Part shown: piece by piece, positions 1 through 64,000 of the stretch
Layout of the letters: each line of letters begins with the position of its first letter
Numbering within the stretch: position 1 is the stretch's first letter
Source: Sphingobacterium pedocola
GTDB taxonomy: Bacteria > Bacteroidota > Bacteroidia > Sphingobacteriales > Sphingobacteriaceae
DNA: 64,000 bases
Assembly: GCF_015209965.1 (NCBI RefSeq)
Contig: NZ_MU158689.1
Location: 450,648-514,647, forward strand
Direction of reading: 5' to 3'
Notes under the pieces: generated by a model
Seen by the model: the letters and a program-made list of their open reading frames with translations, nothing else
Database searches by the model: none
Told to the model about the DNA's origin: nothing
Made by a program: the position numbers and the translations under genes

Positions 1-659
1 AGAAATATACTGTACTTGCCGGCCGCTTTGCCACTCTTGCTATACTCCACTTGGATGAAGTCCGTATTGGCATTATAGTTGGCATCGTTTACCATCAGCT
101 CCCAGGCCTTGCCATTGTATTGGTACACCCGATTGTTGTCATTGTCCCGATAGGCCCACCCATTTTGTGGACTGGGGGGTGGGTTTTGTATGAATCCTCT
201 CCAGTTGATATAAATACTATCATTCTGCGCCGTCCCCCTATGTCCATTGATGTCCATTTGGAACCAGGCATTGCTGCGATAGATATATTGATATCCGTCT
301 ATTGTATTGCGGTACGCCTCATTTTCTGCGACCGTGTTGGGATGGGAAGCCGCATCTGCACGCCATTTTATATTTCCTTCGGTACTACCGTTAATCCCTA
401 TGGCAGCATTGATGATTTCTCCTGGTCGAGCGACGAAACGTATGGAATCGGTCCACCTTGAGTTGTAATACCGTTGACGAAGGTATAAGTCGTCGGTCTC
501 ATAATTGTCATCCCAACCGTCGGTAGCCAGTGTATCGCCCGGCAGATCGTAGATAAGGGTACTACGTCCGTCGTCGTAATTTGGCGTAAGGTCTTCCAGT
601 TTATAACACGAGGCGAGTCCTAATGTTATTAATGTAATTGCGACAATCAATCTACTCAT
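1..659 (-). CDS. Partial lipoprotein in the HmuY slot of the heme operon
   Basis: This open frame begins with ATG at 659 and runs off the left edge, so the C-terminus is missing. The first 18 residues form a lipoprotein signal ending in the lipobox LASC (Cys18). Residues about 33-43 read STLIYDLPGDT, nearly the same as STVIYDLAGDT in the HmuY-like protein encoded at 6527-7231. The visible remainder is rich in Asn, Tyr and Asp and does not show the HmuY core motif WDLAF/WDISF, which could lie beyond the edge or be absent. It starts 53 bp after the gene upstream in the same leftward operon, at the position where the repeating order HmuY-B-A would place another HmuY gene. A surface or periplasmic lipoprotein involved in heme acquisition is an inference from position and this one motif. 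Confidence 0.6.
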   Translation of the reverse strand, partial: MSRLIVAITLITLGLASCYKLEDLTPNYDDGRSTLIYDLPGDTLATDGWDDNYETDDLYLRQRYYNSRWTDSIRFVARPGEIINAAIGINGSTEGNIKWRADAASHPNTVAENEAYRNTIDGYQYIYRSNAWFQMDINGHRGTAQNDSIYINWRGFIQNPPPSPQNGWAYRDNDNNRVYQYNGKAWELMVNDANYNANTDFIQVEYSKSGKAAGKYSIF

Positions 660-712
660 ATAGAAAGGATGAAGTTTAAAGTTAGTCTGTACATGCTGAG
701 TGGATAGTTTCT

Positions 713-2125
713 TTAGTTAGTAATATGTGTGTTGGTCAGCTTTTTTCGTGGCAATATGGTATTGTTGATCGGCGTGCCGCGAAAGGTGAGACCTATGATT
801 ACCACTTCTTTGTTCAGTACGGCTGTGGCGGTGGTTGGTATGGTAAAGGTAATCCGATTGCCCGATATGGCTCGGTTGGCGGGTGGGATATTATAGGTAC
901 TGTAAACCCCGGTGCTGGCATCTTTAAGTCCAAGTGCCAATGCAGCGAATGTAGTATATGCGGATCCGATAGCGCTGTCATCAAAAGTGTAATCTAAGGT
1001 CATCTCTTCTCCCGCTTTGATTTGTTTTCCCTCATGTGAAAATTCAAGGGTAGCATACCTCGTTGCCTCGATTATTGGTTGAAATAGGGCTGTGGAAAGA
1101 GGAGAGCCTATAGTGTAGCTGTAGCTACTATTACTATGACGCAAGGAGAAGTTAAATATTCTATAATGTTTATAGGTGTTGAAAAAGTCGGGTGCCACCT
1201 TTACCACAATATTTCCGATTTCTGAGATGCTGACCAAATTTTTATCGATAGTGACGCTTAAGCCATTGATTACTTGTCCCGGAATGATTTGCTGTAGCCC
1301 TAAGCCGAAGGATGCGATGTCACTGATGCTGTAATAGCGGTTAAAAACTGCTTGCCAGCCTTCCTTGACATTGATCTTAAACTCCAAATCGGAGCCAATA
1401 GGCACATTGCCGTAGTTGGAATACGTCACATCGTTTATTATGCTAGTTAATGTCGGCAGCAAAAGATTGATGTTAATAACACTCGATTTGAAATCTCCTA
1501 CTTTTACATACAAGCGGTGAATCCCGGTATCTAATTCGGAAGTTAGTGCGGGTAATGTGGCTTGAAGTAGGTTTGTTGTCGCTGTGCTTTCGTCGAAAGG
1601 TACGTCAAATTCAAACCCATCGCTTACACGTTGCAAGTATACTTTGATGTCTTTAACATCTCCAGTAGAAAGAAAATACTGGCCGTTAATGTTAATGGGT
1701 GTCGGAGATGACCAGGAATAAAATGTTGGGGCGTTATATATCGAGGGTACTGCAATGTTGAATACTGGTTTTAAATTGAATACCGAGATACTACCGTCTT
1801 CGGCGGTGACGGTATACGTCGTGTTCTCTGAAAAATCAACTTCTTCACCGGAAGCGGGGGAGATGGATGCGCCTTCTGAGACTTTGATGTGAGGGGTTAT
1901 CTTCGCTGGTCGCTCAGCATCCGGACTCCAGTAAACGGTGATTTGATTGTTGTTGATGACGGCATCCAAACTATCGATATCCCCATAACCGGAAATACTG
2001 AACTGTTCGATGCTGTTGAATGGTTTTAAGATTTGTTCGTATTCCGTTTTACAGGCATTCATCACCGAGATGCTCGCGACAAACAGCAGGAAAAGAACGA
2101 TTTTCTGTATATATATATTGCGCAT
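713..2125 (-). CDS. DUF5018-like lipoprotein, module protein A (copy 1)
   Basis: A 470-residue predicted lipoprotein with lipobox VMNAC near residue 25. Residues about 35-125 form a DUF5018-like all-beta domain, recognisable by the run EGASISPASG followed by TTYTVTAEDGS. The next part looks like further Ig/IPT-type beta domains. It is a paralogue of the protein at 4258-5325: the N-terminal 200 residues and the C-terminal part (SFDDSAIGS-like region and IPTTATA) match, but this copy carries roughly 115 extra residues in the middle. It is sixth in a leftward operon of lipoproteins that includes two HmuY-type heme-binding proteins. No enzymatic motif is seen. A surface-exposed partner of HmuY in heme capture is inferred from context only; the biochemical role is unknown. 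Confidence 0.7.
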   Translation of the reverse strand: MRNIYIQKIVLFLLFVASISVMNACKTEYEQILKPFNSIEQFSISGYGDIDSLDAVINNNQITVYWSPDAERPAKITPHIKVSEGASISPASGEEVDFSENTTYTVTAEDGSISVFNLKPVFNIAVPSIYNAPTFYSWSSPTPININGQYFLSTGDVKDIKVYLQRVSDGFEFDVPFDESTATTNLLQATLPALTSELDTGIHRLYVKVGDFKSSVININLLLPTLTSIINDVTYSNYGNVPIGSDLEFKINVKEGWQAVFNRYYSISDIASFGLGLQQIIPGQVINGLSVTIDKNLVSISEIGNIVVKVAPDFFNTYKHYRIFNFSLRHSNSSYSYTIGSPLSTALFQPIIEATRYATLEFSHEGKQIKAGEEMTLDYTFDDSAIGSAYTTFAALALGLKDASTGVYSTYNIPPANRAISGNRITFTIPTTATAVLNKEVVIIGLTFRGTPINNTILPRKKLTNTHITN

Positions 2126-2162
2126 GTTTTCTTGATCAAATAGATTTTGTAATAGGGTTGGA

Positions 2163-3341
2163 TTATTGTTTGGCTTTTACGGTTAAACCTGATGAACCGC
2201 CACGGTTTATCAAGACATCGTTACCAAGGTCTGTCTGCTCGTCGAAATCTCCATAGAAGGCGAGTCCATAAGTCGGTCGTGTGTGGTAGATAATGGTCGG
2301 AGACTGTGAATTCCATCCACTATTGGGGTATAAACCAATGGGTAGATCGGGAAAAATAGCCTTCACCGTGGTGCGGGTAGCACTCACAATTTTCATGGGC
2401 ACATTTTTGTTTAGGAGTTCCAAAGGAAAGCCTTCCGGTGTATATCGGATAGCGGTGTTTGGTATAAGTGTGTTGTAGGTGAGCGGATCTCCTGCAACGC
2501 GGGCGTATAGATTTTTTAGGCCTACAAACACGGTACCGTAGCGGTCATCTGTCGGGCTGTTCCGACTTATGGTAAATTCTATCGTGTCGCCAGCAGCATA
2601 ATGCATACTTGATGTTATTTGGGTCATGTAGGGTCTTCTATAATAGAGTTTCATAGGGTTCAGGTCTGTCACGCGCCCCTGATGCTCCATTTTTACGTCG
2701 TATTCACCGGCCATGGCATTTGGCGAAATGTCGACCAGCATGGTATATAAGGTGCCGGGGCTTACCGAAAAGGCTGTAGCATAGTCATTATGTTGTTCTC
2801 CCGTCGCTTTGTTCGTGAATACAAATCGGGCATTGGTACTGGTGGATTCGAAATTGCCAATTAATGTCAACCGGCCATTGACCGGTTTTTCCAGCAATGT
2901 TGTCGCATCCGGCGTACCACTAATACTTACATTTAATGTTTGACCATAGGGCAGTACTTTTTGTATGACCGCATAACTGCGTGAAGCTCCAGTAGCGCTT
3001 TTGACAGTGTACTTGGTGGTGTCAGCGCCTAATCTTAATGGTTCTAGACCACCATCTAGGTTGATTTCTTCACCTTCTGAATTATAGATGCTAGCCCCTT
3101 CATCCAGTCTAATTTCTGGCATAAGATATTCGATAGCATAGTAATAGGGAACATATAGCGTTATCGTGTTTTTTTCTTCGTTGATCGCTCCTAATAATTC
3201 CTGCTCCGTATTGGTAATGCTAAAGGCAAGGATTTTGTTAAATTCAGGCTTCTCGTAATCGACATGTGCTGTTTTGGTACAAGATAGAAATCCGAGAAGG
3301 AGGAGCATCCATATGCATGTCTTGGTGTGTATTTTATTCAT
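2163..3341 (-). CDS. Lipoprotein with DUF5018-like N-terminal domain, module protein B (copy 1)
   Basis: A 392-residue lipoprotein with lipobox GFLSC at residue 21. The N-terminal 120 residues carry a DUF5018-like pattern (DEGASIYNSEGEEINLDGG, then TKYTVKSATGASRSYAV), distantly related to the start of module protein A. The protein is clearly paralogous to the one at 5356-6501: shared stretches include CTKT at the lipid site, INLDGGLEP, SYAVIQK/SYTVIQK and the C-terminal DFDEQT motif. It lies 27 bp downstream of the HmuY gene at 3369-4250 and 37 bp upstream of protein A, so co-transcription is likely. Function is not known. Co-occurrence with HmuY in two copies suggests a dedicated partner, perhaps for surface heme binding, but this is inference. 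Confidence 0.7.
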   Translation of the reverse strand: MNKIHTKTCIWMLLLLGFLSCTKTAHVDYEKPEFNKILAFSITNTEQELLGAINEEKNTITLYVPYYYAIEYLMPEIRLDEGASIYNSEGEEINLDGGLEPLRLGADTTKYTVKSATGASRSYAVIQKVLPYGQTLNVSISGTPDATTLLEKPVNGRLTLIGNFESTSTNARFVFTNKATGEQHNDYATAFSVSPGTLYTMLVDISPNAMAGEYDVKMEHQGRVTDLNPMKLYYRRPYMTQITSSMHYAAGDTIEFTISRNSPTDDRYGTVFVGLKNLYARVAGDPLTYNTLIPNTAIRYTPEGFPLELLNKNVPMKIVSATRTTVKAIFPDLPIGLYPNSGWNSQSPTIIYHTRPTYGLAFYGDFDEQTDLGNDVLINRGGSSGLTVKAKQ

Positions 3342-3368
3342 TATGATAATAACATTGAAGTAATTAAA

Positions 3369-4250
3369 TTATATTCCCACTGTTGTTTTTTTTGTGTTTA
3401 GATTTATGTGTAAGGACGGATTACGTGTGACGAAGCCGAAGCGTTTTTCATCTTTTTTTATAATCATATAACGAAAGCTCACATACGGAATGGCACCTAC
3501 TCCCCGTAACATGGCCATGGGGTCTGTGACGCCTTTGTAAAAACTCTGCACTTCCATTTTGGCATAATTGCCGTTTGCCGTTCGTATAATGATTGTCCGC
3601 GGAACAACTTTTATTTTTCGAGGGCCGTACTCTCCGGGAAAAGCCTTTGCCATATCTTCCGAAAGAGGATACATCATGTGTTGATAAAGGTATCCGTTGT
3701 CTTGTTCCAGCTTCTCCGGTCTGAAAATGTTGTCGAAAAAAGTGTAAAAGGTATGACCTCCCGGGTTCAACGCATCACCCATGCCCGCTAGTCCTGCAAG
3801 ACCTGGGATCTTAAAATCGGCGTCGTCGGGTACATCCATCACTTCGCTATAGGGCTGCTCTAACACAACCACTCCTCCTATACTGGAGGAGCCATAACCA
3901 AAGCCTGTGGTAGATCCGTTATTGGATATGATGGCTGTTCTATACAATCCGGAGAAAGAGATATCCCAACGGTCACTTGTCCTATAAGCTGTGGGTACCG
4001 ACGAAAACTTATTGAGGCTGAAAAATAAGGGATCTGAGCCATCCAATGGACGGTGGCTCTCCGGTATGTTGTTAACACCAAGGTCAAGAATTTGTATTTC
4101 CCTATTGAATACGGAATCACTTGGAGGGAGATCAGGATCCCAATCGTAACCATTGAGATCGTAGACTTCGCCACAGGAAGTAAGGGCTAAAAGAGTACTA
4201 CAAACTGTAAAAAGTACTATACTTCTCGTGCATACTTTAATTTTCTTCAT
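3369..4250 (-). CDS. HmuY-family heme-binding lipoprotein (copy 1)
   Basis: A 293-residue lipoprotein with lipobox ALTSC (Cys26). The HmuY-family pattern is visible: RWDISFSGLYRTAI near residue 93, a VVLEQPYSEV segment, the stretch NGNYAKMEVQSFYKG and a terminal SFRYMI strand. HmuY proteins in Porphyromonas and relatives are outer-membrane lipoproteins that take heme from host or environmental hemoproteins and pass it to a TonB-dependent receptor. This copy is longer than the paralogue at 6527-7231 and contains a Gly/Ser-rich insert around residue 115. It follows module protein A copy 2 after only 7 bp. No TonB-dependent heme receptor is seen in the window; it may be encoded further left. Heme ligands cannot be assigned from sequence alone. 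Confidence 0.8.
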   Translation of the reverse strand: MKKIKVCTRSIVLFTVCSTLLALTSCGEVYDLNGYDWDPDLPPSDSVFNREIQILDLGVNNIPESHRPLDGSDPLFFSLNKFSSVPTAYRTSDRWDISFSGLYRTAIISNNGSTTGFGYGSSSIGGVVVLEQPYSEVMDVPDDADFKIPGLAGLAGMGDALNPGGHTFYTFFDNIFRPEKLEQDNGYLYQHMMYPLSEDMAKAFPGEYGPRKIKVVPRTIIIRTANGNYAKMEVQSFYKGVTDPMAMLRGVGAIPYVSFRYMIIKKDEKRFGFVTRNPSLHINLNTKKTTVGI

Positions 4251-4257
4251 TATCGAA

Positions 4258-5325
4258 CTAATTGGCTACAATAATTGTGTTTTTATTCGGTGTGATTTGA
4301 TACGAATAATTGTCCGTGTAAGTTGGTCTATTTACCATTGGTGCTTTGGGGAGAAATGTGACAGAAGAAATATAACCCCCTATTGCATTTGTTGCAGTCG
4401 TAGGTAGTACGAATGTAATCTTATTGTCTGCAAGCGTGAAGTTTGATATGGATATATTGGCAACGCCTACAGTACCATTAGCTCTTGGTACAGCTTGAAT
4501 ATTTAAACCTATAGTAGCACCGAAATTGTTTTGAAAATACCGAACTACCGCTCCATCAAAGTCATCTGAAAGTGCATAATTTAAGGTCAATTCTTGGCCC
4601 AACTTTACATTTTGACCAATCTGCTCCAAATGCATACCATGAGTTAACAGACTAGTAGGAGGTTGTCTAATATACACGTCTACATGTCCTGATGTCAAAT
4701 CTCCAACTTTGAGCCATATCTTGTGCCATCCTGTGTCTTGTTGAGCTGTCAGTCGAGGTAACTTTACATCCAAACTTGTGGAAGTTGCTGTTTCAGGATC
4801 AAATGGTATATCAAATTCCAAACCGTCCTTTACCCTTTGTCCATAAACTTTGACTTTACTTAAATCTGTCGCTAGAAAATATTCACCAAACAACTTGAAA
4901 TCTCGAACGGTTCCCCATCTTAAAACGCTTGTAGAGGTATTAATTGCATTTGTGCTATTTAAGATAGGTATAGGTTGCTGAACGATAGGTTTGATTGTAT
5001 AGTTACGGACAGTACCGTCTTCTGCGGTCACTGTATAAGTCGTGTTTTCAGAGAATTCCACTTCTGTTCCTGACGCTGGTGATATTGTTGCTCCTTCTGA
5101 CACACGAATTGTAGGTTTTATCTGTATTGGTAAGGGATTATCTGAATTCCAATAGACCTGAATTTCATCACCAGAAATAGCTGCATTAACAGAGTCTAGA
5201 CTTCCATATCCTGCTACTGAAAATTTTATAACCTCGTTGTATGGTCGTTTGATTGTTTCTGTTTTGGAACATGATACAATGAACAACGCTAATAAAGAAA
5301 ATATAACTGTTTTATAAATATTCAT
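4258..5325 (-). CDS. DUF5018-like lipoprotein, module protein A (copy 2)
   Basis: A 355-residue lipoprotein with lipobox FIVSC (Cys19). It is the shorter paralogue of the protein at 713-2125. The first domain has the same landmarks (SVAGYGSLDS, EGATISPASG, TTYTVTAEDG), and both proteins carry FDIPFD/FDVPFD and IPTTAT/LPTTAT. It lacks about 115 middle residues found in copy 1. It sits 30 bp after module protein B copy 2 and 7 bp before HmuY copy 1, so the two modules are joined in one transcription unit. Its DNA looks more AT-rich than copy 1 by eye, suggesting the two modules have diverged for some time or come from different sources. Role unknown; heme acquisition partner by context. Confidence 0.7.
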   Translation of the reverse strand: MNIYKTVIFSLLALFIVSCSKTETIKRPYNEVIKFSVAGYGSLDSVNAAISGDEIQVYWNSDNPLPIQIKPTIRVSEGATISPASGTEVEFSENTTYTVTAEDGTVRNYTIKPIVQQPIPILNSTNAINTSTSVLRWGTVRDFKLFGEYFLATDLSKVKVYGQRVKDGLEFDIPFDPETATSTSLDVKLPRLTAQQDTGWHKIWLKVGDLTSGHVDVYIRQPPTSLLTHGMHLEQIGQNVKLGQELTLNYALSDDFDGAVVRYFQNNFGATIGLNIQAVPRANGTVGVANISISNFTLADNKITFVLPTTATNAIGGYISSVTFLPKAPMVNRPTYTDNYSYQITPNKNTIIVAN

Positions 5326-5355
5326 ATCAATAATAATCTTAAGTAAAATTGTATT

Positions 5356-6501
5356 TTATAGTACCTCTAATGTGCTCGATATTCCAGATAGCAGTACCCC
5401 ATTTCCCCAATTTGTTTGTTCGTCAAAATCAAAATAGAATCCCATGCCGATATCTGTTATAAATGGGAAATATTTTCCAAATGCGTAAAACGTACCATAT
5501 TTTCCTTGAGGTAGATTCGGGAATTTTACTCTTACTTCGGATCTATTCCATGAAATAATTTCTAAGGGGATCTCTTTATTGTAAAGATCTTCCGAAAATC
5601 CTTCTGGAGTTAGGTATACATAGGCTTTATCCATCTTTAGATAGACTCTTTTTAGCCCAATAAATACACCATTGTTATTATCGTATACTGCTCCATTGAG
5701 TAGACCATATCCTTCTGCTTTTAATATCATTTCTTCTCCAGGTGCATATTTTGTGGTAGACAAGAAAAAACCAGGTATTCCAGGCGTATATTTTAGTTTA
5801 ATATCGGGTAGATTTGTTTTTCTTCCCAGATGCTCCATACTGACTTCATACTCACCCGCAAGGGCTGTTGGTAGAATGTTGATGGTCATCACATAGTTTG
5901 GGGATCCTGAAACAATGTTATTTATTGACACAAAATCATCATGTGTTTTGCCCGTCAATTTATCTTTGAAATAGAATTTAGCTTGTGTGTTCGTAGACTC
6001 AAAATTTCCAGTTAATCTTAAAAGACTATGTACAGGTTTTTCTAAAGTGACACCTTCAACAGCTCCAATATAACTAACAGTCAGTGGAGAACTATGGGCT
6101 GCAATTTTTTGAATAACCGTATAGCTGCGTCTTGCGCCAGTACTACTCTCAACAATGTATTTTGTATTTTGCCCCAGTGGAATTGGTTCTAAACCTCCGT
6201 CCAGATTTATAAGTTCACCTTCTACATCCAACAAACTGGCACCCTCGTCTAATTTTATTGTAGCGTCCAATACACTTAAGCTGATGAAGTATGGTATATA
6301 TACAGTGATCGTATTATTATCATTATCAATAGCGCCCAATAATTCTCCTGTTGCCGTTTTTATTTTATACTCCAGAATGCGGTTTTTTTCTTCTTTTTGA
6401 TAATCTACTAACTCGGTCTTGGTACAAGCAAGAAATAGAGAGATTATACAAACTAGTGGTATAAAAATGTTGTTGAGGTCAAATCTCAATTTTGTTTTCA
6501 T
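5356..6501 (-). CDS. Lipoprotein with DUF5018-like N-terminal domain, module protein B (copy 2)
   Basis: A 381-residue predicted lipoprotein with lipobox LFLAC (Cys26, followed by TKTE). It is paralogous to the protein at 2163-3341 along its whole length: ELLGAI, LDEGAS, LINLDGGLEP, SYTVIQK, a GEYEVSMEHLGR strand, and DFDEQT at the C-terminus. It lies 25 bp downstream of the HmuY gene at 6527-7231 and 30 bp upstream of module protein A copy 2. No catalytic motif is visible, and the fold appears to be a series of beta-sandwich domains. The conserved order HmuY-B-A in both modules is the main evidence that B works with HmuY. Confidence 0.7.
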   Translation of the reverse strand: MKTKLRFDLNNIFIPLVCIISLFLACTKTELVDYQKEEKNRILEYKIKTATGELLGAIDNDNNTITVYIPYFISLSVLDATIKLDEGASLLDVEGELINLDGGLEPIPLGQNTKYIVESSTGARRSYTVIQKIAAHSSPLTVSYIGAVEGVTLEKPVHSLLRLTGNFESTNTQAKFYFKDKLTGKTHDDFVSINNIVSGSPNYVMTINILPTALAGEYEVSMEHLGRKTNLPDIKLKYTPGIPGFFLSTTKYAPGEEMILKAEGYGLLNGAVYDNNNGVFIGLKRVYLKMDKAYVYLTPEGFSEDLYNKEIPLEIISWNRSEVRVKFPNLPQGKYGTFYAFGKYFPFITDIGMGFYFDFDEQTNWGNGVLLSGISSTLEVL

Positions 6502-6526
6502 TTTCGTGATTTATATAATAATTAAT

Positions 6527-7231
6527 TTAATTTGTTTTTAAATTTTTACTGCCATCCTGTTGTACAAAATATCGAAATGTCAAATAAGGAGCCGGCCAAT
6601 ATAGATCAGATACAGCTGGAGGATTACCTTTGTAGATACTAATGATCTGCAGTTTAGCAAATTTTCCATCGGCTAGACGGAGTAGATAAGTGCGGTTTGG
6701 ATAGGTTTTCATGATATGTGTTGTCATATCGTAGCTGTACCATCCGGGCGAACCACCATCGGTAGCCCATCCGATGGTGTGGATTGTGCTATTATCAAAT
6801 TCGCTGTCTGAAGGTGCTGTGCTCAAAGATTCATACGATTGATGGATTAGGATGATTGACGTATTATCGACTATACCATCGTAACCGGGTGTACCGGTAT
6901 ACTTTTTGTTGTTTATTTGTATATCGCCATTGTAATTGCCCGTAAAAGCCAGATCCCATTCACCCGTCTTAAACCATTTCAACGAATCTGCCTTAGTACG
7001 GATCCAGATTTGTTTCTTTAGCTCGAGATTGTACAGAAAGGTATAGAAAGGACGTTTTTCTTTTCCATCGATTCCTTCAGCAATAGAGGCTTTGGTGTCG
7101 CCGGCCAAATCATATATAACTGTACTCTTGCCATCTTCTAAAGATGGCGTAGCTTCTTCTTTTGCACAATTTGTAAGTAGTATTACGAGTGTAAAAGCAA
7201 AGAGTTTATTTAAACCAATTCTAAATAACAT
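6527..7231 (-). CDS. HmuY-family heme-binding lipoprotein (copy 2), first gene of the operon
   Basis: A 234-residue HmuY-type lipoprotein. Recognisable features are the lipobox LLTNC, the N-terminal strand STVIYDLAGDT, the core GEWDLAFTGNYNGDI, an ILIHQSYE segment, DGKFAKLQIISIYKG, and the terminal LTFRYFV strand. An in-frame ATG exists at 7273, but that codon lies inside an 18-bp operator repeat (7264-7281) and would add a charged segment before the signal peptide. The ATG at 7231 gives a normal lipoprotein signal (MLFRIGLNKLF...), and a CACATTTG -7-like box ends 5 bp before it. I therefore chose 7231. Expression is probably controlled from the 21-bp-spaced repeats at 7264-7302. Role: surface heme capture, by family. 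Confidence 0.82.
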   Translation of the reverse strand: MLFRIGLNKLFAFTLVILLTNCAKEEATPSLEDGKSTVIYDLAGDTKASIAEGIDGKEKRPFYTFLYNLELKKQIWIRTKADSLKWFKTGEWDLAFTGNYNGDIQINNKKYTGTPGYDGIVDNTSIILIHQSYESLSTAPSDSEFDNSTIHTIGWATDGGSPGWYSYDMTTHIMKTYPNRTYLLRLADGKFAKLQIISIYKGNPPAVSDLYWPAPYLTFRYFVQQDGSKNLKTN

Positions 7232-7233
7232 GG

Positions 7234-7243
7234 TGCAAATGTG
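7234..7243 (-). promoter_or_regulatory. -7-like promoter box of the HmuY operon
   Basis: On the minus strand 7243-7236 reads CACATTTG, which matches the A and TTTG of the Bacteroidota -7 consensus TAnnTTTG. Only four bases separate it from the ATG at 7231. The proximal edge of the operator pair is exactly 20 bp upstream. The same arrangement (CACTTTTG, 20 bp from the operator) precedes the heme oxygenase gene. No good -33 TTTG is present, as expected if an activator bound at the repeats replaces it; that last point is inference. Confidence 0.5.
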
Positions 7244-7263
7244 CTTAATCTGTTTTGAAATAT

Positions 7264-7302
7264 TTATATGCAATCCGTATTATTTTATATGCAATCTGTA
7301 TT
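7264..7302 (-). promoter_or_regulatory. Direct-repeat operator pair, HmuY operon
   Basis: Two direct copies of an 18-bp site lie at 7264-7281 (plus strand TTATATGCAATCCGTATT) and 7285-7302 (one C-to-T change). The period is 21 bp, two helical turns. Two more copies with the same spacing lie at 8207-8245. AraC-type regulators commonly bind direct half-sites about 21 bp apart, and an AraC-family gene lies nearby at 11173-12150, making it the best candidate for binding here. The factor and its effector (heme or iron status) are inferred. Confidence 0.7.
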
Positions 7303-7341
7303 TTGCCTGTTTAAAGCCTTTGCAGGTGGTTCTTTCTAGGT

Positions 7342-7602
7342 TTAGTTGCTCAAAATAAATTGCTGTTGTCGTTTTTTCGTACAAATGGGAACAATACATT
7401 TGAGTTTTACCAAGAGCCTGACCGTTTTATGTACGGTAGCCCAACTAATGCGGTGTTCTTGGCGGATATATAGCCAAAGATCATCGATGCTGCCTGTAAA
7501 AGGGGTAGCACATAAGGTATCGATGATAATCAGACGTTGCTGACTGATGATATAACCGTGTTCAGTCAGCAACGTCAATATGGTCTGCTTTGTGCTTTCC
7601 AT
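7342..7602 (-). CDS. Fur-like winged-helix protein, DNA-binding domain only
   Basis: An 86-residue protein matching the N-terminal winged-helix domain of the Fur family: helix 1/2 with ISQQRLIIIDTL, then ISWATVHKTVRLL, the counterpart of the family's recognition helix (usually ISLATVYRTLKLL), and a wing ending at the C-terminus. The C-terminal dimerisation and metal-binding domain of Fur (about 60 more residues with His/Cys ligands) is absent. It is encoded 8 bp after the heme oxygenase gene, in the same leftward unit, and before the operator of the HmuY operon. It could be a natural small regulator or a decayed Fur. The intact short frame, family-like residues and placement beside heme genes favour a functional protein, possibly sensing metal or heme by another route. 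Confidence 0.65.
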   Translation of the reverse strand: MESTKQTILTLLTEHGYIISQQRLIIIDTLCATPFTGSIDDLWLYIRQEHRISWATVHKTVRLLVKLKCIVPICTKKRQQQFILSN

Positions 7603-7610
7603 CTACAGGG

Positions 7611-8171
7611 CTAACTTGCGGCTGCCGTTTCGAACACATGGCCGAAACGTGTGAAAGTCTCGTCGGCAGCTTCGAGTATAATCCGTTCTTCTGCTTCTGT
7701 TTGGGGCAGGCTGTTTAATACCGTGGTAAATGACTGCCACATTTTTCCACTATCTGCTCCGTATCCAGAGAAGAAATTAAAGCCTTTGTCCATGCCGTAC
7801 TTTTGCAGCATCTGTACAATGTATGGCCCACCCATAATCGAACCTTCTAGCACGTATAATGCGCCAAAAGCTTGTAGGGTATTGCTAATTTGCGGTGCCT
7901 GTGCTATAGGAAGGACGTTGATGTCACCGCCGAGTTCTTCAATATCTTTCTTGATGTAAGAAGAGTTTCTTCTTTCTGCCATGTCAGGCAGGTTGCCACT
8001 ATTAATGTAAGGGGCTATCGCTTGCTCTACTGCATGAAAATAAGCGTAGAAATTCTTCAATACATTGGCGTAGTCTGCGTTGCTTCGTACACTTTTTAGC
8101 TGCAAAACAACTGTCTTTTCTAATTGTTGATGGGCCTGTTGCGTGGCCTCTTTGATTTTTGTATTTACCAT
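7611..8171 (-). CDS. Biliverdin-producing heme oxygenase
   Basis: A 186-residue soluble protein of the bacterial heme oxygenase family (HO/BphO type). It opens heme to biliverdin, CO and iron, which releases iron from imported heme in the cytoplasm. The N-terminal motif IKEATQQAHQQLE places the proximal heme ligand at His14. The middle segment GALYVLEGSIMGG corresponds to the distal helix with its flexible glycines. Length is normal for the family. It starts at ATG 8171, seven bases after a CACTTTTG -7-like box, and is divergent from hmuT. The neighbouring HmuY genes, ABC hemin transporter and Fur-like protein make heme-iron use the evident purpose. Likely regulated through the repeats at 8207-8245. 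Confidence 0.85.
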   Translation of the reverse strand: MVNTKIKEATQQAHQQLEKTVVLQLKSVRSNADYANVLKNFYAYFHAVEQAIAPYINSGNLPDMAERRNSSYIKKDIEELGGDINVLPIAQAPQISNTLQAFGALYVLEGSIMGGPYIVQMLQKYGMDKGFNFFSGYGADSGKMWQSFTTVLNSLPQTEAEERIILEAADETFTRFGHVFETAAAS

Positions 8172-8178
8172 AGTAGTA

Positions 8179-8186
8179 CAAAAGTG
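8179..8186 (-). promoter_or_regulatory. -7-like promoter box of the heme oxygenase gene
   Basis: The minus strand from 8186 to 8179 reads CACTTTTG, similar to CACATTTG before the HmuY operon. It is 20 bp from the operator pair, the same distance as there. The start codon follows after seven bases, so the mRNA leader must be extremely short if this box is used. Confidence 0.5.
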
Positions 8187-8206
8187 AACAAGAGTTGGGA
8201 TAGTCG

Positions 8207-8245
8207 TTATATGATATCCGTATTACTTTATATGCAATCCGTATT
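8207..8245. promoter_or_regulatory. Direct-repeat operator pair between heme oxygenase gene and hmuT
   Basis: Two copies of the 18-bp site occur at 8207-8224 (two differences near the middle: GATATCC for GCAATCC) and 8228-8245 (identical to the copy at 7264-7281). The period is again 21 bp and the orientation relative to the leftward genes is the same. As it sits in the divergent gap, it could also influence the rightward hmuTUV operon. A binding protein of AraC type is inferred. Confidence 0.7.
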
Positions 8246-8270
8246 ATTTTTAATCAGTCTACATAAAAAC

Positions 8271-8301
8271 TTGTTTTTCGATTCATTTAGTCATTTCTTT
8301 G
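8271..8301 (+). promoter_or_regulatory. Putative promoter of hmuTUV
   Basis: TTG at 8271-8273 is followed after 20 bp by TTTCTTTG at 8294-8301, resembling the Bacteroidota pattern TTTG-N20-TAnnTTTG. Transcription would begin within a few bases of the ATGs at 8303 and 8309, which is another sign of very short leaders in this locus. Confidence 0.45.
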
Positions 8302-8308
8302 CATGGAT

Positions 8309-9148
8309 ATGAAACAGAACATTTTCTTATGTTGGCTTTTCTTAATTGTTTTTGCTGCGCAAACAGCTGTTGCACAGCAGCGTATCATTACATTGAGTAG
8401 TGCTTTGAGTGAAACGGTACACGCCTTAGGTAAATCCAAAAATATAGTCGCTGTGGATGTGACGAGTGAATATCCACAAGAAATTAAGCAGAAGCCTCGA
8501 GCGAGTAGGGATCGCACTTTTGCATTAGAAGGCCTATTGGCCTTTAAACCGGATATGATCCTTACCCCACCTAACGAGATCAGTTATGCTGTTGAAGTAA
8601 AATTGAAAAAGCTGGGGGTCAGGGTAATTACTATAGAGCAAGAGTATTCGGCATCGGGTGCAGAACGCTTTATAAAAGAAGTTTCTCAGGCTATCGGTGC
8701 AAATTCAGAGGGAGCGATTTTAATTAAAAAGTTCAATACAGAATTAGCGCATGCCCTGAAAACTATCAAGGTGCAACGTAAACCCAAGGTACTCTTTGTC
8801 TATGCACGAGGTGTTGGTCTAATGAGCGTAGCAGGAAAAGGCAGTCATATCGATGCGATTATATCTTTGGCGGGAGGCCGTAATGCTGTACAAGAATTTA
8901 ACGATTTCAAACCGTACAGTACCGAAGCGCTGATAAAAGCTAACCCAGACGTTTTGTTGTTGTTTGATTTCGGAACAACTAGTCTCGGTGGAAAAAATGC
9001 AGTGTTGAATATGCCCGGAGTATCGCTCACGAACGCGGGTAAAAATAAGCATGTCATTTCGATGGATGGCCCATTGCTGATTAATTTTTCAACACGATTG
9101 CCGCAAGCTATCTTAGCGCTTAACAAACATTTGCTCACTGTAAAGTAA
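8309..9148 (+). CDS. hmuT: Hemin ABC transporter periplasmic substrate-binding protein HmuT
   Basis: A periplasmic binding protein of the BtuF/HmuT cluster, about 279 residues. A signal peptide (MKQNIFLCWLFLIVFAAQ... ending near AVAQ) is followed by the two lobes typical of class III binding proteins. RIITLSSALSETVHALG opens the N-lobe, and FKPDMILTPP and NPDVLLLFDFG are strand motifs of each lobe. It should carry heme across the periplasm to the permease encoded 6 bp downstream. I chose ATG 8309 because it begins directly with the signal peptide and the promoter-like box ends at 8301; ATG 8303 would add only Met-Asp. Specificity for hemin, rather than siderophore or cobalamin, rests on the adjoining heme oxygenase and HmuY genes. 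Confidence 0.85.
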   Translation: MKQNIFLCWLFLIVFAAQTAVAQQRIITLSSALSETVHALGKSKNIVAVDVTSEYPQEIKQKPRASRDRTFALEGLLAFKPDMILTPPNEISYAVEVKLKKLGVRVITIEQEYSASGAERFIKEVSQAIGANSEGAILIKKFNTELAHALKTIKVQRKPKVLFVYARGVGLMSVAGKGSHIDAIISLAGGRNAVQEFNDFKPYSTEALIKANPDVLLLFDFGTTSLGGKNAVLNMPGVSLTNAGKNKHVISMDGPLLINFSTRLPQAILALNKHLLTVK

Positions 9149-9154
9149 TATTTT

Positions 9155-10195
9155 TTGAAAAGGCAATTTATCTATCTATCGTTTATCATTATACTGTCTT
9201 TCTCTACAGTGTTGTCTTTAAGTTTTGGTGCGTTTTATATTCCATGGCGAGATGTGTGGTTGAGTATGGTCCACAAGCTGGGATTTTTTCAATCGGAAGC
9301 TATAGATGAACTTCATAGTGGGGTCATCACACTGGTACGTTGGCCTAGGACGTTACTGGGAATCTTGGTTGGTGCAGCATTAGGGGTTAGTGGCGCGGCG
9401 ATACAGGCAATTTTTCGGAATCCTTTGGCAGAGCCAGGTTTGATCGGCATATCCGCTGGAGCATCTTTGGTAGCAGCTTCGATTATCGCTTTCGAAACAT
9501 TGCTATTTTCTACACTTGGTTCGTTATTTGGCCATTATTTATTGGCATTTGGTGCTTTTTTTGGTGCAGGATTAGCTACTTGGATAGTGTATCAGATAGC
9601 GTTGTATGAGGGCAAACCCCATATTGGTACGATGCTGCTTGCTGGGGTAGCCATCAATGCTTTAGCAGGCTCATTGACGGGATTGATTTCTTTTGTCTCA
9701 GACGAGCAGCAGCTCCGCTCTATTACATTTTGGATGTTAGGTAGCCTCGGAGGTGCTTCGTGGGAAACTGTATGGACGATGTCGCCCTTTGTATTAGTGG
9801 CATTAGTCGGACTACCGCTTCGTGCAAGAGCCTTGAATGCGTTGTCCTTAGGAGAACAGGAGGCGCAGCAGTTGGGGCAACGCCCTAATAAGATTAAGAT
9901 CATGGTTGTTCTATTGGCGACGATGGCGGTGGGTGCTGCTGTATCTGTGTCAGGAATAATCGGTTTTGTAGGTCTATTAGTGCCACATGCAGTGCGTATG
10001 ATAGGAGGTTCAGACAATAGATACGTATTACCAGCATCTGCTTTGTTGGGTAGTATAATCCTGACGATAGCAGACTTGATCGCTCGTACGATCGTTCCTC
10101 CGTCTGAAATACCGATTGGCGTCGTGACGGCATTACTAGGGACACCTCTATTTTTGTATATACTGATAAGGGATAAAAAGAAAATAATTATTTAA
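9155..10195 (+). CDS. hmuU: Hemin ABC transporter permease HmuU (FecCD family)
   Basis: A 346-residue permease of the FecCD/BtuC family with about ten hydrophobic segments. Family motifs are clear: RWPRTLLGILVGAALGVSGAAIQ near residue 60, NPLAEPGLIGISAGA near 88, and the cytoplasmic loop LGEQEAQQLGQ around residue 235, which contacts the ATPase. The C-terminal GIIGFVGLLVPHAVRMIGG is highly typical. The reading frame has no ATG near its beginning; TTG at 9155 is the likely start, giving MKRQFIYLSF and the first membrane segment, 6 bp after hmuT. It forms the inner-membrane channel for heme with the products of hmuT and hmuV. Confidence 0.88.
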   Translation: MKRQFIYLSFIIILSFSTVLSLSFGAFYIPWRDVWLSMVHKLGFFQSEAIDELHSGVITLVRWPRTLLGILVGAALGVSGAAIQAIFRNPLAEPGLIGISAGASLVAASIIAFETLLFSTLGSLFGHYLLAFGAFFGAGLATWIVYQIALYEGKPHIGTMLLAGVAINALAGSLTGLISFVSDEQQLRSITFWMLGSLGGASWETVWTMSPFVLVALVGLPLRARALNALSLGEQEAQQLGQRPNKIKIMVVLLATMAVGAAVSVSGIIGFVGLLVPHAVRMIGGSDNRYVLPASALLGSIILTIADLIARTIVPPSEIPIGVVTALLGTPLFLYILIRDKKKIII

Positions 10196-10274
10196 CTGAA
10201 ATCCATGTTGAAAGAGAAGTGACAGCAAGCTTAGGCTTTTTTTACTTTTTACTTTTGAATTTTTACTTAAAAAA

Positions 10275-11090
10275 ATGCTGGTAGCAGAGAATCTAACTTA
10301 CACCATTAAAAAATGCCCTATCCTTAAAGGGATAAATTTTGTGATACACCCAGGAGAAATGGTAGGTTTATTGGGTGCAAATGGTGCAGGTAAATCGAGT
10401 TTGATTAAATTGTTAAATGCGGAGCATACGGCGACAGCGGGAAAGGTCAAATTAAACGGTGTTGACCTGAGGTCTTATTCGGCGATTTCCTTAGCCAAAA
10501 TGCGGGCCACGATGGCGCAGCAACAGCAAATGTCGGCCGATTTTTCCGTTAAGGAAGTGGTTTTGATGGGGAGGTATCCACACTACGTGGGTAAACCAAA
10601 AGCTAGTGATTTGGAAGCTGTGGAGCAGACAATGGCGCTATGTGGCGTAACCCATCTTGAAGAACGATCTATTTTGAGCTTGTCTGGAGGTGAGCGCCAG
10701 CGTGTACATTTGGCTAGGATATTAGCGCAATTATGGGGGCAACCCAACGCGTTGCTTCTACTGGATGAACCCATTTCAGCAATGGATATCAAGTTTCAGC
10801 ATCAGTCGTTGTCTTTAGTTCGCTCTTTAGCGGATAAAGGATGGATGATTGTTGCAGTACTTCACGATATTAACTTGGCTGCGCAATATGTTGATCGGTT
10901 GTTTTTGATGAAAAATGGTCGAAAATTGATGGATGGAACACCTTCTGAAGTATTGAATTCTAGAAATATCTATACCATCTTTGGGATCGATGCTGAAGTG
11001 GTAGTTAATCCAAAGACTCTGCATACGTATATCGTACCATCCGCGTTGAAACCCGCTGTTTTTGAATTCGATAAAAGTATGGTTTTATAG
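10275..11090 (+). CDS. hmuV: Hemin ABC transporter ATP-binding protein HmuV
   Basis: A 271-residue ABC ATPase of the FepC/HmuV group. Walker A is GANGAGKSS near residue 34, the signature is LSGGERQRVHLARIL near 136, Walker B is LLLLDEPISAMD near 158, and the switch histidine is in VLHDINLAAQY. It energises import of heme through HmuU. The gene follows hmuU after 79 bp containing T-rich sequence but no obvious terminator, so it is probably in the same transcription unit. Length is slightly above the usual 255-260 because of a C-terminal extension of about 15 residues. Confidence 0.88.
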   Translation: MLVAENLTYTIKKCPILKGINFVIHPGEMVGLLGANGAGKSSLIKLLNAEHTATAGKVKLNGVDLRSYSAISLAKMRATMAQQQQMSADFSVKEVVLMGRYPHYVGKPKASDLEAVEQTMALCGVTHLEERSILSLSGGERQRVHLARILAQLWGQPNALLLLDEPISAMDIKFQHQSLSLVRSLADKGWMIVAVLHDINLAAQYVDRLFLMKNGRKLMDGTPSEVLNSRNIYTIFGIDAEVVVNPKTLHTYIVPSALKPAVFEFDKSMVL

Positions 11091-11172
11091 TTTAGAACTT
11101 GCTGATTGTTATTTAGAATAATTTTAAATAATACGTAGAAAATGTATATTTGTATAAATTGAATGTAGTACT

Positions 11173-12150
11173 ATGTTGATCAGATCCCGTATAGGAGGGT
11201 TGTCAAATTGGTTATTTGAAGAAAATATACCCGATGCTTACGTGCCGAACTATAGTTTGGAGGAAAAAGAAGTCAATGTACAGGAAGAAGCCATCTTTTT
11301 GCATAATAAACAAGTCACTTCGGGTGGTTTATTTCTGATGAATTCGGAGATGCGCTTCGATAAACCAACCCATATTTATACAGAAGTCAACGGAGAAACA
11401 ATCACCAGTCAATTTATTTTTTACAAGAAGGCAGCAGAACAGTTCAAAGGAAAGTCTAATGCTTTGTATGGTCGAAGTCGTCATAATATCCGTTACATCC
11501 CGACAACTACTAGTGAGCACGAGGTTAAGGAAGGGATTGACTACATGTATTTCCTCATCGTGCTGAGTAAAGACTATTATTTTAATTTGATAGACCGGCA
11601 TTCTATCTTGCATGAAGATTTTGTAAAAGAAATAGAACGTGGTAACTATACCTCATTTGCTTCGGAGGATTTCTTTGTGACATTAGAGATGCGACGTGTT
11701 ATTGACGACATGGTCAATTGTCGTCAGGTAGGCGAACTGAAACGTATACACACAGAGGCGCGTATTTTGGAATTGCTGATGTACCAACTGGAACAATTGG
11801 GTGGTAATGGACATGAACAGGAGCTTATTAAAGGTGATGACATATTTAAATTGGAACAGGCTCGTGAGGTGTTGAAATCCCGCTATGCTTCGCCTCCTAC
11901 ACAAAAGGACCTGTCACGAGAGGTCGGACTAAATGAATTTAAGTTGCGCAGGGGGTTTAAAGAATACTTTGGTATTACGGTATATGATTTTATTACCAGG
12001 CTGCGTATGGAGAAAGCACGAAAGCTTTTATTGGAAGAACAGATGACAATCAGCGAAGTTACTGCTTTGGTCGGGTTTTCGCACCAGAATAATTTTAGTA
12101 TTGCTTTTAAGAAATATTTCGGACTACCGCCCAGTGAGTTGAAGGCTTGA
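11173..12150 (+). CDS. AraC-family transcriptional regulator
   Basis: A 325-residue regulator with a two-helix-turn-helix AraC domain at residues about 232-325. Landmarks are TQKDLSREVGLNEFKLRRGFKEYFG (first HTH and linker start), MEKARKLLLEEQMTISEVTALVGF (second HTH), and the family ending SHQNNFSIAFKKYFGLPPSEL. The N-terminal 220 residues form an effector-binding domain like that of PchR-type regulators of iron and siderophore uptake. It lies 82 bp after hmuV in the heme locus. The 21-bp-spaced direct repeats at 7264-7302 and 8207-8245 have the geometry expected of AraC half-sites, so I propose this protein as their ligand; the effector may be heme or biliverdin. That assignment is inference. 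Confidence 0.85.
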   Translation: MLIRSRIGGLSNWLFEENIPDAYVPNYSLEEKEVNVQEEAIFLHNKQVTSGGLFLMNSEMRFDKPTHIYTEVNGETITSQFIFYKKAAEQFKGKSNALYGRSRHNIRYIPTTTSEHEVKEGIDYMYFLIVLSKDYYFNLIDRHSILHEDFVKEIERGNYTSFASEDFFVTLEMRRVIDDMVNCRQVGELKRIHTEARILELLMYQLEQLGGNGHEQELIKGDDIFKLEQAREVLKSRYASPPTQKDLSREVGLNEFKLRRGFKEYFGITVYDFITRLRMEKARKLLLEEQMTISEVTALVGFSHQNNFSIAFKKYFGLPPSELKA

Positions 12151-12269
12151 TTATCTGGGGGTGTACGATGTCTGCCAATTTTTCTCGCAGAATGCTTTAT
12201 TTGACCTTTTAATTAACCGAAAAGTTTAAGATTCCCTAACTTGCATATCTAATTTAATAGCAAACAAAA

Positions 12270-14045
12270 ATGATACATTTGCAACGATTAACTCAGATAC
12301 GCCAATTGATGGAAAAGGAAGGTGTAGCGGCTTACATCATACCTTCCTCTGATCCCCATATTAGTGAATACTTACCGGAGAGATACAAGTGTATTGCCTG
12401 GGCGTCTGGCTTTACGGGTTCTGCCGGTACATTGGTAATAACAGCTGATTTCGCAGGCTTATGGACAGATGCACGGTATTTTGTGCAAGCGAATGAACAG
12501 CTTGCCGGTTCTGGTTTTGAACTGGTAAAACTAAAAGTGCAGGCGGCGGCAGAATATGCAGAGTGGGTTGGCGAGCATCTTGTAAAAGGAGGTAAAGTTG
12601 CTTTCGATGGCAATTTAGCTTCGTTGGCGGTAGCGCAAACCGTTAAAGCCATCTTGGAACCATTAGGAATCACTGTGGATGGACACGTCGATTTACTGAG
12701 CCCAATTTGGAAAGATCGACCGGAGTTGCCTCGCGCAAAAGCCTTTTTATTAGGTGAAGAAAAAACCGGACAGTCAACTGCCTCTAAAATTGAGGATGTG
12801 CGTAATGCGTTAGTTAAAAGTAGGGCAGAAGCACATTTGATTTCATCTTTGGATGATTTAGCGTGGGTTTTAAATATTAGAGGGCAAGATGTACCCTGCA
12901 ATCCTGTCGTATTGGGATTCGTATATATATCGGCCACCGAAGCCATCTTATTTATCGAACCGTCGAAATTCGAGCGCGATGCGATCGATGAATTGAATGC
13001 TGCTGGCGTAACTATTAACCCTTACGAGGAGGCGTTCGATTTCGTGAAGAAGCTAACGGTAAAATCTATTCTTATTGATCCCAAACGTACCTGTTTTTCA
13101 ATTTATGATGATATTCCTGCTGCTGTTCGTATTATAGAGCGCATTAACCCGTCCACTGGGCTCAAAGCGGTGAAGAACGACGTGGAATTGAACCATATCC
13201 GCGAAACAATGATTAAAGATGGGGTAGCCTTAACAAAATTCTTCAAATGGTTAGAAGAGCATGTTGACACTAGAGCATTGTCGGAAATTTCGATCGCGGA
13301 AAAGCTGCGTGAATTTAGAGCTGCAGACGTAGATTTTGTGGATATTAGTTTTGATACCATTGCCGGTTATCTCGATCACGGTGCTTTACCGCATTATCAC
13401 GCTACCGATTTCAGTAATTATCAGCTAAAACCGCAAGGCCTTCTTTTGGTGGATTCGGGTGGTCAATACCTCACAGGTACAACGGATATTACACGTATCG
13501 TATCGCTTGGTGAAATTACACAGGAAGAGAAAGACGACTATACCATCGTATTGAAAGGAACTATTGAAGGAAGCAATGCGATCTATCCAAAAGGTTCCAA
13601 AGGGTATCAGATTGATGCAATTACGCGTCGTCCGATCTGGGCAACACTTCGTAATTACGGTCATGGTACGGGTCATGGCGTTGGTTTCTTCTTGAATGTC
13701 CACGAAGGACCGCAGGTGTTAAACCCGACGAATGTAGACGTTGCCATTGAAGAAGGAATGATCACCTCGATAGAACCCGGGCTATATCGTGAGGGTAAGC
13801 ACGGGATCCGTATCGAAAATTTAGTGCGCTCCAAAAAATTGGAAAGTTCTGTATTTGGTGATTTTATGGATTTTGAAACATTGACGATTTGCTATATCGC
13901 TACGGATCTTGTTGAAAAATCGTTGTTAGATCCAGTTCACATCGACTGGCTGAATAGCTACAACCAATGGGTGTTTGATAAATTATCCCCACGCTTGTCC
14001 GAAAGTGAGAAGGCATGGTTAAAGGATAAGACGGGAGCTATTTAA
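12270..14045 (+). CDS. Xaa-Pro aminopeptidase (aminopeptidase P, M24B family)
   Basis: A 591-residue cytosolic metallopeptidase that removes N-terminal residues preceding proline. It has the three-domain architecture of long aminopeptidases P: two creatinase-like N-terminal domains (residues 1-300, with FTGSAGTLVI and WTDARYF) and a C-terminal pita-bread catalytic domain. Metal-ligand motifs are visible: LLLVDSGGQY and TTDITR (two Asp, near residues 394 and 405), GHGTGHGVG (His, near 468), SIEPGLY (Glu, near 501) and GIRIENLV (Glu, near 515). No signal peptide is seen. It stands alone upstream of a glycosylasparaginase gene, both likely serving peptide or glycopeptide catabolism. Confidence 0.9.
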   Translation: MIHLQRLTQIRQLMEKEGVAAYIIPSSDPHISEYLPERYKCIAWASGFTGSAGTLVITADFAGLWTDARYFVQANEQLAGSGFELVKLKVQAAAEYAEWVGEHLVKGGKVAFDGNLASLAVAQTVKAILEPLGITVDGHVDLLSPIWKDRPELPRAKAFLLGEEKTGQSTASKIEDVRNALVKSRAEAHLISSLDDLAWVLNIRGQDVPCNPVVLGFVYISATEAILFIEPSKFERDAIDELNAAGVTINPYEEAFDFVKKLTVKSILIDPKRTCFSIYDDIPAAVRIIERINPSTGLKAVKNDVELNHIRETMIKDGVALTKFFKWLEEHVDTRALSEISIAEKLREFRAADVDFVDISFDTIAGYLDHGALPHYHATDFSNYQLKPQGLLLVDSGGQYLTGTTDITRIVSLGEITQEEKDDYTIVLKGTIEGSNAIYPKGSKGYQIDAITRRPIWATLRNYGHGTGHGVGFFLNVHEGPQVLNPTNVDVAIEEGMITSIEPGLYREGKHGIRIENLVRSKKLESSVFGDFMDFETLTICYIATDLVEKSLLDPVHIDWLNSYNQWVFDKLSPRLSESEKAWLKDKTGAI

Positions 14046-14109
14046 ACACGTTTAAATTTGTATAGTTTTTAGATCCTATGATGAAGTATGAGATCAACGT
14101 AAATTACCG

Positions 14110-15093
14110 ATGAATAATAGAAGAAATTTTATTAAGAAACTAGGACTTGCGTCTGTGGGTGTAGGTCTTGTTTCTTTACAAAAAACGAATGCGGCAGCTA
14201 AAAGGAAGATCAATAAGCCCATTGTGGTATCAACTTGGGATTTCGGTTTGAAAGCAAATGAAGAAGCCTGGAAAGTTCTCGATGCTAATGGGCGGGCATT
14301 GGATGCCGTAGAGCAAGGAGTACGGTATACCGAAGCCGATCCGAACGAGCGCAGTGTGGGTTATGGTGGAAGACCGGATCGCGATGGCAAGGTAACGCTA
14401 GATGCCTGTATCATGGATGAAATGGCTAATATTGGTTCTGTTGCAGCACTGCAGCATATAAAACACCCTATTTCTGTCGCCCGGGCGGTCATGGAAAAAA
14501 CGCCACATGTGATGCTGGTAGGTGAGGGGGCACTTCAATTTGCCAAAGACCAAGGGTACACCGAAGAAAACCTATTGACCGAAACCTCAGAAAAGGAATG
14601 GAAAGAATGGTTGAAAACATCCAAATATGAGCCGATAGTCAATATTGAGAATCACGATACCATCGGTATGATTGCATTGGATTCTGCCGGAAATCTCTCC
14701 GGTGCATGTACGACTAGTGGTATGGCTTATAAAATGCACGGACGGGTGGGAGACTCTCCAATTATTGGTGCCGGACTTTACGTAGACAACGAGATTGGCG
14801 CGGCTACGGCTACAGGACACGGCGAAGAGGTGATCCGGACGGTAGGCAGTCATTTGGTCGTAGAACTGATGCGTCAGGGACATGCTCCACAAATAGCTTG
14901 TGAGGAAGCCGTGAAACGTATTGTTAAGTTTACCCAAAACTGTCAAAAATCTTTGGACAATATTCAAGTCGGGTTTATTGCGCTGAATAAAAGTGGAGAA
15001 TACGGTTCTTATTGTATACATGGAGGTTTTAATTATGCTAAATATGATGCAAAAGGAAATGAGTTGATAAAATCCGATCATTACTTAAAATAA
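14110..15093 (+). CDS. Glycosylasparaginase-type N-terminal nucleophile hydrolase (Tat-exported)
   Basis: A 327-residue protein of the asparaginase-2 / N4-(beta-N-acetylglucosaminyl)-L-asparaginase family. These proenzymes cleave themselves before a catalytic threonine, here in NHDTIGMIALD with Thr near residue 184. SGMAYKMHGRVGDSPIIGAGLY and ATGHGEE are substrate-pocket motifs typical of the glycosylasparaginase branch rather than plant-type isoaspartyl peptidase. The N-terminus has a twin-arginine-like signal (NNRRNFIKK followed by a hydrophobic stretch), so export to the periplasm is likely. The reaction would release aspartate and the GlcNAc-linked sugar from glycoasparagine. cutC follows after 3 bp. 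Confidence 0.85.
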   Translation: MNNRRNFIKKLGLASVGVGLVSLQKTNAAAKRKINKPIVVSTWDFGLKANEEAWKVLDANGRALDAVEQGVRYTEADPNERSVGYGGRPDRDGKVTLDACIMDEMANIGSVAALQHIKHPISVARAVMEKTPHVMLVGEGALQFAKDQGYTEENLLTETSEKEWKEWLKTSKYEPIVNIENHDTIGMIALDSAGNLSGACTTSGMAYKMHGRVGDSPIIGAGLYVDNEIGAATATGHGEEVIRTVGSHLVVELMRQGHAPQIACEEAVKRIVKFTQNCQKSLDNIQVGFIALNKSGEYGSYCIHGGFNYAKYDAKGNELIKSDHYLK

Positions 15094-15096
15094 CAA

Positions 15097-15771
15097 ATGG
15101 CAAAATTAGAAATTGCTTGTTTCCATCCGGATTCGGCGAGGATCGCTCAGGAAAATGGTGCAGACCGTGTTGAGCTGTGTGCTGAAATGCATGTCGGAGG
15201 AACGAGTCCCTCCACAGATATGGTAAAGAATGTACGGAGTCAGGTGCAAATTGATCTAAATGTTATGATTCGGCCCCGGGGGGGAGATTTTGTCTATTCC
15301 ATCGCCGAATTCGAGCAGATGAAACAAGAGATTGTGGCGTTTAAGGAATTGGCGGTAGATGGCTTTGTTTTTGGTATTCTGGATCTTCAAGGTGCCGTCA
15401 ATATAACGCAAAATACAGAGTTGGTCGAGTTGGCTCATCCCTTGCCTTGCACCTTTCATCGGGCATTTGACGTCGTCAAAAATTTGGAGACGGCGTTGGA
15501 AGATGTCATTACTTGCGGATTTAAGGCCATATTGACGTCTGGTTGTGCGCCAAATGTGGATTTAGGACTGGTGAACTTGGGTAAATTAGTCAAACAAGCT
15601 GTAGGGCGTATTACGATCATGCCAGGTGGCGGTTTACGGTCGTCCAATATTACCCGTGTTTTACGTGAAACCGGTGCACAGTATGTTCATTCTTCAGCGA
15701 TAACAGATGGATCAGAAACGGCGGTAGCCGATGAGGTTGCGGCATTGGCGGGTAGTGTGCGGCAAGCCTGA
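15097..15771 (+). CDS. cutC: CutC family protein
   Basis: A 224-residue TIM-barrel protein of the CutC family. Family motifs are LEIACFHPDSARIAQENGADRVELC at the N-terminus, GGTSPS, MIRPRGGDF, a TFHRAFDV strand and MPGGGLRSSNI near residue 180. CutC was named for copper homeostasis in E. coli, but that role is disputed and many bacterial members probably have a metabolic function. Here it is tightly coupled (3 bp) to a glycosylasparaginase gene, which supports a role in breakdown of glycoprotein-derived sugars or amino acids; this is inference. Confidence 0.85.
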   Translation: MAKLEIACFHPDSARIAQENGADRVELCAEMHVGGTSPSTDMVKNVRSQVQIDLNVMIRPRGGDFVYSIAEFEQMKQEIVAFKELAVDGFVFGILDLQGAVNITQNTELVELAHPLPCTFHRAFDVVKNLETALEDVITCGFKAILTSGCAPNVDLGLVNLGKLVKQAVGRITIMPGGGLRSSNITRVLRETGAQYVHSSAITDGSETAVADEVAALAGSVRQA

Positions 15772-15820
15772 TATCGTGACCTTAAAAAGCTCCATTGCTT
15801 TGAGCGGGCATTACTGTTTC

Positions 15821-15940
15821 TTTGTCATCCCGACCTCAGGAGGGATCTAAAGATATTTATCTATTACACACTATTCGCAAATCATACACCTTACGACTAT
15901 ATTCCCCGTCACCTGCATCCGCAGGAGATCGGGAATCCAG
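15821..15940. repeat. REP-like palindromic remnants
   Basis: Two short blocks resemble REP-type intergenic elements of many genomes. One is 15821-15848 (GTCATCCCGACC then CAGGAGGGATCT). The other, 15904-15940, on the reverse strand reads like the familiar CTGGATTCCCG unit and contains CCTGCATCCGCAGG as a small hairpin. They lie in the 348-bp gap between cutC and the ATPase gene, where no coding sequence is seen. Whether they recur elsewhere in the genome could not be tested here. Confidence 0.4.
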
Positions 15941-16030
15941 TCCGGGTAATTAACCCATTTTTTGAATGGAAGATCAAATTGTATTATAAGGTACAATTCC
16001 GAAAACTATAAGATGAATACCTTAACTCGA

Positions 16031-16118
16031 ACCTTGTATATTTAAAGTATAGTGTTAAATATACAAGGTTAAATCGTTTTTACCTTGTATATTTAAAGTT
16101 TAGTGTTAAATTTGCGAG
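16031..16118 (+). promoter_or_regulatory. Palindrome plus degenerate direct copy before the DUF4143 ATPase gene
   Basis: ACCTTGTATATTTAA (16031-16045) and its exact reverse complement (16055-16069) form a perfect 15-bp inverted repeat with a 9-bp spacer. From 16082 the left arm and spacer are repeated (one change in the spacer), with a decayed right arm running to the start codon at 16120. The two copies are 51 bp apart. Such a layout suggests operator sites for an autoregulator or the remains of a small mobile element; sequence alone does not decide. Confidence 0.6.
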
Positions 16119-16119
16119 G

Positions 16120-17298
16120 ATGATACGTAGATATATAGAACAAGAAGTCAGAGAATTATTGGAGCAATTTCCAGCTGTAGGGATACTTGGTCCGAGGCAG
16201 GTGGGAAAAACGACACTTGCCTTTCAAATTGCCGAATCGATCTCTCCCGAGCCTATATATTTGGATCTCGAATCTCCAACCGACCAAGCGAAGCTTAGGG
16301 AACCAGAGTTATATTTTGCGGATCATAACGACCGCGTTATTATTCTTGATGAAATACAACGGGTGCCCGAACTGTTCGCTCCATTACGGAGTATTATCGA
16401 TAAAAGAAAGCGGAATGGACAGAAGACGGGGCAATTTATCATTCTAGGCTCCGCTTCTTTGGAATTATTAAAACAATCATCGGAAAGTCTTGCAGGAAGA
16501 ATAGCTTACAAAACATTGTCTGGCTTGAGTCCCAAAGAGCTAGAAAATGAGAATGACAACAAACTGTGGTTACGGGGAGGTTTTCCGGATAGCTATCTAG
16601 CTGCAGACGATCAGCGCAGCTTTGTATGGAGACAGAATTTTATTACGACGTATCTAGAGAGGGACATTCCTCAATTTGGCATACGTATATCTGCCTCGGT
16701 GTTGAGGCAATTCTGGACAATGTTAGCGCATGCACAGGGAGGGATACTGAATCTGAGTACCCTTGCGCGAGGGCTCGGAAATAGTGTGCCTACGATAAAT
16801 CGTTATCTCGATTTACTAGACGATCTGTTTTTAATCCGCAAGTTACAGCCCTGGTCTTCCAATGTTGGAAAAAGATTAGTGAAATCGCCTAAGGTTTATA
16901 TTCGGGATAGCGGACTTACGCATGCGCTTTTGAGGATCACCGATATGGAAGAACTATTTAGCAATCCAGTCCTTGGAGGTAGTTGGGAAGGTTTTATTCT
17001 TGAGATGTTAGTTTCAAATTTGCCATCTTGGGCTTCTCCATATTTTTATAGAACGGCGGCAGGTGCCGAGGTTGATCTCGTTATCGATGCAGGGAACGAT
17101 AAACGAATAGCTATTGAGATCAAACGATCTATGACACCGACCCTCAGTAAGGGATTTGTGAATGGTTGCGACGACATCAAAGCCACCCATCGTTTTTTTG
17201 TGTATCCAGGCGATGAACGCTTCCGAATTTCAAAAGATGTGGAGGCTGTTCCGCTCAAAATAATGCTAAAAGAGTTGTATTTGATCCTGGGGCTCTAG
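16120..17298 (+). CDS. AAA-type ATPase with DUF4143 C-terminal domain
   Basis: A 392-residue protein of the ATP-binding/DUF4143 family. Walker A is GPRQVGKTTLA near residue 24, Walker B is RVIILDEIQRVPELF near 75, and a sensor-like FIILGSASLELL follows. The DUF4143 part begins near ERDIPQFGIR (about residue 183) and includes a winged-helix segment (LSTLARGLGNSVPTINRYLDLL). The last third carries AEVDLVID...IAIEIKRS, a pattern resembling the PD-(D/E)XK nuclease core. Members are common, mobile and poorly characterised; links to toxin-antitoxin-like or defence functions have been suggested. The gene is solitary and preceded by an unusual palindrome and repeat, which may serve autoregulation. 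Confidence 0.8.
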   Translation: MIRRYIEQEVRELLEQFPAVGILGPRQVGKTTLAFQIAESISPEPIYLDLESPTDQAKLREPELYFADHNDRVIILDEIQRVPELFAPLRSIIDKRKRNGQKTGQFIILGSASLELLKQSSESLAGRIAYKTLSGLSPKELENENDNKLWLRGGFPDSYLAADDQRSFVWRQNFITTYLERDIPQFGIRISASVLRQFWTMLAHAQGGILNLSTLARGLGNSVPTINRYLDLLDDLFLIRKLQPWSSNVGKRLVKSPKVYIRDSGLTHALLRITDMEELFSNPVLGGSWEGFILEMLVSNLPSWASPYFYRTAAGAEVDLVIDAGNDKRIAIEIKRSMTPTLSKGFVNGCDDIKATHRFFVYPGDERFRISKDVEAVPLKIMLKELYLILGL

Positions 17299-17418
17299 AT
17301 TTAAGCCGATATTGTTCATAAATAGTTGTCATCAATGGTGGCAAGATTTCCAAATTCCCTTTAGATTATCTTATCGTAAGCAAACAGATAGCTTTGAACA
17401 GTGGTAAGATTACCGTAA

Positions 17419-17446
17419 CAAGTAGGGGCTTGTAGCCCGTTACTTG
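17419..17446 (-). terminator. Hairpin at the helicase stop codon
   Basis: CAAGTA-GGGGCT and AGCCCG-TTACTTG form a near-perfect hairpin overlapping the helicase stop codon at 17440-17442. It lacks a clear T-tract, so termination is only possible. Confidence 0.3.
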
Positions 17447-20400
17447 CCTGAAATAACTTTCTTATGTTCACTTTTCAGTGCTTTCGGTTTTTTTCTGTTA
17501 ACATGATCAAACAGGATAATTTTTTCTTTAAAACTCATGGTGATTTGCTCTGGATTCTCGCACCACCACATGTAAAATTCGACCGGATGGTCGGTATAGG
17601 GTATAATAGCTTTCAAGGGGGTATTATATCCCTTAAATTGGATCACGAGCTGTAGGCGGAGGGTTCCGCGGTAATACTCGAAGTGATATGCTTTTAACTT
17701 GGATACTAAAATACCGTATGTTTTGATATCCAGTTTAAAATCAATTGCACGTCTATTTTTATCAAGGGCGACGGGATCATTCATCAACCATTCGGAAATC
17801 CGCATGGTACGTACCTCGTCTTCGGTTTCAATCGTAAGTAATTTACTTTGCGTCAATACACTATCTTTTGTCGCCGAAAAGATATGTAAGTTGGTGTCAG
17901 TTTGGGGTACTATCTCTGCCTCCTCCTCCGGTTCTGTCCCTTTTTTCTTTACAGTGCCTTCATTAGAAAGGATTAGTTTTTCCAACTGATCTTTCAGGTC
18001 TACATTATTTCTATCCGAGGTAGGGTATTTTCCGAATAAGGCATCCACTTCCATACCTAAAAAATAATCTTCTATAAATCTCCATCTGTCGTTGTGACTA
18101 AAATCATTGAGGAAAAAATGATCGAATAGCCGCATGTTTAATTCATGTCTTTCCAGTGTTTTATCAAGCAAAGTGTTCTTGTATTCCGCATGGTGGGTGT
18201 CGATTTCTAAACGGGCTGGATCGTTTAAGCGGATGGCTACCAACGTATTTGATCCACCTTTTATTTCGAAGGTGGCCAATCCTAAGATCTCGAGAAAGTT
18301 CCCCAATCTGACATAGCTATCAGAGTTAGCACGTTTGCTTGTCAGAAATCGACTCACAGTCCGTTTTTCCGTATTTCCAAATAAACTCTGTAGTCTATTT
18401 GTCAGTCCGGTAAATGTATTGCTACAAGGATTGGTCAACGCAATATACTTGTCCTCACCACCAACTTTACGTCTTTGTAAAAAGATATGCGGGAGGTAGG
18501 TTTTTTGCCCAAAGGCTGCAGTCATATAGGCTGTAAATAACAGATGGCTAATCTTTTTTACGATTTCCTTGTCTGTTATTTTCTTACCGAGCTGCTGTTC
18601 AAATTCATATTGTGTGAAATACCCGGTTAGGAGGGAGAAAACCTGTTCAATGGCATCGAAGGTGCGACGTATTTTATAAGATATAGCTGTGAAAGAATCC
18701 GTTTGTACGAATGTGATCTTTATCTGCGGAGTCAGTGTAATGTTATCTTGTTTGAATAAAGTACCGGTGTAAAATGTGTTTTTTAACGCGTCAAAGCTTT
18801 GTTTGCTAAAGTACTGTTTCCAGATTTTGTCTAGGTCTAATGCGACGATATGCTCGCCATTTTTTCGTATGCTGATAGATCGATGTGTATTCGGATAGAA
18901 GTTTTCCAAGTTTACAAGATCTTGTGCGCTAACTTTGGCGTATCCTTGAACAGACAGTTTCTTCGGACGAGCGGTAACGACGGGAAATCGATATTTGGCA
19001 AGATAGTCTTTTTCGATCATCATGAGTGTCGTTAGCACTTTCTGTTGAATATCTTGCCCCTGCTCGAAAATGTACTCGAAATCATCGGTCGATAAGATCA
19101 GGTTTCTGTTTTTATCATTACGTAGGTAAGAGAGGTGAATTTTTTGCAATACATCTTGAATCTGTTGCGGTCGTATGGCAGACATGTAATTGAGCGCCTT
19201 GGCGTAGCGTAGGTCTTCTGGTGCATAGTTTATCGCTGCTAGCCCTGTGATATCCGTTTGTCGGGCTACTCTTCCTATTTCTTGTATGTAATCAGGCAAT
19301 AGCCCAGAGGGGGCATGGTGATACACTAGCTCGATGTCGGCGATATCGATCCCCATACCAAATGCTTTTGTCGAGATCATGATGTTCTTTTTCCCACTTT
19401 TGAACTGTCGGAACGCGAATTCTTTGATTTCTGCAGCCATACCGCCGTGATAACCTGTGGCAATATCAAGCTTTCTACTATTCAAGGCTTCCATGATCTT
19501 ACTGATATGTCTTGTGTAGGGCGTATATACCAACGTTTTTAATCCGAGATCGTGTGCTTCCGTAATAAAGGAAACCGTTTGTTGTAATTTATTTGCTTCG
19601 TATTTTGATTCGAAGCCATTGTAGTTATGAACGGCGAATGTAATATCATCTCTCTTTACTTGACCAATGAACATATGGGGAGACTGCATGTTTAGACTAG
19701 CCATGCTATCAAATACCATATCGTTAGTCCCTCCATATATCGATGTAGCAGTAACAGCCACCATGGTGAAATGGAGGTTGTGATGTTTTCTAAGTTTTCG
19801 TACGTGCTCTCCCAGAAACCAATAATCAACCCGGAAATCCCTTCCCCAAGTTGTTATCAGATGCGCTTCATCAACGATGAGAAGTCCAAGTGTACGCTGG
19901 TCAATGAAATAGGAAAGGTCGTACGATAAAAGTAATTCTGGAGACATATACAAGATATCTATTTCACCATTTTTACAACGATCAATTACCTTTTCGCGGT
20001 CGATAAGTGATAGCTCGCCATTTAGATAGGCTACTTTTTCAAATTGTCTTTCCGATAGAATGCCCTGTACTTGGTCTTTCATTAATGCGATAAGTGGAGA
20101 CACCACGATGCTGACATCGTTTTGCGCGGATACGTAGTAGGCTGGCAGTTGAAAGATCAGGGATTTCCCGGAGCCTGTCGGAGCGGTTAAAAATATATCT
20201 CTGTTACCACTGTTGAGTTTTGCGTTCTTATATTCTGCAATAATGGTTTCCACGATCAGGCCTTGTGATATCTCAATAACTTCATTTCCTTGATCCGGAT
20301 TTTTGTAAATAGCAAGCTTTCTAAAAGTAGCGTCTTTTCCCCAGTATTTTTTTAGGAGTGCCTGTGTTTCTTCCTGAACAGGTAACTTGTCGCTGATTTG

Positions 20401-21153
20401 GTCCATCTTTCCGAGAAAGAGTTCTCCTCCAAACTGTTTTAATACCGCATTCCATCGCTGTAAATTTGTCAGCGTCCTTTTATCGATCAATTGCTTGTCA
20501 TAATATTTGATGGCCATACTTCTATGAAAATCCTGCTCTGCTATACAGGTATTAATTAAGATGTCCAGCGCAAATGGATCAGATGCCAAATCAATAACGG
20601 GGAGATCTCCATGTTCCGACGGTTGTATTTCGGCAGCCTCTTCGAACATAGGAAATATATTGAAGTTATCCATTGGACGATTTACCGAATAGTAGTATTG
20701 ACCATGTATTACCATTTGCTCGATTTGATGAAAGGGTAAATTAGCTGGCCGTTGCTCTATATTTTCTTCGGCTGTCTCTTCTAGAAATTCAGTACTAGTG
20801 ATCGGAAACAGCTGGCGCAGATTGTCCTCAATGATCATAATCCTGTCTGTGAAAGGAGGTAGATCATTTGCATAATATTTTAAATAGTAGAATTGCGCAT
20901 ATGAAATGATATGAAATGGCTTTTTACATTTTAAAGCAGATAAGATACGCCGATACCATTTTTTGTCAAATACGGTATGGTCGCTTTCCGTTTTTAAGGT
21001 ACTCGTATCTGCGAAGGCGTCTGTGGGGAAATGTTCGGTCCATAACGAGTTTTGCGCTAAGATTACAAAAATAAGATCCGTTTTCTTTGCGCTTTCGGTT
21101 AATACAATGGTATTGATTTTCGTTATATAGTAATCTTGAAAAGTCATCGTCAT
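17440..21153 (-). CDS. Large RecQ-like superfamily 2 DNA helicase
   Basis: A 1237-residue protein. The helicase core lies roughly at residues 300-640: Walker A TAPTGSGKS near 321, DEAH box IVDEAHLITTWG near 424, a motif III-like AVTATS, GMGIDIADIELVYHHAPSG (RecQ-type motif V) and QEIGRVARQ (motif VI). The cysteine-rich zinc domain that follows motif VI in RecQ is not seen; instead there are about 600 residues without recognisable domains, ending in a basic tail. The first 300 residues are also unassigned, though IISYAQF and RIMIIEDN resemble a degenerate helicase strand pattern. It would unwind DNA with ATP, but whether in repair or defence is unclear. It is monocistronic, between the DUF4143 ATPase and a SusCD operon. 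Confidence 0.7.
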   Translation of the reverse strand: MTMTFQDYYITKINTIVLTESAKKTDLIFVILAQNSLWTEHFPTDAFADTSTLKTESDHTVFDKKWYRRILSALKCKKPFHIISYAQFYYLKYYANDLPPFTDRIMIIEDNLRQLFPITSTEFLEETAEENIEQRPANLPFHQIEQMVIHGQYYYSVNRPMDNFNIFPMFEEAAEIQPSEHGDLPVIDLASDPFALDILINTCIAEQDFHRSMAIKYYDKQLIDKRTLTNLQRWNAVLKQFGGELFLGKMDQISDKLPVQEETQALLKKYWGKDATFRKLAIYKNPDQGNEVIEISQGLIVETIIAEYKNAKLNSGNRDIFLTAPTGSGKSLIFQLPAYYVSAQNDVSIVVSPLIALMKDQVQGILSERQFEKVAYLNGELSLIDREKVIDRCKNGEIDILYMSPELLLSYDLSYFIDQRTLGLLIVDEAHLITTWGRDFRVDYWFLGEHVRKLRKHHNLHFTMVAVTATSIYGGTNDMVFDSMASLNMQSPHMFIGQVKRDDITFAVHNYNGFESKYEANKLQQTVSFITEAHDLGLKTLVYTPYTRHISKIMEALNSRKLDIATGYHGGMAAEIKEFAFRQFKSGKKNIMISTKAFGMGIDIADIELVYHHAPSGLLPDYIQEIGRVARQTDITGLAAINYAPEDLRYAKALNYMSAIRPQQIQDVLQKIHLSYLRNDKNRNLILSTDDFEYIFEQGQDIQQKVLTTLMMIEKDYLAKYRFPVVTARPKKLSVQGYAKVSAQDLVNLENFYPNTHRSISIRKNGEHIVALDLDKIWKQYFSKQSFDALKNTFYTGTLFKQDNITLTPQIKITFVQTDSFTAISYKIRRTFDAIEQVFSLLTGYFTQYEFEQQLGKKITDKEIVKKISHLLFTAYMTAAFGQKTYLPHIFLQRRKVGGEDKYIALTNPCSNTFTGLTNRLQSLFGNTEKRTVSRFLTSKRANSDSYVRLGNFLEILGLATFEIKGGSNTLVAIRLNDPARLEIDTHHAEYKNTLLDKTLERHELNMRLFDHFFLNDFSHNDRWRFIEDYFLGMEVDALFGKYPTSDRNNVDLKDQLEKLILSNEGTVKKKGTEPEEEAEIVPQTDTNLHIFSATKDSVLTQSKLLTIETEDEVRTMRISEWLMNDPVALDKNRRAIDFKLDIKTYGILVSKLKAYHFEYYRGTLRLQLVIQFKGYNTPLKAIIPYTDHPVEFYMWWCENPEQITMSFKEKIILFDHVNRKKPKALKSEHKKVISGK

Positions 21154-21460
21154 TGTATATTTGAATTAGTTAGTATTATTGGATTACCCGGAATTTTAGC
21201 GATTTTATATTTCCTAATATAGAAAAAAAAATGTAAAAAGCCAATTTGCTGTAGTTAAACATGACATGGTTGCGCATTATGGCGCGGAAGTTATAAGATG
21301 TGAGTTGGCGCGTCATGAAGAAATAAACATTATTTAACCTGTGTGCCGCTTGCTCCTTGTTTGTTATACGGATTACGTCGTGAGTTTACATTGGGAATTA
21401 ATTAGCGTTTTAGCGAAGGAACTTTGAACAAGCTGTTAATTCCTGTGGTAGATAAAAAAT
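21154..21460. other. Non-coding region upstream of the helicase gene
   Basis: No gene is seen. It must hold the helicase promoter on the minus strand. A loose inverted repeat (GGAATTAA at 21394-21401 and TTAATTCC at 21436-21443) and two GGCGCG copies near 21275-21320 are the only notable patterns. Neither can be tied to a function. Confidence 0.4.
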
Positions 21461-21491
21461 AAAAAAAGCGCTCGGTTTTTCGAGCGCTTTT
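21461..21491 (-). terminator. Rho-independent terminator of the SusCD operon
   Basis: GCGCTCG and CGAGCGC form a stem around a five-base AT-rich loop, followed on the minus strand by a run of T residues. It lies 22 bp beyond the SusD stop codon. Confidence 0.85.
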
Positions 21492-21512
21492 AGTTTGTTA
21501 AAAAATGGAAAC

Positions 21513-23414
21513 CTAGTTCTGTTTAGCCCACCAAAGCGGAGTAAATACATTATCCGGGCCTCCTAAATGAGAGACAGCGGTATTGTAGCCTTCTAACGAT
21601 CCACTTTTGAAATTGGATGGATAAGGCAATCTTTGTGGATAAAATTTGATACTATTGGTCATGTAATTAGAGCTTGTCAAATCTGGCATGTTGGTAAGAG
21701 CAACCTCTATGGCCGGGTTTTCGAAGAATGGCAAACCGAGTCTTCGGTGGTCATTCCATGATTCTAAAGGTAACCAGGGAAGATTAGCGATAAATTTTTG
21801 CGTGATAATTTTAGTCAACGCATCATTTTTTACAGTTCCATTTTGATATAAATTGTTTGTTGGATACGGTATGGTAACTGTCCCATTGGCGTTTGTATAC
21901 CCGTCAATGTAATTCATCTGCTTACCCACACCAGGCTCGGTCGTATGCGTAAATTTGACTGAGGTCCCTACACGATTGAATTCTTCTGAGGCTAAATATT
22001 GTGTGGCATACTGGCTAACATCCCAATAGTCAAAATTTGCTTTTACACCATCTTCATAAGCCTCTTGAGCAGTTGTTCCGGTATTCCAGCCGCGCAAAGA
22101 TGCTTCAGATAAGAGGAAATAGGTTTCCCAGTTCGCGAAGAAAATACGTGAACTAGTCGATGCGCGAAAAGCCTGTGAAAGAGCAGGTAACTTACCTACT
22201 AAGACATTGTACATATTGTTTTTGCTTCCTTTCTCTCCCCAACTTCCTATAGCAAATGCATTCCAAGTAAATTTTGTATCTAATTTAATGGTATCTCCAG
22301 GTGCATTCACAAGATAACTTGTTGTAATTTTCGCCTCATTATTATCTGCAAGAAAATTTGAATTCGTAAAATCACCAGGAATGAAAAATGCTTTGTACGC
22401 TCTCGGATCAATTTTATTGGGCAATCCATCTAACCAATACCCTGCTGAGGGATCATTGGTGAGTGATGTGAATTGCTTGTCGTATCTTTTACCAATATAG
22501 TTTTCTGGTTTTATATAAGATTGCATAGATGGGCCAACCAGAGATGACGACGGTACTCCCCCTAGGCCAATATAGATGTTATTGAGCGTACTTGGCAAAA
22601 CCTGTGAATTCCAAGATCTAGACATGACTCCTGATAGACCGTCCCATCCTGTTTTTTCTGCTACTGTGAAGTTATGGGAAGCGTCTTCAATAAATAATCC
22701 AACGCGCACCGCATCTTCGAATTCTTCTTTTGCTTTTGTAAGATCTACTTCCGAAAGACGCATAGCGAGGCGCAGTCGCATGGAATTTCCATATCTTTTC
22801 CATTTTTCCCAAGAAAACTGATAAGCTCGATCGTATTTTTTTATCCGATCATCTGTAGGCACAGCAACATCCAATTTGTCAACCGCGTCCTTAAGTTCGG
22901 CTAATGCGTAGTAATAAACATCTTGTGTTGAGGAAGGGACAGGATTGGTTCCATTGGAGTTTTCGATAGGCATGGGGCCAAAGTTATCGGATATTTCCGT
23001 TAGCAGGTAAGCTCGCCAGATTCTAGAAACCTGCAGCATATTGGAGGTGTAATCAAATGCAGCATTTTCTGCTAATTGACCCTCGGCTTTTTGGATAGCT
23101 AAATGAATATTACTATGCCATTGACTGGAGTATTTCCAGTATTCAGCTGACCATGAATCGTTTACTGTGCCCGTTGCTAAGCCACTGCTTAAATGTTGTC
23201 GCCCCGCTGTTTTCCAGTCCAATACAAAAATCCGTTCAGCAATATTAGGGTCTTGCTGCGCATCGGTCAACGATTTGTTAAAGAAATACTCGGGTTGAGT
23301 TAATTCATCATTGACGTTATAAGGGTGCGTATTTATTTCGTCAAATTTAGAACACCCGATAAATCCGGTGGCTAATGCGATGACTATTGCAATTTTTTTC
23401 ATGTTATTTTTCAT
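21513..23414 (-). CDS. SusD/RagB-family outer-membrane lipoprotein (SusD-like 2 type)
   Basis: A 633-residue lipoprotein with lipobox FIGC near residue 21. It resembles the SusD-like 2 branch: CSKFDEINTHPYNVN just after the lipid site, WRAYLLTEISDNFGPMP in the TPR-like helical part, and LPWLPLESWNDHRRLGLPFF near the C-terminus. SusD proteins sit on the outer membrane as a lid over a SusC channel and capture the nutrient ligand. It lies 17 bp downstream of its SusC partner. The ROK regulator and NagX-type transferase beside it suggest GlcNAc-containing oligosaccharides or amino sugars as ligand. An in-frame ATG four codons later (23402) is an equally good start. Confidence 0.88.
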   Translation of the reverse strand: MKNNMKKIAIVIALATGFIGCSKFDEINTHPYNVNDELTQPEYFFNKSLTDAQQDPNIAERIFVLDWKTAGRQHLSSGLATGTVNDSWSAEYWKYSSQWHSNIHLAIQKAEGQLAENAAFDYTSNMLQVSRIWRAYLLTEISDNFGPMPIENSNGTNPVPSSTQDVYYYALAELKDAVDKLDVAVPTDDRIKKYDRAYQFSWEKWKRYGNSMRLRLAMRLSEVDLTKAKEEFEDAVRVGLFIEDASHNFTVAEKTGWDGLSGVMSRSWNSQVLPSTLNNIYIGLGGVPSSSLVGPSMQSYIKPENYIGKRYDKQFTSLTNDPSAGYWLDGLPNKIDPRAYKAFFIPGDFTNSNFLADNNEAKITTSYLVNAPGDTIKLDTKFTWNAFAIGSWGEKGSKNNMYNVLVGKLPALSQAFRASTSSRIFFANWETYFLLSEASLRGWNTGTTAQEAYEDGVKANFDYWDVSQYATQYLASEEFNRVGTSVKFTHTTEPGVGKQMNYIDGYTNANGTVTIPYPTNNLYQNGTVKNDALTKIITQKFIANLPWLPLESWNDHRRLGLPFFENPAIEVALTNMPDLTSSNYMTNSIKFYPQRLPYPSNFKSGSLEGYNTAVSHLGGPDNVFTPLWWAKQN

Positions 23415-23431
23415 TTTAATCTGGTATTAAA

Positions 23432-26400
23432 TTAAAATCCTATTGTTAAGTTAAGGAAATAAGATCGCGCCGTCGGGGTAGAGAAGTTTTCGAAACCGAC
23501 CGCATTTGAACTGATTGCAAATACGGATTCAGGGTCTACTCCGTTTGCATAACTTTTGATCATCCAAACATTGTTGGCCGTTAACCCTATTTTAGCCCGC
23601 TGTACAACGGAATTTTTAAGCACGGAACTTGGTAACGAATAGCTTAATGATACGTTTCTTAAACGTACGTTCGTCGCATCATACATATTACGTTCGGTAA
23701 TGCCCAGATTTGGATTTCCAATTGCAGCCCAATATTGTTGTGGGTTTACTTCTACCGTGTTTACGTCGTAACCTCCGCTTCCGTTACTGACTACACCATC
23801 TACGACAAATCGATCTCTATTTCCATTGTTTACTGTTGCCGCTGCAACACCGAATTGCTGTAGTACCGCATTTGTTCCGGAGAAAAATTTTCCGCCGAAT
23901 CTTCCGTCTACAAGGAAACTTAATCCAAAATTTTTGTAAGAAAAGGAGTTAGTAATACCTAAAAGCGCTGAGGGGTTTTGCTTTCCTAAGAATGTGGATG
24001 GCCCTTCTGTTGGCAAACCATTGGCTGCAACAATCATTTTTCCGAAATATTCGCTGTCCGGATCTTCCACTCTGCTGTAAGCTGATCCGTAAATTTCACC
24101 GTAATCATAACCCTCATCTGCCCTTATGGATATATTTTCTAAAGCGAGTAGGTTATATGTTTTTGTGACATCAGACAATTCAATGATCCTATTCCTATTT
24201 TTGGAAAAGTTCACGTCTATATTCCAGTTTAGTTTTTCGGAGCTTTCTAAAATTCTCGCGTTCAATGAAATTTCTATTCCTTTATTTTCTATGTTTCCGG
24301 CATTAATAAATTGACGTTGGTACCCGCTGAAAGCATCCATCGGTACGTCAATTATTTGATTTGTTGCATTTGTTTTGTACCATGTAAAGTCTAGTCCGAT
24401 ACGGCTATTGAAAAATCTTGCTTCGATACCAGCTTCATAGGTTTTGATCAATTCGGATTTAATATCTTCATTGTACATGACGTCTTCTCGCGTTGTCACG
24501 GTATTGCCGTTAGGATCCTTCTCTAGTTTGTATGTATTGTACAACTGAAACGGATCCAGATCATTACCAACTGCTGCATACGAGGCTCTGATTTTTCCAA
24601 AACTCCACCATGAAGGTAGGCTACTTCCAGACTTAGAAAGAAGATCCGTTACGATTAAAGATGTATTAATAGATGGGTAGAAAAAAGAACGGTTTTCTTT
24701 GCTCAATGCTGAAGACCAGTCATTTCTACCTGTCAGATTCAGAAACCAAACACCATCATAATTAAGTTCGGCTGTAGCAAAAATGGAATTTATTTGCTTC
24801 TCGCTTGGCGTTGTTTTGATATTGGGATTGCTAATCCCGTTGTTAGGATTGAAGACGTTCGGAATAATCAATTGACCGATCTCAGTAGTTCTGTACTCTG
24901 ATTTTGTAGTCATAATTTGACCAAATAAGGAGGCCGCTCCGCCCCATTTACCCCATAGATTGTCTTTTCTGGCATTTAAGGAAAACATGTAGTTGTTTTC
25001 ATAAAAATTATTATTACCAAATGAATAACTGCCTTCGCCGTCATCTGTTAATGGACTTCCTGCATAAGTTCTGTTATCAATGGTCGTATAGTAAATATCT
25101 GAGCCTAATTTAGCTTCTGCATTTAACCACTCGTTAAAATCATATTTTAAGGATCCACTCAAAAGAAAACGATCTCTTTTATCGTTGTTTAATCTGTATT
25201 TTTCAATCCAATAAGGGTTAACTTCGTTACCGTTCCCAAACCAGAGCATATTTCCATTACCTTCAGTAGCAGCTTCGAACTCGGTAATGTCTAATGAGCG
25301 CGGGAATAAAAACAGTGAATTATACATGTTGGACTGGTTTTGACCAGCTATTGGACGATTTTTCGCGTCAATGTTCATGTATTGTGCTTTTACATCGGAA
25401 GACCATTTTTTGTTCTCTCCAAAATTGGTTGTCACCCGGGTCAGTAAATTTAATCTGCTCATGGATGAGCCAGGAATTAAGCTGTTGTCATTGAGGTATG
25501 TTGCGGAAGTGTAAAGGTTGGTATTATTGTTTAATTGTTGCTGAAAGGTAATGTTTTGCGTATGGTTAATCCCCGTGCCAAAGAAATTTCCGATATTATC
25601 ATGGCTCCTTAAAGTGGTGTTTTGCCCATTCCAATTGGTTACTGTTTGTCCCTCGATTTTTGCGCCCCAGCTATTAAATTGTGTGTTTACAAAACTTCCA
25701 TCTGTACCTTGACCGAAATCGTTTTGAAGTTCTGGTACCATAAATAGGGTTTCAATTCCTAAAGTGGAAGAGTAAGTGATTCCGGAGCCTTTTTGTGCTT
25801 TCCCGGATTTTGTCGTAATAACAATAACACCGTTTCCTCCCCTAGAACCGTATAAAGCAGCTGCAGCACCTCCCTTTAAAACAGACATGCTTTCGATATC
25901 TTCTGGATTTAAATCACCTAGACCGTTCCCTAAGTCGGTAGAAGGATTCCAAAAATCATTATTTTTATCCGGATTACCCGCCCGATTATTCATCGGTATA
26001 CCATCTACAACGATGAGCGGCTGATTGTCTCCTTTTAGAGAGTTAAATCCGCGGAGGATGATTTTTGAAGAAGAAGCCGGTCCGTTAGAACCTTTTACAA
26101 CCTGTAAACCAGATACTTTTCCTACTAGTGCATTAGATATATTATTTTCTTTGGCATCTACCAACTGATCCCCCTTTACGTCTTGGAAGGCATAACCGAG
26201 AGATTTCTTTTCTCTCTTTATCCCCATCGCTGTAACGACAACCTCATCCAAAGACCCTGCATCCTCCCGTAGTGTAATATTGTGCGTCGTAGAAGAAACC
26301 GTCAGTTCCTGAGACGTATAACCGATCATGGAAAAACGTAATTTCTCTCCGTTCGATGCTGGAATGGTATATTTACCATCGGCATCTGTTTGTGTTCCAC

Positions 26401-26551
26401 GTGTGGTACCGGGTACGGCGACGGTAACCCCGGGAACGACCCCGTTTGCATCTGATACTGTCCCCGTAACAGATTGCTGTGCAAATATTGTCGTAATGCT
26501 CAGAAGCATAAACAACGATAGATAGCAGCATTTTAGGTAAAACTTGCTCAT
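23432..26551 (-). CDS. SusC/RagA-family TonB-dependent outer-membrane transporter
   Basis: A TonB-dependent receptor of about 1039 residues. After the signal peptide (MSKFYLKCCYLSLF... ending near FAQ) come a carboxypeptidase D-like domain (TGTVSDANGVVPGVTVAVPG) and a plug domain with LDEVVVTAMGIKREKKSLGY. The SusC signature LRGFNSLKGDNQPLIVVDGIPM precedes a long barrel that ends in an aromatic residue (LTIGF). The frame extends further upstream to 26626, but ATG 26551 gives a proper signal peptide and overlaps the ROK gene's TGA in an ATGA arrangement, so I chose it. Works with the SusD lipoprotein to import an oligosaccharide. Confidence 0.9.
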   Translation of the reverse strand: MSKFYLKCCYLSLFMLLSITTIFAQQSVTGTVSDANGVVPGVTVAVPGTTRGTQTDADGKYTIPASNGEKLRFSMIGYTSQELTVSSTTHNITLREDAGSLDEVVVTAMGIKREKKSLGYAFQDVKGDQLVDAKENNISNALVGKVSGLQVVKGSNGPASSSKIILRGFNSLKGDNQPLIVVDGIPMNNRAGNPDKNNDFWNPSTDLGNGLGDLNPEDIESMSVLKGGAAAALYGSRGGNGVIVITTKSGKAQKGSGITYSSTLGIETLFMVPELQNDFGQGTDGSFVNTQFNSWGAKIEGQTVTNWNGQNTTLRSHDNIGNFFGTGINHTQNITFQQQLNNNTNLYTSATYLNDNSLIPGSSMSRLNLLTRVTTNFGENKKWSSDVKAQYMNIDAKNRPIAGQNQSNMYNSLFLFPRSLDITEFEAATEGNGNMLWFGNGNEVNPYWIEKYRLNNDKRDRFLLSGSLKYDFNEWLNAEAKLGSDIYYTTIDNRTYAGSPLTDDGEGSYSFGNNNFYENNYMFSLNARKDNLWGKWGGAASLFGQIMTTKSEYRTTEIGQLIIPNVFNPNNGISNPNIKTTPSEKQINSIFATAELNYDGVWFLNLTGRNDWSSALSKENRSFFYPSINTSLIVTDLLSKSGSSLPSWWSFGKIRASYAAVGNDLDPFQLYNTYKLEKDPNGNTVTTREDVMYNEDIKSELIKTYEAGIEARFFNSRIGLDFTWYKTNATNQIIDVPMDAFSGYQRQFINAGNIENKGIEISLNARILESSEKLNWNIDVNFSKNRNRIIELSDVTKTYNLLALENISIRADEGYDYGEIYGSAYSRVEDPDSEYFGKMIVAANGLPTEGPSTFLGKQNPSALLGITNSFSYKNFGLSFLVDGRFGGKFFSGTNAVLQQFGVAAATVNNGNRDRFVVDGVVSNGSGGYDVNTVEVNPQQYWAAIGNPNLGITERNMYDATNVRLRNVSLSYSLPSSVLKNSVVQRAKIGLTANNVWMIKSYANGVDPESVFAISSNAVGFENFSTPTARSYFLNLTIGF

Positions 26552-27756
26552 TTTGTTTGTTGTTTTAAGTTTATAATACTTTCTAGTTTTAAATTTTTCC
26601 ATTTTGAATGCTCTACGGCAATACAAGCAGAGCCCAAAAGTTGTGCGTTTTCTAGTTTTGATATTTCGATTGCAGTGTTCTTTGATAGCCTGTGGATACT
26701 AAATTCCAGTATAGCGCTTTGAATCTGAGGAGTAAGAATGTGACCGACTTTTGCACCCCTGCCACTGATTATTATTTTTGCAGGATTGATGATATGGATT
26801 AAGGTGGCTATCCCTTTCCCAAGCATATAGCCTATTTTGTTAATGGCTTCAATAGCAAGTTGATCTCCATCTACAGCTGCGTCAAGCAATTCATCACCGG
26901 TTATCTTTCTGGTTTTTCTGAAAGTTGGCGAAAGTAGCGATTGTTCTCCCTTTACCATTTTTTCGGTTGCAGATTCGACAGCAGCAAGAAGAGAGGCCTC
27001 CACTTCCAGACAACCCTTTTTCCCGCAGGAACAAAGTTTGTTAAGATTGGATAGGGGAATATGGCTAAACTCACCCGCATATCCACTATGTCCTTTGAAT
27101 AATTTGTGATCTATTATCATTCCCAATCCTACACCCCAATTTAGATTAACCACTAAAGCATGGTCGATATCCTTTATGGATCCTAGTTTTTGTTCGGCTA
27201 TCGCAATGGCGGTAGAATCATTTTCAATATAAGTTGGGATACGGCTATGGTCTTCTATGATTTTCCGTAAATTATAGAGATCACTGTCTTTGGGATGGGA
27301 ATTATTAACGCCGGCGTGCGAATCGACAAATCCCGGGGCTGTAATTCCTATCGCCAGAATATCTTTTGTATTTGAAAATTGCAGATAGTCGTCAATCAGT
27401 TTTTTTATTTCTTCTGTCGGAGAAACAGACTCCTTTAAGTCTATTGTAATTGTTTCGGTAGGTTTGATCGCTCTGTTGGAAAAATCCACTAAAGCAATAC
27501 TTGTGTAGTATTGATCAATAGCTATTGCTAAAATGTATGGGAGATTCTCTACATGCAGAGAGAACTGGACCGGACGCCTCCCCCCGGTAGAAGGTGCTAA
27601 TCCATTTTCCACAATAATACCTTTTTCCAATAAGACGTTAACAGTCTTTGTAATGTTAGGAAGACTTTTTCCAATATCATTACTTAAATCAGCTATAGAT
27701 TGCGGATTTGTAAAATAGAGGCTTTTTAAAATAGATATTTCAAGACTCATTATCAT
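26548..27756 (-). CDS. ROK-family transcriptional regulator (NagC/XylR type)
   Basis: A 402-residue protein. An N-terminal winged helix-turn-helix (residues about 5-65, SIADLSNDIGKSLPNITKTVNVLL) is joined to a ROK sugar-kinase-like domain. Landmarks are NDSTAIAIAEQKLG, NLNWGVGLGMI, GEFSHIPL and the zinc-binding cluster CSCGKKGCLEVEAS near residue 230. Such repressors sense a sugar or sugar phosphate and often control amino-sugar or xylose genes. Its stop codon overlaps the SusC start (ATGA), so regulator and transporter are translationally coupled. Inverted AATACTTTTTAA-type sites in the upstream gap are likely operators for autoregulation and control of the divergent NagX gene. ATG 27750 is an alternative start. 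Confidence 0.85.
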   Translation of the reverse strand: MIMSLEISILKSLYFTNPQSIADLSNDIGKSLPNITKTVNVLLEKGIIVENGLAPSTGGRRPVQFSLHVENLPYILAIAIDQYYTSIALVDFSNRAIKPTETITIDLKESVSPTEEIKKLIDDYLQFSNTKDILAIGITAPGFVDSHAGVNNSHPKDSDLYNLRKIIEDHSRIPTYIENDSTAIAIAEQKLGSIKDIDHALVVNLNWGVGLGMIIDHKLFKGHSGYAGEFSHIPLSNLNKLCSCGKKGCLEVEASLLAAVESATEKMVKGEQSLLSPTFRKTRKITGDELLDAAVDGDQLAIEAINKIGYMLGKGIATLIHIINPAKIIISGRGAKVGHILTPQIQSAILEFSIHRLSKNTAIEISKLENAQLLGSACIAVEHSKWKNLKLESIINLKQQTK

Positions 27757-27807
27757 AATAAAGTTTAAAACTATGTTAAAGATACATTAAAATAAATTTA
27801 ACTTCCA

Positions 27808-27877
27808 AATACTTTTTAATTTTTTTAATAAGTATTGTCAAAAGCGACTTATTCTTTAATTCGATTTAAAAAGTATT
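27808..27877. promoter_or_regulatory. Inverted operator-like sites for the ROK regulator
   Basis: AATACTTTTTAA at 27808-27819 has an exact reverse complement at 27866-27877 (TTAAAAAGTATT) and a close one at 27825-27836 (TTAATAAGTATT). All three lie in the divergent gap between the ROK gene and the NagX-type gene. The first two make a palindrome with a 5-bp centre. Their symmetry fits a dimeric repressor such as the ROK protein; binding is inferred. Confidence 0.55.
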
Positions 27878-27895
27878 ATATTCGTCATCGTACTC

Positions 27896-27935
27896 TTTCC
27901 CTGTAGAACATACCGAAGCATTTCTACAAGGGAAA
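27896..27935 (+). promoter_or_regulatory. Stem-loop in the leader of the NagX-type gene
   Basis: TTTCCCTGTAGAA (27896-27908) pairs with TTCTACAAGGGAAA (27922-27935), with one bulged A and a 13-base loop. It ends 16 bp before the start codon at 27952, so it could occlude or protect the ribosome site, or be an operator in DNA form. Confidence 0.45.
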
Positions 27936-27951
27936 CGAATTATATATAATT

Positions 27952-29163
27952 ATGAAACAGCGCTATTATTCTTTGGACGTATTTAGGGGAGCCACTGTAG
28001 CCCTGATGATTCTGGTAAATAATCCGGGAACATGGGCTCATATGTTTAAACCGTTGACGCATGCATCCTGGCATGGTTGTTCGCCAACCGATTTGGTATT
28101 CCCATTTTTTCTATTTGCAGTGGGAAATGCAATGTCTTTTGTGATCCCTAGGCTGCAGGTGGCAGGGTCTGGTATTTTCTGGAGGAAGGTGATCAAAAGA
28201 ACTGTGCTTATTTTTGCGATTGGGCTATTCTTGAATTGGTGGCCGTTTGTCACTTGGGTGGGAAATGAACTTCAGGCCAAGGAATGGGTAAATAGCCTTG
28301 ACCCTTCTAAGGGCATACGTATTTTCGGGGTCTTACAACGGATTGCCATTGCCTATTTCTTTGCATCTATCTTGGCTTATTATTTCAAGCCTCGCTTGTT
28401 AATTTATATCTCGGCAGTAATTCTGTTGGGTTATTGGGGTTTTTGTGCTTTCTTAGGTGGAACGGCTCCATATTCCTTGGACGGCTGGTTCGGAACAGAC
28501 ATCGATAAACATCTCCTAGGGATTGCACATATGTACAAAGGTGAGGGAGTCCCATTTGATCCAGAGGGGATAGCGAGTACTTTACCTGCGATTGTACAAG
28601 TTGTATTTGGTTATTTAGCAGGAGTATATATTAAAAATCAAGGACAGGTAGATTGGTTGTGGACTAAAGTTCCAACAAGTAAAGAACCTCACTTCAAATT
28701 ATTGTCAGGACTTCTGGTAACGGGATTTGTACTTGTTGTATTTGGATGGGTGTGGTCATTGGGTTTTCCGATAAATAAGAAAATTTGGACAAGTTCGTAT
28801 GTATTATATACTACCGGATTGGGTATAATGACGATTGGCGGAATGATTTGGTACATTGAAGTACAGGGTGTCAAAAATAAGTTAACGAAATTTTTTGATG
28901 TATTTGGTAAAAATCCACTGTTTATTTTTGTGTTAAGTGGGGTGTTGCCACGTTTTCTCGGTTTGTTCCGTATTGCTGACGGAGTAGGAGAGAATGGCGA
29001 GCCGAAATATACAACCGCACTTGTATGGTTTTACCGAAATGTGTGCGCTGAGATTCCCGGACCGCCTGAAATAGGTTCTTTTATCTATTCGCTTTGTTTC
29101 CTTGTGCTAATGTGGGCAATATGTTATTGGTTAGACAGGAAAAAAATCTATGTTAAAGTGTAA
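27952..29163 (+). CDS. nagX: NagX-type membrane acyltransferase (HGSNAT/DUF5009 family)
   Basis: A 403-residue membrane protein with about eleven hydrophobic helices. The opening MKQRYYSLDVFRGATVALMILVNNPGTW and HASWHGCSPTDLVFPFFLFAVG are typical of the family related to human heparan-alpha-glucosaminide N-acetyltransferase, with the histidine of HASWHG the likely catalytic site. In Shewanella and Bacteroidota these proteins (NagX) occur in GlcNAc use clusters. It is divergent from a ROK regulator and shares its operator region. It probably acts on an amino sugar at the inner membrane; the exact substrate is unknown. Confidence 0.75.
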   Translation: MKQRYYSLDVFRGATVALMILVNNPGTWAHMFKPLTHASWHGCSPTDLVFPFFLFAVGNAMSFVIPRLQVAGSGIFWRKVIKRTVLIFAIGLFLNWWPFVTWVGNELQAKEWVNSLDPSKGIRIFGVLQRIAIAYFFASILAYYFKPRLLIYISAVILLGYWGFCAFLGGTAPYSLDGWFGTDIDKHLLGIAHMYKGEGVPFDPEGIASTLPAIVQVVFGYLAGVYIKNQGQVDWLWTKVPTSKEPHFKLLSGLLVTGFVLVVFGWVWSLGFPINKKIWTSSYVLYTTGLGIMTIGGMIWYIEVQGVKNKLTKFFDVFGKNPLFIFVLSGVLPRFLGLFRIADGVGENGEPKYTTALVWFYRNVCAEIPGPPEIGSFIYSLCFLVLMWAICYWLDRKKIYVKV

Positions 29164-29242
29164 TTAGGGGTTAGAAGTAGAGGAGGCAGACGGCTAGAGA
29201 GTTAGGAGTTAAAAGAGGTCAAAGGTTAGTTAGGTTTTTAAA

Positions 29243-29274
29243 TTTTTATTTTTGACTTATTACTCCTATCTTTG
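29243..29274 (+). promoter_or_regulatory. Putative rpsO promoter
   Basis: TATCTTTG at 29267-29274 fits the -7 consensus TAnnTTTG. TTTT at 29243-29246 lies 20 bp upstream, one base off the -33 TTTG. The start codon is 45 bp downstream. Confidence 0.5.
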
Positions 29275-29318
29275 CATCCAATTCATTAAATTTTTAACGC
29301 TTTAATATTATTCAAGAA

Positions 29319-29597
29319 ATGTATTTAAGTAAAGAGTACAAAGCTGGTATCTTCGAGGAATTTGCAGGTGCAGCAGGAAACACAGGTTCTGCAGAAGGAC
29401 AAGTAGCTTTATTTACTAAAAGAATTGCTCACTTAACTGAGCATTTGAAAAAAAACAGAAAAGACTTTAACACACAACGTTCACTACAAATGCTAGTAGG
29501 TAAGCGTCGTTCATTATTAGCTTATCTGTACAAAAAAGATATCAACCGTTACCGTGCTATCATTAAAGGCTTAGGTTTACGTGATATCATCAAATAA
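29319..29597 (+). CDS. rpsO: 30S ribosomal protein S15
   Basis: A 92-residue protein with the S15 pattern: GNTGSAEGQVALFTKRIAHLTEHLKKNRKD, followed by LQMLVGKRRSLLAYLYKKDINRYRAII near the C-terminus. It binds the central domain of 16S rRNA early in 30S assembly. The order rpsO-pnp is widely conserved in bacteria and is seen here, but a terminator separates them. Confidence 0.97.
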   Translation: MYLSKEYKAGIFEEFAGAAGNTGSAEGQVALFTKRIAHLTEHLKKNRKDFNTQRSLQMLVGKRRSLLAYLYKKDINRYRAIIKGLGLRDIIK

Positions 29598-29616
29598 GCT
29601 TTTAGAAAAAACAATG

Positions 29617-29649
29617 AAAAAGCCACTTACATTCGTAGGTGGCTTTTTT
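29617..29649 (+). terminator. Terminator between rpsO and pnp
   Basis: AAAGCCAC and GTGGCTTT form a stem with an 11-base loop followed by six T. It should end or attenuate the rpsO transcript before pnp. Confidence 0.8.
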
Positions 29650-29739
29650 GTAAATTTTAGTTACCTTTGTGCAACTAAAATGTAAAATACAATCGATGCA
29701 TTCCAGAATTGACGCAAAATGCATCACAACAAGAAAACA

Positions 29740-31920
29740 ATGAGTTATAACGAAAAAAAAGTTACAATTGATTTAGGCGGAGATCTAGCGCCAATCGAAT
29801 TGTCTACTGGTAAATTGGCTAAACAAGCGGATGGTTCAGTAGTATTAAAACAAGGTGATACGATGCTTTTGGCAACAGTGGTCTCTTCAAGAGAAGCTAA
29901 AGCTGGAGTAGACTTTTTACCATTATCAGTCGATTACCAAGAAAAATACGCTTCTACCGGCCGTATACCCGGTGGTTTTTTACGTCGTGAAGCAAGATTA
30001 TCCGACTATGAGGTGTTAATCTCTCGTTTGGTTGATAGAGCTTTACGTCCCTTATTCCCGGATACATACCATGCAGATACACAGGTGATGATTTCACTTA
30101 TTTCTGCGGATAAAGATATTATGCCAGATGCATTAGCCGGGTTGGCGGCGTCAGCAGCTTTGGCGGTGTCAGATATTCCTTTCAACGGTCCAATTTCAGA
30201 GGTACGCGTGGCGAAAATCGACGGTCAGTTGGTTATTAATCCTCGCCTTTCAGCATTAGCAAATGCTTCTTTGGAATTTATTGTAGCTGGATCAGCTCAG
30301 GACATTGTGATGGTAGAAGGTGAAGCAAACGAAATTTCAGAAACTGAAATGGTCGAAGCAATTGCTTTTGCACATGATGCAATCAAAAAACAAGTAGCTG
30401 CTCAGGTTGAATTAGCAAACTTGGTGGGATCGACGGTAAAACGTGAATTCAATCACGAGCCTTCAAATCCAACATTAAGAGCAGAAATTTTTAGTGCGAC
30501 CTACGATAAGGTATATGAAATTGCTAAATCAGGGTCTTCAAAACACGATCGTTCTGAAAATTTTGCAACGATAGGTAATGATTTTTTTGAAAAATTAGGT
30601 GAGGATATCGATGATGAAACCAAATTTCTCGCGAAGAAATATTTTCATGATGTACAATATGATGCGGTTCGTAATCTGCTCCTAAATGAAGGAATTCGTT
30701 TAGATGGACGTAGTGCACGTACTGTACGTCCGATTTGGTCTGAAGTTGATTTTTTACCTGCTGCACACGGTTCGGCTGTGTTTACACGCGGTGAGACGCA
30801 ATCGTTAACTTCTGTTACTTTGGGCGCTAAAGACGATGAACAAATGATTGACGGTGCTTTTATCAATGGGTACAATAAATTCATTTTGCATTATAACTTC
30901 CCGGGATTTTCAACGGGTGAGGTAAGACCGAATAGAGGTGCTGGTCGCCGTGAAATTGGTCACGGTAATTTGGCTATGCGTTCATTGAAAAAAGTATTAC
31001 CCTCAGATGCGGAAAACCCTTACACGATTCGTATAGTTTCTGATATCTTAGAATCAAATGGTTCTTCATCAATGGCGACAGTATGTGCTGGTACACTAGC
31101 GCTATTGGATGCGGGTGTGAAATTGAAATCTCCTGTTTCTGGTATTGCAATGGGTTTGATCACGGACGAATCAACGGGGAAATATGCTATTTTATCAGAT
31201 ATCTTAGGCGATGAAGATCATTTAGGTGATATGGACTTTAAAGTTACTGGTACAGAAAATGGTATCGTAGCTTGTCAGATGGATTTGAAAATAAATGGTT
31301 TGAAATGGGAAGTGCTTACACAGGCATTAGACCAGGCGAAAGAAGCGCGTCTTCACATCTTAGACGAGATGAAGAAAACGATTGATGCTCCTCGTGAAGA
31401 TTATAAACCACATGCGCCTCGTATTATCCAATTAACTATCGATAAAGAATTTATTGGAGCAGTTATCGGACCCGGTGGTAAAATTATCCAGGAAATGCAA
31501 CGTGAGACTGGAGCTACAATTTCTATTGAAGAAGTAGATAACAAAGGTATTGTACAGATCTTTGCCGACAACAAGGCTGCTATAGATGCAGCTACTACGC
31601 GCATCAAAAATATCGTAGCCAGACCAGAAGTTGGTGAAATTTACGAAGGTAAGGTGAAGTCCATCATGAACTTCGGCGCATTCGTAGAGATTATGCCGGG
31701 CAAAGACGGTTTACTACACATCTCTGAGGTCGATTGGAAGCGTCTTGAAACGATGGAAGGTGTATTGAAAGAAGGTGATATGGTAACGGTTAAACTACTG
31801 GATATTGATAAACAAGGTAAGATGAAGCTTTCTCGTAAGGTGTTGTTACCTCGTCCTCCACGTGAAGATAAACCTAACCAAGGTCAAGCAGCACCGTCTG
31901 CTGATGCGCCTCAAGGATAG
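29740..31920 (+). CDS. pnp: Polyribonucleotide nucleotidyltransferase (PNPase)
   Basis: About 726 residues. PNPase degrades RNA 3' to 5' using phosphate and is a core member of RNA turnover complexes. Two RNase PH domains are visible: the first with [21 protein letters not shown], the second with [21 protein letters not shown] and an [10 protein letters not shown] segment. A KH domain follows ([20 protein letters not shown]) and then an S1 domain ([32 protein letters not shown]). An upstream in-frame ATG at 29719 would add seven residues (MHHNKKT). I prefer 29740 because MSYNEKK matches how relatives begin. A TACCTTTG -7-like box lies at 29662-29669, after the rpsO terminator. Confidence 0.96.
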
Positions 31921-31945
31921 TTTAGTTTTATTTTATTAGATATAG

Positions 31946-31972
31946 AAAAGCCCGCTTACTGCGGGCTTTTTT
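31946..31972 (+). terminator. Terminator after pnp
   Basis: AAAAGCCCGC and GCGGGCTTTT form a strong stem with a short loop and six T, 26 bp after the pnp stop. Confidence 0.9.
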
Positions 31973-32037
31973 ATGTCTTTATTTGAAAAGAGCTTCTTTT
32001 CTTAAAAAAAGGAAGGATTTTCTTAATCAATTTTTAT

Positions 32038-32464
32038 GCGCCTCTATCGCCGGCGCAGGGCGACTTCTTTTTTTATAAAAAGAAGGGAAAAAATCATCGC
32101 TGTACCGGCTCGACACTACGGTTCACCATTCCTGCTATTGTCGACCCGCTAAGGCGATATTTGTCCAATTTGTAAGGCTGGTGCTTTTTCTCGATATTAT
32201 TTTATACTTCAGCTGGATTAAAAAGACGACCTAGGTCGATGTAGCGTTAAGAAAGCTTGTAGATTTGCGTTAAGAACAGATCCACAAAGCGAAGCGGCTT
32301 GGAGCTGTTTAGTAAATCCAAAAGCTTTTAGCGTAACATTGACCAAGTCTTGGGTTTTGCTTCTTTTGGCCAAGCAAAAGAAGGAGAGCCGCCCGCCGAT
32401 GAGGGTAAAAAGTTAAAGTATAGATATTATTGGCTACCAATAAAATTGGAAATCAGCGAATAAT
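32038..32464. repeat. Dispersed intergenic repeat, copy 1
   Basis: About 427 bp that aligns along its length with 61620-62046. Positions 32298-32405 are identical to 61878-61985 (108 bp). Internal features include CTTCTTTTG...CAAAAGAAG hairpin arms and a palindrome around CCTAGG (CGACCTAGGTCG). No credible gene is present. It lies between pnp and gldJ. Multiple internal inverted repeats suggest a structured RNA or a non-autonomous mobile element. Confidence 0.75.
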
Positions 32465-32525
32465 AACCTGACTAATTTAATACTTCCTTTAGTAAAAAAA
32501 ATACAAACGCTAACTATATATAACA

Positions 32526-32566
32526 AACTTTCATGATCCATTGAATAACCAACGGGCATGAAAGTT
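32526..32566. repeat. Inverted repeat
   Basis: AACTTTCATG (32526-32535) and CATGAAAGTT (32557-32566) are exact reverse complements separated by 21 bp. It lies downstream of gldJ, just beyond its terminator. Function unknown. Confidence 0.4.
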
Positions 32567-32598
32567 CTTGATGGCCTTTGAGAAATAGACACTTTCAG

Positions 32599-32635
32599 AA
32601 AAAAAAGGCTTTAGCATGAAATGCCAAAGCCTTTT
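32599..32635 (-). terminator. Terminator of gldJ
   Basis: On the minus strand AAGGCTTTGGCAT pairs with ATGCTAAAGCCTT, with one mismatch in the stem, followed by eight T. It lies 22 bp past the gldJ stop. Confidence 0.85.
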
Positions 32636-32656
32636 GTGTTATTCTATATAAGGCGT

Positions 32657-34183
32657 TTACGGCGTAGCCGAACTTCTTTTGCCTGAAGAAGAAGGACCAT
32701 ATACATTACCTACCATTGTCATCGCACAACGGAATCCCGTCATCGCATTGGATTCATTCTGTTGCATAAAACGACGCGTTGCTGGATTTAACCAGTAGGC
32801 TCTATCATTCCAAGATCCACCCTTATAAACGCGTGATTTGTCGTTAACCAAGGTAGTTTTCCCGTACAACTCTTTGAGTTCTTCATCTTTGAACCCTCTT
32901 ACATCGTAGTCGTAGCTAGTGGTTGATGGATCTCCGGTTTTAGCTGCTTGCAATTCTTCCCAAGTTTGCTTTCTCGCTGCTTTTGCGGGAACCTTTATCG
33001 GGCGACCGTATTTATCTTTTGCTAACGTCCGATTGTCGGTATTTTCATATTCATTGTCCATGAAAACGTGGCCACGGAACGGATTAAAGTCTTCGAAATC
33101 CTCGTAGGAAAGTTGGCGATAGACATCGCTTACCCATTCATTTACATTGCCCGCCATGTTATACAATCCGAAATCGTTAGGAGCATAGCTCTTAACAGAA
33201 ACCGTTATATCGCCACCGTCATTTAAATTTCCCGCAACTCCCATATTATTGCCGCTGGTAATTTTGAAGTTAGCCATCATACGACCCTGATTTTTACGGC
33301 TTCCTGAGCGTACACCCAAGCCATTCCAAGGATAAGCTTTACTATTCTCAATGTTGCCTTCTATTGTATTGCCGATCAAACCCAATGCAGCATATTCCCA
33401 TTCTGCTTCCGTAGGAAGTCTATAGGGCTGTTTAAGGATGCCATCTTCCATGCGCACAATGCGTTTTGCATCTTTTGCTGCACCGATTTTAGTGTCTCTA
33501 GGCATGTTCTTGCCATCTATGCCGTCTCCTTGAATCTGACCATTCAAATAAATATCGGTATTAAAGGCTTGACCTTCTCTACCCTGTTGTTCACTTAGTG
33601 TCTTATAATCTACCAAGGCGCCACTTTGGCGAAGGATGTGTTCATTTACACGATCTGTCCTCCACAAACAGTAAGCATTAGCCTGATCCCATGTTACACC
33701 CACTACAGGGTAATCTTGAAAGGATGGGTGGCGTAAATAAAAATTAACATATGGTTCATTATATGATAAAGGGTTCCTCCATACCAATGAATCGGGAAGG
33801 GCATCATAATACAACTTCCCATCTTCAGGATAATTTTGGGCAATCCAATGCAGATATTCGAGCCAATCCGCATTAGAAACCTCTGTTTCATCTATATAAA
33901 ACGAAGCTACTGTTACCCGCCTTTTCAGGTTGTCATGAGAATAACCTAGGTCTTCATTTAAGCTTCCTCCTAATACGAATGTACCTCCTTCTATACCTAT
34001 TAAACCGGGGCCAGGAGATTCTTTAACCTTGCGATTAATTTGTAAACCGCCATTATGAGGATCATTGTATCGTACACCGGTTTTGTCAGATACATTGCTT
34101 CTACTGCTTTTACAGGATGTCATTATTAATGATGTGCAAAACATTAATAACAATGAGATTATAGCGATTTTGATATAATGCAT
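32657..34183 (-). CDS. gldJ: Type IX secretion / gliding lipoprotein GldJ
   Basis: A 508-residue lipoprotein with lipobox IMTSC (Cys24) and a formylglycine-generating-enzyme-like (SUMF1) fold. Its landmarks are FVLGGSLNEDLGYSHDN near residue 70, PVVGVTWDQANAYCLWR, RLPTEAEWEYAALG, NDFGLYNMAGNVNEWVSDVYR near 330 and VYKGGSWNDRAYWLNPATRRFM. GldJ is an outer-membrane lipoprotein needed for stability of the type IX secretion machinery in Flavobacterium and for gliding where present. The segment MGVAGNLNDGGDIT and the NPATRR ending fit GldJ better than GldK/PorK, which usually sits in a gldKLMN operon not found here. With sprE 2.4 kb away it implies a working type IX system. Confidence 0.78.
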   Translation of the reverse strand: MHYIKIAIISLLLMFCTSLIMTSCKSSRSNVSDKTGVRYNDPHNGGLQINRKVKESPGPGLIGIEGGTFVLGGSLNEDLGYSHDNLKRRVTVASFYIDETEVSNADWLEYLHWIAQNYPEDGKLYYDALPDSLVWRNPLSYNEPYVNFYLRHPSFQDYPVVGVTWDQANAYCLWRTDRVNEHILRQSGALVDYKTLSEQQGREGQAFNTDIYLNGQIQGDGIDGKNMPRDTKIGAAKDAKRIVRMEDGILKQPYRLPTEAEWEYAALGLIGNTIEGNIENSKAYPWNGLGVRSGSRKNQGRMMANFKITSGNNMGVAGNLNDGGDITVSVKSYAPNDFGLYNMAGNVNEWVSDVYRQLSYEDFEDFNPFRGHVFMDNEYENTDNRTLAKDKYGRPIKVPAKAARKQTWEELQAAKTGDPSTTSYDYDVRGFKDEELKELYGKTTLVNDKSRVYKGGSWNDRAYWLNPATRRFMQQNESNAMTGFRCAMTMVGNVYGPSSSGKRSSATP

Positions 34184-34395
34184 AAAATGATCAATATTAC
34201 ATTGCTTGAAGCCAAAATTAAGAAATAATTTAATATCAACTATTAAAAAGAGCGTTTATCGTAGTTTTTTAACTTCTAAAAAGTCTTAAAAAATGTTAAA
34301 ATTTGAGAATATCCTTTTCGACCGTATTCAACTAGTTTTTTTACTGTGACAAATAAGTCTTAATTTCGCTTCCATGAAAGCGAGATCTAAATAAG
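34184..34395. other. AT-rich divergent gap, gldJ to small ORF
   Basis: No gene is apparent. It should contain the gldJ promoter leftward and that of ispF rightward; a TAATTTCG -7-like element occurs near 34363. Confidence 0.3.
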
Positions 34396-34551
34396 ATGGA
34401 GACAGAAGGCAACCGTTATTTACATCGAAATCTCATCAACCATAAAAAAAAAGATGAAACCATCATGATTTTTCAAACCGAACGTAGTGAGCTCATGAAC
34501 TTAGCGAAGCGATTTCATGAATGCCTTAAAAAGCGAACAAGTGATGAATAA
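34396..34551 (+). CDS. Possible small protein (51 residues)
   Basis: An ATG at 34396 opens a 51-codon frame ending at 34551, 69 bp before ispF. The product is basic and hydrophilic, with ERSELMNLAKRFHECLKKRT near its end, and has no membrane segment or known motif. Coding status rests only on the intact frame. A chance ORF is possible. Confidence 0.25.
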   Translation: METEGNRYLHRNLINHKKKDETIMIFQTERSELMNLAKRFHECLKKRTSDE

Positions 34552-34620
34552 TACAAATGAAAGACAAGCGATCTCATTGATCCCGCTAAAAACAAATAAT
34601 AGATCAATAATTATATACAG

Positions 34621-35100
34621 ATGAAAATTAAAGTAGGTTTTGGATTTGATGTTCATCAAATGAGAGAAGGGCATCCATTTTTCGTAGGTGGAGTTCAGCT
34701 TGATCACCATTCGGGAGCATTTGGTCATTCCGATGCGGACGTGTTAGTTCATGCTATTTGCGATGCCATTCTGGGCGCTGCCAATTTAGAGGACATTGGT
34801 TATCATTTTCCAAATACGGATTATAAATGGAAAGGTATCAGCAGTCTACTGCTACTAGAAGAATGCGTTCGATTGGTGGGTGAGAAGGGGTGGAAAATAG
34901 GGAATGTCGATGCGATGTTGTGTTTGGAAGCACCGAAAATAAAACCGTATATTCTTGAAATGAAAAAGAAGCTAGCGGAGTCTACAGGGTTGGAGATAGA
35001 CGATATTTCAATTAAAGCGACGACAAATGAGACAATGGGTTTTATTGGAAGGGAAGAAGGGGTGGTAGCATATGCCGTTTGTTTAATTCAGAAGGATTAA
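34621..35100 (+). CDS. ispF: 2-C-methyl-D-erythritol 2,4-cyclodiphosphate synthase
   Basis: A 159-residue enzyme of the non-mevalonate isoprenoid pathway. It cyclises CDP-methylerythritol phosphate with loss of CMP. The active-site metal ligands are Asp10 and His12 in GFGFDVHQ and His44 after the HSDADV motif. DIGYHFPNTD and ATTNETMGFIGREEG near the end are typical. Length is normal for the trimeric enzyme. Its stop overlaps that of the convergent MFS gene in the four bases TTAA. Confidence 0.96.
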   Translation: MKIKVGFGFDVHQMREGHPFFVGGVQLDHHSGAFGHSDADVLVHAICDAILGAANLEDIGYHFPNTDYKWKGISSLLLLEECVRLVGEKGWKIGNVDAMLCLEAPKIKPYILEMKKKLAESTGLEIDDISIKATTNETMGFIGREEGVVAYAVCLIQKD

Positions 35101-36314
35101 TTCCCTTTGAATCTCTTAAAGTAACGAATAGCGATAATCAAAGCAGTTAAGGCTAGTAAACCGGCCACAAAAAAAGGCGCTCCAGGGAAATAAATGGCAG
35201 TACTTTTACGGGAAAAGTAAGAAAATAAGCTCGTCATCATCAAGGGGCCAATAATGGCAGTTAGACTGATAACACACGTTATCCCACCTTGGATCTGCCC
35301 CTGTTCATTCTGTGGCACAAGGTTGGAAATATAACTCTGTAGAGATGGGCCTGCTATTCCGGCTAGGACATAAGGGATGCTGATTGCAAAAAGCATCCAG
35401 GTCTCCGTAGAAAGACCATATAAGGGAAGAGATACCGTATACAGTAAGGTTCCTAAAATGATAGCCCATCGTAATCCAATTTTAGGTAATATGAGACGAA
35501 TTAAGCCGGCCTGGACAATCATCAATAAAACACCTATAAATCCGAGAGATATACCGACCATCCGTTCGTTCCAATGAAATTTTTCCATCGTATAATACGA
35601 CCACGTGCTTTGTACAGAATGAGCCGCCATGTTAATCAGAAAAATGCATATGATTAAAGGTAGGATGATCGGATATTTATTGATATGTACAAAGGCGCCA
35701 ATGGGATTCGCCAACCTCCAGTTGAAAGGTCTTCTCAATTCCGGTTTTAGTGATTCGGGAACGATAAAGTAACCATAAGTAAAATTAAGAAAGCTTAATA
35801 AGGCGGCCGCGAAAAAAGGCACCCGTGCACCGTAATGTCCTAGCAGTCCCCCTAGCACTGGTCCTATGATAAAGCCTACGCCGAATGCAGCACCCAACAA
35901 TCCGAAATTTTGCGCCTTGTTTTGTGGGGTGCTGATGTCTGCAATATACGCTGCTGCCACCGAATGACTCGCCCCCGTCACCCCGGCAATGAGACGACCC
36001 ATAAAAAGCCAGAAAATGGATGGAGCAAAACCCATCAAAAGGTAATTAATACAAAAGCCGAAAAGAGAAATCAATAATACAGGTCGCCGTCCAAAGCGAT
36101 CGCTTAGGCTACCGAGTACCGAAGCAAAAAAAAACTGGGTGAACGCGTATGCAAAGACAAGCCAGCCTCCGTACCGCGATGCTTCGCTAATATCCCCATG
36201 AATAAGTTCCTGAATCAGCTTAGGCATCACAGGAATGATTATCCCTAAACCAATCGTGTCAATTACGACGGTGATAAAAATAAAAAAAAGACCAGCGGAT
36301 GTTTTATTCTTCAT
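35097..36314 (-). CDS. MFS drug efflux-type transporter (TCR/Tet family)
   Basis: About 405 residues with twelve predicted membrane helices. Motif A of the major facilitator drug/H+ antiporter group is clear (GSLSDRFGRRPV near residue 60). LIAGVTGASHSVAAAYIAD and FGVGFIIGPVLGGLLG are typical of the TetA-like subfamily, which exports hydrophobic or cationic compounds. Such genes are common in genomes without tetracycline resistance, so I do not assign a substrate. The frame extends upstream to 36392, but ATG 36314 (MKNKTSAGLFF) begins just before helix 1 and is preferred. It is convergent with ispF and shares stop-codon bases. Confidence 0.85.
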   Translation of the reverse strand: MKNKTSAGLFFIFITVVIDTIGLGIIIPVMPKLIQELIHGDISEASRYGGWLVFAYAFTQFFFASVLGSLSDRFGRRPVLLISLFGFCINYLLMGFAPSIFWLFMGRLIAGVTGASHSVAAAYIADISTPQNKAQNFGLLGAAFGVGFIIGPVLGGLLGHYGARVPFFAAALLSFLNFTYGYFIVPESLKPELRRPFNWRLANPIGAFVHINKYPIILPLIICIFLINMAAHSVQSTWSYYTMEKFHWNERMVGISLGFIGVLLMIVQAGLIRLILPKIGLRWAIILGTLLYTVSLPLYGLSTETWMLFAISIPYVLAGIAGPSLQSYISNLVPQNEQGQIQGGITCVISLTAIIGPLMMTSLFSYFSRKSTAIYFPGAPFFVAGLLALTALIIAIRYFKRFKGN

Positions 36315-36464
36315 TATAGAGCGTAAATGTATAAAAAGTATAGGTAGTCCGTGATAATAAAATTGAGGTTTTTTACTGTCATAATCACACAAGTCTAGAT
36401 TTTACGCTTGTCTTTCACGAACGGGAGAAAGGAGATAAAGCGGGTGTTAATATATTGCTAAGAA

Positions 36465-36496
36465 CTTGCTTTGCACCTCAAGTTTATCTAAGTTTG
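36465..36496 (+). promoter_or_regulatory. Putative promoter of sprE operon
   Basis: CTTG ending at 36468 and TAAGTTTG at 36489-36496 are 20 bp apart, close to TTTG-N20-TAnnTTTG. The start codon lies 53 bp downstream of the box. Confidence 0.5.
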
Positions 36497-36549
36497 CATT
36501 TAATATGGATAGGTATGTGCTGTAGTTACTTAAGTTTTGAAATTAAAGA

Positions 36550-39500
36550 ATGCTTAATCTGAAAAAGACGTATTGGTTGAAAAAGAATTGTTTTCTGTTG
36601 TTCCTTGGATTGAGTACCATTGCTTTAGTGATGGGATGTAAGGGGATTAAAAGAAATAATAGCACTTTTAAAAAAGTAGATGCTGGAAATGATACTATAA
36701 CACAGTATAATTTCATGCAAAACGTCACGTCAAAATATAATATTTTGTACAATGCGAATTTGATGTTGGACAAAGAACGCGAAGCGATAGCAAACACCAA
36801 TACCCATAACTTTCAAATCCGGCAAACTGTTTTTGACGAACCCACTGCTCAGGGCGACTCGCATATTATGATGGATTCCTTAATTCAGAAGGCTTATAAA
36901 GTCGTAAACACGAAGCAGGAAAGCAGATACGTTAACGATGCATATTTTATTATTGGTAAAGCCAATTACTACAAAGGATCTTATTATACGGCTTTAGAGT
37001 TTTTTAATCAGCTTATCCGTAGTTCTGGTGAACAGATAGATTTCGTATCTATGGGATATGCTTGGAAATCCCGGGCATTGCTTCAAATAGGTAAAGAAGA
37101 ACAAGCTAAGTTAATGGTGGATTCTGCATTTGCAACTCTGAGTGAAGAAAAAGAGGTGCGCACCTTCGTTAATGCAGCGAAAGCAAATTACCTGATACGG
37201 AATGGAGAAGAACTGGAAGCGATTCCATATTTGGAGTATGCTTTAGAATCGAATAGTGACCTCAGCAATAAAAGGAGGTGGATGTTTTTATTAGCGCAAT
37301 TATACCGTGATAATGGACAAGCAGAGCAGGCCCTTCAATACTTTCAACAGATTTCAAGAAGCAACGTCCCCTATGATATGGCTTTTGAAGCATCCTTGCA
37401 AACTGCGTTTCTAAAAGGAAATAGATATTCGTCGATCGAAGATCGTGTAAAGCCATTAAAAAGAATGCTTCGCGAAGGTAAAAATGATGGATACCAAGAC
37501 CAGATTTTATTTCAAATCGGAGACATATATTATGCAGACGGTAAAATAAATGAAGCGCTTGTTGCATACAATAAGTCGCTAAATGAACCGAAAAAAAATA
37601 ATTATCAAACTACCGAGACCTATTTAAAGTTGGGGGACCATTATTTGGAGCAGCGTAAATATCATTTGGCCCAGTTATACTACGATTCTGTAGCGATTGT
37701 TTTGCCTGCGGATTATACGGATGTAAATAAAATCCGCCGAAAATTGGGGTATATGTCTGAAATAACCAAGCTGTATGCCGAAGTTGCTTGGCAAGATACG
37801 TTATTACAGTTGGCCGCGTTGAATGAGTCCGACTTAGAAAGTGTGCTCAATGCGTATGCGAACGTCGCCTTACAGGCAAAGAAACTGGAAATAGAAAAAG
37901 CTCAATTGGCAAAAGCGAAATCAAAAAATAAAAAAAATACTTCGCAGAATGTAAACACTGCGTTGATGGCATTTAATACACCAACGAATTCATTGGCCAC
38001 AAATTCGGACAAAACCTTTTATTTTAATAATCAGGATGAGCTGGTTTTGGGGCAGTCGTCATTTAGACGACGCTGGGGCAATAGGCAACTGAAAGATAAT
38101 TGGCGTTATGAGGCAGATAATTCTGCAGCGGTTAAGGTAGCCCAAAACAGCACTGTTGAAACTGATTTTGTAAAAGAGGATGATGCCGAACTGGACGAAG
38201 CGCTTTTTATATCCACAGCAAAATCGAAATACAGCAGTGAAATTCCGACGCAAAAAGAGGCTTACGAAGCCAGTCACAAAAAAGTACACGACAACTTAAT
38301 TGTTATCGGGAACATATATCGAGATTACACAAAGGACAATATCGATGCCATCCATGTATATGAGGAATTCTTGAGAAGATACCCAAACACGGAAGCTGGG
38401 GCAGAAATCTACTATTCGCTATACCGCATGTACGACGGCTTAGATCAGGCCAAATCACTGGATTATAAAACTCGTCTTATCGCATTATACCCTCAAAGCT
38501 TGCATGCGCAAGTCGCGCTTGATCCGTCTTACATGGATAAAATAAAAAGGGATAAAAATATTTTAGACCGTGTATTCGAAAAGCTATTCACGCTCTACGC
38601 CAACGGCGATCACGCTACTGTTATTACGGAGGCCGACAAAGATTTGAAAGAACGTTTTGAAAATACAGGGCTGGTTGCTCAAGTAGAATACCTGCGCGCC
38701 TTGGCTGTAGGTCGAGTCGGGAGAGTAGGAGATTTTACAGAAGCGTTGAATGATATCGTTGCGAAGTATCCTACGGATAGTTTGGTAGTACCCTTAGCTA
38801 AAGAAAATTTAACTTTTATAGAACAGCACCCAAATTACTTTACCAACCGTGTAAATGCACTGCAGGATATAGATAAAAGCAGAATAGCATTTATAGACGA
38901 ACCTCATATGACGGCTTGGCCGAACTTAGGTATTAACGGAGACTATAGAACTGGTACGGCAATTGTGCAGGAAAAACCGAAACCCAAGGAAGAAATTAAA
39001 ATTGCAAAAGTCGAACCTGAAATCGAACAGGTTGTCAACATTGAAAGTGCGGTGGAGAAAGAGGAAACAAAGGAAGAAGTAGTAATTGCCAAAGTTGAGC
39101 TAGCGATCAAAGAGGAGCCTAAAAAGGAGGAATTGATAAAAACGGAGGAAAAAGTTGCAGTAGCAGAATTAGGCCAGGAGGAGGTGGCTGAAACTGAGCC
39201 GCAACGAACGCTAGCGGGTATATCTGACGTAACGACTGAGGGTAAAATAAGTGCAAGCACACAAGTGAATACGAATGTGTCGTTAGGCCAAATCAATAGA
39301 CCACTAGGGCAAGTGAATATCGACCTCGGGCCAAATGATTACAGAGACAAAAAACTCTTTCCGGATACTGCCACGTATTATTTTACGATCAACGTGATGG
39401 ATGCAAAATTAAATATGGCACCGAGTAGGTACGGCATAGGACAGTTTAATAGAACCCGGTATGCACAGTTGAGCATTAGTCATCAACTGAAAATGGTGAA

Positions 39501-39708
39501 CGGCGAAAACCAACTTATATTTATTGGGCCGTTTAATACCTTTGAGGAAGTGAAGGGTTATGAATCAAAAATTTTACCGATGATGCATGAGATTATGAAA
39601 GTGCCCGTAGAAATTTATAATACTTTTGTCATTACAAAAGAGGTGTTTCCTTCACTCACCGATGGAGTACAAATTAGAAATTATCATCAAACGTATAGTG
39701 AACAATAG
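36550..39708 (+). CDS. sprE: Type IX secretion TPR lipoprotein SprE/PorW-like
   Basis: A 1052-residue lipoprotein with lipobox VMGC (near residue 30). The early segment NVTSKYNILYNANLMLDKEREAI is a hallmark of SprE/PorW. About eight TPR-type helical pairs follow (for example DAYFIIGKANYYKGSYYTALEFF and AQLYRDNGQAEQALQYFQQI). A Lys/Glu-rich linker spans residues about 807-883. The final 110 residues form a separate alpha/beta domain (YYFTINVMD ... IFIGPFNTFEEVKGYESKI) that resembles a SPOR-like fold. SprE/PorW bridges the outer-membrane and trans-envelope parts of the type IX machinery. It is followed by PBP1A after 21 bp, suggesting co-transcription with cell-wall synthesis. Confidence 0.82.
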   Translation: MLNLKKTYWLKKNCFLLFLGLSTIALVMGCKGIKRNNSTFKKVDAGNDTITQYNFMQNVTSKYNILYNANLMLDKEREAIANTNTHNFQIRQTVFDEPTAQGDSHIMMDSLIQKAYKVVNTKQESRYVNDAYFIIGKANYYKGSYYTALEFFNQLIRSSGEQIDFVSMGYAWKSRALLQIGKEEQAKLMVDSAFATLSEEKEVRTFVNAAKANYLIRNGEELEAIPYLEYALESNSDLSNKRRWMFLLAQLYRDNGQAEQALQYFQQISRSNVPYDMAFEASLQTAFLKGNRYSSIEDRVKPLKRMLREGKNDGYQDQILFQIGDIYYADGKINEALVAYNKSLNEPKKNNYQTTETYLKLGDHYLEQRKYHLAQLYYDSVAIVLPADYTDVNKIRRKLGYMSEITKLYAEVAWQDTLLQLAALNESDLESVLNAYANVALQAKKLEIEKAQLAKAKSKNKKNTSQNVNTALMAFNTPTNSLATNSDKTFYFNNQDELVLGQSSFRRRWGNRQLKDNWRYEADNSAAVKVAQNSTVETDFVKEDDAELDEALFISTAKSKYSSEIPTQKEAYEASHKKVHDNLIVIGNIYRDYTKDNIDAIHVYEEFLRRYPNTEAGAEIYYSLYRMYDGLDQAKSLDYKTRLIALYPQSLHAQVALDPSYMDKIKRDKNILDRVFEKLFTLYANGDHATVITEADKDLKERFENTGLVAQVEYLRALAVGRVGRVGDFTEALNDIVAKYPTDSLVVPLAKENLTFIEQHPNYFTNRVNALQDIDKSRIAFIDEPHMTAWPNLGINGDYRTGTAIVQEKPKPKEEIKIAKVEPEIEQVVNIESAVEKEETKEEVVIAKVELAIKEEPKKEELIKTEEKVAVAELGQEEVAETEPQRTLAGISDVTTEGKISASTQVNTNVSLGQINRPLGQVNIDLGPNDYRDKKLFPDTATYYFTINVMDAKLNMAPSRYGIGQFNRTRYAQLSISHQLKMVNGENQLIFIGPFNTFEEVKGYESKILPMMHEIMKVPVEIYNTFVITKEVFPSLTDGVQIRNYHQTYSEQ

Positions 39709-39729
39709 TTTTACAACTATCATATTAAT

Positions 39730-41982
39730 ATGAAGAGAGAATCCAAAAAGAATAAATTAACTCAAGAAGATGTTTCCCGTTATACACGCAATTTTTGGAA
39801 ATTCCTGATCGGAATTGTTGTGTTTGCAAGCCTATTTTTGGGAGCTGTACGCATCGGACTTTTTGGTCAACTGCCTTCTTTTGAAGATTTGGAGAACCCG
39901 AGAAGTAATCTGGCTTCAGAGATACTGACCGACGACCAAAAGGTGTTGGGTACATATTATGTGCATAATCGATCTAATGTAAAATACAGTGAACTATCCC
40001 CACATTTGGTCCATGCACTTATTGCAACGGAAGATAAACGATTCTATAACCATTCCGGGATTGATTATTCTAGAACAGTAACTGCTATATTCTATACGTT
40101 GTTCGGTAATAAGCAGGGAGGAAGTACGATTACACAACAATTAGCACTTAACCTTTTTTCTGAAAGAAGAGAGCGTAATAAGGTCCGGCGGGTAATGCAA
40201 AAGTTTCAAGAATGGATTACCGCTGTACGGCTTGAGCGTAATTATACAAAGGAAGAAATCATTATGATGTACTTCAATACCGTCGACTTTGGAGCATATA
40301 ATACATATGGAATTAAATCTGCTGCCCGCACATATTTTGATACAACACCCGATAAACTGACTGCAGAGCAGGCTGCCGTATTGGTGGCGATGCTAAAAGG
40401 TACTTATTTATACTCCCCAATTAAGTTTCCCGAGAAATCATTACTTCGACGCAATCAAGTATTGATTAATATGCATGATGAAAATTTCTTATCGAGTGAA
40501 GAACTGGCTAAAGCCAAGGAAAAGCCGTTGGGCTTGAAAATACGTATTTCAAATTATGGGGAAGGATTAGCTCCGTATTTCCGAGCGGTATTAAAAGAAG
40601 AAATAAAGAAAGAATTCCAGCGACTTTCTATTACCAAGCCGGATGGTAGCCCTTATGATTTAGATAAGGACGGATTACGAATATATACACCTATCAACTA
40701 TAATATGCAGCAGTACGCCGAAGAAGCGCAAAAAGAATGGATGCAAACGCTGCAAAATGAATTTGACAAGCAATGGAAGCGAAGAAATGCATTTGCCGGT
40801 GAAAAAGCAAAATTGTTAGAGACAGGCATGAAACGTTCGGACCGGTATAGGATGCTGAAGAACGAAGGGGTGTCTGAGGCTGATATCAAGAAAGCATTCA
40901 ATACAAAAACACCCATGACACTATTTACGTGGAAAGGGAACATTGATACGGTAATGACACCAATGGATTCGATAAAATACAATAAGCTCTTGCTACGTAA
41001 CGCAATGATGGCTATGGAACCTCAGACAGGACATATCAAAGCGTGGGTAGGAGGGATTGATTTTGAGCATTTTAAATATGATCAAGTAAAATTAGGAACG
41101 CGCCAGGTAGGTTCTACGGCGAAGCCGTTTACCTATGCGGTTGCAATCGACAATGGTTATTCACCATGTTTCTCCGTGCCAAACCATCAACGGTCTTATG
41201 GCAATTGGAATCCTCGCGGAACGATCCAGGGTGGTGATCCTATCACCTTAAAAAACGCACTAAAATATTCTCAAAACTTTGCTTCTGCGTATGTTATAAA
41301 TGAGGTTGGTGCCGCTAGTGTCGCGGCATTAACGAAGAAGATGGGCGTTACATCGAATGTGCCCAACTATCCTTCCATTGCATTAGGAGCATATGAAGCC
41401 TCGGTTTTTGATATGGTGGGAGCTTATTCAGCTTTTGTAAACAACGGTACATGGGTAGAGCCGACCATGATACTACGGATCGAGGATAAGAACGGTACAT
41501 CCATCTATGAGAAAGCACCAAAAGTAGTAAAAGCGCTAAATAGCGAATCTGCTTATATCATGGTTGACATGCTAAAAAGCGCCGTGGATGGCGGTACTGG
41601 TAGTCGCCTTCGGCGTAAGGAATATGGCGGACTGACTTATCCGTTGGGCGGAAAAACGGGGACGACAAACGATAATTCCGATGCCTGGTTTATCGGTATC
41701 ACTCCTGAATTGGTTGCAGGTGTGTGGACGGGAGCAGAAGATCGAGGTATTAGTTTTAGTAATATGCAATACGGCCAGGGTGCTGCAGCTGCACTTCCCG
41801 TCTTTGGACTCTTTATGAAAAAAGTGTATGGCGACAAAGAACTAAAATATTCAAAAGGAGACTTTGCATTGCCTCCTGGTGGAATGACGCGAGAGATGGA
41901 TTGCTCGCAATACAGTAAATATGATGGATACTCTACCGAACAACCCTTGTTAAATGAAGATGAAGAACGACTGAGTTTTTAA
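39730..41982 (+). CDS. mrcA: Class A penicillin-binding protein 1A
   Basis: A 750-residue bifunctional peptidoglycan synthase. After a cytoplasmic tail and one membrane anchor (residues 25-45) comes a GT51 glycosyltransferase domain with ATEDKRFYNHSGID, GGSTITQQLALNLF and KEEIIMMYFNTVDFG. The transpeptidase domain has STAK (catalytic Ser, in GSTAKPF), SQN (second motif) and KTGTT (third). It polymerises glycan and crosslinks stem peptides in the periplasm. It lies 21 bp after sprE and 66 bp before uvrC. The C-terminal tail is short, without an extra PASTA or OB domain. Confidence 0.95.
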   Translation: MKRESKKNKLTQEDVSRYTRNFWKFLIGIVVFASLFLGAVRIGLFGQLPSFEDLENPRSNLASEILTDDQKVLGTYYVHNRSNVKYSELSPHLVHALIATEDKRFYNHSGIDYSRTVTAIFYTLFGNKQGGSTITQQLALNLFSERRERNKVRRVMQKFQEWITAVRLERNYTKEEIIMMYFNTVDFGAYNTYGIKSAARTYFDTTPDKLTAEQAAVLVAMLKGTYLYSPIKFPEKSLLRRNQVLINMHDENFLSSEELAKAKEKPLGLKIRISNYGEGLAPYFRAVLKEEIKKEFQRLSITKPDGSPYDLDKDGLRIYTPINYNMQQYAEEAQKEWMQTLQNEFDKQWKRRNAFAGEKAKLLETGMKRSDRYRMLKNEGVSEADIKKAFNTKTPMTLFTWKGNIDTVMTPMDSIKYNKLLLRNAMMAMEPQTGHIKAWVGGIDFEHFKYDQVKLGTRQVGSTAKPFTYAVAIDNGYSPCFSVPNHQRSYGNWNPRGTIQGGDPITLKNALKYSQNFASAYVINEVGAASVAALTKKMGVTSNVPNYPSIALGAYEASVFDMVGAYSAFVNNGTWVEPTMILRIEDKNGTSIYEKAPKVVKALNSESAYIMVDMLKSAVDGGTGSRLRRKEYGGLTYPLGGKTGTTNDNSDAWFIGITPELVAGVWTGAEDRGISFSNMQYGQGAAAALPVFGLFMKKVYGDKELKYSKGDFALPPGGMTREMDCSQYSKYDGYSTEQPLLNEDEERLSF

Positions 41983-42048
41983 TCAGTACTAATTGGTGAC
42001 AGGAGTAAATATTTTTGTTTAGATGTAGTCCAGTATTTTTGAGGGGGT

Positions 42049-43854
42049 ATGAGTGAATTTGATTATAAGGAAGAACTAAAAAGAATCCCTCATAAACCGG
42101 GGGTATATCAATATTTTGATAAAGGCGGTGAATTGATCTATGTGGGTAAAGCCAAAGATCTACGAAACCGCGTAGGTTCTTATTTTGTCAATGATAGGCA
42201 ACTCAATTCGAAGACACGTGTCCTAGTACGAAAAATTCAGCGTATTGCATTTACGATCGTGGATACGGAAATCGATGCGTGGCTCCTCGAGAACAATCTG
42301 ATCAAGAAGCATAAACCTCGGTATAATGTCATGCTGAAAGATGACAAAACCTACCCGTGGATCGTTATTAAAAATGAACATTTCCCCCGAATTTATTGGA
42401 CGCGTAAATATATCAAAGATGGTTCCCGGTATTTTGGCCCGTATGCTTCTGTTGGTATGATGCACATCGTGTTGGATACCATAAGAGAATTATTCCCCCT
42501 GCGTACATGCAATCTTAACTTAGCACCTCAAAATATTGCAAAAGGCAAGTATAAAGTATGTCTGGAATACCAGATCGGCAACTGTAAAGGGCCCTGCGAA
42601 GGATTTCAGGATGAGGAAGATTACAACCAAAATCTAAGCGATATAAAAGACATTCTGAACGGTAAAATATCGGTAGTCACGAATCGTTTGAAGATGCAGC
42701 TAAACGGAGCTATTGCTCAATTAAAGTTTGAGGTTGCACACAATCTAAAGGCTAAATTGGATAAACTGGGGAATTACCAAAGCAAGTCAACCGTGGTAAG
42801 CGCCTCCATTTCTAATGTGGACGTATTTAGCATAGCTTCGGATGAAAGTTATGCTTTTGTGAATTTCCTAAAAGTGATGAATGGCGTTGTCATTCAAACC
42901 CAAACTTTAGAAATGAAGAAGCGCTTGGATGAAAGTGATGCGGAACTGCTAACTCTTGCTATTCCGGAAATACGTAGCCGTTTTAATAGCGTGTCGCGGG
43001 AGATCATTGTGCCTTTTGATTTGGAGATCGAGAGTACTCCCGAATATGTTAAATTTACGGTCCCTAAAGCTGGAGATAAATTTAAGCTATTAGAGCTTTC
43101 ACTCAAGAACGTTGCCTATTTTAAAAAGGAACGATTGACACAGTACGAGCGTCTCAATCCAGAATTGAAAACAGAACGCATCCTTCTTCAGATGCAAAAA
43201 GACTTAAGATTAAATGTGCTTCCCCGCCATATCGAATGTTTTGATAACTCTAATATTCAAGGTAGTTTTCCAGTATCGGCGATTGTAGTCTTCAAAGATG
43301 CAAAACCTTCCAAAAAAGATTACCGGCATTTTAATGTGAAAACCGTTGAGGGACCGGATGATTTTGCAACGATGGAAGAGGCTGTATATAGAAGGTATAA
43401 GCGTATCTTGGATGAGGAGCAACCGCTACCTCAATTAATCATAATTGACGGTGGAAAAGGACAGTTAAGCGCAGCCTTGAAGAGCTTACGTTTATTGGGG
43501 ATCGAAAGACAACTGACCGTCATAGGTATCGCCAAACGATTGGAAGAGTTATTTTATCCTGGAGACCAGTATCCGCTTTATCTGGATAAGAAATCGGAGA
43601 CACTGCGTGTTATTCAACACCTTCGCGACGAGGCCCATCGTTTTGGGATCACTTTTCACCGTAACCAGCGAAGCCGCAAAACGTTTGTCTCAGAATTGGA
43701 GAATATTCCCGGCATTGGGAAGACCACCGTGGAACGTCTACTGAAAACGTTTAAGTCCGTGAAACGAATAAAAGAACAGTCTGACGAAGAGCTAAAAAAG
43801 GTGTTGAATCAAAAGCAACTAATGGCTCTTCGCACTTATTTTCCGGAAAACTAA
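42049..43854 (+). CDS. uvrC: Excinuclease ABC subunit C
   Basis: A 601-residue protein. It makes the two incisions around DNA lesions bound by UvrB. The N-terminal GIY-YIG nuclease domain is clear (KPGVYQYFDKGGELIYVGKAKDLRNRVGSYF). The C-terminal half has the RNase H-like nuclease (HIECFDNSNIQGSFPV, LIIIDGGKGQL, FHRNQRSRK), then helix-hairpin-helix repeats (IPGIGKTTVERLLK). A canonical UvrB-binding UVR motif in the middle is not obvious by eye. Convergent with era, 39 bp between stop codons. Confidence 0.95.
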   Translation: MSEFDYKEELKRIPHKPGVYQYFDKGGELIYVGKAKDLRNRVGSYFVNDRQLNSKTRVLVRKIQRIAFTIVDTEIDAWLLENNLIKKHKPRYNVMLKDDKTYPWIVIKNEHFPRIYWTRKYIKDGSRYFGPYASVGMMHIVLDTIRELFPLRTCNLNLAPQNIAKGKYKVCLEYQIGNCKGPCEGFQDEEDYNQNLSDIKDILNGKISVVTNRLKMQLNGAIAQLKFEVAHNLKAKLDKLGNYQSKSTVVSASISNVDVFSIASDESYAFVNFLKVMNGVVIQTQTLEMKKRLDESDAELLTLAIPEIRSRFNSVSREIIVPFDLEIESTPEYVKFTVPKAGDKFKLLELSLKNVAYFKKERLTQYERLNPELKTERILLQMQKDLRLNVLPRHIECFDNSNIQGSFPVSAIVVFKDAKPSKKDYRHFNVKTVEGPDDFATMEEAVYRRYKRILDEEQPLPQLIIIDGGKGQLSAALKSLRLLGIERQLTVIGIAKRLEELFYPGDQYPLYLDKKSETLRVIQHLRDEAHRFGITFHRNQRSRKTFVSELENIPGIGKTTVERLLKTFKSVKRIKEQSDEELKKVLNQKQLMALRTYFPEN

Positions 43855-43893
43855 AGAGGCAGATTCGCCTATCTGCAAATCTGCGGATTCGTT

Positions 43894-44772
43894 TTAATCG
43901 TCGTAACCGAAACTTTTCAAATAATTTTTCTTAGATCTCCAATCAGGAATCACTTTCACAAATAGTTCGAGAAAGACTTTTTTACCTATGAACTCCTCGA
44001 TGTCCTGACGTGCATAAGTGCCAACCTTTTTTATCATTGCACCCGCTTTTCCAATAATAATGTTCTTTTGCGAATCACGTTCTACGATAATTTCAGCTGC
44101 TATTCGTGTAATTTTAGCCTCCTCTTTGTAAGAAGTTACAATAACCTCCGTACTGTAGGGGATTTCTTTGTCGTAAAGTTTGAACACCTTCTCACGGATC
44201 ATCTCTGAAACGAAGAAACGCATCGATTTGTCCGTTAATTCGTCTTTCTCGTAATAGGGAGCGTGTTCAGGAAGATTTTCCTTGATATACTGCATGATGC
44301 CATTAACTCCGTAATCAAGCAAAGCAGATATAGCAAAAATAGCATGTGGATTTAATTTCTCTTTCCAGAATTCTATCTTGGCCATGACTTCCTCTTCCGA
44401 GGATTTGTCTATCTTATTGATTAACACGGCAACGGGTGATGCTGTTTTTTGAAGCTTTTCTATGACATCATTCTCATCGTATTTTTCGTTTATATCTGTC
44501 ACAAAAAGAATAATATCAGCATCGATCAAAGACCCCTGTACAAAATTCATCATGGATTCTTGTAAAGAATAGTTGGGTTTGATCACGCCAGGTGTGTCTG
44601 AAAATACGATTTGATGATCTACATCGTTTACAATCCCGATAATCCGGTGGCGTGTTGTTTGAGCTTTGGGAGTGATGATGGACATCTTTTCCCCTACTAA
44701 TGAGTTCATTAGTGTCGATTTTCCGGCATTTGGTTTACCTACAATACTTACGAATCCTGCTTTATGCGACAT
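43894..44772 (-). CDS. era: GTPase Era
   Basis: A 292-residue GTPase needed for late 30S assembly. G1 is GKPNAGKS near residue 13, G2/G3 are PKAQTTRHR and FSDTPGVI, and G4 is NKIDK near 118. The KH domain near the C-terminus has the IIGKAGAMIKKVG motif for 16S rRNA 3'-end binding. Length is normal. Confidence 0.96.
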   Translation of the reverse strand: MSHKAGFVSIVGKPNAGKSTLMNSLVGEKMSIITPKAQTTRHRIIGIVNDVDHQIVFSDTPGVIKPNYSLQESMMNFVQGSLIDADIILFVTDINEKYDENDVIEKLQKTASPVAVLINKIDKSSEEEVMAKIEFWKEKLNPHAIFAISALLDYGVNGIMQYIKENLPEHAPYYEKDELTDKSMRFFVSEMIREKVFKLYDKEIPYSTEVIVTSYKEEAKITRIAAEIIVERDSQKNIIIGKAGAMIKKVGTYARQDIEEFIGKKVFLELFVKVIPDWRSKKNYLKSFGYDD

Positions 44773-44785
44773 TTTTCAATCTTTA

Positions 44786-44817
44786 TTTGGATTACAAAGA
44801 AACAAATAATATCTTTG
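44786..44817 (+). promoter_or_regulatory. Promoter of the initiator tRNA cluster
   Basis: TTTG at 44786-44789 and TATCTTTG at 44810-44817 are 20 bp apart, a full match to the Bacteroidota pattern TTTG-N20-TAnnTTTG. The first tRNA starts 69 bp downstream. Confidence 0.7.
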
Positions 44818-44885
44818 TACTCCAATTAAGGAGAGCAATATCTTGCGTTTTGACCAAAAGAACGCATTTAATATATAAAATATAT

Positions 44886-44958
<73 letters not shown>

Positions 44959-45002
44959 CTAAAGAGTTAAGGCAATGCTTAGCTCAAAAAATTAAAATAC
45001 AT

Positions 45003-45075
<73 letters not shown>

Positions 45076-45121
45076 CTAAAGAGCTAAGTGAAGGCTTAGC
45101 TCGACGAAATTAAAAATACAT

Positions 45122-45194
45122 TGCGGGGTGGAGCAGTTGGTAGCTCGTCGGGCTCATAACCCGAAGGCCATTGGTTCGAGTCCAATCCCCGCTA
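45122..45194 (+). tRNA. Initiator tRNA-fMet (CAU), copy 3
   Basis: Third tandem copy, 119 bp after the second. It keeps the G:C pair at 7:66 as in copy 1, with T:T at 1:72. The variable-loop region differs by one base (GGCC for GGTC). CCA is not encoded. Confidence 0.9.
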
Positions 45195-45201
45195 CTGAAG
45201 C

Positions 45202-45230
45202 AAAGCTTCGACCTTAGGTCGAAGCTTTTT
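45202..45230 (+). terminator. Terminator of the tRNA cluster
   Basis: AAAGCTTCGACC and GGTCGAAGCTTT make a perfect 12-bp stem with a 3-base loop, followed by T residues. Confidence 0.9.
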
Positions 45231-45301
45231 GCGTAATTGCTATCCTCTATTGTTTGAACTCCGGGACCCCACGGATTTAACATTGTTATAAAAGGTTGTG
45301 T

Positions 45302-45339
45302 ATGCAAACGTTTGTGTGCTTTTACGCAAACGGTTTCGT
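45302..45339. promoter_or_regulatory. Two LacI/PurR-type operator boxes
   Basis: ACGCAAACGGTTTCGT (45324-45339) matches every fixed base of the published E. coli PurR consensus ANGCAANCGNTTNCNT. ATGCAAACGTTTGTGT (45302-45317) misses it at one base. Centres are 22 bp apart, on the same helix face. They lie 91-128 bp before the SusC start. A LacI-family protein is the expected ligand; no such gene is in the window. Confidence 0.5.
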
Positions 45340-45429
45340 TTAGCATTTTGTTTTTCATTAAATTACTTTGGGTTACCTTGGCGGGTGTAGACTACGGAAT
45401 TCCACTACTTATGGAACTTCGTTAGTTTA

Positions 45430-48400
45430 ATGAAAAACCTTAAAAGTAATTTTATGATAAAGAGATTTACAAGTCCTTTTTTCATTGGTAAAAGTTTTCG
45501 ACTGGCTTCAATCCTGATGCTTGGGTTTGGTATACCTACTGCTTCGGTATTTGGAAGTGAGTTGACTACACACGCCAATGCATTTTTTCAACAAACGGTA
45601 ACAGGTCGTGTTACTTCATCTACGGGGGCTGTTTCAGGCGTTACCGTCACCATCAAAGAGAATTCTTCTGTATCTACTTCAACAGATGATCAGGGCAACT
45701 TTTCCATTCAGGCAAGTAACGGTCAGACACTGATTTTTACAGCGATTGGATTTACAACGCTGGAGGAGATCGTAACCGGAAATGTACTGTCGGTGGTTTT
45801 GGACGAAAGTGATCAAGCTTTGGAGGAGATCGTGGTGGTGGGCTATGGTACTCAGAAAAGAGAGAGCTTAACAGGAGCACTGAATACCGTAAAAGGTAAT
45901 GAGCTGAGAGATATAACTACACCGTCAGTAGAAAATATGCTGAATGGAAAGGCTCCTGGTGTTTTTGTAGCTCCGGGCTCAGGACAGCCAGGCGCAAGAG
46001 GGGGCGTTGTTATTCGAGGTCAGGCTACGTTGAGTGGAAGTACGAGTCCATTATGGGTTATCGATGGTGTTATCGTTGGTTCGCGAGCTGGAGATATAAA
46101 TCCGGATGACATTGAATCCATGACCATTTTGAAGGATGCGGCATCAACAGCAATCTACGGGTCGCAAGGGGCTAATGGCGTTATTGTTGTCACGACAAAG
46201 AACGCAAAAGTGGGAAAGACTACGGTAGACCTTTCTTCGAAGATCGGCTTTAATCAGCTCACGAACGGAAATATGAAAATGATGAACGGAGCAGAGTTGT
46301 ATGATTATTATGCTTCGTTTGCTAATGCAAGTAATATTTCATTTCCACGTTGGAACGAAGACTTACGTAATAGCGACTTCAATTGGTGGGACTTGGCAAC
46401 GCAAAGTGGATTCACTCAAAATCACAACGCCACTATTCAAGGGGGAACGGAGACACTGCAATCTTTCATGTCTGTGGGATTGTATGATGAAAAGGGGGCT
46501 GTAAAAGGATACGACTTTAAACGTTATAATCTTCGCTTCAGACAAACGTATAAACCGTTTGATTGGTTGTCTATTAAACCATCATTAGTTGGTGCACGCC
46601 GAGGAGTAGATGATAAGCAGTATTCTACAACGGCGATGTATTCCAACTTACCATGGGATAGCCCATTTGATGCGGATGGTAATTTAGTTCCACATCGTTA
46701 CAGTGGTTGGGTAAATAATGCAAGCACCAACTATTTGTATGATCTGCAATGGAACCATTCCGAGAACATCAACTATGAGTTTATGGGAAATCTTGATTTT
46801 GATGTCAAATTGACCGATTGGTTGAGTTTCTCGTCTGTCAATAACTATAGGTACAATCATTATTCAGCTGGCGGATATACAGATCCGCGTTCTAATGGAG
46901 GATTGAATGTGGGCGGGCGTCTAACCGAATACCGCTCGGAGTATGCGAGGCGATACACCAGCCAAATTCTGCGTGTAAATAAAACCTGGGATCGACATGC
47001 GTTAAATGGTTTGATTGCTTATGAATATAATGATTACTCGGCAAAAACATTGGATGCCTATGGTACAGGCTTTATTCCTGGATTTGAAGTGCTGGATGTT
47101 GTTACAAGACCAGAGCGCACGCGGGGCAAGATCAATGAATGGGCTGTGCAATCCTTTTTGTCGAATGTGCATTATGCTTATGATAATAAATACCTCGCTC
47201 AGGTTTCATTCCGTAGAGATGGCGCATCTAATTTTGGTGACAATGCCAAGTATGGTAATTTTTTCTCTGTTAGTGCAGGTTGGAACATTAACCGTGAAGA
47301 TTGGTTTAAAGCTGATTGGGTAGACGTTTTGAAACTTCGCACAGCATACGGTTCAGTAGGTAACCGTCCTAGTTCGTTATATCCGCAATATGATCTTTAT
47401 TCTATATCGCAAAGCTCGAGTTACAACGGTGAACCTGGAGCATTAATTAGCCAAAAGGGCAACAGAGACCTTACGTGGGAGAAAACGTATACAGCAGGAG
47501 CAGGGGCTGACGCAACGTTTCTCAATAATCGCGTAAGAGCGACGTTTGACTATTACGTAAAGGATACAGACAATATTTTATACCAAGTTCCTGTCACCGG
47601 AACGGTGGGCATTACCAGCATTTGGCAAAATATCGGAGAAATGAGAAATACTGGATTTGAGCTTGCGGTTGGTGGAGACATTATTCGAAATGATAATTGG
47701 CTTTGGAGTGTAGACGTGAATATTGGGCATAATAAAAACAGACTGACCAAACTCTACCCGACAAAGGATGCCAGTGGAAATTATACCATTAGACCAGTTA
47801 TTATTGGTGACGGTTTAGGTATCGCTGGCTCTGCACAGCGCGTGTTGGAGCCGGGACTTCCGGTTGATACATATTATTTGAAGGAATGGGCCGGTGTAAA
47901 TACAGATAATGGGGCGCCGATGTGGTATCAAGTGGAAAGAGATTCGGACGGGAATGAGGTTTCACGTAATACAACTTCAAATTATTCGGCGGCTACTTTT
48001 GAAAAACTTGGTAATGCCGCGCCGGATTTGTTCGGTGGATTCTCTACGGCATTGAGGTATAAACAATTGGATCTAGGTGCTGTCTTTGGTTATTCCATTG
48101 GTGGTAAAATTTACAACTACTCGCGTCAGGAATACGATTCAGATGGAACGTATACAGATCGTAACCAGATGAAGTTGATGCCGGGATGGAGCCGTTGGGA
48201 GCAGCCGGGTGATAATGCAACACATCCTATCGCCAAATACAACAATCAAGATAGGGGGAATCAAGTTTCTTCACGCTTTGTGGAGAACAGTGATTTCCTG
48301 CGGTTACGTTCATTGACTTTAGGTTATAATGTTAACCTTAGCCGGTACAATATCAGGAATGTACGTGTCTTTCTTGCTGGCGAAAACTTATTTGTCATTA

Positions 48401-48552
48401 CCAAATACTCAGGCGTTGATCCCGAGATTCCATTTAAGGAAGATGACGAAGCTAGCTTAGCGGGAACAGAGGGGGTAATCTTAGGTTCAACTGGTCCATC
48501 TGTATATCCAGCGACACGCAGATTTATGTTTGGAGTTAATGTCTCATTTTAA
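45430..48552 (+). CDS. SusC/RagA-family TonB-dependent outer-membrane transporter (second)
   Basis: A 1040-residue receptor. A signal region (to about FGSELTTHA) is followed by a carboxypeptidase D-like domain (TGRVTSSTGAVSGVTVTIKE), then LEEIVVVGYGTQKRESLTGAL, the canonical SusC plug start. The plug has VVIRGQATLSGSTSPLWVIDGV and GAQ-type ILKDAASTAIYGSQGANGVIVVTT. The beta-barrel ends with FMFGVNVSF. It is encoded 11 bp before its SusD partner. No glycosidase or regulator is nearby, so the nutrient is unknown. Two LacI-type boxes upstream point to control by sugar or nucleoside availability. An alternative start is ATG 45454. Confidence 0.9.
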   Translation: MKNLKSNFMIKRFTSPFFIGKSFRLASILMLGFGIPTASVFGSELTTHANAFFQQTVTGRVTSSTGAVSGVTVTIKENSSVSTSTDDQGNFSIQASNGQTLIFTAIGFTTLEEIVTGNVLSVVLDESDQALEEIVVVGYGTQKRESLTGALNTVKGNELRDITTPSVENMLNGKAPGVFVAPGSGQPGARGGVVIRGQATLSGSTSPLWVIDGVIVGSRAGDINPDDIESMTILKDAASTAIYGSQGANGVIVVTTKNAKVGKTTVDLSSKIGFNQLTNGNMKMMNGAELYDYYASFANASNISFPRWNEDLRNSDFNWWDLATQSGFTQNHNATIQGGTETLQSFMSVGLYDEKGAVKGYDFKRYNLRFRQTYKPFDWLSIKPSLVGARRGVDDKQYSTTAMYSNLPWDSPFDADGNLVPHRYSGWVNNASTNYLYDLQWNHSENINYEFMGNLDFDVKLTDWLSFSSVNNYRYNHYSAGGYTDPRSNGGLNVGGRLTEYRSEYARRYTSQILRVNKTWDRHALNGLIAYEYNDYSAKTLDAYGTGFIPGFEVLDVVTRPERTRGKINEWAVQSFLSNVHYAYDNKYLAQVSFRRDGASNFGDNAKYGNFFSVSAGWNINREDWFKADWVDVLKLRTAYGSVGNRPSSLYPQYDLYSISQSSSYNGEPGALISQKGNRDLTWEKTYTAGAGADATFLNNRVRATFDYYVKDTDNILYQVPVTGTVGITSIWQNIGEMRNTGFELAVGGDIIRNDNWLWSVDVNIGHNKNRLTKLYPTKDASGNYTIRPVIIGDGLGIAGSAQRVLEPGLPVDTYYLKEWAGVNTDNGAPMWYQVERDSDGNEVSRNTTSNYSAATFEKLGNAAPDLFGGFSTALRYKQLDLGAVFGYSIGGKIYNYSRQEYDSDGTYTDRNQMKLMPGWSRWEQPGDNATHPIAKYNNQDRGNQVSSRFVENSDFLRLRSLTLGYNVNLSRYNIRNVRVFLAGENLFVITKYSGVDPEIPFKEDDEASLAGTEGVILGSTGPSVYPATRRFMFGVNVSF

Positions 48553-48563
48553 AAGGAAAGAAC

Positions 48564-50276
48564 ATGAAAAAGATATTTATCACTTTATTAGTTATATCCA
48601 TATTTGCCTCTTGCGATATTGATCGTTTGCCTTATGGATCAATGGATTCCGAGCGGATTGAGAACGACCCGGAGGCTTATCTAGCATCTTTACTTAATGG
48701 TGCCTATGCGCAACTGAAAGCATGGTCTGATCCCATGCACCGCGCAGGAGAATATGCAGGAGATAATATGATGATCAGAGGATCTTCTACGGATGCCTTT
48801 TATGAATTTATTTCATTTGCACGAACACCAAATAACGGTCGATTAAACCAGTTTTGGAATGCGGGCTATAAGGCAATTGCACAAGTCTCCAATGTAATCA
48901 ATATGTTTGACGAAGGGCAGAATGCAGCATTTGACAATGAATTAGGTGAGTGCTATTACATCCGTGGTATGATGTACTTCTACTTGGTTCGTGCGTATGG
49001 ACGTCCTTACTACCAAAATCCAGAAACGAACCTAGGTGTGCCAATCGTTAATGGAACACCGGATGACGTTATCAATTTGGAACTGCCCGATCGTGCAACG
49101 GTCAAAGCTACATACGAACAGGTTATTAATGATTTGAAGAAGGCAGAGGAGTTGCTGACTATTAATGACGGTTCTTCCTATGCATCAAAAGGTGCCGCCC
49201 AAGCCATGTTGTCCCGTGTTTATCTCTATATGAGTGGTACGTACCAGTCGCCCAATGCGGAGTATGCGCAACTGGCTGTTGATTATGCAGATAAAGTGAT
49301 TAACTCCGGAGATTATTCGCTCTTGCCAAGAGAGCAATTTATGAAATACAATACGTATGTGCCAGAGAATAATCCGGAAACGATATTTGCAGTAAAGCGT
49401 GTGGCATCTGAGTTTTCTGGCGATGACCATTATTACGGAATCGGCGGTATGTATGCTAATATTGGTGGCCAAGGTTGGGGTGAAATGTATGCTAGCGCTA
49501 AATACATTGATTTATTAAATGAAACAGGTCGAAATGATTGGCGCCCGGAAAAATATGCGATGGTAGATGCACGCGCTGCTTTTATTGAACCAACTTATTC
49601 AAAAAATGCAACAACGGGTGCTTATGTAGAAGTTTTCCGTTTCATTAAAGAAGATGGTGTGAATGTGCTAAACTACGTACAGGACACGGTAATACGTAAT
49701 GGTAACACCGTAACCTGTAAAGAAGGCTCAGATATCTACACGTTAAACCCTATTGATGCAGAACAAGAGATTTACAGCATTCAGTATAAGGACGGTAAGA
49801 CATATCAAGGTGTGATTGATTATTTTATTAGTTTAAACAGGGTTTATCCACAGTTTTATATTACGAAAGCCTCTCGTGAAGGTGAAGATTCACATCTTCA
49901 TTCTCCCGTTATTAGTAGATTAGCCGAGGTATATCTTAATCGTGCAGAAGCTTATGCTAAACTTGGAAACTATGTCGCGGCACGGACAGACTTAAACGAG
50001 ATCAGAACGCGTTCTATTGTAAACGGCGGATATAGCTCCTTAGATGCTTCTAATGCAAGCGAGAGAATTGATAAAGAGCGCCAACTAGAATTGGCCTATC
50101 AGGCAGAACGCAGCTACGACGTTTTCCGCAATGGAGGGTCATTGAACCGGCAATATCCGGGTCCACACGGGCAGTTTGAAGTGATAGCACCTACGGATTA
50201 CCGTGTGGTTTATTATATCCCTCAGGATGCGATAAACTCCTACCCAGGTACACTAACGCAGAATCCAACTAATTAA
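48564..50276 (+). CDS. SusD/RagB-family outer-membrane lipoprotein (second)
   Basis: A 570-residue lipoprotein with lipobox FASC (Cys16). SusD pattern: ALIASLLNGAY-like start (EAYLASLLNGAYAQLK), GECYYIRGMMYFYLVRAYGRPYYQ and LPDRATVKATYEQVINDLKKAEELL in the helical core, and PVISRLAEVYLNRAEAYAKLGNYVAARTDLNEIRTR near residue 450. It binds the ligand at the cell surface with the SusC partner 11 bp upstream. It belongs to the more common SusD type, unlike the one at 21513-23414. Substrate unknown. Confidence 0.9.
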   Translation: MKKIFITLLVISIFASCDIDRLPYGSMDSERIENDPEAYLASLLNGAYAQLKAWSDPMHRAGEYAGDNMMIRGSSTDAFYEFISFARTPNNGRLNQFWNAGYKAIAQVSNVINMFDEGQNAAFDNELGECYYIRGMMYFYLVRAYGRPYYQNPETNLGVPIVNGTPDDVINLELPDRATVKATYEQVINDLKKAEELLTINDGSSYASKGAAQAMLSRVYLYMSGTYQSPNAEYAQLAVDYADKVINSGDYSLLPREQFMKYNTYVPENNPETIFAVKRVASEFSGDDHYYGIGGMYANIGGQGWGEMYASAKYIDLLNETGRNDWRPEKYAMVDARAAFIEPTYSKNATTGAYVEVFRFIKEDGVNVLNYVQDTVIRNGNTVTCKEGSDIYTLNPIDAEQEIYSIQYKDGKTYQGVIDYFISLNRVYPQFYITKASREGEDSHLHSPVISRLAEVYLNRAEAYAKLGNYVAARTDLNEIRTRSIVNGGYSSLDASNASERIDKERQLELAYQAERSYDVFRNGGSLNRQYPGPHGQFEVIAPTDYRVVYYIPQDAINSYPGTLTQNPTN

Positions 50277-50308
50277 TAAGTAACGGGATTCCGGTTGTTA
50301 AATACGTT

Positions 50309-50342
50309 AAAATGGCTTTGCGACACAGCAAAGCCATTTTTG
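50309..50342 (+). terminator. Terminator after the second SusCD operon
   Basis: AAAATGGCTTTGC pairs with GCAAAGCCATTTT around a 6-base loop, ending in T residues. Confidence 0.88.
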
Positions 50343-50446
50343 TTTATAACCGTAAAAATCTCTTATTTAATCGTAACTTTGTATCCTTATAAAAAAAGCA
50401 TAATTTAGAGTTGCCGTGAGGTAACGTTTTTTAATATATATTAAAT

Positions 50447-51748
50447 ATGGCAAATATAGTTGCAATTGTTGGGCGTCCGAATGTAGGTAAATCAACCCTT
50501 TATAATAGATTGACCGAAAGTCGTAAAGCGATCGTTGACGATTTTAGTGGTGTCACGCGCGATAGACATTATGGAGAGGCCGAATGGATCGGTAAAAGAT
50601 TTACAGTAATAGACACCGGTGGTTTCGTGCACGGTTCGGACGATATATTTGAAGCTGCTATTCGTGAGCAGGTTCACATTGCAATTGAAGAAGCTTCGGT
50701 TATCCTTTTTATGGTAGATGTCACCACTGGTATCACAGATTTAGATGATGATATTGCGAATATCCTTCGCCGTAGTAAAAAGCCGGTATATGTCGTTGCC
50801 AATAAAGTAGATCATGCAAAACTACATCATGCTTCGGCAGAGTTTTATGCGTTTGGATTAGGCGAGATCTTTAACATTTCGTCTGCTACCGGATCAGGTA
50901 CGGGCGAACTGTTAGACGAGGTGGTTTCAAATTTTGAGATATTGGAAGAAGAGGAGAGTACACTCCCGAAGATTACTATCGCAGGTCGGCCCAATGTCGG
51001 TAAATCTTCTTTAACAAATGCACTGTTGGGTAAAGATCGCAATATTGTGACCCCGATAGCGGGTACCACACGGGATGCTATACGAATACACTATAACCAA
51101 TTCGGAAATGAATTCCTTTTAATTGATACTGCAGGGCTTCGCCGTAAAACCAAAGTTACCGAGAATATTGAATTCTATTCGGTAATGCGTACCATCAAGG
51201 CGATTGAAGACGCGGATGTTGTCGTGCTGATGATCGACGCGAATGATGGATTGGAAGCACAGGATATAAATATTTTCCATTTAGCAGAAAAGAATAAAAA
51301 AGGTGTTGTTATCCTCGTCAATAAATGGGATATGGTTGAAAAAGATCATAAAACAGCGAAGGAATTCGAAGCACGCATCCGTGAAAAAATTGCACCTTTT
51401 AATGACGTGCCAATTTTGTTTACATCCGTAACCGAAAAGCAGCGTATTTTCAAGGCGGTAGAGACAATTATGGAGGTGTATAAAAATAAGACGAAGAAAA
51501 TTCCTACATCGAAGCTGAACGATGTAATGTTGAGTGTTATTGAAAATTATCCTCCTCCAGCTATAAAGGGCAAGTACATCAAGGTTAAATACATAACCCA
51601 GATTCCCGGCAGATCACCCATGTTTGCCTTTTTCTGTAACCTACCACAGTATATTAAGGATCCTTACAAACGTTTTGTCGAAAATAAATTAAGAGAAAAC
51701 TTTGATTTTACCGGGGTTCCTATTCAAGTGTTTTTTAGACAAAAATAG
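50447..51748 (+). CDS. der: GTPase Der (EngA)
   Basis: A 433-residue double GTPase for 50S subunit maturation. Both G domains are intact: [10 protein letters not shown] near residue 8 and [10 protein letters not shown] near 180, with DTGGF and DTAGLRRK as the G3 motifs and NKVDH and NKWD as G4. A KH-like domain closes the protein. A TAACTTTG -7-like box lies at 50374-50381. cysS follows after 19 bp. Confidence 0.97.
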
Positions 51749-51767
51749 ATTTAAGCAGTATCATGCT

Positions 51768-53240
51768 ATGCAGCACAATTTAGTTTTATACAATACCCTT
51801 ACGCGTAAGAAAGAAAAATTTGAACCGATTCATCCGAATATAGTCGGAATGTATGTCTGTGGGCCTACTGTCTATAGCGATGTACATTTGGGGAATTGTA
51901 GAACATTTGTATCATTCGATTTAATATTTCGCTATTTGTTGCATCTAGGTTATAAAGTGCGCTACGTACGCAATATAACAGATGCCGGTCACTTAGAAGG
52001 TGATAATGATGAAGGTGACGATAAATTTGCGAAGAAAGCCAAATTGGAACAATTGGAGCCAATGGAAATTGTTCAGAAATATACAATAGGCTTTCATGAT
52101 GTACTGCGTTTGTTCAATACCATTCCGCCAAGCATAGAGCCTACGGCGACGGGACATATATCCGAACAGATTGAAATGATCAAACAGATTATGGATAATG
52201 GATATGCGTACGAGGTGAACGGCACGGTATATTTTGATGTAGAGAAATACATCAAAGAATATAATTATACTATTCTTACCAACCGAAACCTAGAAGATTT
52301 ATTCAATAATACAAGAGTGCTGAGCGGTCAGGATGAAAAAAAAGGTAGATTGGATTTTGCCCTTTGGATAAAAGCTAAACCTGAACACCTTATGCGCTGG
52401 CCTTCGCCGTGGAGTGTGGGCTTTCCGGGATGGCATATCGAATGTTCGGCAATGAGCCGTAAATATCTAGGCGATCAATTTGATATACACGGTGGGGGGA
52501 TGGATCTTGCTGCTACGCATCATACCAATGAGATTGCCCAATCTCAAGCTTGTAATCATGCTAGCCCGGCTAAATATTGGATGCATACTAATATGTTAAC
52601 CGTGAATGGTGCGCGCATGTCCAAGTCTGCGGGTAATGGTTTTTTACCACATGAATTGTTTACAGGCAATCACGCGTTATTGCAAAGAGGCTATTCACCT
52701 ATGGCGGTTCGTTTTTTTATGTTGCAGGCACATTATAGAAGCACGTTAGATTTTTCGAATGAAGCTTTGGATGCTGCAGACAAAGGATACAAGCGCCTAA
52801 TGACCGCTATCGGTCTTTTAGATAAGATCAATCCTTCGGCTAATTCATCGATCCAACACAATATAGCGAGCATCAAAGCAAATTGTTACGCTGCGATGGA
52901 CGATGATTTTAACAGCCCGATCCTTATTGCGGAGCTTTTTGAAATGGTAAGGGTAATCAATTCAGTTTATGATGGCAAACAGCAAATAGACCAAACCACA
53001 TTGGTTGATATAAAAGAATTGATGCAGCATTTCGTTTGTGATATCATGGGATTACAACATGATCAAGTAGGAGGAGACGGGGAAAGTGTTGACAATCTGA
53101 TGGATGTAATTGTTAAGCTGCGTAACGAAGCCAAAAAAAATAAAGATTTTACGACCTCAGATCGCATTCGCGAAGAGCTAACAGCTATCGGAATTCAACT
53201 AAAAGATAGCAAGGAAGGTACACTTTGGAATAAGATTTGA
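51768..53240 (+). CDS. cysS: Cysteinyl-tRNA synthetase
   Basis: About 490 residues, class I. The first zinc ligand is in YVCGPTVYS, the HIGH-like motif is HLGN, and the KMSKS loop is RMSKS in [12 protein letters not shown]. The zinc-binding [10 protein letters not shown] and [10 protein letters not shown] motifs are also present. The frame opens further upstream at 51702 inside der, but ATG 51768 gives the normal start MQHNLVLYN. It charges tRNA-Cys. Confidence 0.96.
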
Positions 53241-53254
53241 TAGTTCAGAAAAAT

Positions 53255-54121
53255 ATGAATTTTAATTTCTTGTTTAACGCCTGTCTTTTTGTAGGCCTTA
53301 CTTCCTTCACATCGTTGTATGGGCAGCTTCCGGATAAAGTAGGAGGACTTATAGCAGCCGATAAAAGCGCTGCTGCAATATCAAAGATGCAAAATCCCCA
53401 TGCTGCGTTCATGTCAATAATTGATAAAGAATCTATCTTTTATGTGCCTTCCGCAGTAAATGCATTTAATTATTTGAGTAATCGGCCTAATATTCCCGAT
53501 GTGATGCTATGGGAGCCTAATTTTGCGATCGTTTCTAGAAGTTTGGATTGGGGGTTGACTTCCGGAAAAATGGAATTTCAAAAAGTAGGAGCCGTTAAAC
53601 GCCATGGACAATATTTGACTGTTTGGAAAAGAGGAAAGAAGGGTGATTGGAAAATAGCCGTACGTGCGGAGGTAGAGAATTTCGGAAAAAAAGCGGCTAG
53701 CGACCTTATCTATTTCGAACCCGACGATTCCTGGTATTTAAAGCACCGGTCTCAAGTACGGCTGAAACAACGAGAAGATATCGTTTTTCAGACGGATGAA
53801 TTGTTTTCGACTATTTTGAAAGCAAATAATGAAACAGCGTATAAAGAGTTCTTAGCAGATGATGTTCGTTTTTATTATCCTTGGCAGGAAGAAATAGAAG
53901 GCAAAACAGATGTGCTTTCCTTTTTGAAGAAGCAACGATATGAGATCGTAACAGATCCTGCAGAAGTAGGACGGGCATATAGTGGAGAGTTTGCTTTTAC
54001 TTCGGGCACGGCAACAGTCCATTCCAAAGATAAAGCCACGAAATTCAATTATATTCGTGTCTGGCAATTGAAAGACGACTATCAGTGGCGTGTGATTATT
54101 GAGATGTTATTTGAACGATAG
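53255..54121 (+). CDS. Exported NTF2-like (DUF4440-type) protein
   Basis: About 288 residues. A signal peptide (MNFNFLFNACLFVGLTSFTSLYG) is followed by two copies of an NTF2/SnoaL-like fold. The first holds WKRGKKGDWKIAVRAEVENF, the second WQLKDDYQWRVIIEMLF at the end, both typical final strands of the DUF4440 group. Repeated pattern KSAAAISKMQNPHAAFMSI at the start fits the first helix. No catalytic set can be named. A TTG at 53237 would overlap the cysS stop, but ATG 53255 gives the cleaner signal peptide. It probably acts in the periplasm; ligand unknown. Confidence 0.65.
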   Translation: MNFNFLFNACLFVGLTSFTSLYGQLPDKVGGLIAADKSAAAISKMQNPHAAFMSIIDKESIFYVPSAVNAFNYLSNRPNIPDVMLWEPNFAIVSRSLDWGLTSGKMEFQKVGAVKRHGQYLTVWKRGKKGDWKIAVRAEVENFGKKAASDLIYFEPDDSWYLKHRSQVRLKQREDIVFQTDELFSTILKANNETAYKEFLADDVRFYYPWQEEIEGKTDVLSFLKKQRYEIVTDPAEVGRAYSGEFAFTSGTATVHSKDKATKFNYIRVWQLKDDYQWRVIIEMLFER

Positions 54122-54128
54122 CAGCAAC

Positions 54129-54162
54129 AAAAAAGGGAATGATTAAAAATCATTCCCTTTTT
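54129..54162. terminator. Bidirectional terminator
   Basis: AAAAAGGGAATGATT pairs with AATCATTCCCTTTTT around a short A-rich loop. T or A runs on both sides allow it to serve both convergent genes. Confidence 0.88.
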
Positions 54163-54180
54163 GTTGTTAGTACCTTTTGA

Positions 54181-55542
54181 CTAGTTTTTTGCAACTTTTC
54201 CCGTGCTTACCCAGTCTTCCAATTCTTGGCAGGTCATGAAATCCGAATTTACATCTATAAAAGTGTTGTCTTTTCGTGTCTCAAACCATTCGCTCAATTT
54301 GATGTTCGTTTTGTTTTGTTTAGCCGCTTCTTTGATTTTTGTAAAATCTTGTTCTAAACTTGCCTTATGCGGAGGGATACGTGATTTTAAGTAGTATAAC
54401 GCGTAAGATGTTTCACCAGTTCTTTTGTCAGTTACCAAAACGGATTTAGAAGTTTCTCTCGCCTTCAATGGATCGATGGCGTTAAATACAGTCACGTCAT
54501 TTAATTGCGTTACCGGAATCAAAGTAGAACCGTCGTATTCACTTGTCACTACCCCACCATTATATTTAGTAAAATTGTCATCGGAATACAGAGAAGCTGC
54601 AGTAGTAAAATCGATCTTTCCGGTCGTTATTTTGTCGTAAATACTGTCAATTTTGGCCTTAGTACGCTCAAGAGCAGCCGATGTCGGTTTTGTTTTTACG
54701 AGTACATGCCTTACATTTACTTCTTCACCCCGTCTAGCGAGTACCTGTAAGAAGTGAAATCCATATTGTGTTTCGAACACAGGGGATATCTCACCTTCTT
54801 TCAGTCTAAATGCTTGAGCGGAAAACTCTTTTACGTATGATTCGCGTGTTGCAAATCCTAAATCACCACCACTGGGAGCAGAACCATCTTCAGAATATAG
54901 ACGGGCGATAGTACCAAAGTCTGAACCATTTACGACTTGCTGACGATAGCCTTCCGCTTTATCTTTAAATGTTTGCTTCTCTTCTTTGGTCAGGATTGGG
55001 TTCACAATTAATTGTGCATATTCAATCTCTGTGTCAAAATAAGGAAGACTATCGGCATCTAAGCTCTCGAAATATTTTTTTACTTCTTGAGGCGTTACAT
55101 CAATTTTAGAAACGATAGTTTGCTGCATGCGCTGTGCTTGTAAAAGTTCCGCTACACTAGGTCTCATCTCTTCCTTGTGTTGTAATAGGGATCGGTTCAA
55201 AAATGATTCTAGATTTTCCTTACCTCCTGCTCGTTGTGTCATGAAACGAATTCTTCTATTTAATTCATCATCCACTTGCGATTCAGAGACTTCTATCGAA
55301 TCAATTACGGCCTGTTGAGCCAAGAGTTTTTGAGTTAGCAACTGCTGAAGAATCGCACATTTCATGGCCTCGTCAGGTTTGCCTCCTTCTGCTAGAGCCT
55401 GTGCATACTGCATTTCTAGATCGGATTGTAAGATTGTACTATTACCTACGGTAGCCACTATACGATCAACAAGTCTTTCTTGGGAAAAAGATGAAAATGC
55501 CGCTGTAAGTAATAAAATAGTTAATCCTATGTATTTTTTCAT
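54181..55542 (-). CDS. surA: Periplasmic peptidyl-prolyl isomerase, SurA-like
   Basis: A 453-residue exported chaperone (signal peptide to FSQ, near residue 20). The N-terminal SurA helix domain covers residues about 22-165 (RIVATVGNSTILQSDLEMQ is typical). A parvulin domain follows (EIEYAQLIVNP, then GGDLGFATRESYVKEFSAQAFRLKEGEISPVFETQYGFHFLQV). A second domain (VNVRHVLVKTKP...) is more divergent. SurA helps outer-membrane proteins fold, which suits a cell with large SusC barrels. Its promoter must lie in the 408-bp gap upstream. Confidence 0.85.
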   Translation of the reverse strand: MKKYIGLTILLLTAAFSSFSQERLVDRIVATVGNSTILQSDLEMQYAQALAEGGKPDEAMKCAILQQLLTQKLLAQQAVIDSIEVSESQVDDELNRRIRFMTQRAGGKENLESFLNRSLLQHKEEMRPSVAELLQAQRMQQTIVSKIDVTPQEVKKYFESLDADSLPYFDTEIEYAQLIVNPILTKEEKQTFKDKAEGYRQQVVNGSDFGTIARLYSEDGSAPSGGDLGFATRESYVKEFSAQAFRLKEGEISPVFETQYGFHFLQVLARRGEEVNVRHVLVKTKPTSAALERTKAKIDSIYDKITTGKIDFTTAASLYSDDNFTKYNGGVVTSEYDGSTLIPVTQLNDVTVFNAIDPLKARETSKSVLVTDKRTGETSYALYYLKSRIPPHKASLEQDFTKIKEAAKQNKTNIKLSEWFETRKDNTFIDVNSDFMTCQELEDWVSTGKVAKN

Positions 55543-55884
55543 GTGTTCGTTGTTCCTTAATTTTTTATTTTATGCCGGTATATTATAATTCAGCATTTTT
55601 TATTTGCTACTGTACCTTATTGTCCGTTAATTTTGTGTCTCAGCATTATAGATACAAAAATATCAGAATTATTTGTAAAAGCAGATTTATTTTCTGCACA
55701 AGTGTAAGCCGACTTGTATCAGTACGTATCCGTATGCTACGAAGATAAAATTTCAGAATGCTATAATGCTGCTGTTTAACGAATTTTAACGTATAGAATC
55801 CGGCGTAAAGTTCATTTCTCGTCTCTGATGTGAGATTTGTAAATGAAATTGACGAAAACCGATTGAATTATTACTAATTTTAAG
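55543..55884. other. Non-coding divergent region
   Basis: No gene seen between surA and the lactonase gene. It is AT-rich and should hold both promoters. The only distinct pattern is the hairpin at 55885-55922. Confidence 0.4.
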
Positions 55885-55922
55885 TATGGAATATTCACTT
55901 AGATTAAAGTGAATATTCCATA
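55885..55922. promoter_or_regulatory. Perfect 16-bp inverted repeat before the lactonase gene
   Basis: TATGGAATATTCACTT (55885-55900) and its exact reverse complement (55907-55922) flank a 6-base spacer. It ends 28 bp before the ATG at 55951. No T-tract follows, so it is more likely an operator or leader stem-loop than a terminator. Confidence 0.55.
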
Positions 55923-55950
55923 TGGCCGTTAAAAGGCAAATTATATACAT

Positions 55951-57036
55951 ATGAAATATTTTTTAATTCTTGTTGCAATGAGCGTTATACTAAAATCCGG
56001 AAGCGCACAGGTTATCCCCCTTTTTGTTGGAACCTACACGCATAAAGGAAATAGTGAGGGTGTATATCTGTACAGCTTTGATGTTTCTAGTGGCGATGCC
56101 ACCATGGAGTCCTATCTTAAAACCGATAACCCTTCCTTCTTAGCGCGTAGTGCGCAATATATCTATGCGGTTAACGAAGACGACAACGGAAAGGTGTCTG
56201 CTTTGAAATTTTCCGATTCACAATTTGACGTGTTAAATCAGTTGTCAACAGAAGGAATGCACCCCTGTCATGTTGCCCTAGGAGTTCGAGAGCCTGTGCT
56301 GGTGGTATCCAATTACAGCAGCGGGTCGTTGGTCTTATATTCGTTGAATGCCGATGGTTCTCTTCATAAAAAGGAAGATTTTATCCAGTTCGAGGGTACG
56401 GGGCCAAATGTCGAAAGACAAAAAAGGTCCCATGTCCACTCCGCATTTTTTAATGTAACGGGAGATAGGCTGTATGTGTCGGACTTGGGATCGGATCGAG
56501 TCGTGGAATATAACATTGTAAATACTGGTACAGATTACGCATTTCAACAAGTAGGGGGAATTAAGTTAAAAGGCGGATCCGGCCCCCGTCACGTTGCTAT
56601 TTCGGAAGATGCCGCTACCATTTACGCACTGGCGGAACTTACCGGTGAGGTTGCGGTTTATCAAAAAAGTAATGGACAATGGCAACTCCGTCAAACGTTG
56701 CCTGTTTATGCGGAAGGATTTACTGGAGAACAGGGAGGAGCAGATGTGAAGATATCTCCGGATGGAAAATATCTGTATGCTACTAATAGAGGTGAGGCAG
56801 ATGTTATCGTCCATTATAAAATTCTGAAAAATGGACTTCTAACACAAAAGAATGTATATTCCGTAGAAGGGAAATCACCTCGAAATTTTAACTTCTCTCC
56901 AGAAGGAAAATTTGTGCTGGTAACGAATCAGCAGTCCGACGAAATTGTGGTTTTTAATCGCAATACCAAAACAGGTGCACTTACAGATAGCAAGAAGAGA
57001 ATTGCAATCGGACAACCTGTATGCGTGATATTCTAG
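55951..57036 (+). CDS. Secreted lactonase-family beta-propeller
   Basis: A 361-residue protein of the YbhE/Lactonase family (seven-bladed propeller). A signal peptide precedes VGTYTHKGNSEGVYLYSFD, a typical first blade. GSGPRHVAISED, FTGEQGGADVKISPDGKYLYATNRGEADVI and KSPRNFNFSPEGKFVLVTNQQSD are later family motifs. Cytosolic members are 6-phosphogluconolactonases; many secreted Bacteroidota members have unknown substrates. I do not assign a pentose-phosphate role because it is exported. Monocistronic, with a hairpin upstream. Confidence 0.82.
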   Translation: MKYFLILVAMSVILKSGSAQVIPLFVGTYTHKGNSEGVYLYSFDVSSGDATMESYLKTDNPSFLARSAQYIYAVNEDDNGKVSALKFSDSQFDVLNQLSTEGMHPCHVALGVREPVLVVSNYSSGSLVLYSLNADGSLHKKEDFIQFEGTGPNVERQKRSHVHSAFFNVTGDRLYVSDLGSDRVVEYNIVNTGTDYAFQQVGGIKLKGGSGPRHVAISEDAATIYALAELTGEVAVYQKSNGQWQLRQTLPVYAEGFTGEQGGADVKISPDGKYLYATNRGEADVIVHYKILKNGLLTQKNVYSVEGKSPRNFNFSPEGKFVLVTNQQSDEIVVFNRNTKTGALTDSKKRIAIGQPVCVIF

Positions 57037-57064
57037 CATTTTTTCTGAAAGTGTGGTCAGGAAT

Positions 57065-57104
57065 CTTCATGACTATCGGTATTGCCGGTAGTCATGAAGG
57101 TTTT
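57065..57104 (+). terminator. Terminator after the lactonase gene
   Basis: CTTCATGACTA and TAGTCATGAAG form the outer stem, with CGG/CCG inside, followed by GTTTT. It reaches the last codon of the convergent mtgA. Confidence 0.65.
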
Positions 57105-57834
57105 ATTCGGGGATGCTATAATAGCTTAAATACCTAACAATATTATTAGCTCTACGATTTACGTAGTTTGATGGATTGCGAGCGTCCCATTTTTGGGGAC
57201 TCGGTAAGATCGCTATAATTAATGCTGCTTCCTTTTTGCTTAGGCTTTTTCCTGATTTGTAAAAATAGTATCTGGATGCGGCTTCTGCACCATATACCCC
57301 TTGTCCCATTTCAATCACATTAAGATATACTTCTAGAATACGTTTTTTACTCCAAAATATTTCAATCAATACGGTGAAATAAGTTTCTAATCCTTTACGT
57401 AACCACGATCTTTCAGGCCATAGGAATACGTTTTTGGCTACCTGTTGGCTGATGGTGCTACCCCCTCGTAATTTTTTTCCTTCCTTGTTCTTCTCTAGGG
57501 CCTCTTTGATGGCTTTCGTATCAAAGCCATTATGTGTCATGAAGTGCGCATCTTCTCCCGCTAGAGCGGCGCGTTTTAGATTGTCAGAAATGTCCTCATA
57601 ATCTAGCCACTCCTTAACTATTTTCCAATCTTTTCCCGCAGCTTTTCGTTCGAATGCACGCTGGAGTTGAAGATACGTGATCGGCGGATTCATAACAATA
57701 AGAAGAAGTACCCAAAAGATAGTAAATGCGAAGAATCCCCCCACGATACGTAGTGTCCATTTCAAAATCTTCTTTTTTAGGGAAGGAGATTTTATTTTAT
57801 TTCTTTTTCTTGAATTCGCGCGTTTGATAGCCAT
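57103..57834 (-). CDS. mtgA: Monofunctional peptidoglycan glycosyltransferase
   Basis: A 243-residue membrane-anchored GT51 enzyme. One hydrophobic anchor lies at about residues 27-50, after a very basic tail. The catalytic motif LAGEDAHFMTHNGFD (Glu) and GGSTISQQVAKNVFL are clear; KKRILEVYLNVIEMGQGVYG is the second family motif. It polymerises lipid II into glycan strands without crosslinking, alongside PBP1A at 39730. Solitary gene. Confidence 0.92.
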   Translation of the reverse strand: MAIKRANSRKRNKIKSPSLKKKILKWTLRIVGGFFAFTIFWVLLLIVMNPPITYLQLQRAFERKAAGKDWKIVKEWLDYEDISDNLKRAALAGEDAHFMTHNGFDTKAIKEALEKNKEGKKLRGGSTISQQVAKNVFLWPERSWLRKGLETYFTVLIEIFWSKKRILEVYLNVIEMGQGVYGAEAASRYYFYKSGKSLSKKEAALIIAILPSPQKWDARNPSNYVNRRANNIVRYLSYYSIPE

Positions 57835-57954
57835 CAGACTTTACTTTGAGTTAGCAAAACTAAATAATTTTATCATGCGCTTTACTAATCTTGAGCAATA
57901 TTCGCCACAGTTGTCCCCCAATATTGCTATTGCTTATCTAATAACAGGTACTTT

Positions 57955-57996
57955 ATTCGGATTTCATCCGTACTTTATACGGACTTCATTCGGATT
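57955..57996. repeat. Short nested repeat
   Basis: ATTCGGATT occurs at 57955-57963 and 57988-57996, flanking the palindrome CCGTACTTTATACGG (57968-57982). It lies between mtgA and the DUF6266 gene. The function is unknown; a regulator site is possible. Confidence 0.35.
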
Positions 57997-58124
57997 AAAG
58001 CGAGTAAAATACCTATTAAATATGAGTGATATACTTCTATTTTACCTCTTAATAGCTAAAATGATTATAATTTGTCTCCTGCATATCGTATATTAGTGTC
58101 AACTAATTAAACTTGAAAATCACC

Positions 58125-58775
58125 ATGGGAAGAACAAAAAAAGGACTCAATGGCTCTGTTGTAGGAAAAGTAGGGCCGCATGTATTTTATCAATGGAAAG
58201 GAATAGACTGCGTAAGGACTAGACCACGCGTCAATAAAAACCGGAAACTTTCCTCAGATGAAACCAAGAATAGGGGTAAATTTGCCTATGTACAGCGCTT
58301 TCTAAGCAATTTGACGGTGGCATTAAGGCTCGGATTTCATAATTATAAGGAAAACCAAACGGCATTCAACTCTGCTATGTCCTACACCTTGACGAATGCC
58401 GTCCGCAGTGACGAAGAAGGATTTTACATTGACCACAGTGCACTACGTATCAGCAAAGGCATCCCATCTCCCTTAAATGAAGTGACTTTGACTTACGAAG
58501 ATGATATACTGACCTGTGATTGGGATTACGACAAGACGATTGTTACGGATTTGCATTTGGCAGGATTCCGCTCCTTGCTTTTATTCATGTCGGACGACGA
58601 ACTTACATTTAATGGAAACATCCTAGATAAAGCTATGGATGACAAAAAAGAACAGATAAGGATCCCTCGGATCAATGATGTCGACACAATCTATCATGTG
58701 CACCTGGGTTTTGTAGCAACCGACCATAGCAGCCGTAGGATTGACAGTGTCTACATAGGCACCATCACGATATAA
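58125..58775 (+). CDS. DUF6266 family protein
   Basis: A 216-residue cytosolic protein with the typical DUF6266 beginning MGRTKKGLNGSVVGKVGPHVFYQWKG. The family seems largely restricted to Sphingobacteria and relatives and is often multi-copy; function unknown. The start is ATG 58125; an upstream TTG at 58113 would add four residues. There are no membrane segments or catalytic motifs. Members often have several beta strands with Ig-like spacing, and this one shows EVTLTYEDDILTCDWDYD. It stands alone. Confidence 0.75.
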   Translation: MGRTKKGLNGSVVGKVGPHVFYQWKGIDCVRTRPRVNKNRKLSSDETKNRGKFAYVQRFLSNLTVALRLGFHNYKENQTAFNSAMSYTLTNAVRSDEEGFYIDHSALRISKGIPSPLNEVTLTYEDDILTCDWDYDKTIVTDLHLAGFRSLLLFMSDDELTFNGNILDKAMDDKKEQIRIPRINDVDTIYHVHLGFVATDHSSRRIDSVYIGTITI

Positions 58776-58946
58776 TTGTATTTGTCTTTTTAACGGTCAT
58801 TTGGAATATCCAAACTGAGTGGAACGAGCTCATGAAGTTAATTGTAATCATTCACGTTTGTGTGGCATGTGCTACATGGATATTATTCCCTTGCTAAATC
58901 CCCGCAATTCTCCTATTTTTACAGCTTATTTAAAAGCACAGAACCA

Positions 58947-61553
58947 TTGGCAAAGGCAAAGAAAGAAACTCCGTTAATGCAACAGTACAACAGCATTAAG
59001 ACCAAATATCCGGGTACTTTACTGTTGTTTAGGGTTGGTGATTTTTACGAGACTTTTGGTGAGGACGCAATTAAGGCAGCAGGGATTTTAGGTATCGTAT
59101 TAACCAAGAGGGGGAACGGGAGCGAATCAGAAACGGCGCTGGCGGGTTTTCCTCATCACTCGTTGGAAACTTATTTGCCAAAATTGGTGCGCGCTGGCCA
59201 ACGTGTGGCTATCTGCGACCAATTGGAAGATCCGAAACAGACGAAGACTATTGTAAAACGTGGTGTAACTCAATTGGTAACACCAGGTGTATCTTATAAT
59301 GATAATATCGTCCAACAAAAATCAAACAATTACCTAGCTTCCTTATTTATAGATAAGACGCAGGTAGGCGTGGCATTCTTAGATATATCCACTGGAGAAT
59401 TTCTTGTTGCACAGGGTAGCATTAGCTATATCGATAAATTGTTGCAGGGTTTTAAGCCTACTGAGGTTATTATGCCCAAAAAGCAGAATAAAGATTTTAT
59501 CGCAGATTTTGGGAACTCTTATTATACTTATCTACTTGACGAATGGCCTTATACGGGAGATTATGCAGAGGAAGCGCTTCAGAAACATTTTGAAGTCAAC
59601 TCCATGAAGGGATTTGGTATTGACCGGATGCCATTGGGTATTATTTCAGCAGGTGTTGCATTACATTATCTGAATGAAACAGAACACCGTAATCTGCAAC
59701 ATATTTCCAATATATCGCGAATAGAAGAGGACCGCTACATGTGGTTAGATCGTTTCACCATTCGAAACCTAGAATTGATCGGTTCGGCAAATGAAAATGC
59801 TGTTACGTTATCTGATGTATTGGACGATACCTCTTCACCAATGGGTGCGCGTTTACTCAAAAGATGGATTGTAATGCCTTTGAAGGATAAAAAATCTATT
59901 CAAGAGCGTTTGAATGTGGTTGAATACTTTCATCAAAATAAGGAATTACGGGATGAGTTAATTCGAGAGATTAAATTAGTGGGTGATCTGGAAAGACTCA
60001 TCAGTAAGATCGGGCTTCAAAAAGCAAATCCACGTGAAATTATACAGCTTAAACGATCGCTTTTTGCTATTGAGAAGCTAAAGGAGTTGACAAATGTATC
60101 TGAATCTGAATCATTGCGAATTATTTCCGAACAGTTGAACACCTGTTCGATTATTCGTGATAAGATCGAAAAAGAGGTTTTTCCCGAACCTCCTGTAGCC
60201 TTGAATAAGGGCAATGTAATGGCGGATGGTATCGATGTCGATCTGGATAAATTGAGACGAGTTGCATTTGGTGGGAAGGATTATCTATTAGAAATACAAC
60301 GTAGAGAATCTGAATTAACGGGTATTCCATCATTAAAAATATCCTTTAATAATGTATTTGGGTATTATCTTGAAGTGACCAATACACATAAAGATAAGGT
60401 GCCGGAAGGTTGGATTCGTAAACAGACCCTAGTCAATGCCGAACGTTATATTACAGAAGAACTAAAAGAATATGAAGATCAGATATTAGGTGCTGAAGAA
60501 AAAATTCAGGTTATCGAAAACCGGCTATATGCGGAATTGTTAGTTGCTATAGCGGCATATATAAAGCCTATTCAGCTTAACGCGCAATTGATTGCTAAAT
60601 TGGATGTCTTGCTTAATTTTGCGATTATCGCAGATAAGAACTATTACGTAAAGCCCGAGATTACGGAAGACAGACTGTTGGATATAAAGGGAGGTCGTCA
60701 TCCTGTGATAGAGCGCAATCTTCCTATCGGTGAAGATTACATCACCAACGATACTTATCTGGATCCTGATATACAGCAAATTATCATCATCACAGGGCCG
60801 AATATGGCAGGTAAATCAGCATTATTGCGTCAGACAGGCCTGATTGTCTTGATGGCACAGATCGGTTCGTTCGTCCCGGCTAAAGAGGCACATATTGGAT
60901 TGGTAGATAAGATTTTTACTCGTGTGGGGGCTTCAGATAATCTGTCGTCCGGCGAATCTACATTCATGGTAGAGATGAATGAGACTGCGAGCATCATGAA
61001 CAATCTGTCGGATCGCAGCCTGATCCTGTTGGATGAAATTGGTCGGGGTACCAGCACATATGATGGTATTTCGATTGCTTGGGCGATAGCCGAATTTTTG
61101 CATAACCATCCGACAGCTCGGGCAAAAACACTATTTGCTACGCATTATCACGAATTGAACGAACTAAGTACGTCCATGTTACGAGTGAAGAACTTTAATG
61201 TCACCGTAAAAGAAATCAATAACAAAGTGATCTTCCTGCGTAAGCTTATGCCTGGTGGATCTGAACATAGTTTCGGTATTCATGTAGCGAAGCTTGCGGG
61301 TATGCCACCACGATTAATAGGCCGTGCTAATGAGATTTTAAAACGTTTGGAGCAAGAGCGCACCGGCGGAGAGAAAATAAAAGATAGCATGCGTAAAATC
61401 CAAAAGCAAGCATACCAATTACAGATGTTTGCGATAGACGATCCAGTATTGGAAAAAATAAGGGATATGCTCAATAATTTAGATGTTAATACCCTGACAC
61501 CAGTTGAAGCATTGATGAAATTGGATGAAATTCAGCGGTTGTTGAAGAATTAG
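58947..61553 (+). CDS. mutS: DNA mismatch repair protein MutS
   Basis: About 868 residues. The mismatch-contacting motif FYETF lies near residue 32 in RVGDFYETF. The ATPase part has [13 protein letters not shown] (Walker A, near 617), [38 protein letters not shown] (Walker B and D loop), and [13 protein letters not shown]. The first in-frame ATG would give a shortened or odd N-terminus. TTG 58947 gives [18 protein letters not shown], the usual start in relatives, so I chose it. The open frame extends upstream to 58860 without meaningful sequence. Starts mismatch repair with MutL, not in the window. Confidence 0.93.
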
Positions 61554-61619
61554 TTTTTAAAGAGGGGATAAAAACGAACCTATTTTTTATACAATTTTAA
61601 AATTTCCCATTTCACCGTC

Positions 61620-62046
61620 TTTCCGCCACTCGCCGTGGCAAGGCTTTCTTCTTTTCTCCCAAAAGAAGCAAAAGTCGTCGCTGTGCCGGCTCGCCAGAAC
61701 GGATCACCATTCCTGCTGTTGGCGACCCGCCAAGGCGACATTTGTCGTACATGTAAGGATAGTGCTTTATTACATTTAATTTTTACTTCAGCTGGATTAA
61801 AAAGGGCGACCTAGGTCGACGTAGCGTTAAGAAAGCTTTTGGATTTGCGTTAAGAACAGATCCCCCAAGTGAAACGTCTTGGAGCTGTTTAGTAAATCCA
61901 AAAGCTTTTAGCGTAACATTGACCAAGTCTTGGGTTTTGCTTCTTTTGGCCAAGCAAAAGAAGGAGAGCCGCCCGCCGATGAGGGCAAAAAGATAAAATA
62001 TAGATATTAATGGTTTCTCATACAATTTGGAATTAGCGAGCAACGC
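61620..62046. repeat. Dispersed intergenic repeat, copy 2
   Basis: Aligns with 32038-32464; 61878-61985 is identical to 32298-32405. Here the internal inverted repeat AAAGCTTTTGGATTT / AAATCCAAAAGCTTT is perfect (15 bp), whereas copy 1 has mismatches. It also has CTTCTTTTG...CAAAAGAAG arms and the palindrome CGACCTAGGTCG. It fills most of the gap between mutS and the next gene. A minus-strand open frame (61783-62043) across it is probably not real. Confidence 0.75.
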
Positions 62047-62103
62047 ACTGTATAAATTAATCCTTCTTTTTATTTATTAACCCCTTCAAAAAACACTTCG
62101 ATT

Positions 62104-63237
62104 TTATAATTTGAGAAACAATTCCAGACTCCAATAACGAGGTTGTATGTGCGTAATCAGGTCTTTGTCCCAATTATAGGGGATATAATGATATCCCGCT
62201 TCAAGTCCGATAAATTTTCTCCCTTTCACGTGTCTCATCAGCGCTACGCCTATAAACGTATGAAATGTATTTGCGTTGTTGTACTGGATTCCAGAAGAAC
62301 CATTCCCTTCATCGTAATAATCGCCATCGTAAAAAGTGGTTTCAGATAATCCAGTATTAATAAAACCTAATCCGGCTCCTACTTTGGGAAGGATAATCCA
62401 AGGGCCGTTGTCCATGACTTTATATCCCGCCGTACCTCCAAAAAAGAAACTAGAAGAGGAGTTGACGTCCTTAATCACACCGTTATCGTTAAATTCAAAA
62501 TAGTTGTCGTTGGTATTTAACCTAAATTTGAGGGCAAGCTCAAAAACAAATGGGTTTGCCAACGGAGACATAAGGGATACGCCAAAAGAAGGAGAAGTAG
62601 AAAAAGTACTGTTTTTTCCTAGTGTGCCGAATGCGCCAGCATATAACGCAAATCCAATACCGTTCTTGTTCAATTCTAATTCCTGATGGGACTGTAAGGC
62701 AGGTTTTTGCTTCGGTTGGCGGTTTAGTTGTATATAGAATGCATCAATGTCATCAGCAAACAATAAGCTAATAGCCTCTTCCTGCTCCGAAAGGGTATAA
62801 CTTGGAGAATTCAATAAGGCAGTAGCTTTTAAACGTATAAGCGAATCTACAGGGTGGTTCAATGGAATAAAATGAAACGATTCCTTGTCTTTGGCGTAAA
62901 TGGTTGCATAATTTTTTTCTGCGGCATTGTCGTATCTACGTGCTAGTATTTCGTCGTAATGCTTTTCGAGATAGGCAGCAAGTTCTTGTTGTGTATCCTC
63001 TTTTAGAATCAATTGTCTCATAAGTTGGAGACGTGATGTAAATTCGCTTTTACCACATACACTTTCCAGTGTGGTTATGATCGATTCGATCTGTGAAAAA
63101 TCATTTTTTTCCAATAATGGTGCCAGTCGTTGTAAAGAGGCAGTAGTAACTTCTTCACAAGATGACTGTGCATAGGAATAATTGCAAAAGTTGAACAGGG
63201 AAATAAGAGCAACAAGAACTTTGGCGATACGCAACAT
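62104..63237 (-). CDS. Predicted outer-membrane or periplasmic protein
   Basis: A 377-residue exported protein (signal peptide MLRIAKVLVALISLF to about SYAQ). The first half is helical (residues 25-170, with pairs such as LRQLILKEDTQQELAAYLEKHYDEIL). The second half alternates as in an outer-membrane barrel: FALYAGAFGTLG, FFFGGTAGYKVM, PKVGAGLGFINTG, and a C-terminal YWSLELFLKL strand with aromatic-rich end. I do not recognise the family. A longer frame begins at 63285, but ATG 63237 gives a clean signal peptide. Confidence 0.6.
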   Translation of the reverse strand: MLRIAKVLVALISLFNFCNYSYAQSSCEEVTTASLQRLAPLLEKNDFSQIESIITTLESVCGKSEFTSRLQLMRQLILKEDTQQELAAYLEKHYDEILARRYDNAAEKNYATIYAKDKESFHFIPLNHPVDSLIRLKATALLNSPSYTLSEQEEAISLLFADDIDAFYIQLNRQPKQKPALQSHQELELNKNGIGFALYAGAFGTLGKNSTFSTSPSFGVSLMSPLANPFVFELALKFRLNTNDNYFEFNDNGVIKDVNSSSSFFFGGTAGYKVMDNGPWIILPKVGAGLGFINTGLSETTFYDGDYYDEGNGSSGIQYNNANTFHTFIGVALMRHVKGRKFIGLEAGYHYIPYNWDKDLITHIQPRYWSLELFLKL

Positions 63238-63311
63238 GATGTATTGATTTTGCTCTAAAGTAATTATAATTTTCAGGAAGTTCAACTTAAAAAATAAGTA
63301 GATTTGTGGGA

Positions 63312-64000
63312 ATGGGATCCATATTTCGTTTTAAAAGATTTGAAGTAGATCAGTCTGGATGTGCGATGAAGATCAACACCGACGGTGTTTTGCTCGGTGC
63401 GTTGGCAAAGCATAGGCATCCCGGACATATTTTAGATATAGGTACGGGTACCGGTGTTATTGCATTAATGTTAGCACAACGATTCGATACCGTAAAAGTA
63501 GATGCCGTAGAAATTGATGACCAGGCAGCACAACGTGCACAGTCTAATTTTAATCGCTCACCCTTTGCAGAGAGGTTGCACGTGATACAAGGTTCCTTCC
63601 AGGATATGGAAGTTCCGTGTCAATATGATCTGATTGTCAGTAATCCACCTTTTTATATCAACGCGCTTCATAATCCTAACGACCGTAAAAAGTTAGCCCG
63701 ACATACGGATCTTACATTTTTTCACAATTTAGTTGATTTCAGTGTGCAAGCACTGAGGGAAAATGGAATCCTGCAGTTGATATTACCCAGCGAATTGGCT
63801 ATCGAGGTCGCGGATATGGCAAAATCAGTTGGTTTAGTACTTGTGGAGGAGGTTAGGATTAAATCCTATCCTGATACCGAATATATACGTACTATTATTT
63901 CATTAAAAAAAGATACAGCGGAAACAAAAACAAGCACATCTTTGGTTATTTATGAGGATAAAGATCTGTATACACAATCGTATAAGGAGTTGTTGCGAGA
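63312..64000 (+). CDS. Partial tRNA1(Val) adenine-37 N6-methyltransferase-like protein
   Basis: An open frame from ATG 63312 runs off the right edge (229 codons seen). It reads MGSIFRFKRFEV, the usual beginning of TrmN6/YfiC-type methyltransferases. Motif I is ILDIGTGTGVIALMLA, followed by AVEID (acidic ligand for S-adenosylmethionine), and the catalytic NPPF motif is in ISNPPFY-like VSNPPFYIN. These enzymes methylate N6 of adenine 37 in a tRNA. Only a few C-terminal residues are likely missing. A TAGATTTG -7-like box at 63299-63306 lies just ahead, leaving almost no leader. Confidence 0.8.
   Translation, partial: MGSIFRFKRFEVDQSGCAMKINTDGVLLGALAKHRHPGHILDIGTGTGVIALMLAQRFDTVKVDAVEIDDQAAQRAQSNFNRSPFAERLHVIQGSFQDMEVPCQYDLIVSNPPFYINALHNPNDRKKLARHTDLTFFHNLVDFSVQALRENGILQLILPSELAIEVADMAKSVGLVLVEEVRIKSYPDTEYIRTIISLKKDTAETKTSTSLVIYEDKDLYTQSYKELLR

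Follow-up and report, generated by a model that had tools for sequence, protein, structure and literature searches.

A heme-import operon of Sphingobacterium pedocola contains, next to its HmuY-type lipoproteins, two additional lipoprotein families, A and B, whose partnership with HmuY is well supported by comparative genomics. Judged by its genes, the locus is a heme-import operon with three HmuY-type lipoproteins, two TonB receptors, an ABC importer, a heme oxygenase, and regulators. The A and B proteins, which resemble surface glycan-binding proteins (SGBPs), the sugar-capture proteins of Bacteroidota, are probably accessory surface lipoproteins that act beside the TonB receptor with class II HmuY, holding a heme-bearing protein or positioning HmuY without coordinating heme iron themselves. 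The association of an HmuY-type lipoprotein with a TonB receptor is already known (PMC9331221); new is an HmuY heme locus with SGBP-derived accessory lipoproteins. The literature search, which had most subscription journals outside its scope, returned nothing on SGBP-like partners of HmuY.

Organization of the locus

The cluster lies at the beginning of the window, the 64,000-nucleotide stretch of contig NZ_MU158689.1 that was analysed (Table 1). All six lipoprotein open reading frames of the preliminary description (Y1, B1, A1, Y2, B2, and A2) are present on the minus strand at the coordinates it gave. Each begins as a lipoprotein, and the gaps between them (25, 30, 7, 27, and 37 bp) fall in the reported range of 7–37 bp. 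That description missed the remainder of the operon, which is cut by the window edge: positions 659 to 1 hold the 5ʹ part of a third HmuY gene, Y3, which continues past base 1 and is followed there by two TonB-dependent receptors (787 and 788 aa). Upstream of Y1 are the Fur-like and heme oxygenase genes, and the HmuT-, HmuU-, and HmuV-like genes and the AraC gene are divergent.

Table 1. Features of the heme-import locus in the window and in the adjoining sequence (L005)
Feature	Position (strand)	Product	Remarks
TonB-dependent receptor 2	L005:9305-11671	TonB-dependent receptor	after Y3; outside the window
TonB-dependent receptor 1	L005:11691-14054	TonB-dependent receptor	after Y3; outside the window
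Y3	1..659 (-); full extent L005:14117-15307 (14117-15307 includes window 659 to 1)	third HmuY-like lipoprotein, class I branch	396 aa complete; 3ʹ part outside the window
A2	713..2125 (-)	SGBP-like lipoprotein, 470 aa	N-terminal DUF5018-type domain and further domains
B2	2163..3341 (-)	SGBP-like lipoprotein, 392 aa	
Y2	3369..4250 (-)	HmuY class II lipoprotein, 293 aa	class normally preceding B
A1	4258..5325 (-)	SGBP-like lipoprotein, 355 aa	structure model of low confidence
B1	5356..6501 (-)	SGBP-like lipoprotein, 381 aa	model is a chain of beta-sandwich domains
Y1	6527..7231 (-)	HmuY class I lipoprotein, 234 aa	
Fur-like	7342..7602 (-)	short Fur-like protein, 86 aa	position kept in several relatives
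Heme oxygenase	7611..8171 (-)	heme oxygenase	PF01126, 9e-19
HmuT-like	8303..9148 (+)	periplasmic binding protein	PF01497
HmuU-like	9155..10195 (+)	FecCD permease	PF01032
HmuV-like	10275..11090 (+)	ABC ATPase	PF00005
AraC	11173..12150 (+)	AraC-family regulator	kept together with the cluster

As in the P. gingivalis-type hmuYRSTUV operon, HmuY and receptors are present, but no CobN-like HmuS occurs among the cluster open reading frames and a heme oxygenase is found instead; the other large open reading frame nearby (17440-21153) is a helicase. No RNA family matched in the first 20 kb of the window. The short Fur-like protein (86–101 aa) is kept between heme oxygenase and Y1 in the window and in L024 (8940-9215), L025 (7857-8141), and L029 (13604-13909); it may be a Fur of which only the DNA-binding part remains and which controls this operon.

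A second related cluster, likewise overlooked before, is located approximately 1.06 Mb away in the same genome. Its genes comprise AraC, HmuVUT, a receptor, four HmuY-like lipoproteins, one B, one A, and an S41-protease lipoprotein. S41-family protease lipoproteins often stand near the end of such clusters (L006:16598-17929; also L083, L085, and L087) and might release heme from proteins. The HmuV-like ATPase of the second-cluster type measures about 570–620 aa and carries a C-terminal extension of about 300 aa (L006:4198-5937; similar in L026, L031, L034, and L070).

Two classes of HmuY

Y1 and Y2 are, by alignment and phylogeny, old paralogues belonging to different ancient HmuY classes. Both had been called HmuY from the outset. 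For Y1 this agrees with the Pfam HmuY model PF14064 (29.7 bits, cut-off 27); Y2 falls below that cut-off (21.9 bits) and joins the family by a profile comparison that aligns class I with class II at E 4e-33. Identity between Y1 and Y2 is only 24–29%, against 59% between Y1 and Y4 of the second cluster and about 30% between Y2 and Y6. In a tree of 68 HmuY proteins, Y1 (with Y3) and Y2 occupy separate clades, termed class I and class II, each of which has its own orthologues in other genera. Forcing Y1 and Y2 to be sisters costs 292 log units (p-AU 7e-5).

Each class has an invariant histidine, H172 in Y1 and H191 in Y2, and the two columns align with each other. In an alignment to solved structures that is distant and identifies no second ligand, this residue lies near the methionine preceding the same strand in 3U22. 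Y3 has no Pfam match, yet is 38–41% identical to Y1. The invariant histidine is missing from all eight Y3 orthologues examined; the orthologues are about 400–460 aa long, with a long extra N-terminal insertion. Because of the lost histidine and the extra N-terminal stretch, Y3 may act as an adaptor and not as a hemophore that coordinates iron.

Duplication of B and A

The locus had been described as a tandem repeat of three genes, and this does not hold: the members of separate HmuY classes are not copies from one such event, and only B and A are duplicated. Duplication of the whole Y-B-A set in the arrangement seen in the window is rejected by the HmuY tree and its AU test. The expectation that the A and B copies are paralogues that differ in base composition is upheld. 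A1 and A2 are 36–39% identical (z 75 versus shuffled sequence) and B1 and B2 43–46% (z 115), both far above shuffled sequence, and the GC contents are 35.5% and 37.3% for B1 and A1 and 44.4% and 43.1% for B2 and A2.

Gene order in relatives points to the unit that was copied. In Parapedobacter (L025/L030) and in L031, L086, L088, and L089, the order is class I HmuY (Y-I), class II HmuY (Y-II), B, A, Y3, and the receptor or receptors. L029 has the order Y-I, Y-II, B, A, B, A, Y3, and the order Y-I, B, A, Y-II, B, A, Y3 is limited to the window and L024. B1 and B2 of these last two loci pair off as orthologues (69% identity for B1), and B1 and B2 as sisters are rejected (p-AU 9e-9). The two B genes of L029 cluster together in the tree; therefore, duplication occurred more than once or the copies were homogenised in L029. 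Taken together, the trees, AU tests, and gene orders show that the duplicated unit was B-A, or Y-II-B-A with later loss of one Y-II, and that Y1 is not a copy of Y2 from that event. An ancestor of the order Y-I, Y-II, B, A, Y3 would by such copying have given Y-I, B, A, Y-II, B, A, Y3.

L024 (JASCOD010000003.1), the closest cluster to that of the window in both order and sequence, is titled "Flavobacteriaceae bacterium PS02338," a taxon name that may be wrong.

Co-inheritance of A and B with HmuY

The linkage of A and B to HmuY in a surface heme-capture locus, proposed from the window sequence, is borne out across the family. Among 301 family genomes, class I HmuY (E <= 1e-20) is found in 74–75, B (E <= 1e-12) in 55, and A in 54 (cut-off about 3e-24, set after a gap in the match list was seen). 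Class I HmuY is present in all 55 B genomes and all 54 A genomes; for B, the co-occurrence has a hypergeometric probability of 2.5e-44 with kinship among the genomes ignored. Only a few candidates were scored per genome, making copy numbers lower bounds; among the genes recovered, 62 of 62 A genes lie within 8 kb of a B gene and 56 of 63 B genes within 8 kb of class I HmuY. The same clusters also encode heme oxygenase, HmuTUV-like proteins, and TonB receptors.

The seven B genes distant from class I HmuY were read individually. Six have class II HmuY upstream, directly in four cases and one gene away in two, in class II HmuY-B-A units detached from the ABC genes. The seventh (L033) has only a small HmuY-like gene, located between B and A. 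B thus stands in an HmuY-family cluster in all cases read, and independence of A and B from HmuY, which predominant occurrence apart from HmuY in other genomes would have indicated, is ruled out. Class II HmuY commonly precedes B: it is immediately upstream of 24 of 31 distinct B genes and one gene further in three more.

Outside the family, the strongest matches (G140, G359, and G588) lie in the same kind of cluster and represent a second family. Weaker phylum-wide B matches (E >= 2e-12) cover the N-terminal domain only and are not near HmuY; some belong to SusCD loci. Comparable HmuY loci lacking A and B are common (L040-L045). Since every B genome has HmuY and such loci are common, A and B depend on HmuY but are optional to it. 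In G019, a B gene with an internal stop (L037:9443-10924) and its HmuY neighbour look degenerate; intact HmuY clusters are present elsewhere in that genome.

Relationship of A and B to SGBPs

A and B detectably share only their N-terminal domain (hhalign E 3e-13; B1 residues ~10–129) and separate cleanly in a tree (21 versus 21). The earlier label of DUF5018-like fits weakly for the N-terminal domain of A and fails for B. A1 and A2 score 32.2 and 23.1 bits against DUF5018 (PF16410), both below the curated cut-off of 38.2 bits that rules out membership, and a Pfam search gave no match for B1 or B2. Profile comparison reaches further. The B profile matches residues 117–203 of the levan-utilisome SGBP (5e-8), and the A profile matches 3hbz (1.7e-7), a Bacteroides structure called a putative glycoside hydrolase; the SGBP match is limited to the N-terminal domain. 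Relatives outside HmuY loci include some proteins encoded directly after SusC and SusD, one of which combines DUF5018 with DUF4960.

The B1 model (pLDDT 77) shows a signal helix and, after it, successive beta-sandwich domains; the A1 model is of lower confidence (pLDDT 66). Both models have one glycan-binding SGBP-B as their top PDB match; TM-scores are near 0.2, and numerous unrelated Ig chains follow. These low scores and unrelated chains support an Ig-chain architecture but do not warrant a more specific fold match. Conservation peaks in the N-terminal domain and is poor in the C-terminal parts. The predicted build is a lipid anchor, an N-terminal DUF5018-type Ig-like domain, and then variable Ig-like domains.

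The levan-utilisome SGBP (BT1761; 8A9Y, 8AA2), whose lipidated N-terminal and central domains are Ig-like (PMC7618045), and B. ovatus SGBP-B (6E57, 6E9B) are similar lipid-anchored Ig-like chains with a variable C-terminal part, a DUF5018-type N-terminal domain, and a gene beside a TonB receptor. A and B thus share with SGBPs the form of a lipoprotein with Ig-like domains including a DUF5018-type domain (the A model being weak). Unlike SGBPs, they are not encoded beside SusC and SusD; the A/B loci read contain heme genes in place of SusC, SusD, and glycosidases, and neither DUF4960 nor any other known glycan-binding domain was found in A or B. A lysine at +3 after the lipid cysteine recurs in A and B with acidic residues nearby, close to the surface-export signal C-X-K-(D/E)2 of Capnocytophaga (PMC5080379).

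Proposed function and alternatives

In P. gingivalis, HmuY passes heme to HmuR. In the following scheme, the exposure of the proteins at the surface, their assembly into a complex, the ligand, and the direction in which it moves are inferred. Heme would arrive free or protein-bound. A and B, lipid-anchored and held off the membrane on their Ig-like domains, would hold the heme source or bring class II HmuY into position. HmuY proteins of both classes would, as family members, bind heme and hand it to the receptors; by family assignment, the HmuTUV-like proteins would import it and heme oxygenase would open the ring. Heme as the ligand at this locus is read from context, since neither heme nor protoporphyrin is bound by some members of the HmuY family (PMC12106395).

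A more ambitious form of this scheme is a "heme utilisome," in which the architecture of the glycan utilisome has been re-used for heme: A and B, as SGBP-derived arms of a stable complex in the outer membrane, would bind whole hemoproteins or other carriers of heme and supply both HmuY classes and two TonB receptors. HmuY-HmuR complexes have been reported (PMC12578637), as have SGBP-SusC complexes, and in the levan utilisome the SGBP contacts SusC (PMC7618045). Receptors of about 790 aa are not SusC-sized, and no SusD occurs in the A/B clusters read, so the known SGBP docking surface may not exist here, a caveat for either form of the scheme. We consider a heme utilisome possible but doubtful.

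The earlier idea that the B-A copies differ in the heme source they serve, here widened to a difference in receptor, appears unlikely. The window genome and L024 each retain both copies as separate orthologues, consistent with some division of labour, and two receptors and three HmuY proteins are present at the locus. However, no sequence feature indicates a heme source, and two-receptor relatives (L025, L088, and L089) carry a single B-A pair.

A and B may alternatively have retained glycan binding, docking the system on host, plant, or own-surface glycan or catching glycosylated hemoproteins. Their N-terminal domain is common to SGBPs and SusCD-locus proteins, and the first fold match of the models is a glycan-bound SGBP-B. 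This is nevertheless improbable, as the domain in common is a spacer domain rather than the glycan-binding domain, and the missing glycan-binding domains, SusD, and glycosidases noted above also argue against it.

Heme binding by A and B themselves is unlikely on sequence grounds, and we give very little credence to a role as hemophores delivering heme to HmuY. Their genes lie in a heme locus, always adjoining HmuY, and B has conserved tyrosine columns (Y115, Y127, Y203, and Y218), a residue that can support heme binding. However, no histidine, methionine, or cysteine column reaches 50% conservation in 31 A or 31 B sequences, start methionine and lipid cysteine aside, which rules out hemophores with His/Met ligands, and neither profile nor structure comparisons reveal likeness to a heme-binding fold. 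Equally remote is the proposal that the operon carries A and B as generic surface lipoproteins with no role in heme capture: many genomes have the same type of HmuY cluster without them and their C-terminal parts vary, but strict A-B pairing and HmuY linkage extend across two families and to the detached class II HmuY-B-A units.

Comparison with known systems and significance

HmuY-HmuR of P. gingivalis and HfpY-HfpR of F. psychrophilum likewise place an HmuY-type lipoprotein beside a TonB-dependent receptor in an iron or heme context (PMC9331221). The window locus differs in having three HmuY proteins of two classes, two receptors, and a heme oxygenase, and in the addition of A and B, which are not described for those operons. 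BtuB-BtuG-BtuH of Bacteroides is alike in outline, combining a regular-size TonB receptor with capping and accessory surface lipoproteins for a scarce tetrapyrrole-type nutrient (PMC10404256); no relation of BtuG or BtuH to A and B was found, and the likeness is one of architecture only.

HmuY has been studied mostly in oral and gut anaerobes. The locus described here, which combines two HmuY classes with SGBP-like partners, is spread across Sphingobacteriaceae and reaches a second family. A and B are concrete candidate partners of HmuY for a testable role in heme delivery to the receptor, and if they do form a complex with it, heme would join glycans as a nutrient to which the utilisome principle applies.

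Follow-up and report, generated by a model that had tools for sequence, protein, structure and literature searches.

Paired direct-repeat operators at a fixed distance from the -7 element in heme-uptake loci of Sphingobacterium pedocola and its relatives, with the adjacent AraC-type protein as the probable binder

Regulators of the AraC family offer the closest described parallels to the locus analyzed here. At the araBAD promoter of Escherichia coli, AraC occupies two head-to-tail half-sites, araI1 and araI2, with a spacing of about 21 bp; the proximal site extends into the -35/-33 region, and a location of -71 to -33 at a fixed phase to the -7 element corresponds to this class II activator position. 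For the activators of siderophore uptake PchR, YbtA and PbtA, the AraC-type gene is located next to TonB receptor genes, and both the regulator and its targets lie beside Fur-type boxes. To our knowledge, AraC-type activation at the -7/-33 promoters of Bacteroidota has been little studied.

In the accessible parts of the open-access papers on heme uptake in these bacteria, control is framed in terms of Fur and iron, and no AraC-type regulator or operator is described there for heme loci of the kind analyzed here. The Fur box of Riemerella anatipestifer reads 5'-ATTTAGAATTATTCTAAAT-3'; it is also found at hmuR, and Fur bound that promoter in EMSA (PMC5609570). The term AraC is absent from the main text of that paper. 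In Flavobacterium psychrophilum, the HmuY-type heme operon hfpR-hfpY is induced by low iron, and heme or hemoglobin lowered the activity of its promoter, less than ferric iron did; Fur-type control is discussed, and the term AraC is absent from the accessible text (PMC9331221).

We analyzed a 64-kb stretch of the S. pedocola genome (hereafter, the window) that carries a heme-uptake locus (Table 1). A sequence-only reading of this DNA had placed two operator pairs before an HmuY operon and a heme oxygenase gene and had proposed the protein of a nearby AraC-type gene as their regulator; its assignments of HmuY, heme oxygenase and the AraC-type protein proved right by Pfam matches (PF14064, PF01126 and PF12833, respectively). 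The HmuY gene probably heads an operon that extends to the left, past the edge of the window. Within this run of genes, the one at 3369-4250 is HmuY-like at a score below the Pfam cut-off, and the run continues beyond the window (locus L068) with another HmuY-like gene, the third, and with two genes resembling those for TonB receptors. Divergent from the heme oxygenase gene are hmuT, hmuU, hmuV and the AraC-type gene, and the HmuV ATPase scores above the cut-off for PRK13548, a model of heme ABC ATPases. HmuV has 271 aa in the window, and its homologue has about 570-613 aa in many related loci (L048, L050, L053-L059, L062, L063, L065 and others), roughly twice the length of an ABC ATPase, so that a second domain seems to be fused there.

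Table 1. Features of the heme-uptake locus, in coordinates of the window.
Feature	Position	Strand	Basis
Five more genes in the direction of HmuY, same run	713..6501	-	operon structure predicted
HmuY-like lipoprotein gene, ATG at 7231	6527..7231	-	PF14064, 29.7 bits (cut-off 27)
Fur-type box TTATTTAGAATTGGTTTAAATAA, inside the first HmuY codons	7206..7228	-	2 mismatches to pattern
-7-like octamer CACATTTG, HmuY promoter	7236..7243	-	TTTG 24 bp from pair 1
Half-site TTATATGCAATCCGTATT, promoter-proximal, pair 1 (minus-strand HmuY promoter)	7264..7281	+	motif match, 0 mismatches
Half-site TTATATGCAATCTGTATT, promoter-distal, pair 1	7285..7302	+	motif match, 1 mismatch
Gene for 86-aa Fur-like protein, DNA-binding half only ("mini-Fur")	7342..7602	-	PF01475, positions 2-73 of 121
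Heme oxygenase gene	7611..8171	-	PF01126, E 9e-19
-7-like octamer CACTTTTG, heme oxygenase promoter	8179..8186	-	TTTG 24 bp from pair 2
Half-site TTATATGATATCCGTATT, promoter-proximal, pair 2 (heme oxygenase promoter)	8207..8224	+	motif match, 2 mismatches
Half-site TTATATGCAATCCGTATT, promoter-distal, pair 2	8228..8245	+	motif match, 0 mismatches
Fur-type box TTATGTAGACTGATTAAAAATAA, on the hmuT side and sharing the last 2 bp of pair 2	8244..8266	-	2 mismatches
hmuT, hmuU, hmuV: periplasmic protein, permease and ATPase of a heme-type ABC importer	8303..11090	+	PF01497, PF01032, PF00005
Fur-type box TTATTTAGAATAATTTTAAATAA, 41 bp before the regulator start codon	11109..11131	+	0 mismatches
AraC-type regulator gene, 325 aa	11173..12150	+	PF12833, E 1.1e-23

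The regulator belongs to the AraC/XylS family by its C-terminal double helix-turn-helix AraC domain, which scores 83.8 bits against PF12833 (cut-off 33.6) and 33.5 bits against PF00165 (cut-off 26.6). A Pfam search found no domain in its N-terminal part. A structure model (mean pLDDT 85.7, pTM 0.64) consists of a beta-rich N-terminal domain, helices and the C-terminal DNA-binding domain; the latter aligns with AraC-type DNA-binding domains over 100-110 residues (Z 10.7-14.7, rmsd 1.7-3.5). The structure matches of the N-terminal domain are middling, including, among the matches listed, CuxR (Z 8.6, rmsd 3.6, 145 residues aligned) and the AraC dimer domain (Z 7.1, rmsd 3.8, 135 aligned). Within this domain (residues 1-210), the histidine at position 104, which is invariant, might serve as a ligand of hemin.

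Allowing up to three mismatches, the 18-bp sequence TTATATGCAATCCGTATT occurs four times in the window, against 0.07 expected from shuffles, and the copies form two direct (head-to-tail) pairs, at 7264-7302 and 8207-8245, both with a 21-bp period. On the minus strand, exactly 20 bp separate each pair from an octamer resembling the -7 element TAnnTTTG, the TTTG of which begins 24 bp past the pair in both cases; on this strand, pair 1 reads into HmuY and pair 2 into heme oxygenase, and we call proximal the half-site nearer to the -7 element. This entire arrangement, as described by the sequence-only reading, was confirmed and lies far above chance. The genome comprises 8 contigs with 5,234,653 bases in total; allowing up to three mismatches, the pair pattern matches only these two places in it, and a model of 67 positions (R1), built from 11 promoters (the two window pairs and nine related ones), recovered them at E 2.3e-17 and 9.1e-17, with the next best match at E 0.094. 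Single sites at the same tolerance number 15 in the genome, the four window copies included, versus 7 for a reversed control pattern.

By the geometry of the -7 elements, transcription of HmuY would begin with the A of the ATG (7231), giving a leaderless mRNA, and that of heme oxygenase about 3 nt ahead of the ATG (8171-8174), giving a nearly leaderless one. Direct action of pair 2 on hmuT was considered and judged unlikely: the hmuT promoter lacks this arrangement, its -7 candidate lies 52 bp from pair 2 on the opposite side, and in other loci the pair sits on the hmuR side, so hmuT is probably not a direct target.

The spacing recurs in related loci, where it can be detected without recourse to the motif. 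In a motif-free self-similarity test of 23 non-redundant regions upstream of hmuT (window included), covering 29 periods, 21 bp was outstanding (z 9.4). A weaker second signal was at 23 bp (z 5.2), and no other period rose above z 2.5. The exact motif is kept by near relatives only; diverged sites were found with a pair matrix, for which the window copies served as the seed and 32 regions, the window among them, as the training set. The best matrix pair has one and the same orientation in all 32 regions, on the side of hmuR or heme oxygenase, although in one of them (L061) its place is evidently wrong. Gene starts in the related loci were taken as the first ATG, GTG or TTG and are approximate.

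Scanning 71 loci with this matrix yielded 61 distinct pairs, repeated stretches being counted once and near copies from related species kept separate. TTTG stands at offset 24 in 48 of the 61 and nTTG in 53, compared with a mean of 0.22 TTTG at other offsets. Nine loci had no pair above the threshold (L060, L061, L062, L064, L093, L114, L121, L123 and L130), and five of these (L061, L062, L064, L121 and L130) contain weaker promoter-anchored repeats. When hits were clustered, period 21 accounted for 76 pair clusters in 70 loci, and 65 of these clusters had nTTG at 24; each of the periods 17-20 and 22-25, scanned with the same matrix and loci, gave none or one. In 39 control loci, no cluster was found at period 20, 21 or 22, and 20 column-permuted matrices together produced four clusters, not one of which had TTG at 24. 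The counts from the 71 loci are not independent, because these loci overlap the training genomes and include close relatives. Together with the shuffles and the motif-free 21-bp signal, the period and control-locus scans rule out a chance origin of the pairs.

Outside the training genus, 14 of the 15 loci that, among the matches listed, combine a regulator of at least 49% identity with hmuTUV have a pair with nTTG at 24; the sole exception, without a pair, is the Gynurincola locus. Even in a genome where the regulator is only 33% identical (G061), the operator is present at hmuR. Three tandem copies in place of two occur in most Pedobacter loci and in loci of Flavobacterium, Sinomicrobium and Mucilaginibacter. 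A second model (R2) was derived from alignment A3, comprising 28 chosen pairs, all with TTG at 24; it cannot prove the 24-bp distance, since its pairs were chosen for that feature. At E <1e-3, R2 returned 40 matches in 40 genomes, 38 of them in heme loci and two in unrelated coding sequence; the latter, in G002 and G010 (30263), were counted as chance because they lie inside coding sequence. A scatter of pairs away from heme genes, which the sequence-only reading had named as grounds for doubting its proposal, was thus not seen, either in the S. pedocola genome or with R2 in the 40 genomes. Overall, the comparative evidence indicates that the pairs are conserved, promoter-linked operators of heme loci, in line with that proposal. 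A weaker R2 match (E 0.001; G018:C46:177605-177659, L232) lies at an HmuY-type gene on a different contig from the regulator gene and is a possible unlinked target of the regulator.

Several elements had been passed over by the sequence-only reading, namely, the three-site arrays, a half-length Fur-like gene between the operators, and boxes of the Fur type. The Fur-type pattern has five matches in the window, representing three boxes, against 0.08 expected. Boxes of the Fur type known in this phylum are located at HmuY and at the regulator gene, as in Fur-controlled promoters, and would account for iron repression at both; the heme oxygenase promoter in the window has no Fur-type box downstream of its -7 element and no ATTTAGA core. 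In the related loci, ATTTAGA, the core of the published Fur box, lies just downstream of 50 of the 61 pairs, at offset 33-40 in 49, and is part of a palindrome of the Riemerella type (PMC5609570). Genome-wide, the pattern has 36 matches at 20 places in S. pedocola versus 8 for a control pattern, most places counting twice because the box is nearly palindromic, and the genome encodes a Fur family protein (E 1.6e-28) among several Fur-family matches. Judging by the first residues of the encoded proteins, several of these boxes precede genes resembling those for TonB receptors, ECF sigma factors and AraC-type proteins, and another stands before a FeoA-like gene. One box (G000:C1:2228649-2228671, L180) lies in front of a further AraC-type gene, which is transcribed away from a TonB-receptor-like neighbor.

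With the G of the -7 element at -5, as given in PMC6847099, each pair spans about -71 to -33. The arrangement is the class II one of AraC, in which two direct half-sites, spaced by two turns of the helix and kept at a constant distance from the promoter, extend to -35/-33, and the position favors activation over repression. We consider it probable that the pairs are class II operators through which the protein encoded at 11173-12150 activates transcription, and that repression by Fur is a separate matter; the binding, the activation and the signal are all predictions. At the HmuY and heme oxygenase promoters, a dimer of this protein, bound from about -71 to -33, would touch both 18-bp half-sites of the direct pair from one side of the helix, two turns (21 bp) apart, and would recruit RNA polymerase in the class II manner. 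Iron-loaded Fur would repress HmuY via the box at its start and would probably also restrain the regulator gene. In such a scheme, the iron condition would come from Fur and a second one from the AraC-type protein, so that HmuY would fire fully only at low iron and in the presence of the signal of the regulator. From gene content, the simplest guess for this signal would be heme or a heme product inside the cell; the lowering of HmuY-type promoter activity by heme or hemoglobin in F. psychrophilum (PMC9331221) speaks against a simple heme inducer in that species.

The same protein could act at the same operator with the opposite effect, as a repressor or antiactivator relieved by the signal. 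We regard this as unlikely, given that class II activators occupy just such a position (-71 to -33, in constant phase with the -7 element) and that HmuY already has a Fur-type box over its start for repression. The comparative data themselves would fit either direction of regulation, and the F. psychrophilum heme effect would suit a repressor. The pairs and the -7 elements also have no clear -33 element between them, as a repressor model would allow, but this says little, since -33 elements are generally weak in Flavobacterium johnsoniae (PMC6847099).

The regulator has relatives, among the matches listed (80 of 444 confirmed stretches), in Sphingobacterium, Parapedobacter, Pedobacter, Olivibacter, Pararcticibacter, Mucilaginibacter, Gynurincola, Flavobacterium and Sinomicrobium, the closest, at 89% identity, in S. 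tabacisoli; alignment A4 comprises the window and 34 of the 80 loci, and alignment A1 comprises 14 proteins. Genes matching hmuT, hmuU and hmuV accompany it, among the matches listed, in 36 of the 41 loci L086-L125 and L130 (at least 42% identity) and in one (L127) of the other 39. An AraC-type match at E 0.001 was found in 54 of the 59 genomes searched, and a close regulator (E <1e-70) in 27 of the 36 genomes of S. pedocola and its genus. All of these 27 have HmuU at E 1.6e-102 or better, compared with three of the nine genomes lacking a close regulator that have a weaker HmuU (best 1.3e-100, in the incomplete G032) and six with none at 1e-90, the gap between the two groups (1.6e-102 versus 1.3e-100) being small. 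In the two weaker-HmuU genomes examined (G001 and G004), no protein of the locus matched the window HmuY proteins by blastp. An R2 match in a heme locus is present in 25 of the 27 genomes with a close regulator, the others being G011 and G012, and in none of the nine without.

In addition, the operator type tracks the adjacent regulator even within a single genome. In S. pedocola, the window regulator faces TTATATGCAATCCGTATT and its paralogue of 54% identity (L048) faces ATCTATGAAATCTGATAA; two regulators with two such operator dialects are also found in G006 (L053, L058), G028 (L054, L059) and S. psychroaquaticum (L087, L099). Across 53 rows with a pair score of at least 18 and nTTG at 24, repeated proteins dropped, T occupies site position 3 in both copies for 13 of 14 regulators whose second recognition helix has K or R ahead of HQ, versus 0 of 39, one of them mixed, for regulators without K or R there. 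We do not treat this covariation as the main proof, as one or two changes on the tree would suffice to produce it. The same layout recurring beside the same AraC-type gene in relatives nevertheless makes the pairs very probable landing sites of its product, and co-localization, co-occurrence and the paralogue dialects make the adjacent protein by far the best candidate binder, as had been proposed.

These observations render it quite improbable that a different protein (an AraC-type paralogue, the mini-Fur, Fur or another) binds the pairs and that the adjacent AraC gene is a passenger. Candidates would be available, in that a search of the genome with the regulator gave 31 matches at E 0.001 or better, besides the several Fur-family ones, and the mini-Fur gene itself lies between the two pairs; but the tandem 18-bp sites are unlike the palindromic sites of Fur, and mini-Fur homologues are present at only 15 of 75 loci (including L049 14520-14816; L049 and L088 represent one species). 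That the repeats are a functionless accident of duplication, the promoter having been copied with the pair, can practically be dismissed despite the near identity of the two window pairs, as spacer and 24-bp distance are fixed over strongly diverged sites in several genera.

The mini-Fur gene follows directly after the heme oxygenase gene in the window, where its product scores just below the PF01475 cut-off (22.7 versus 23.1 bits); the copy at the second S. pedocola locus (L048 10401-10691) exceeds it, at 30.2 bits. Where a locus has the homologue, its gene follows heme oxygenase or is placed between hmuV and the gene of the regulator. The C-terminal half of Fur carries the metal sites and dimer contacts, and the mini-Fur is without this half. 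It could compete with, antagonize or modify Fur.

If the class II activator reading is extended, these loci might be governed by an unnamed heme-responsive AraC-type activator that acts across several Bacteroidota orders at a composite promoter (two or three AraC sites, a -7 element and a Fur box), with insulated paralogue dialects and with the mini-Fur tuning or antagonizing Fur. We offer this larger picture tentatively and consider it, as a whole, unlikely. With a locus-specific regulator acting in addition to Fur, the coupling of heme uptake to some cue besides iron would become understandable. Possible insulation of paralogous regulators from one another has a natural example in genomes that carry both dialects. 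The fixed geometry lends itself to reporter testing.

Compared with the systems described above, the operators share with araI1-I2 the head-to-tail arrangement and the 21-bp spacing, and the C-terminal domain of the regulator model matches the AraC DNA-binding domain 2k9s (Z 13.1, rmsd 2.3, 103 residues aligned). Unlike araBAD, these loci have another half-site sequence, the Bacteroidota -7 promoter TAnnTTTG, and heme rather than arabinose genes, with two or three tandem sites and no looping site identified. The placement of an AraC-type gene beside TonB receptor genes and Fur-type boxes recalls PchR, YbtA and PbtA, likened here by their general description, whereas the present systems belong to heme loci and to another phylum. 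The parts are thus of known kinds, and their combination, fixed geometry and two dialects appear undescribed within the accessible open-access literature. The palindrome beside the operators is of the same sequence type as the Fur box of R. anatipestifer (PMC5609570); unlike in that species, the Fur-type box here would form the second element of a composite promoter.
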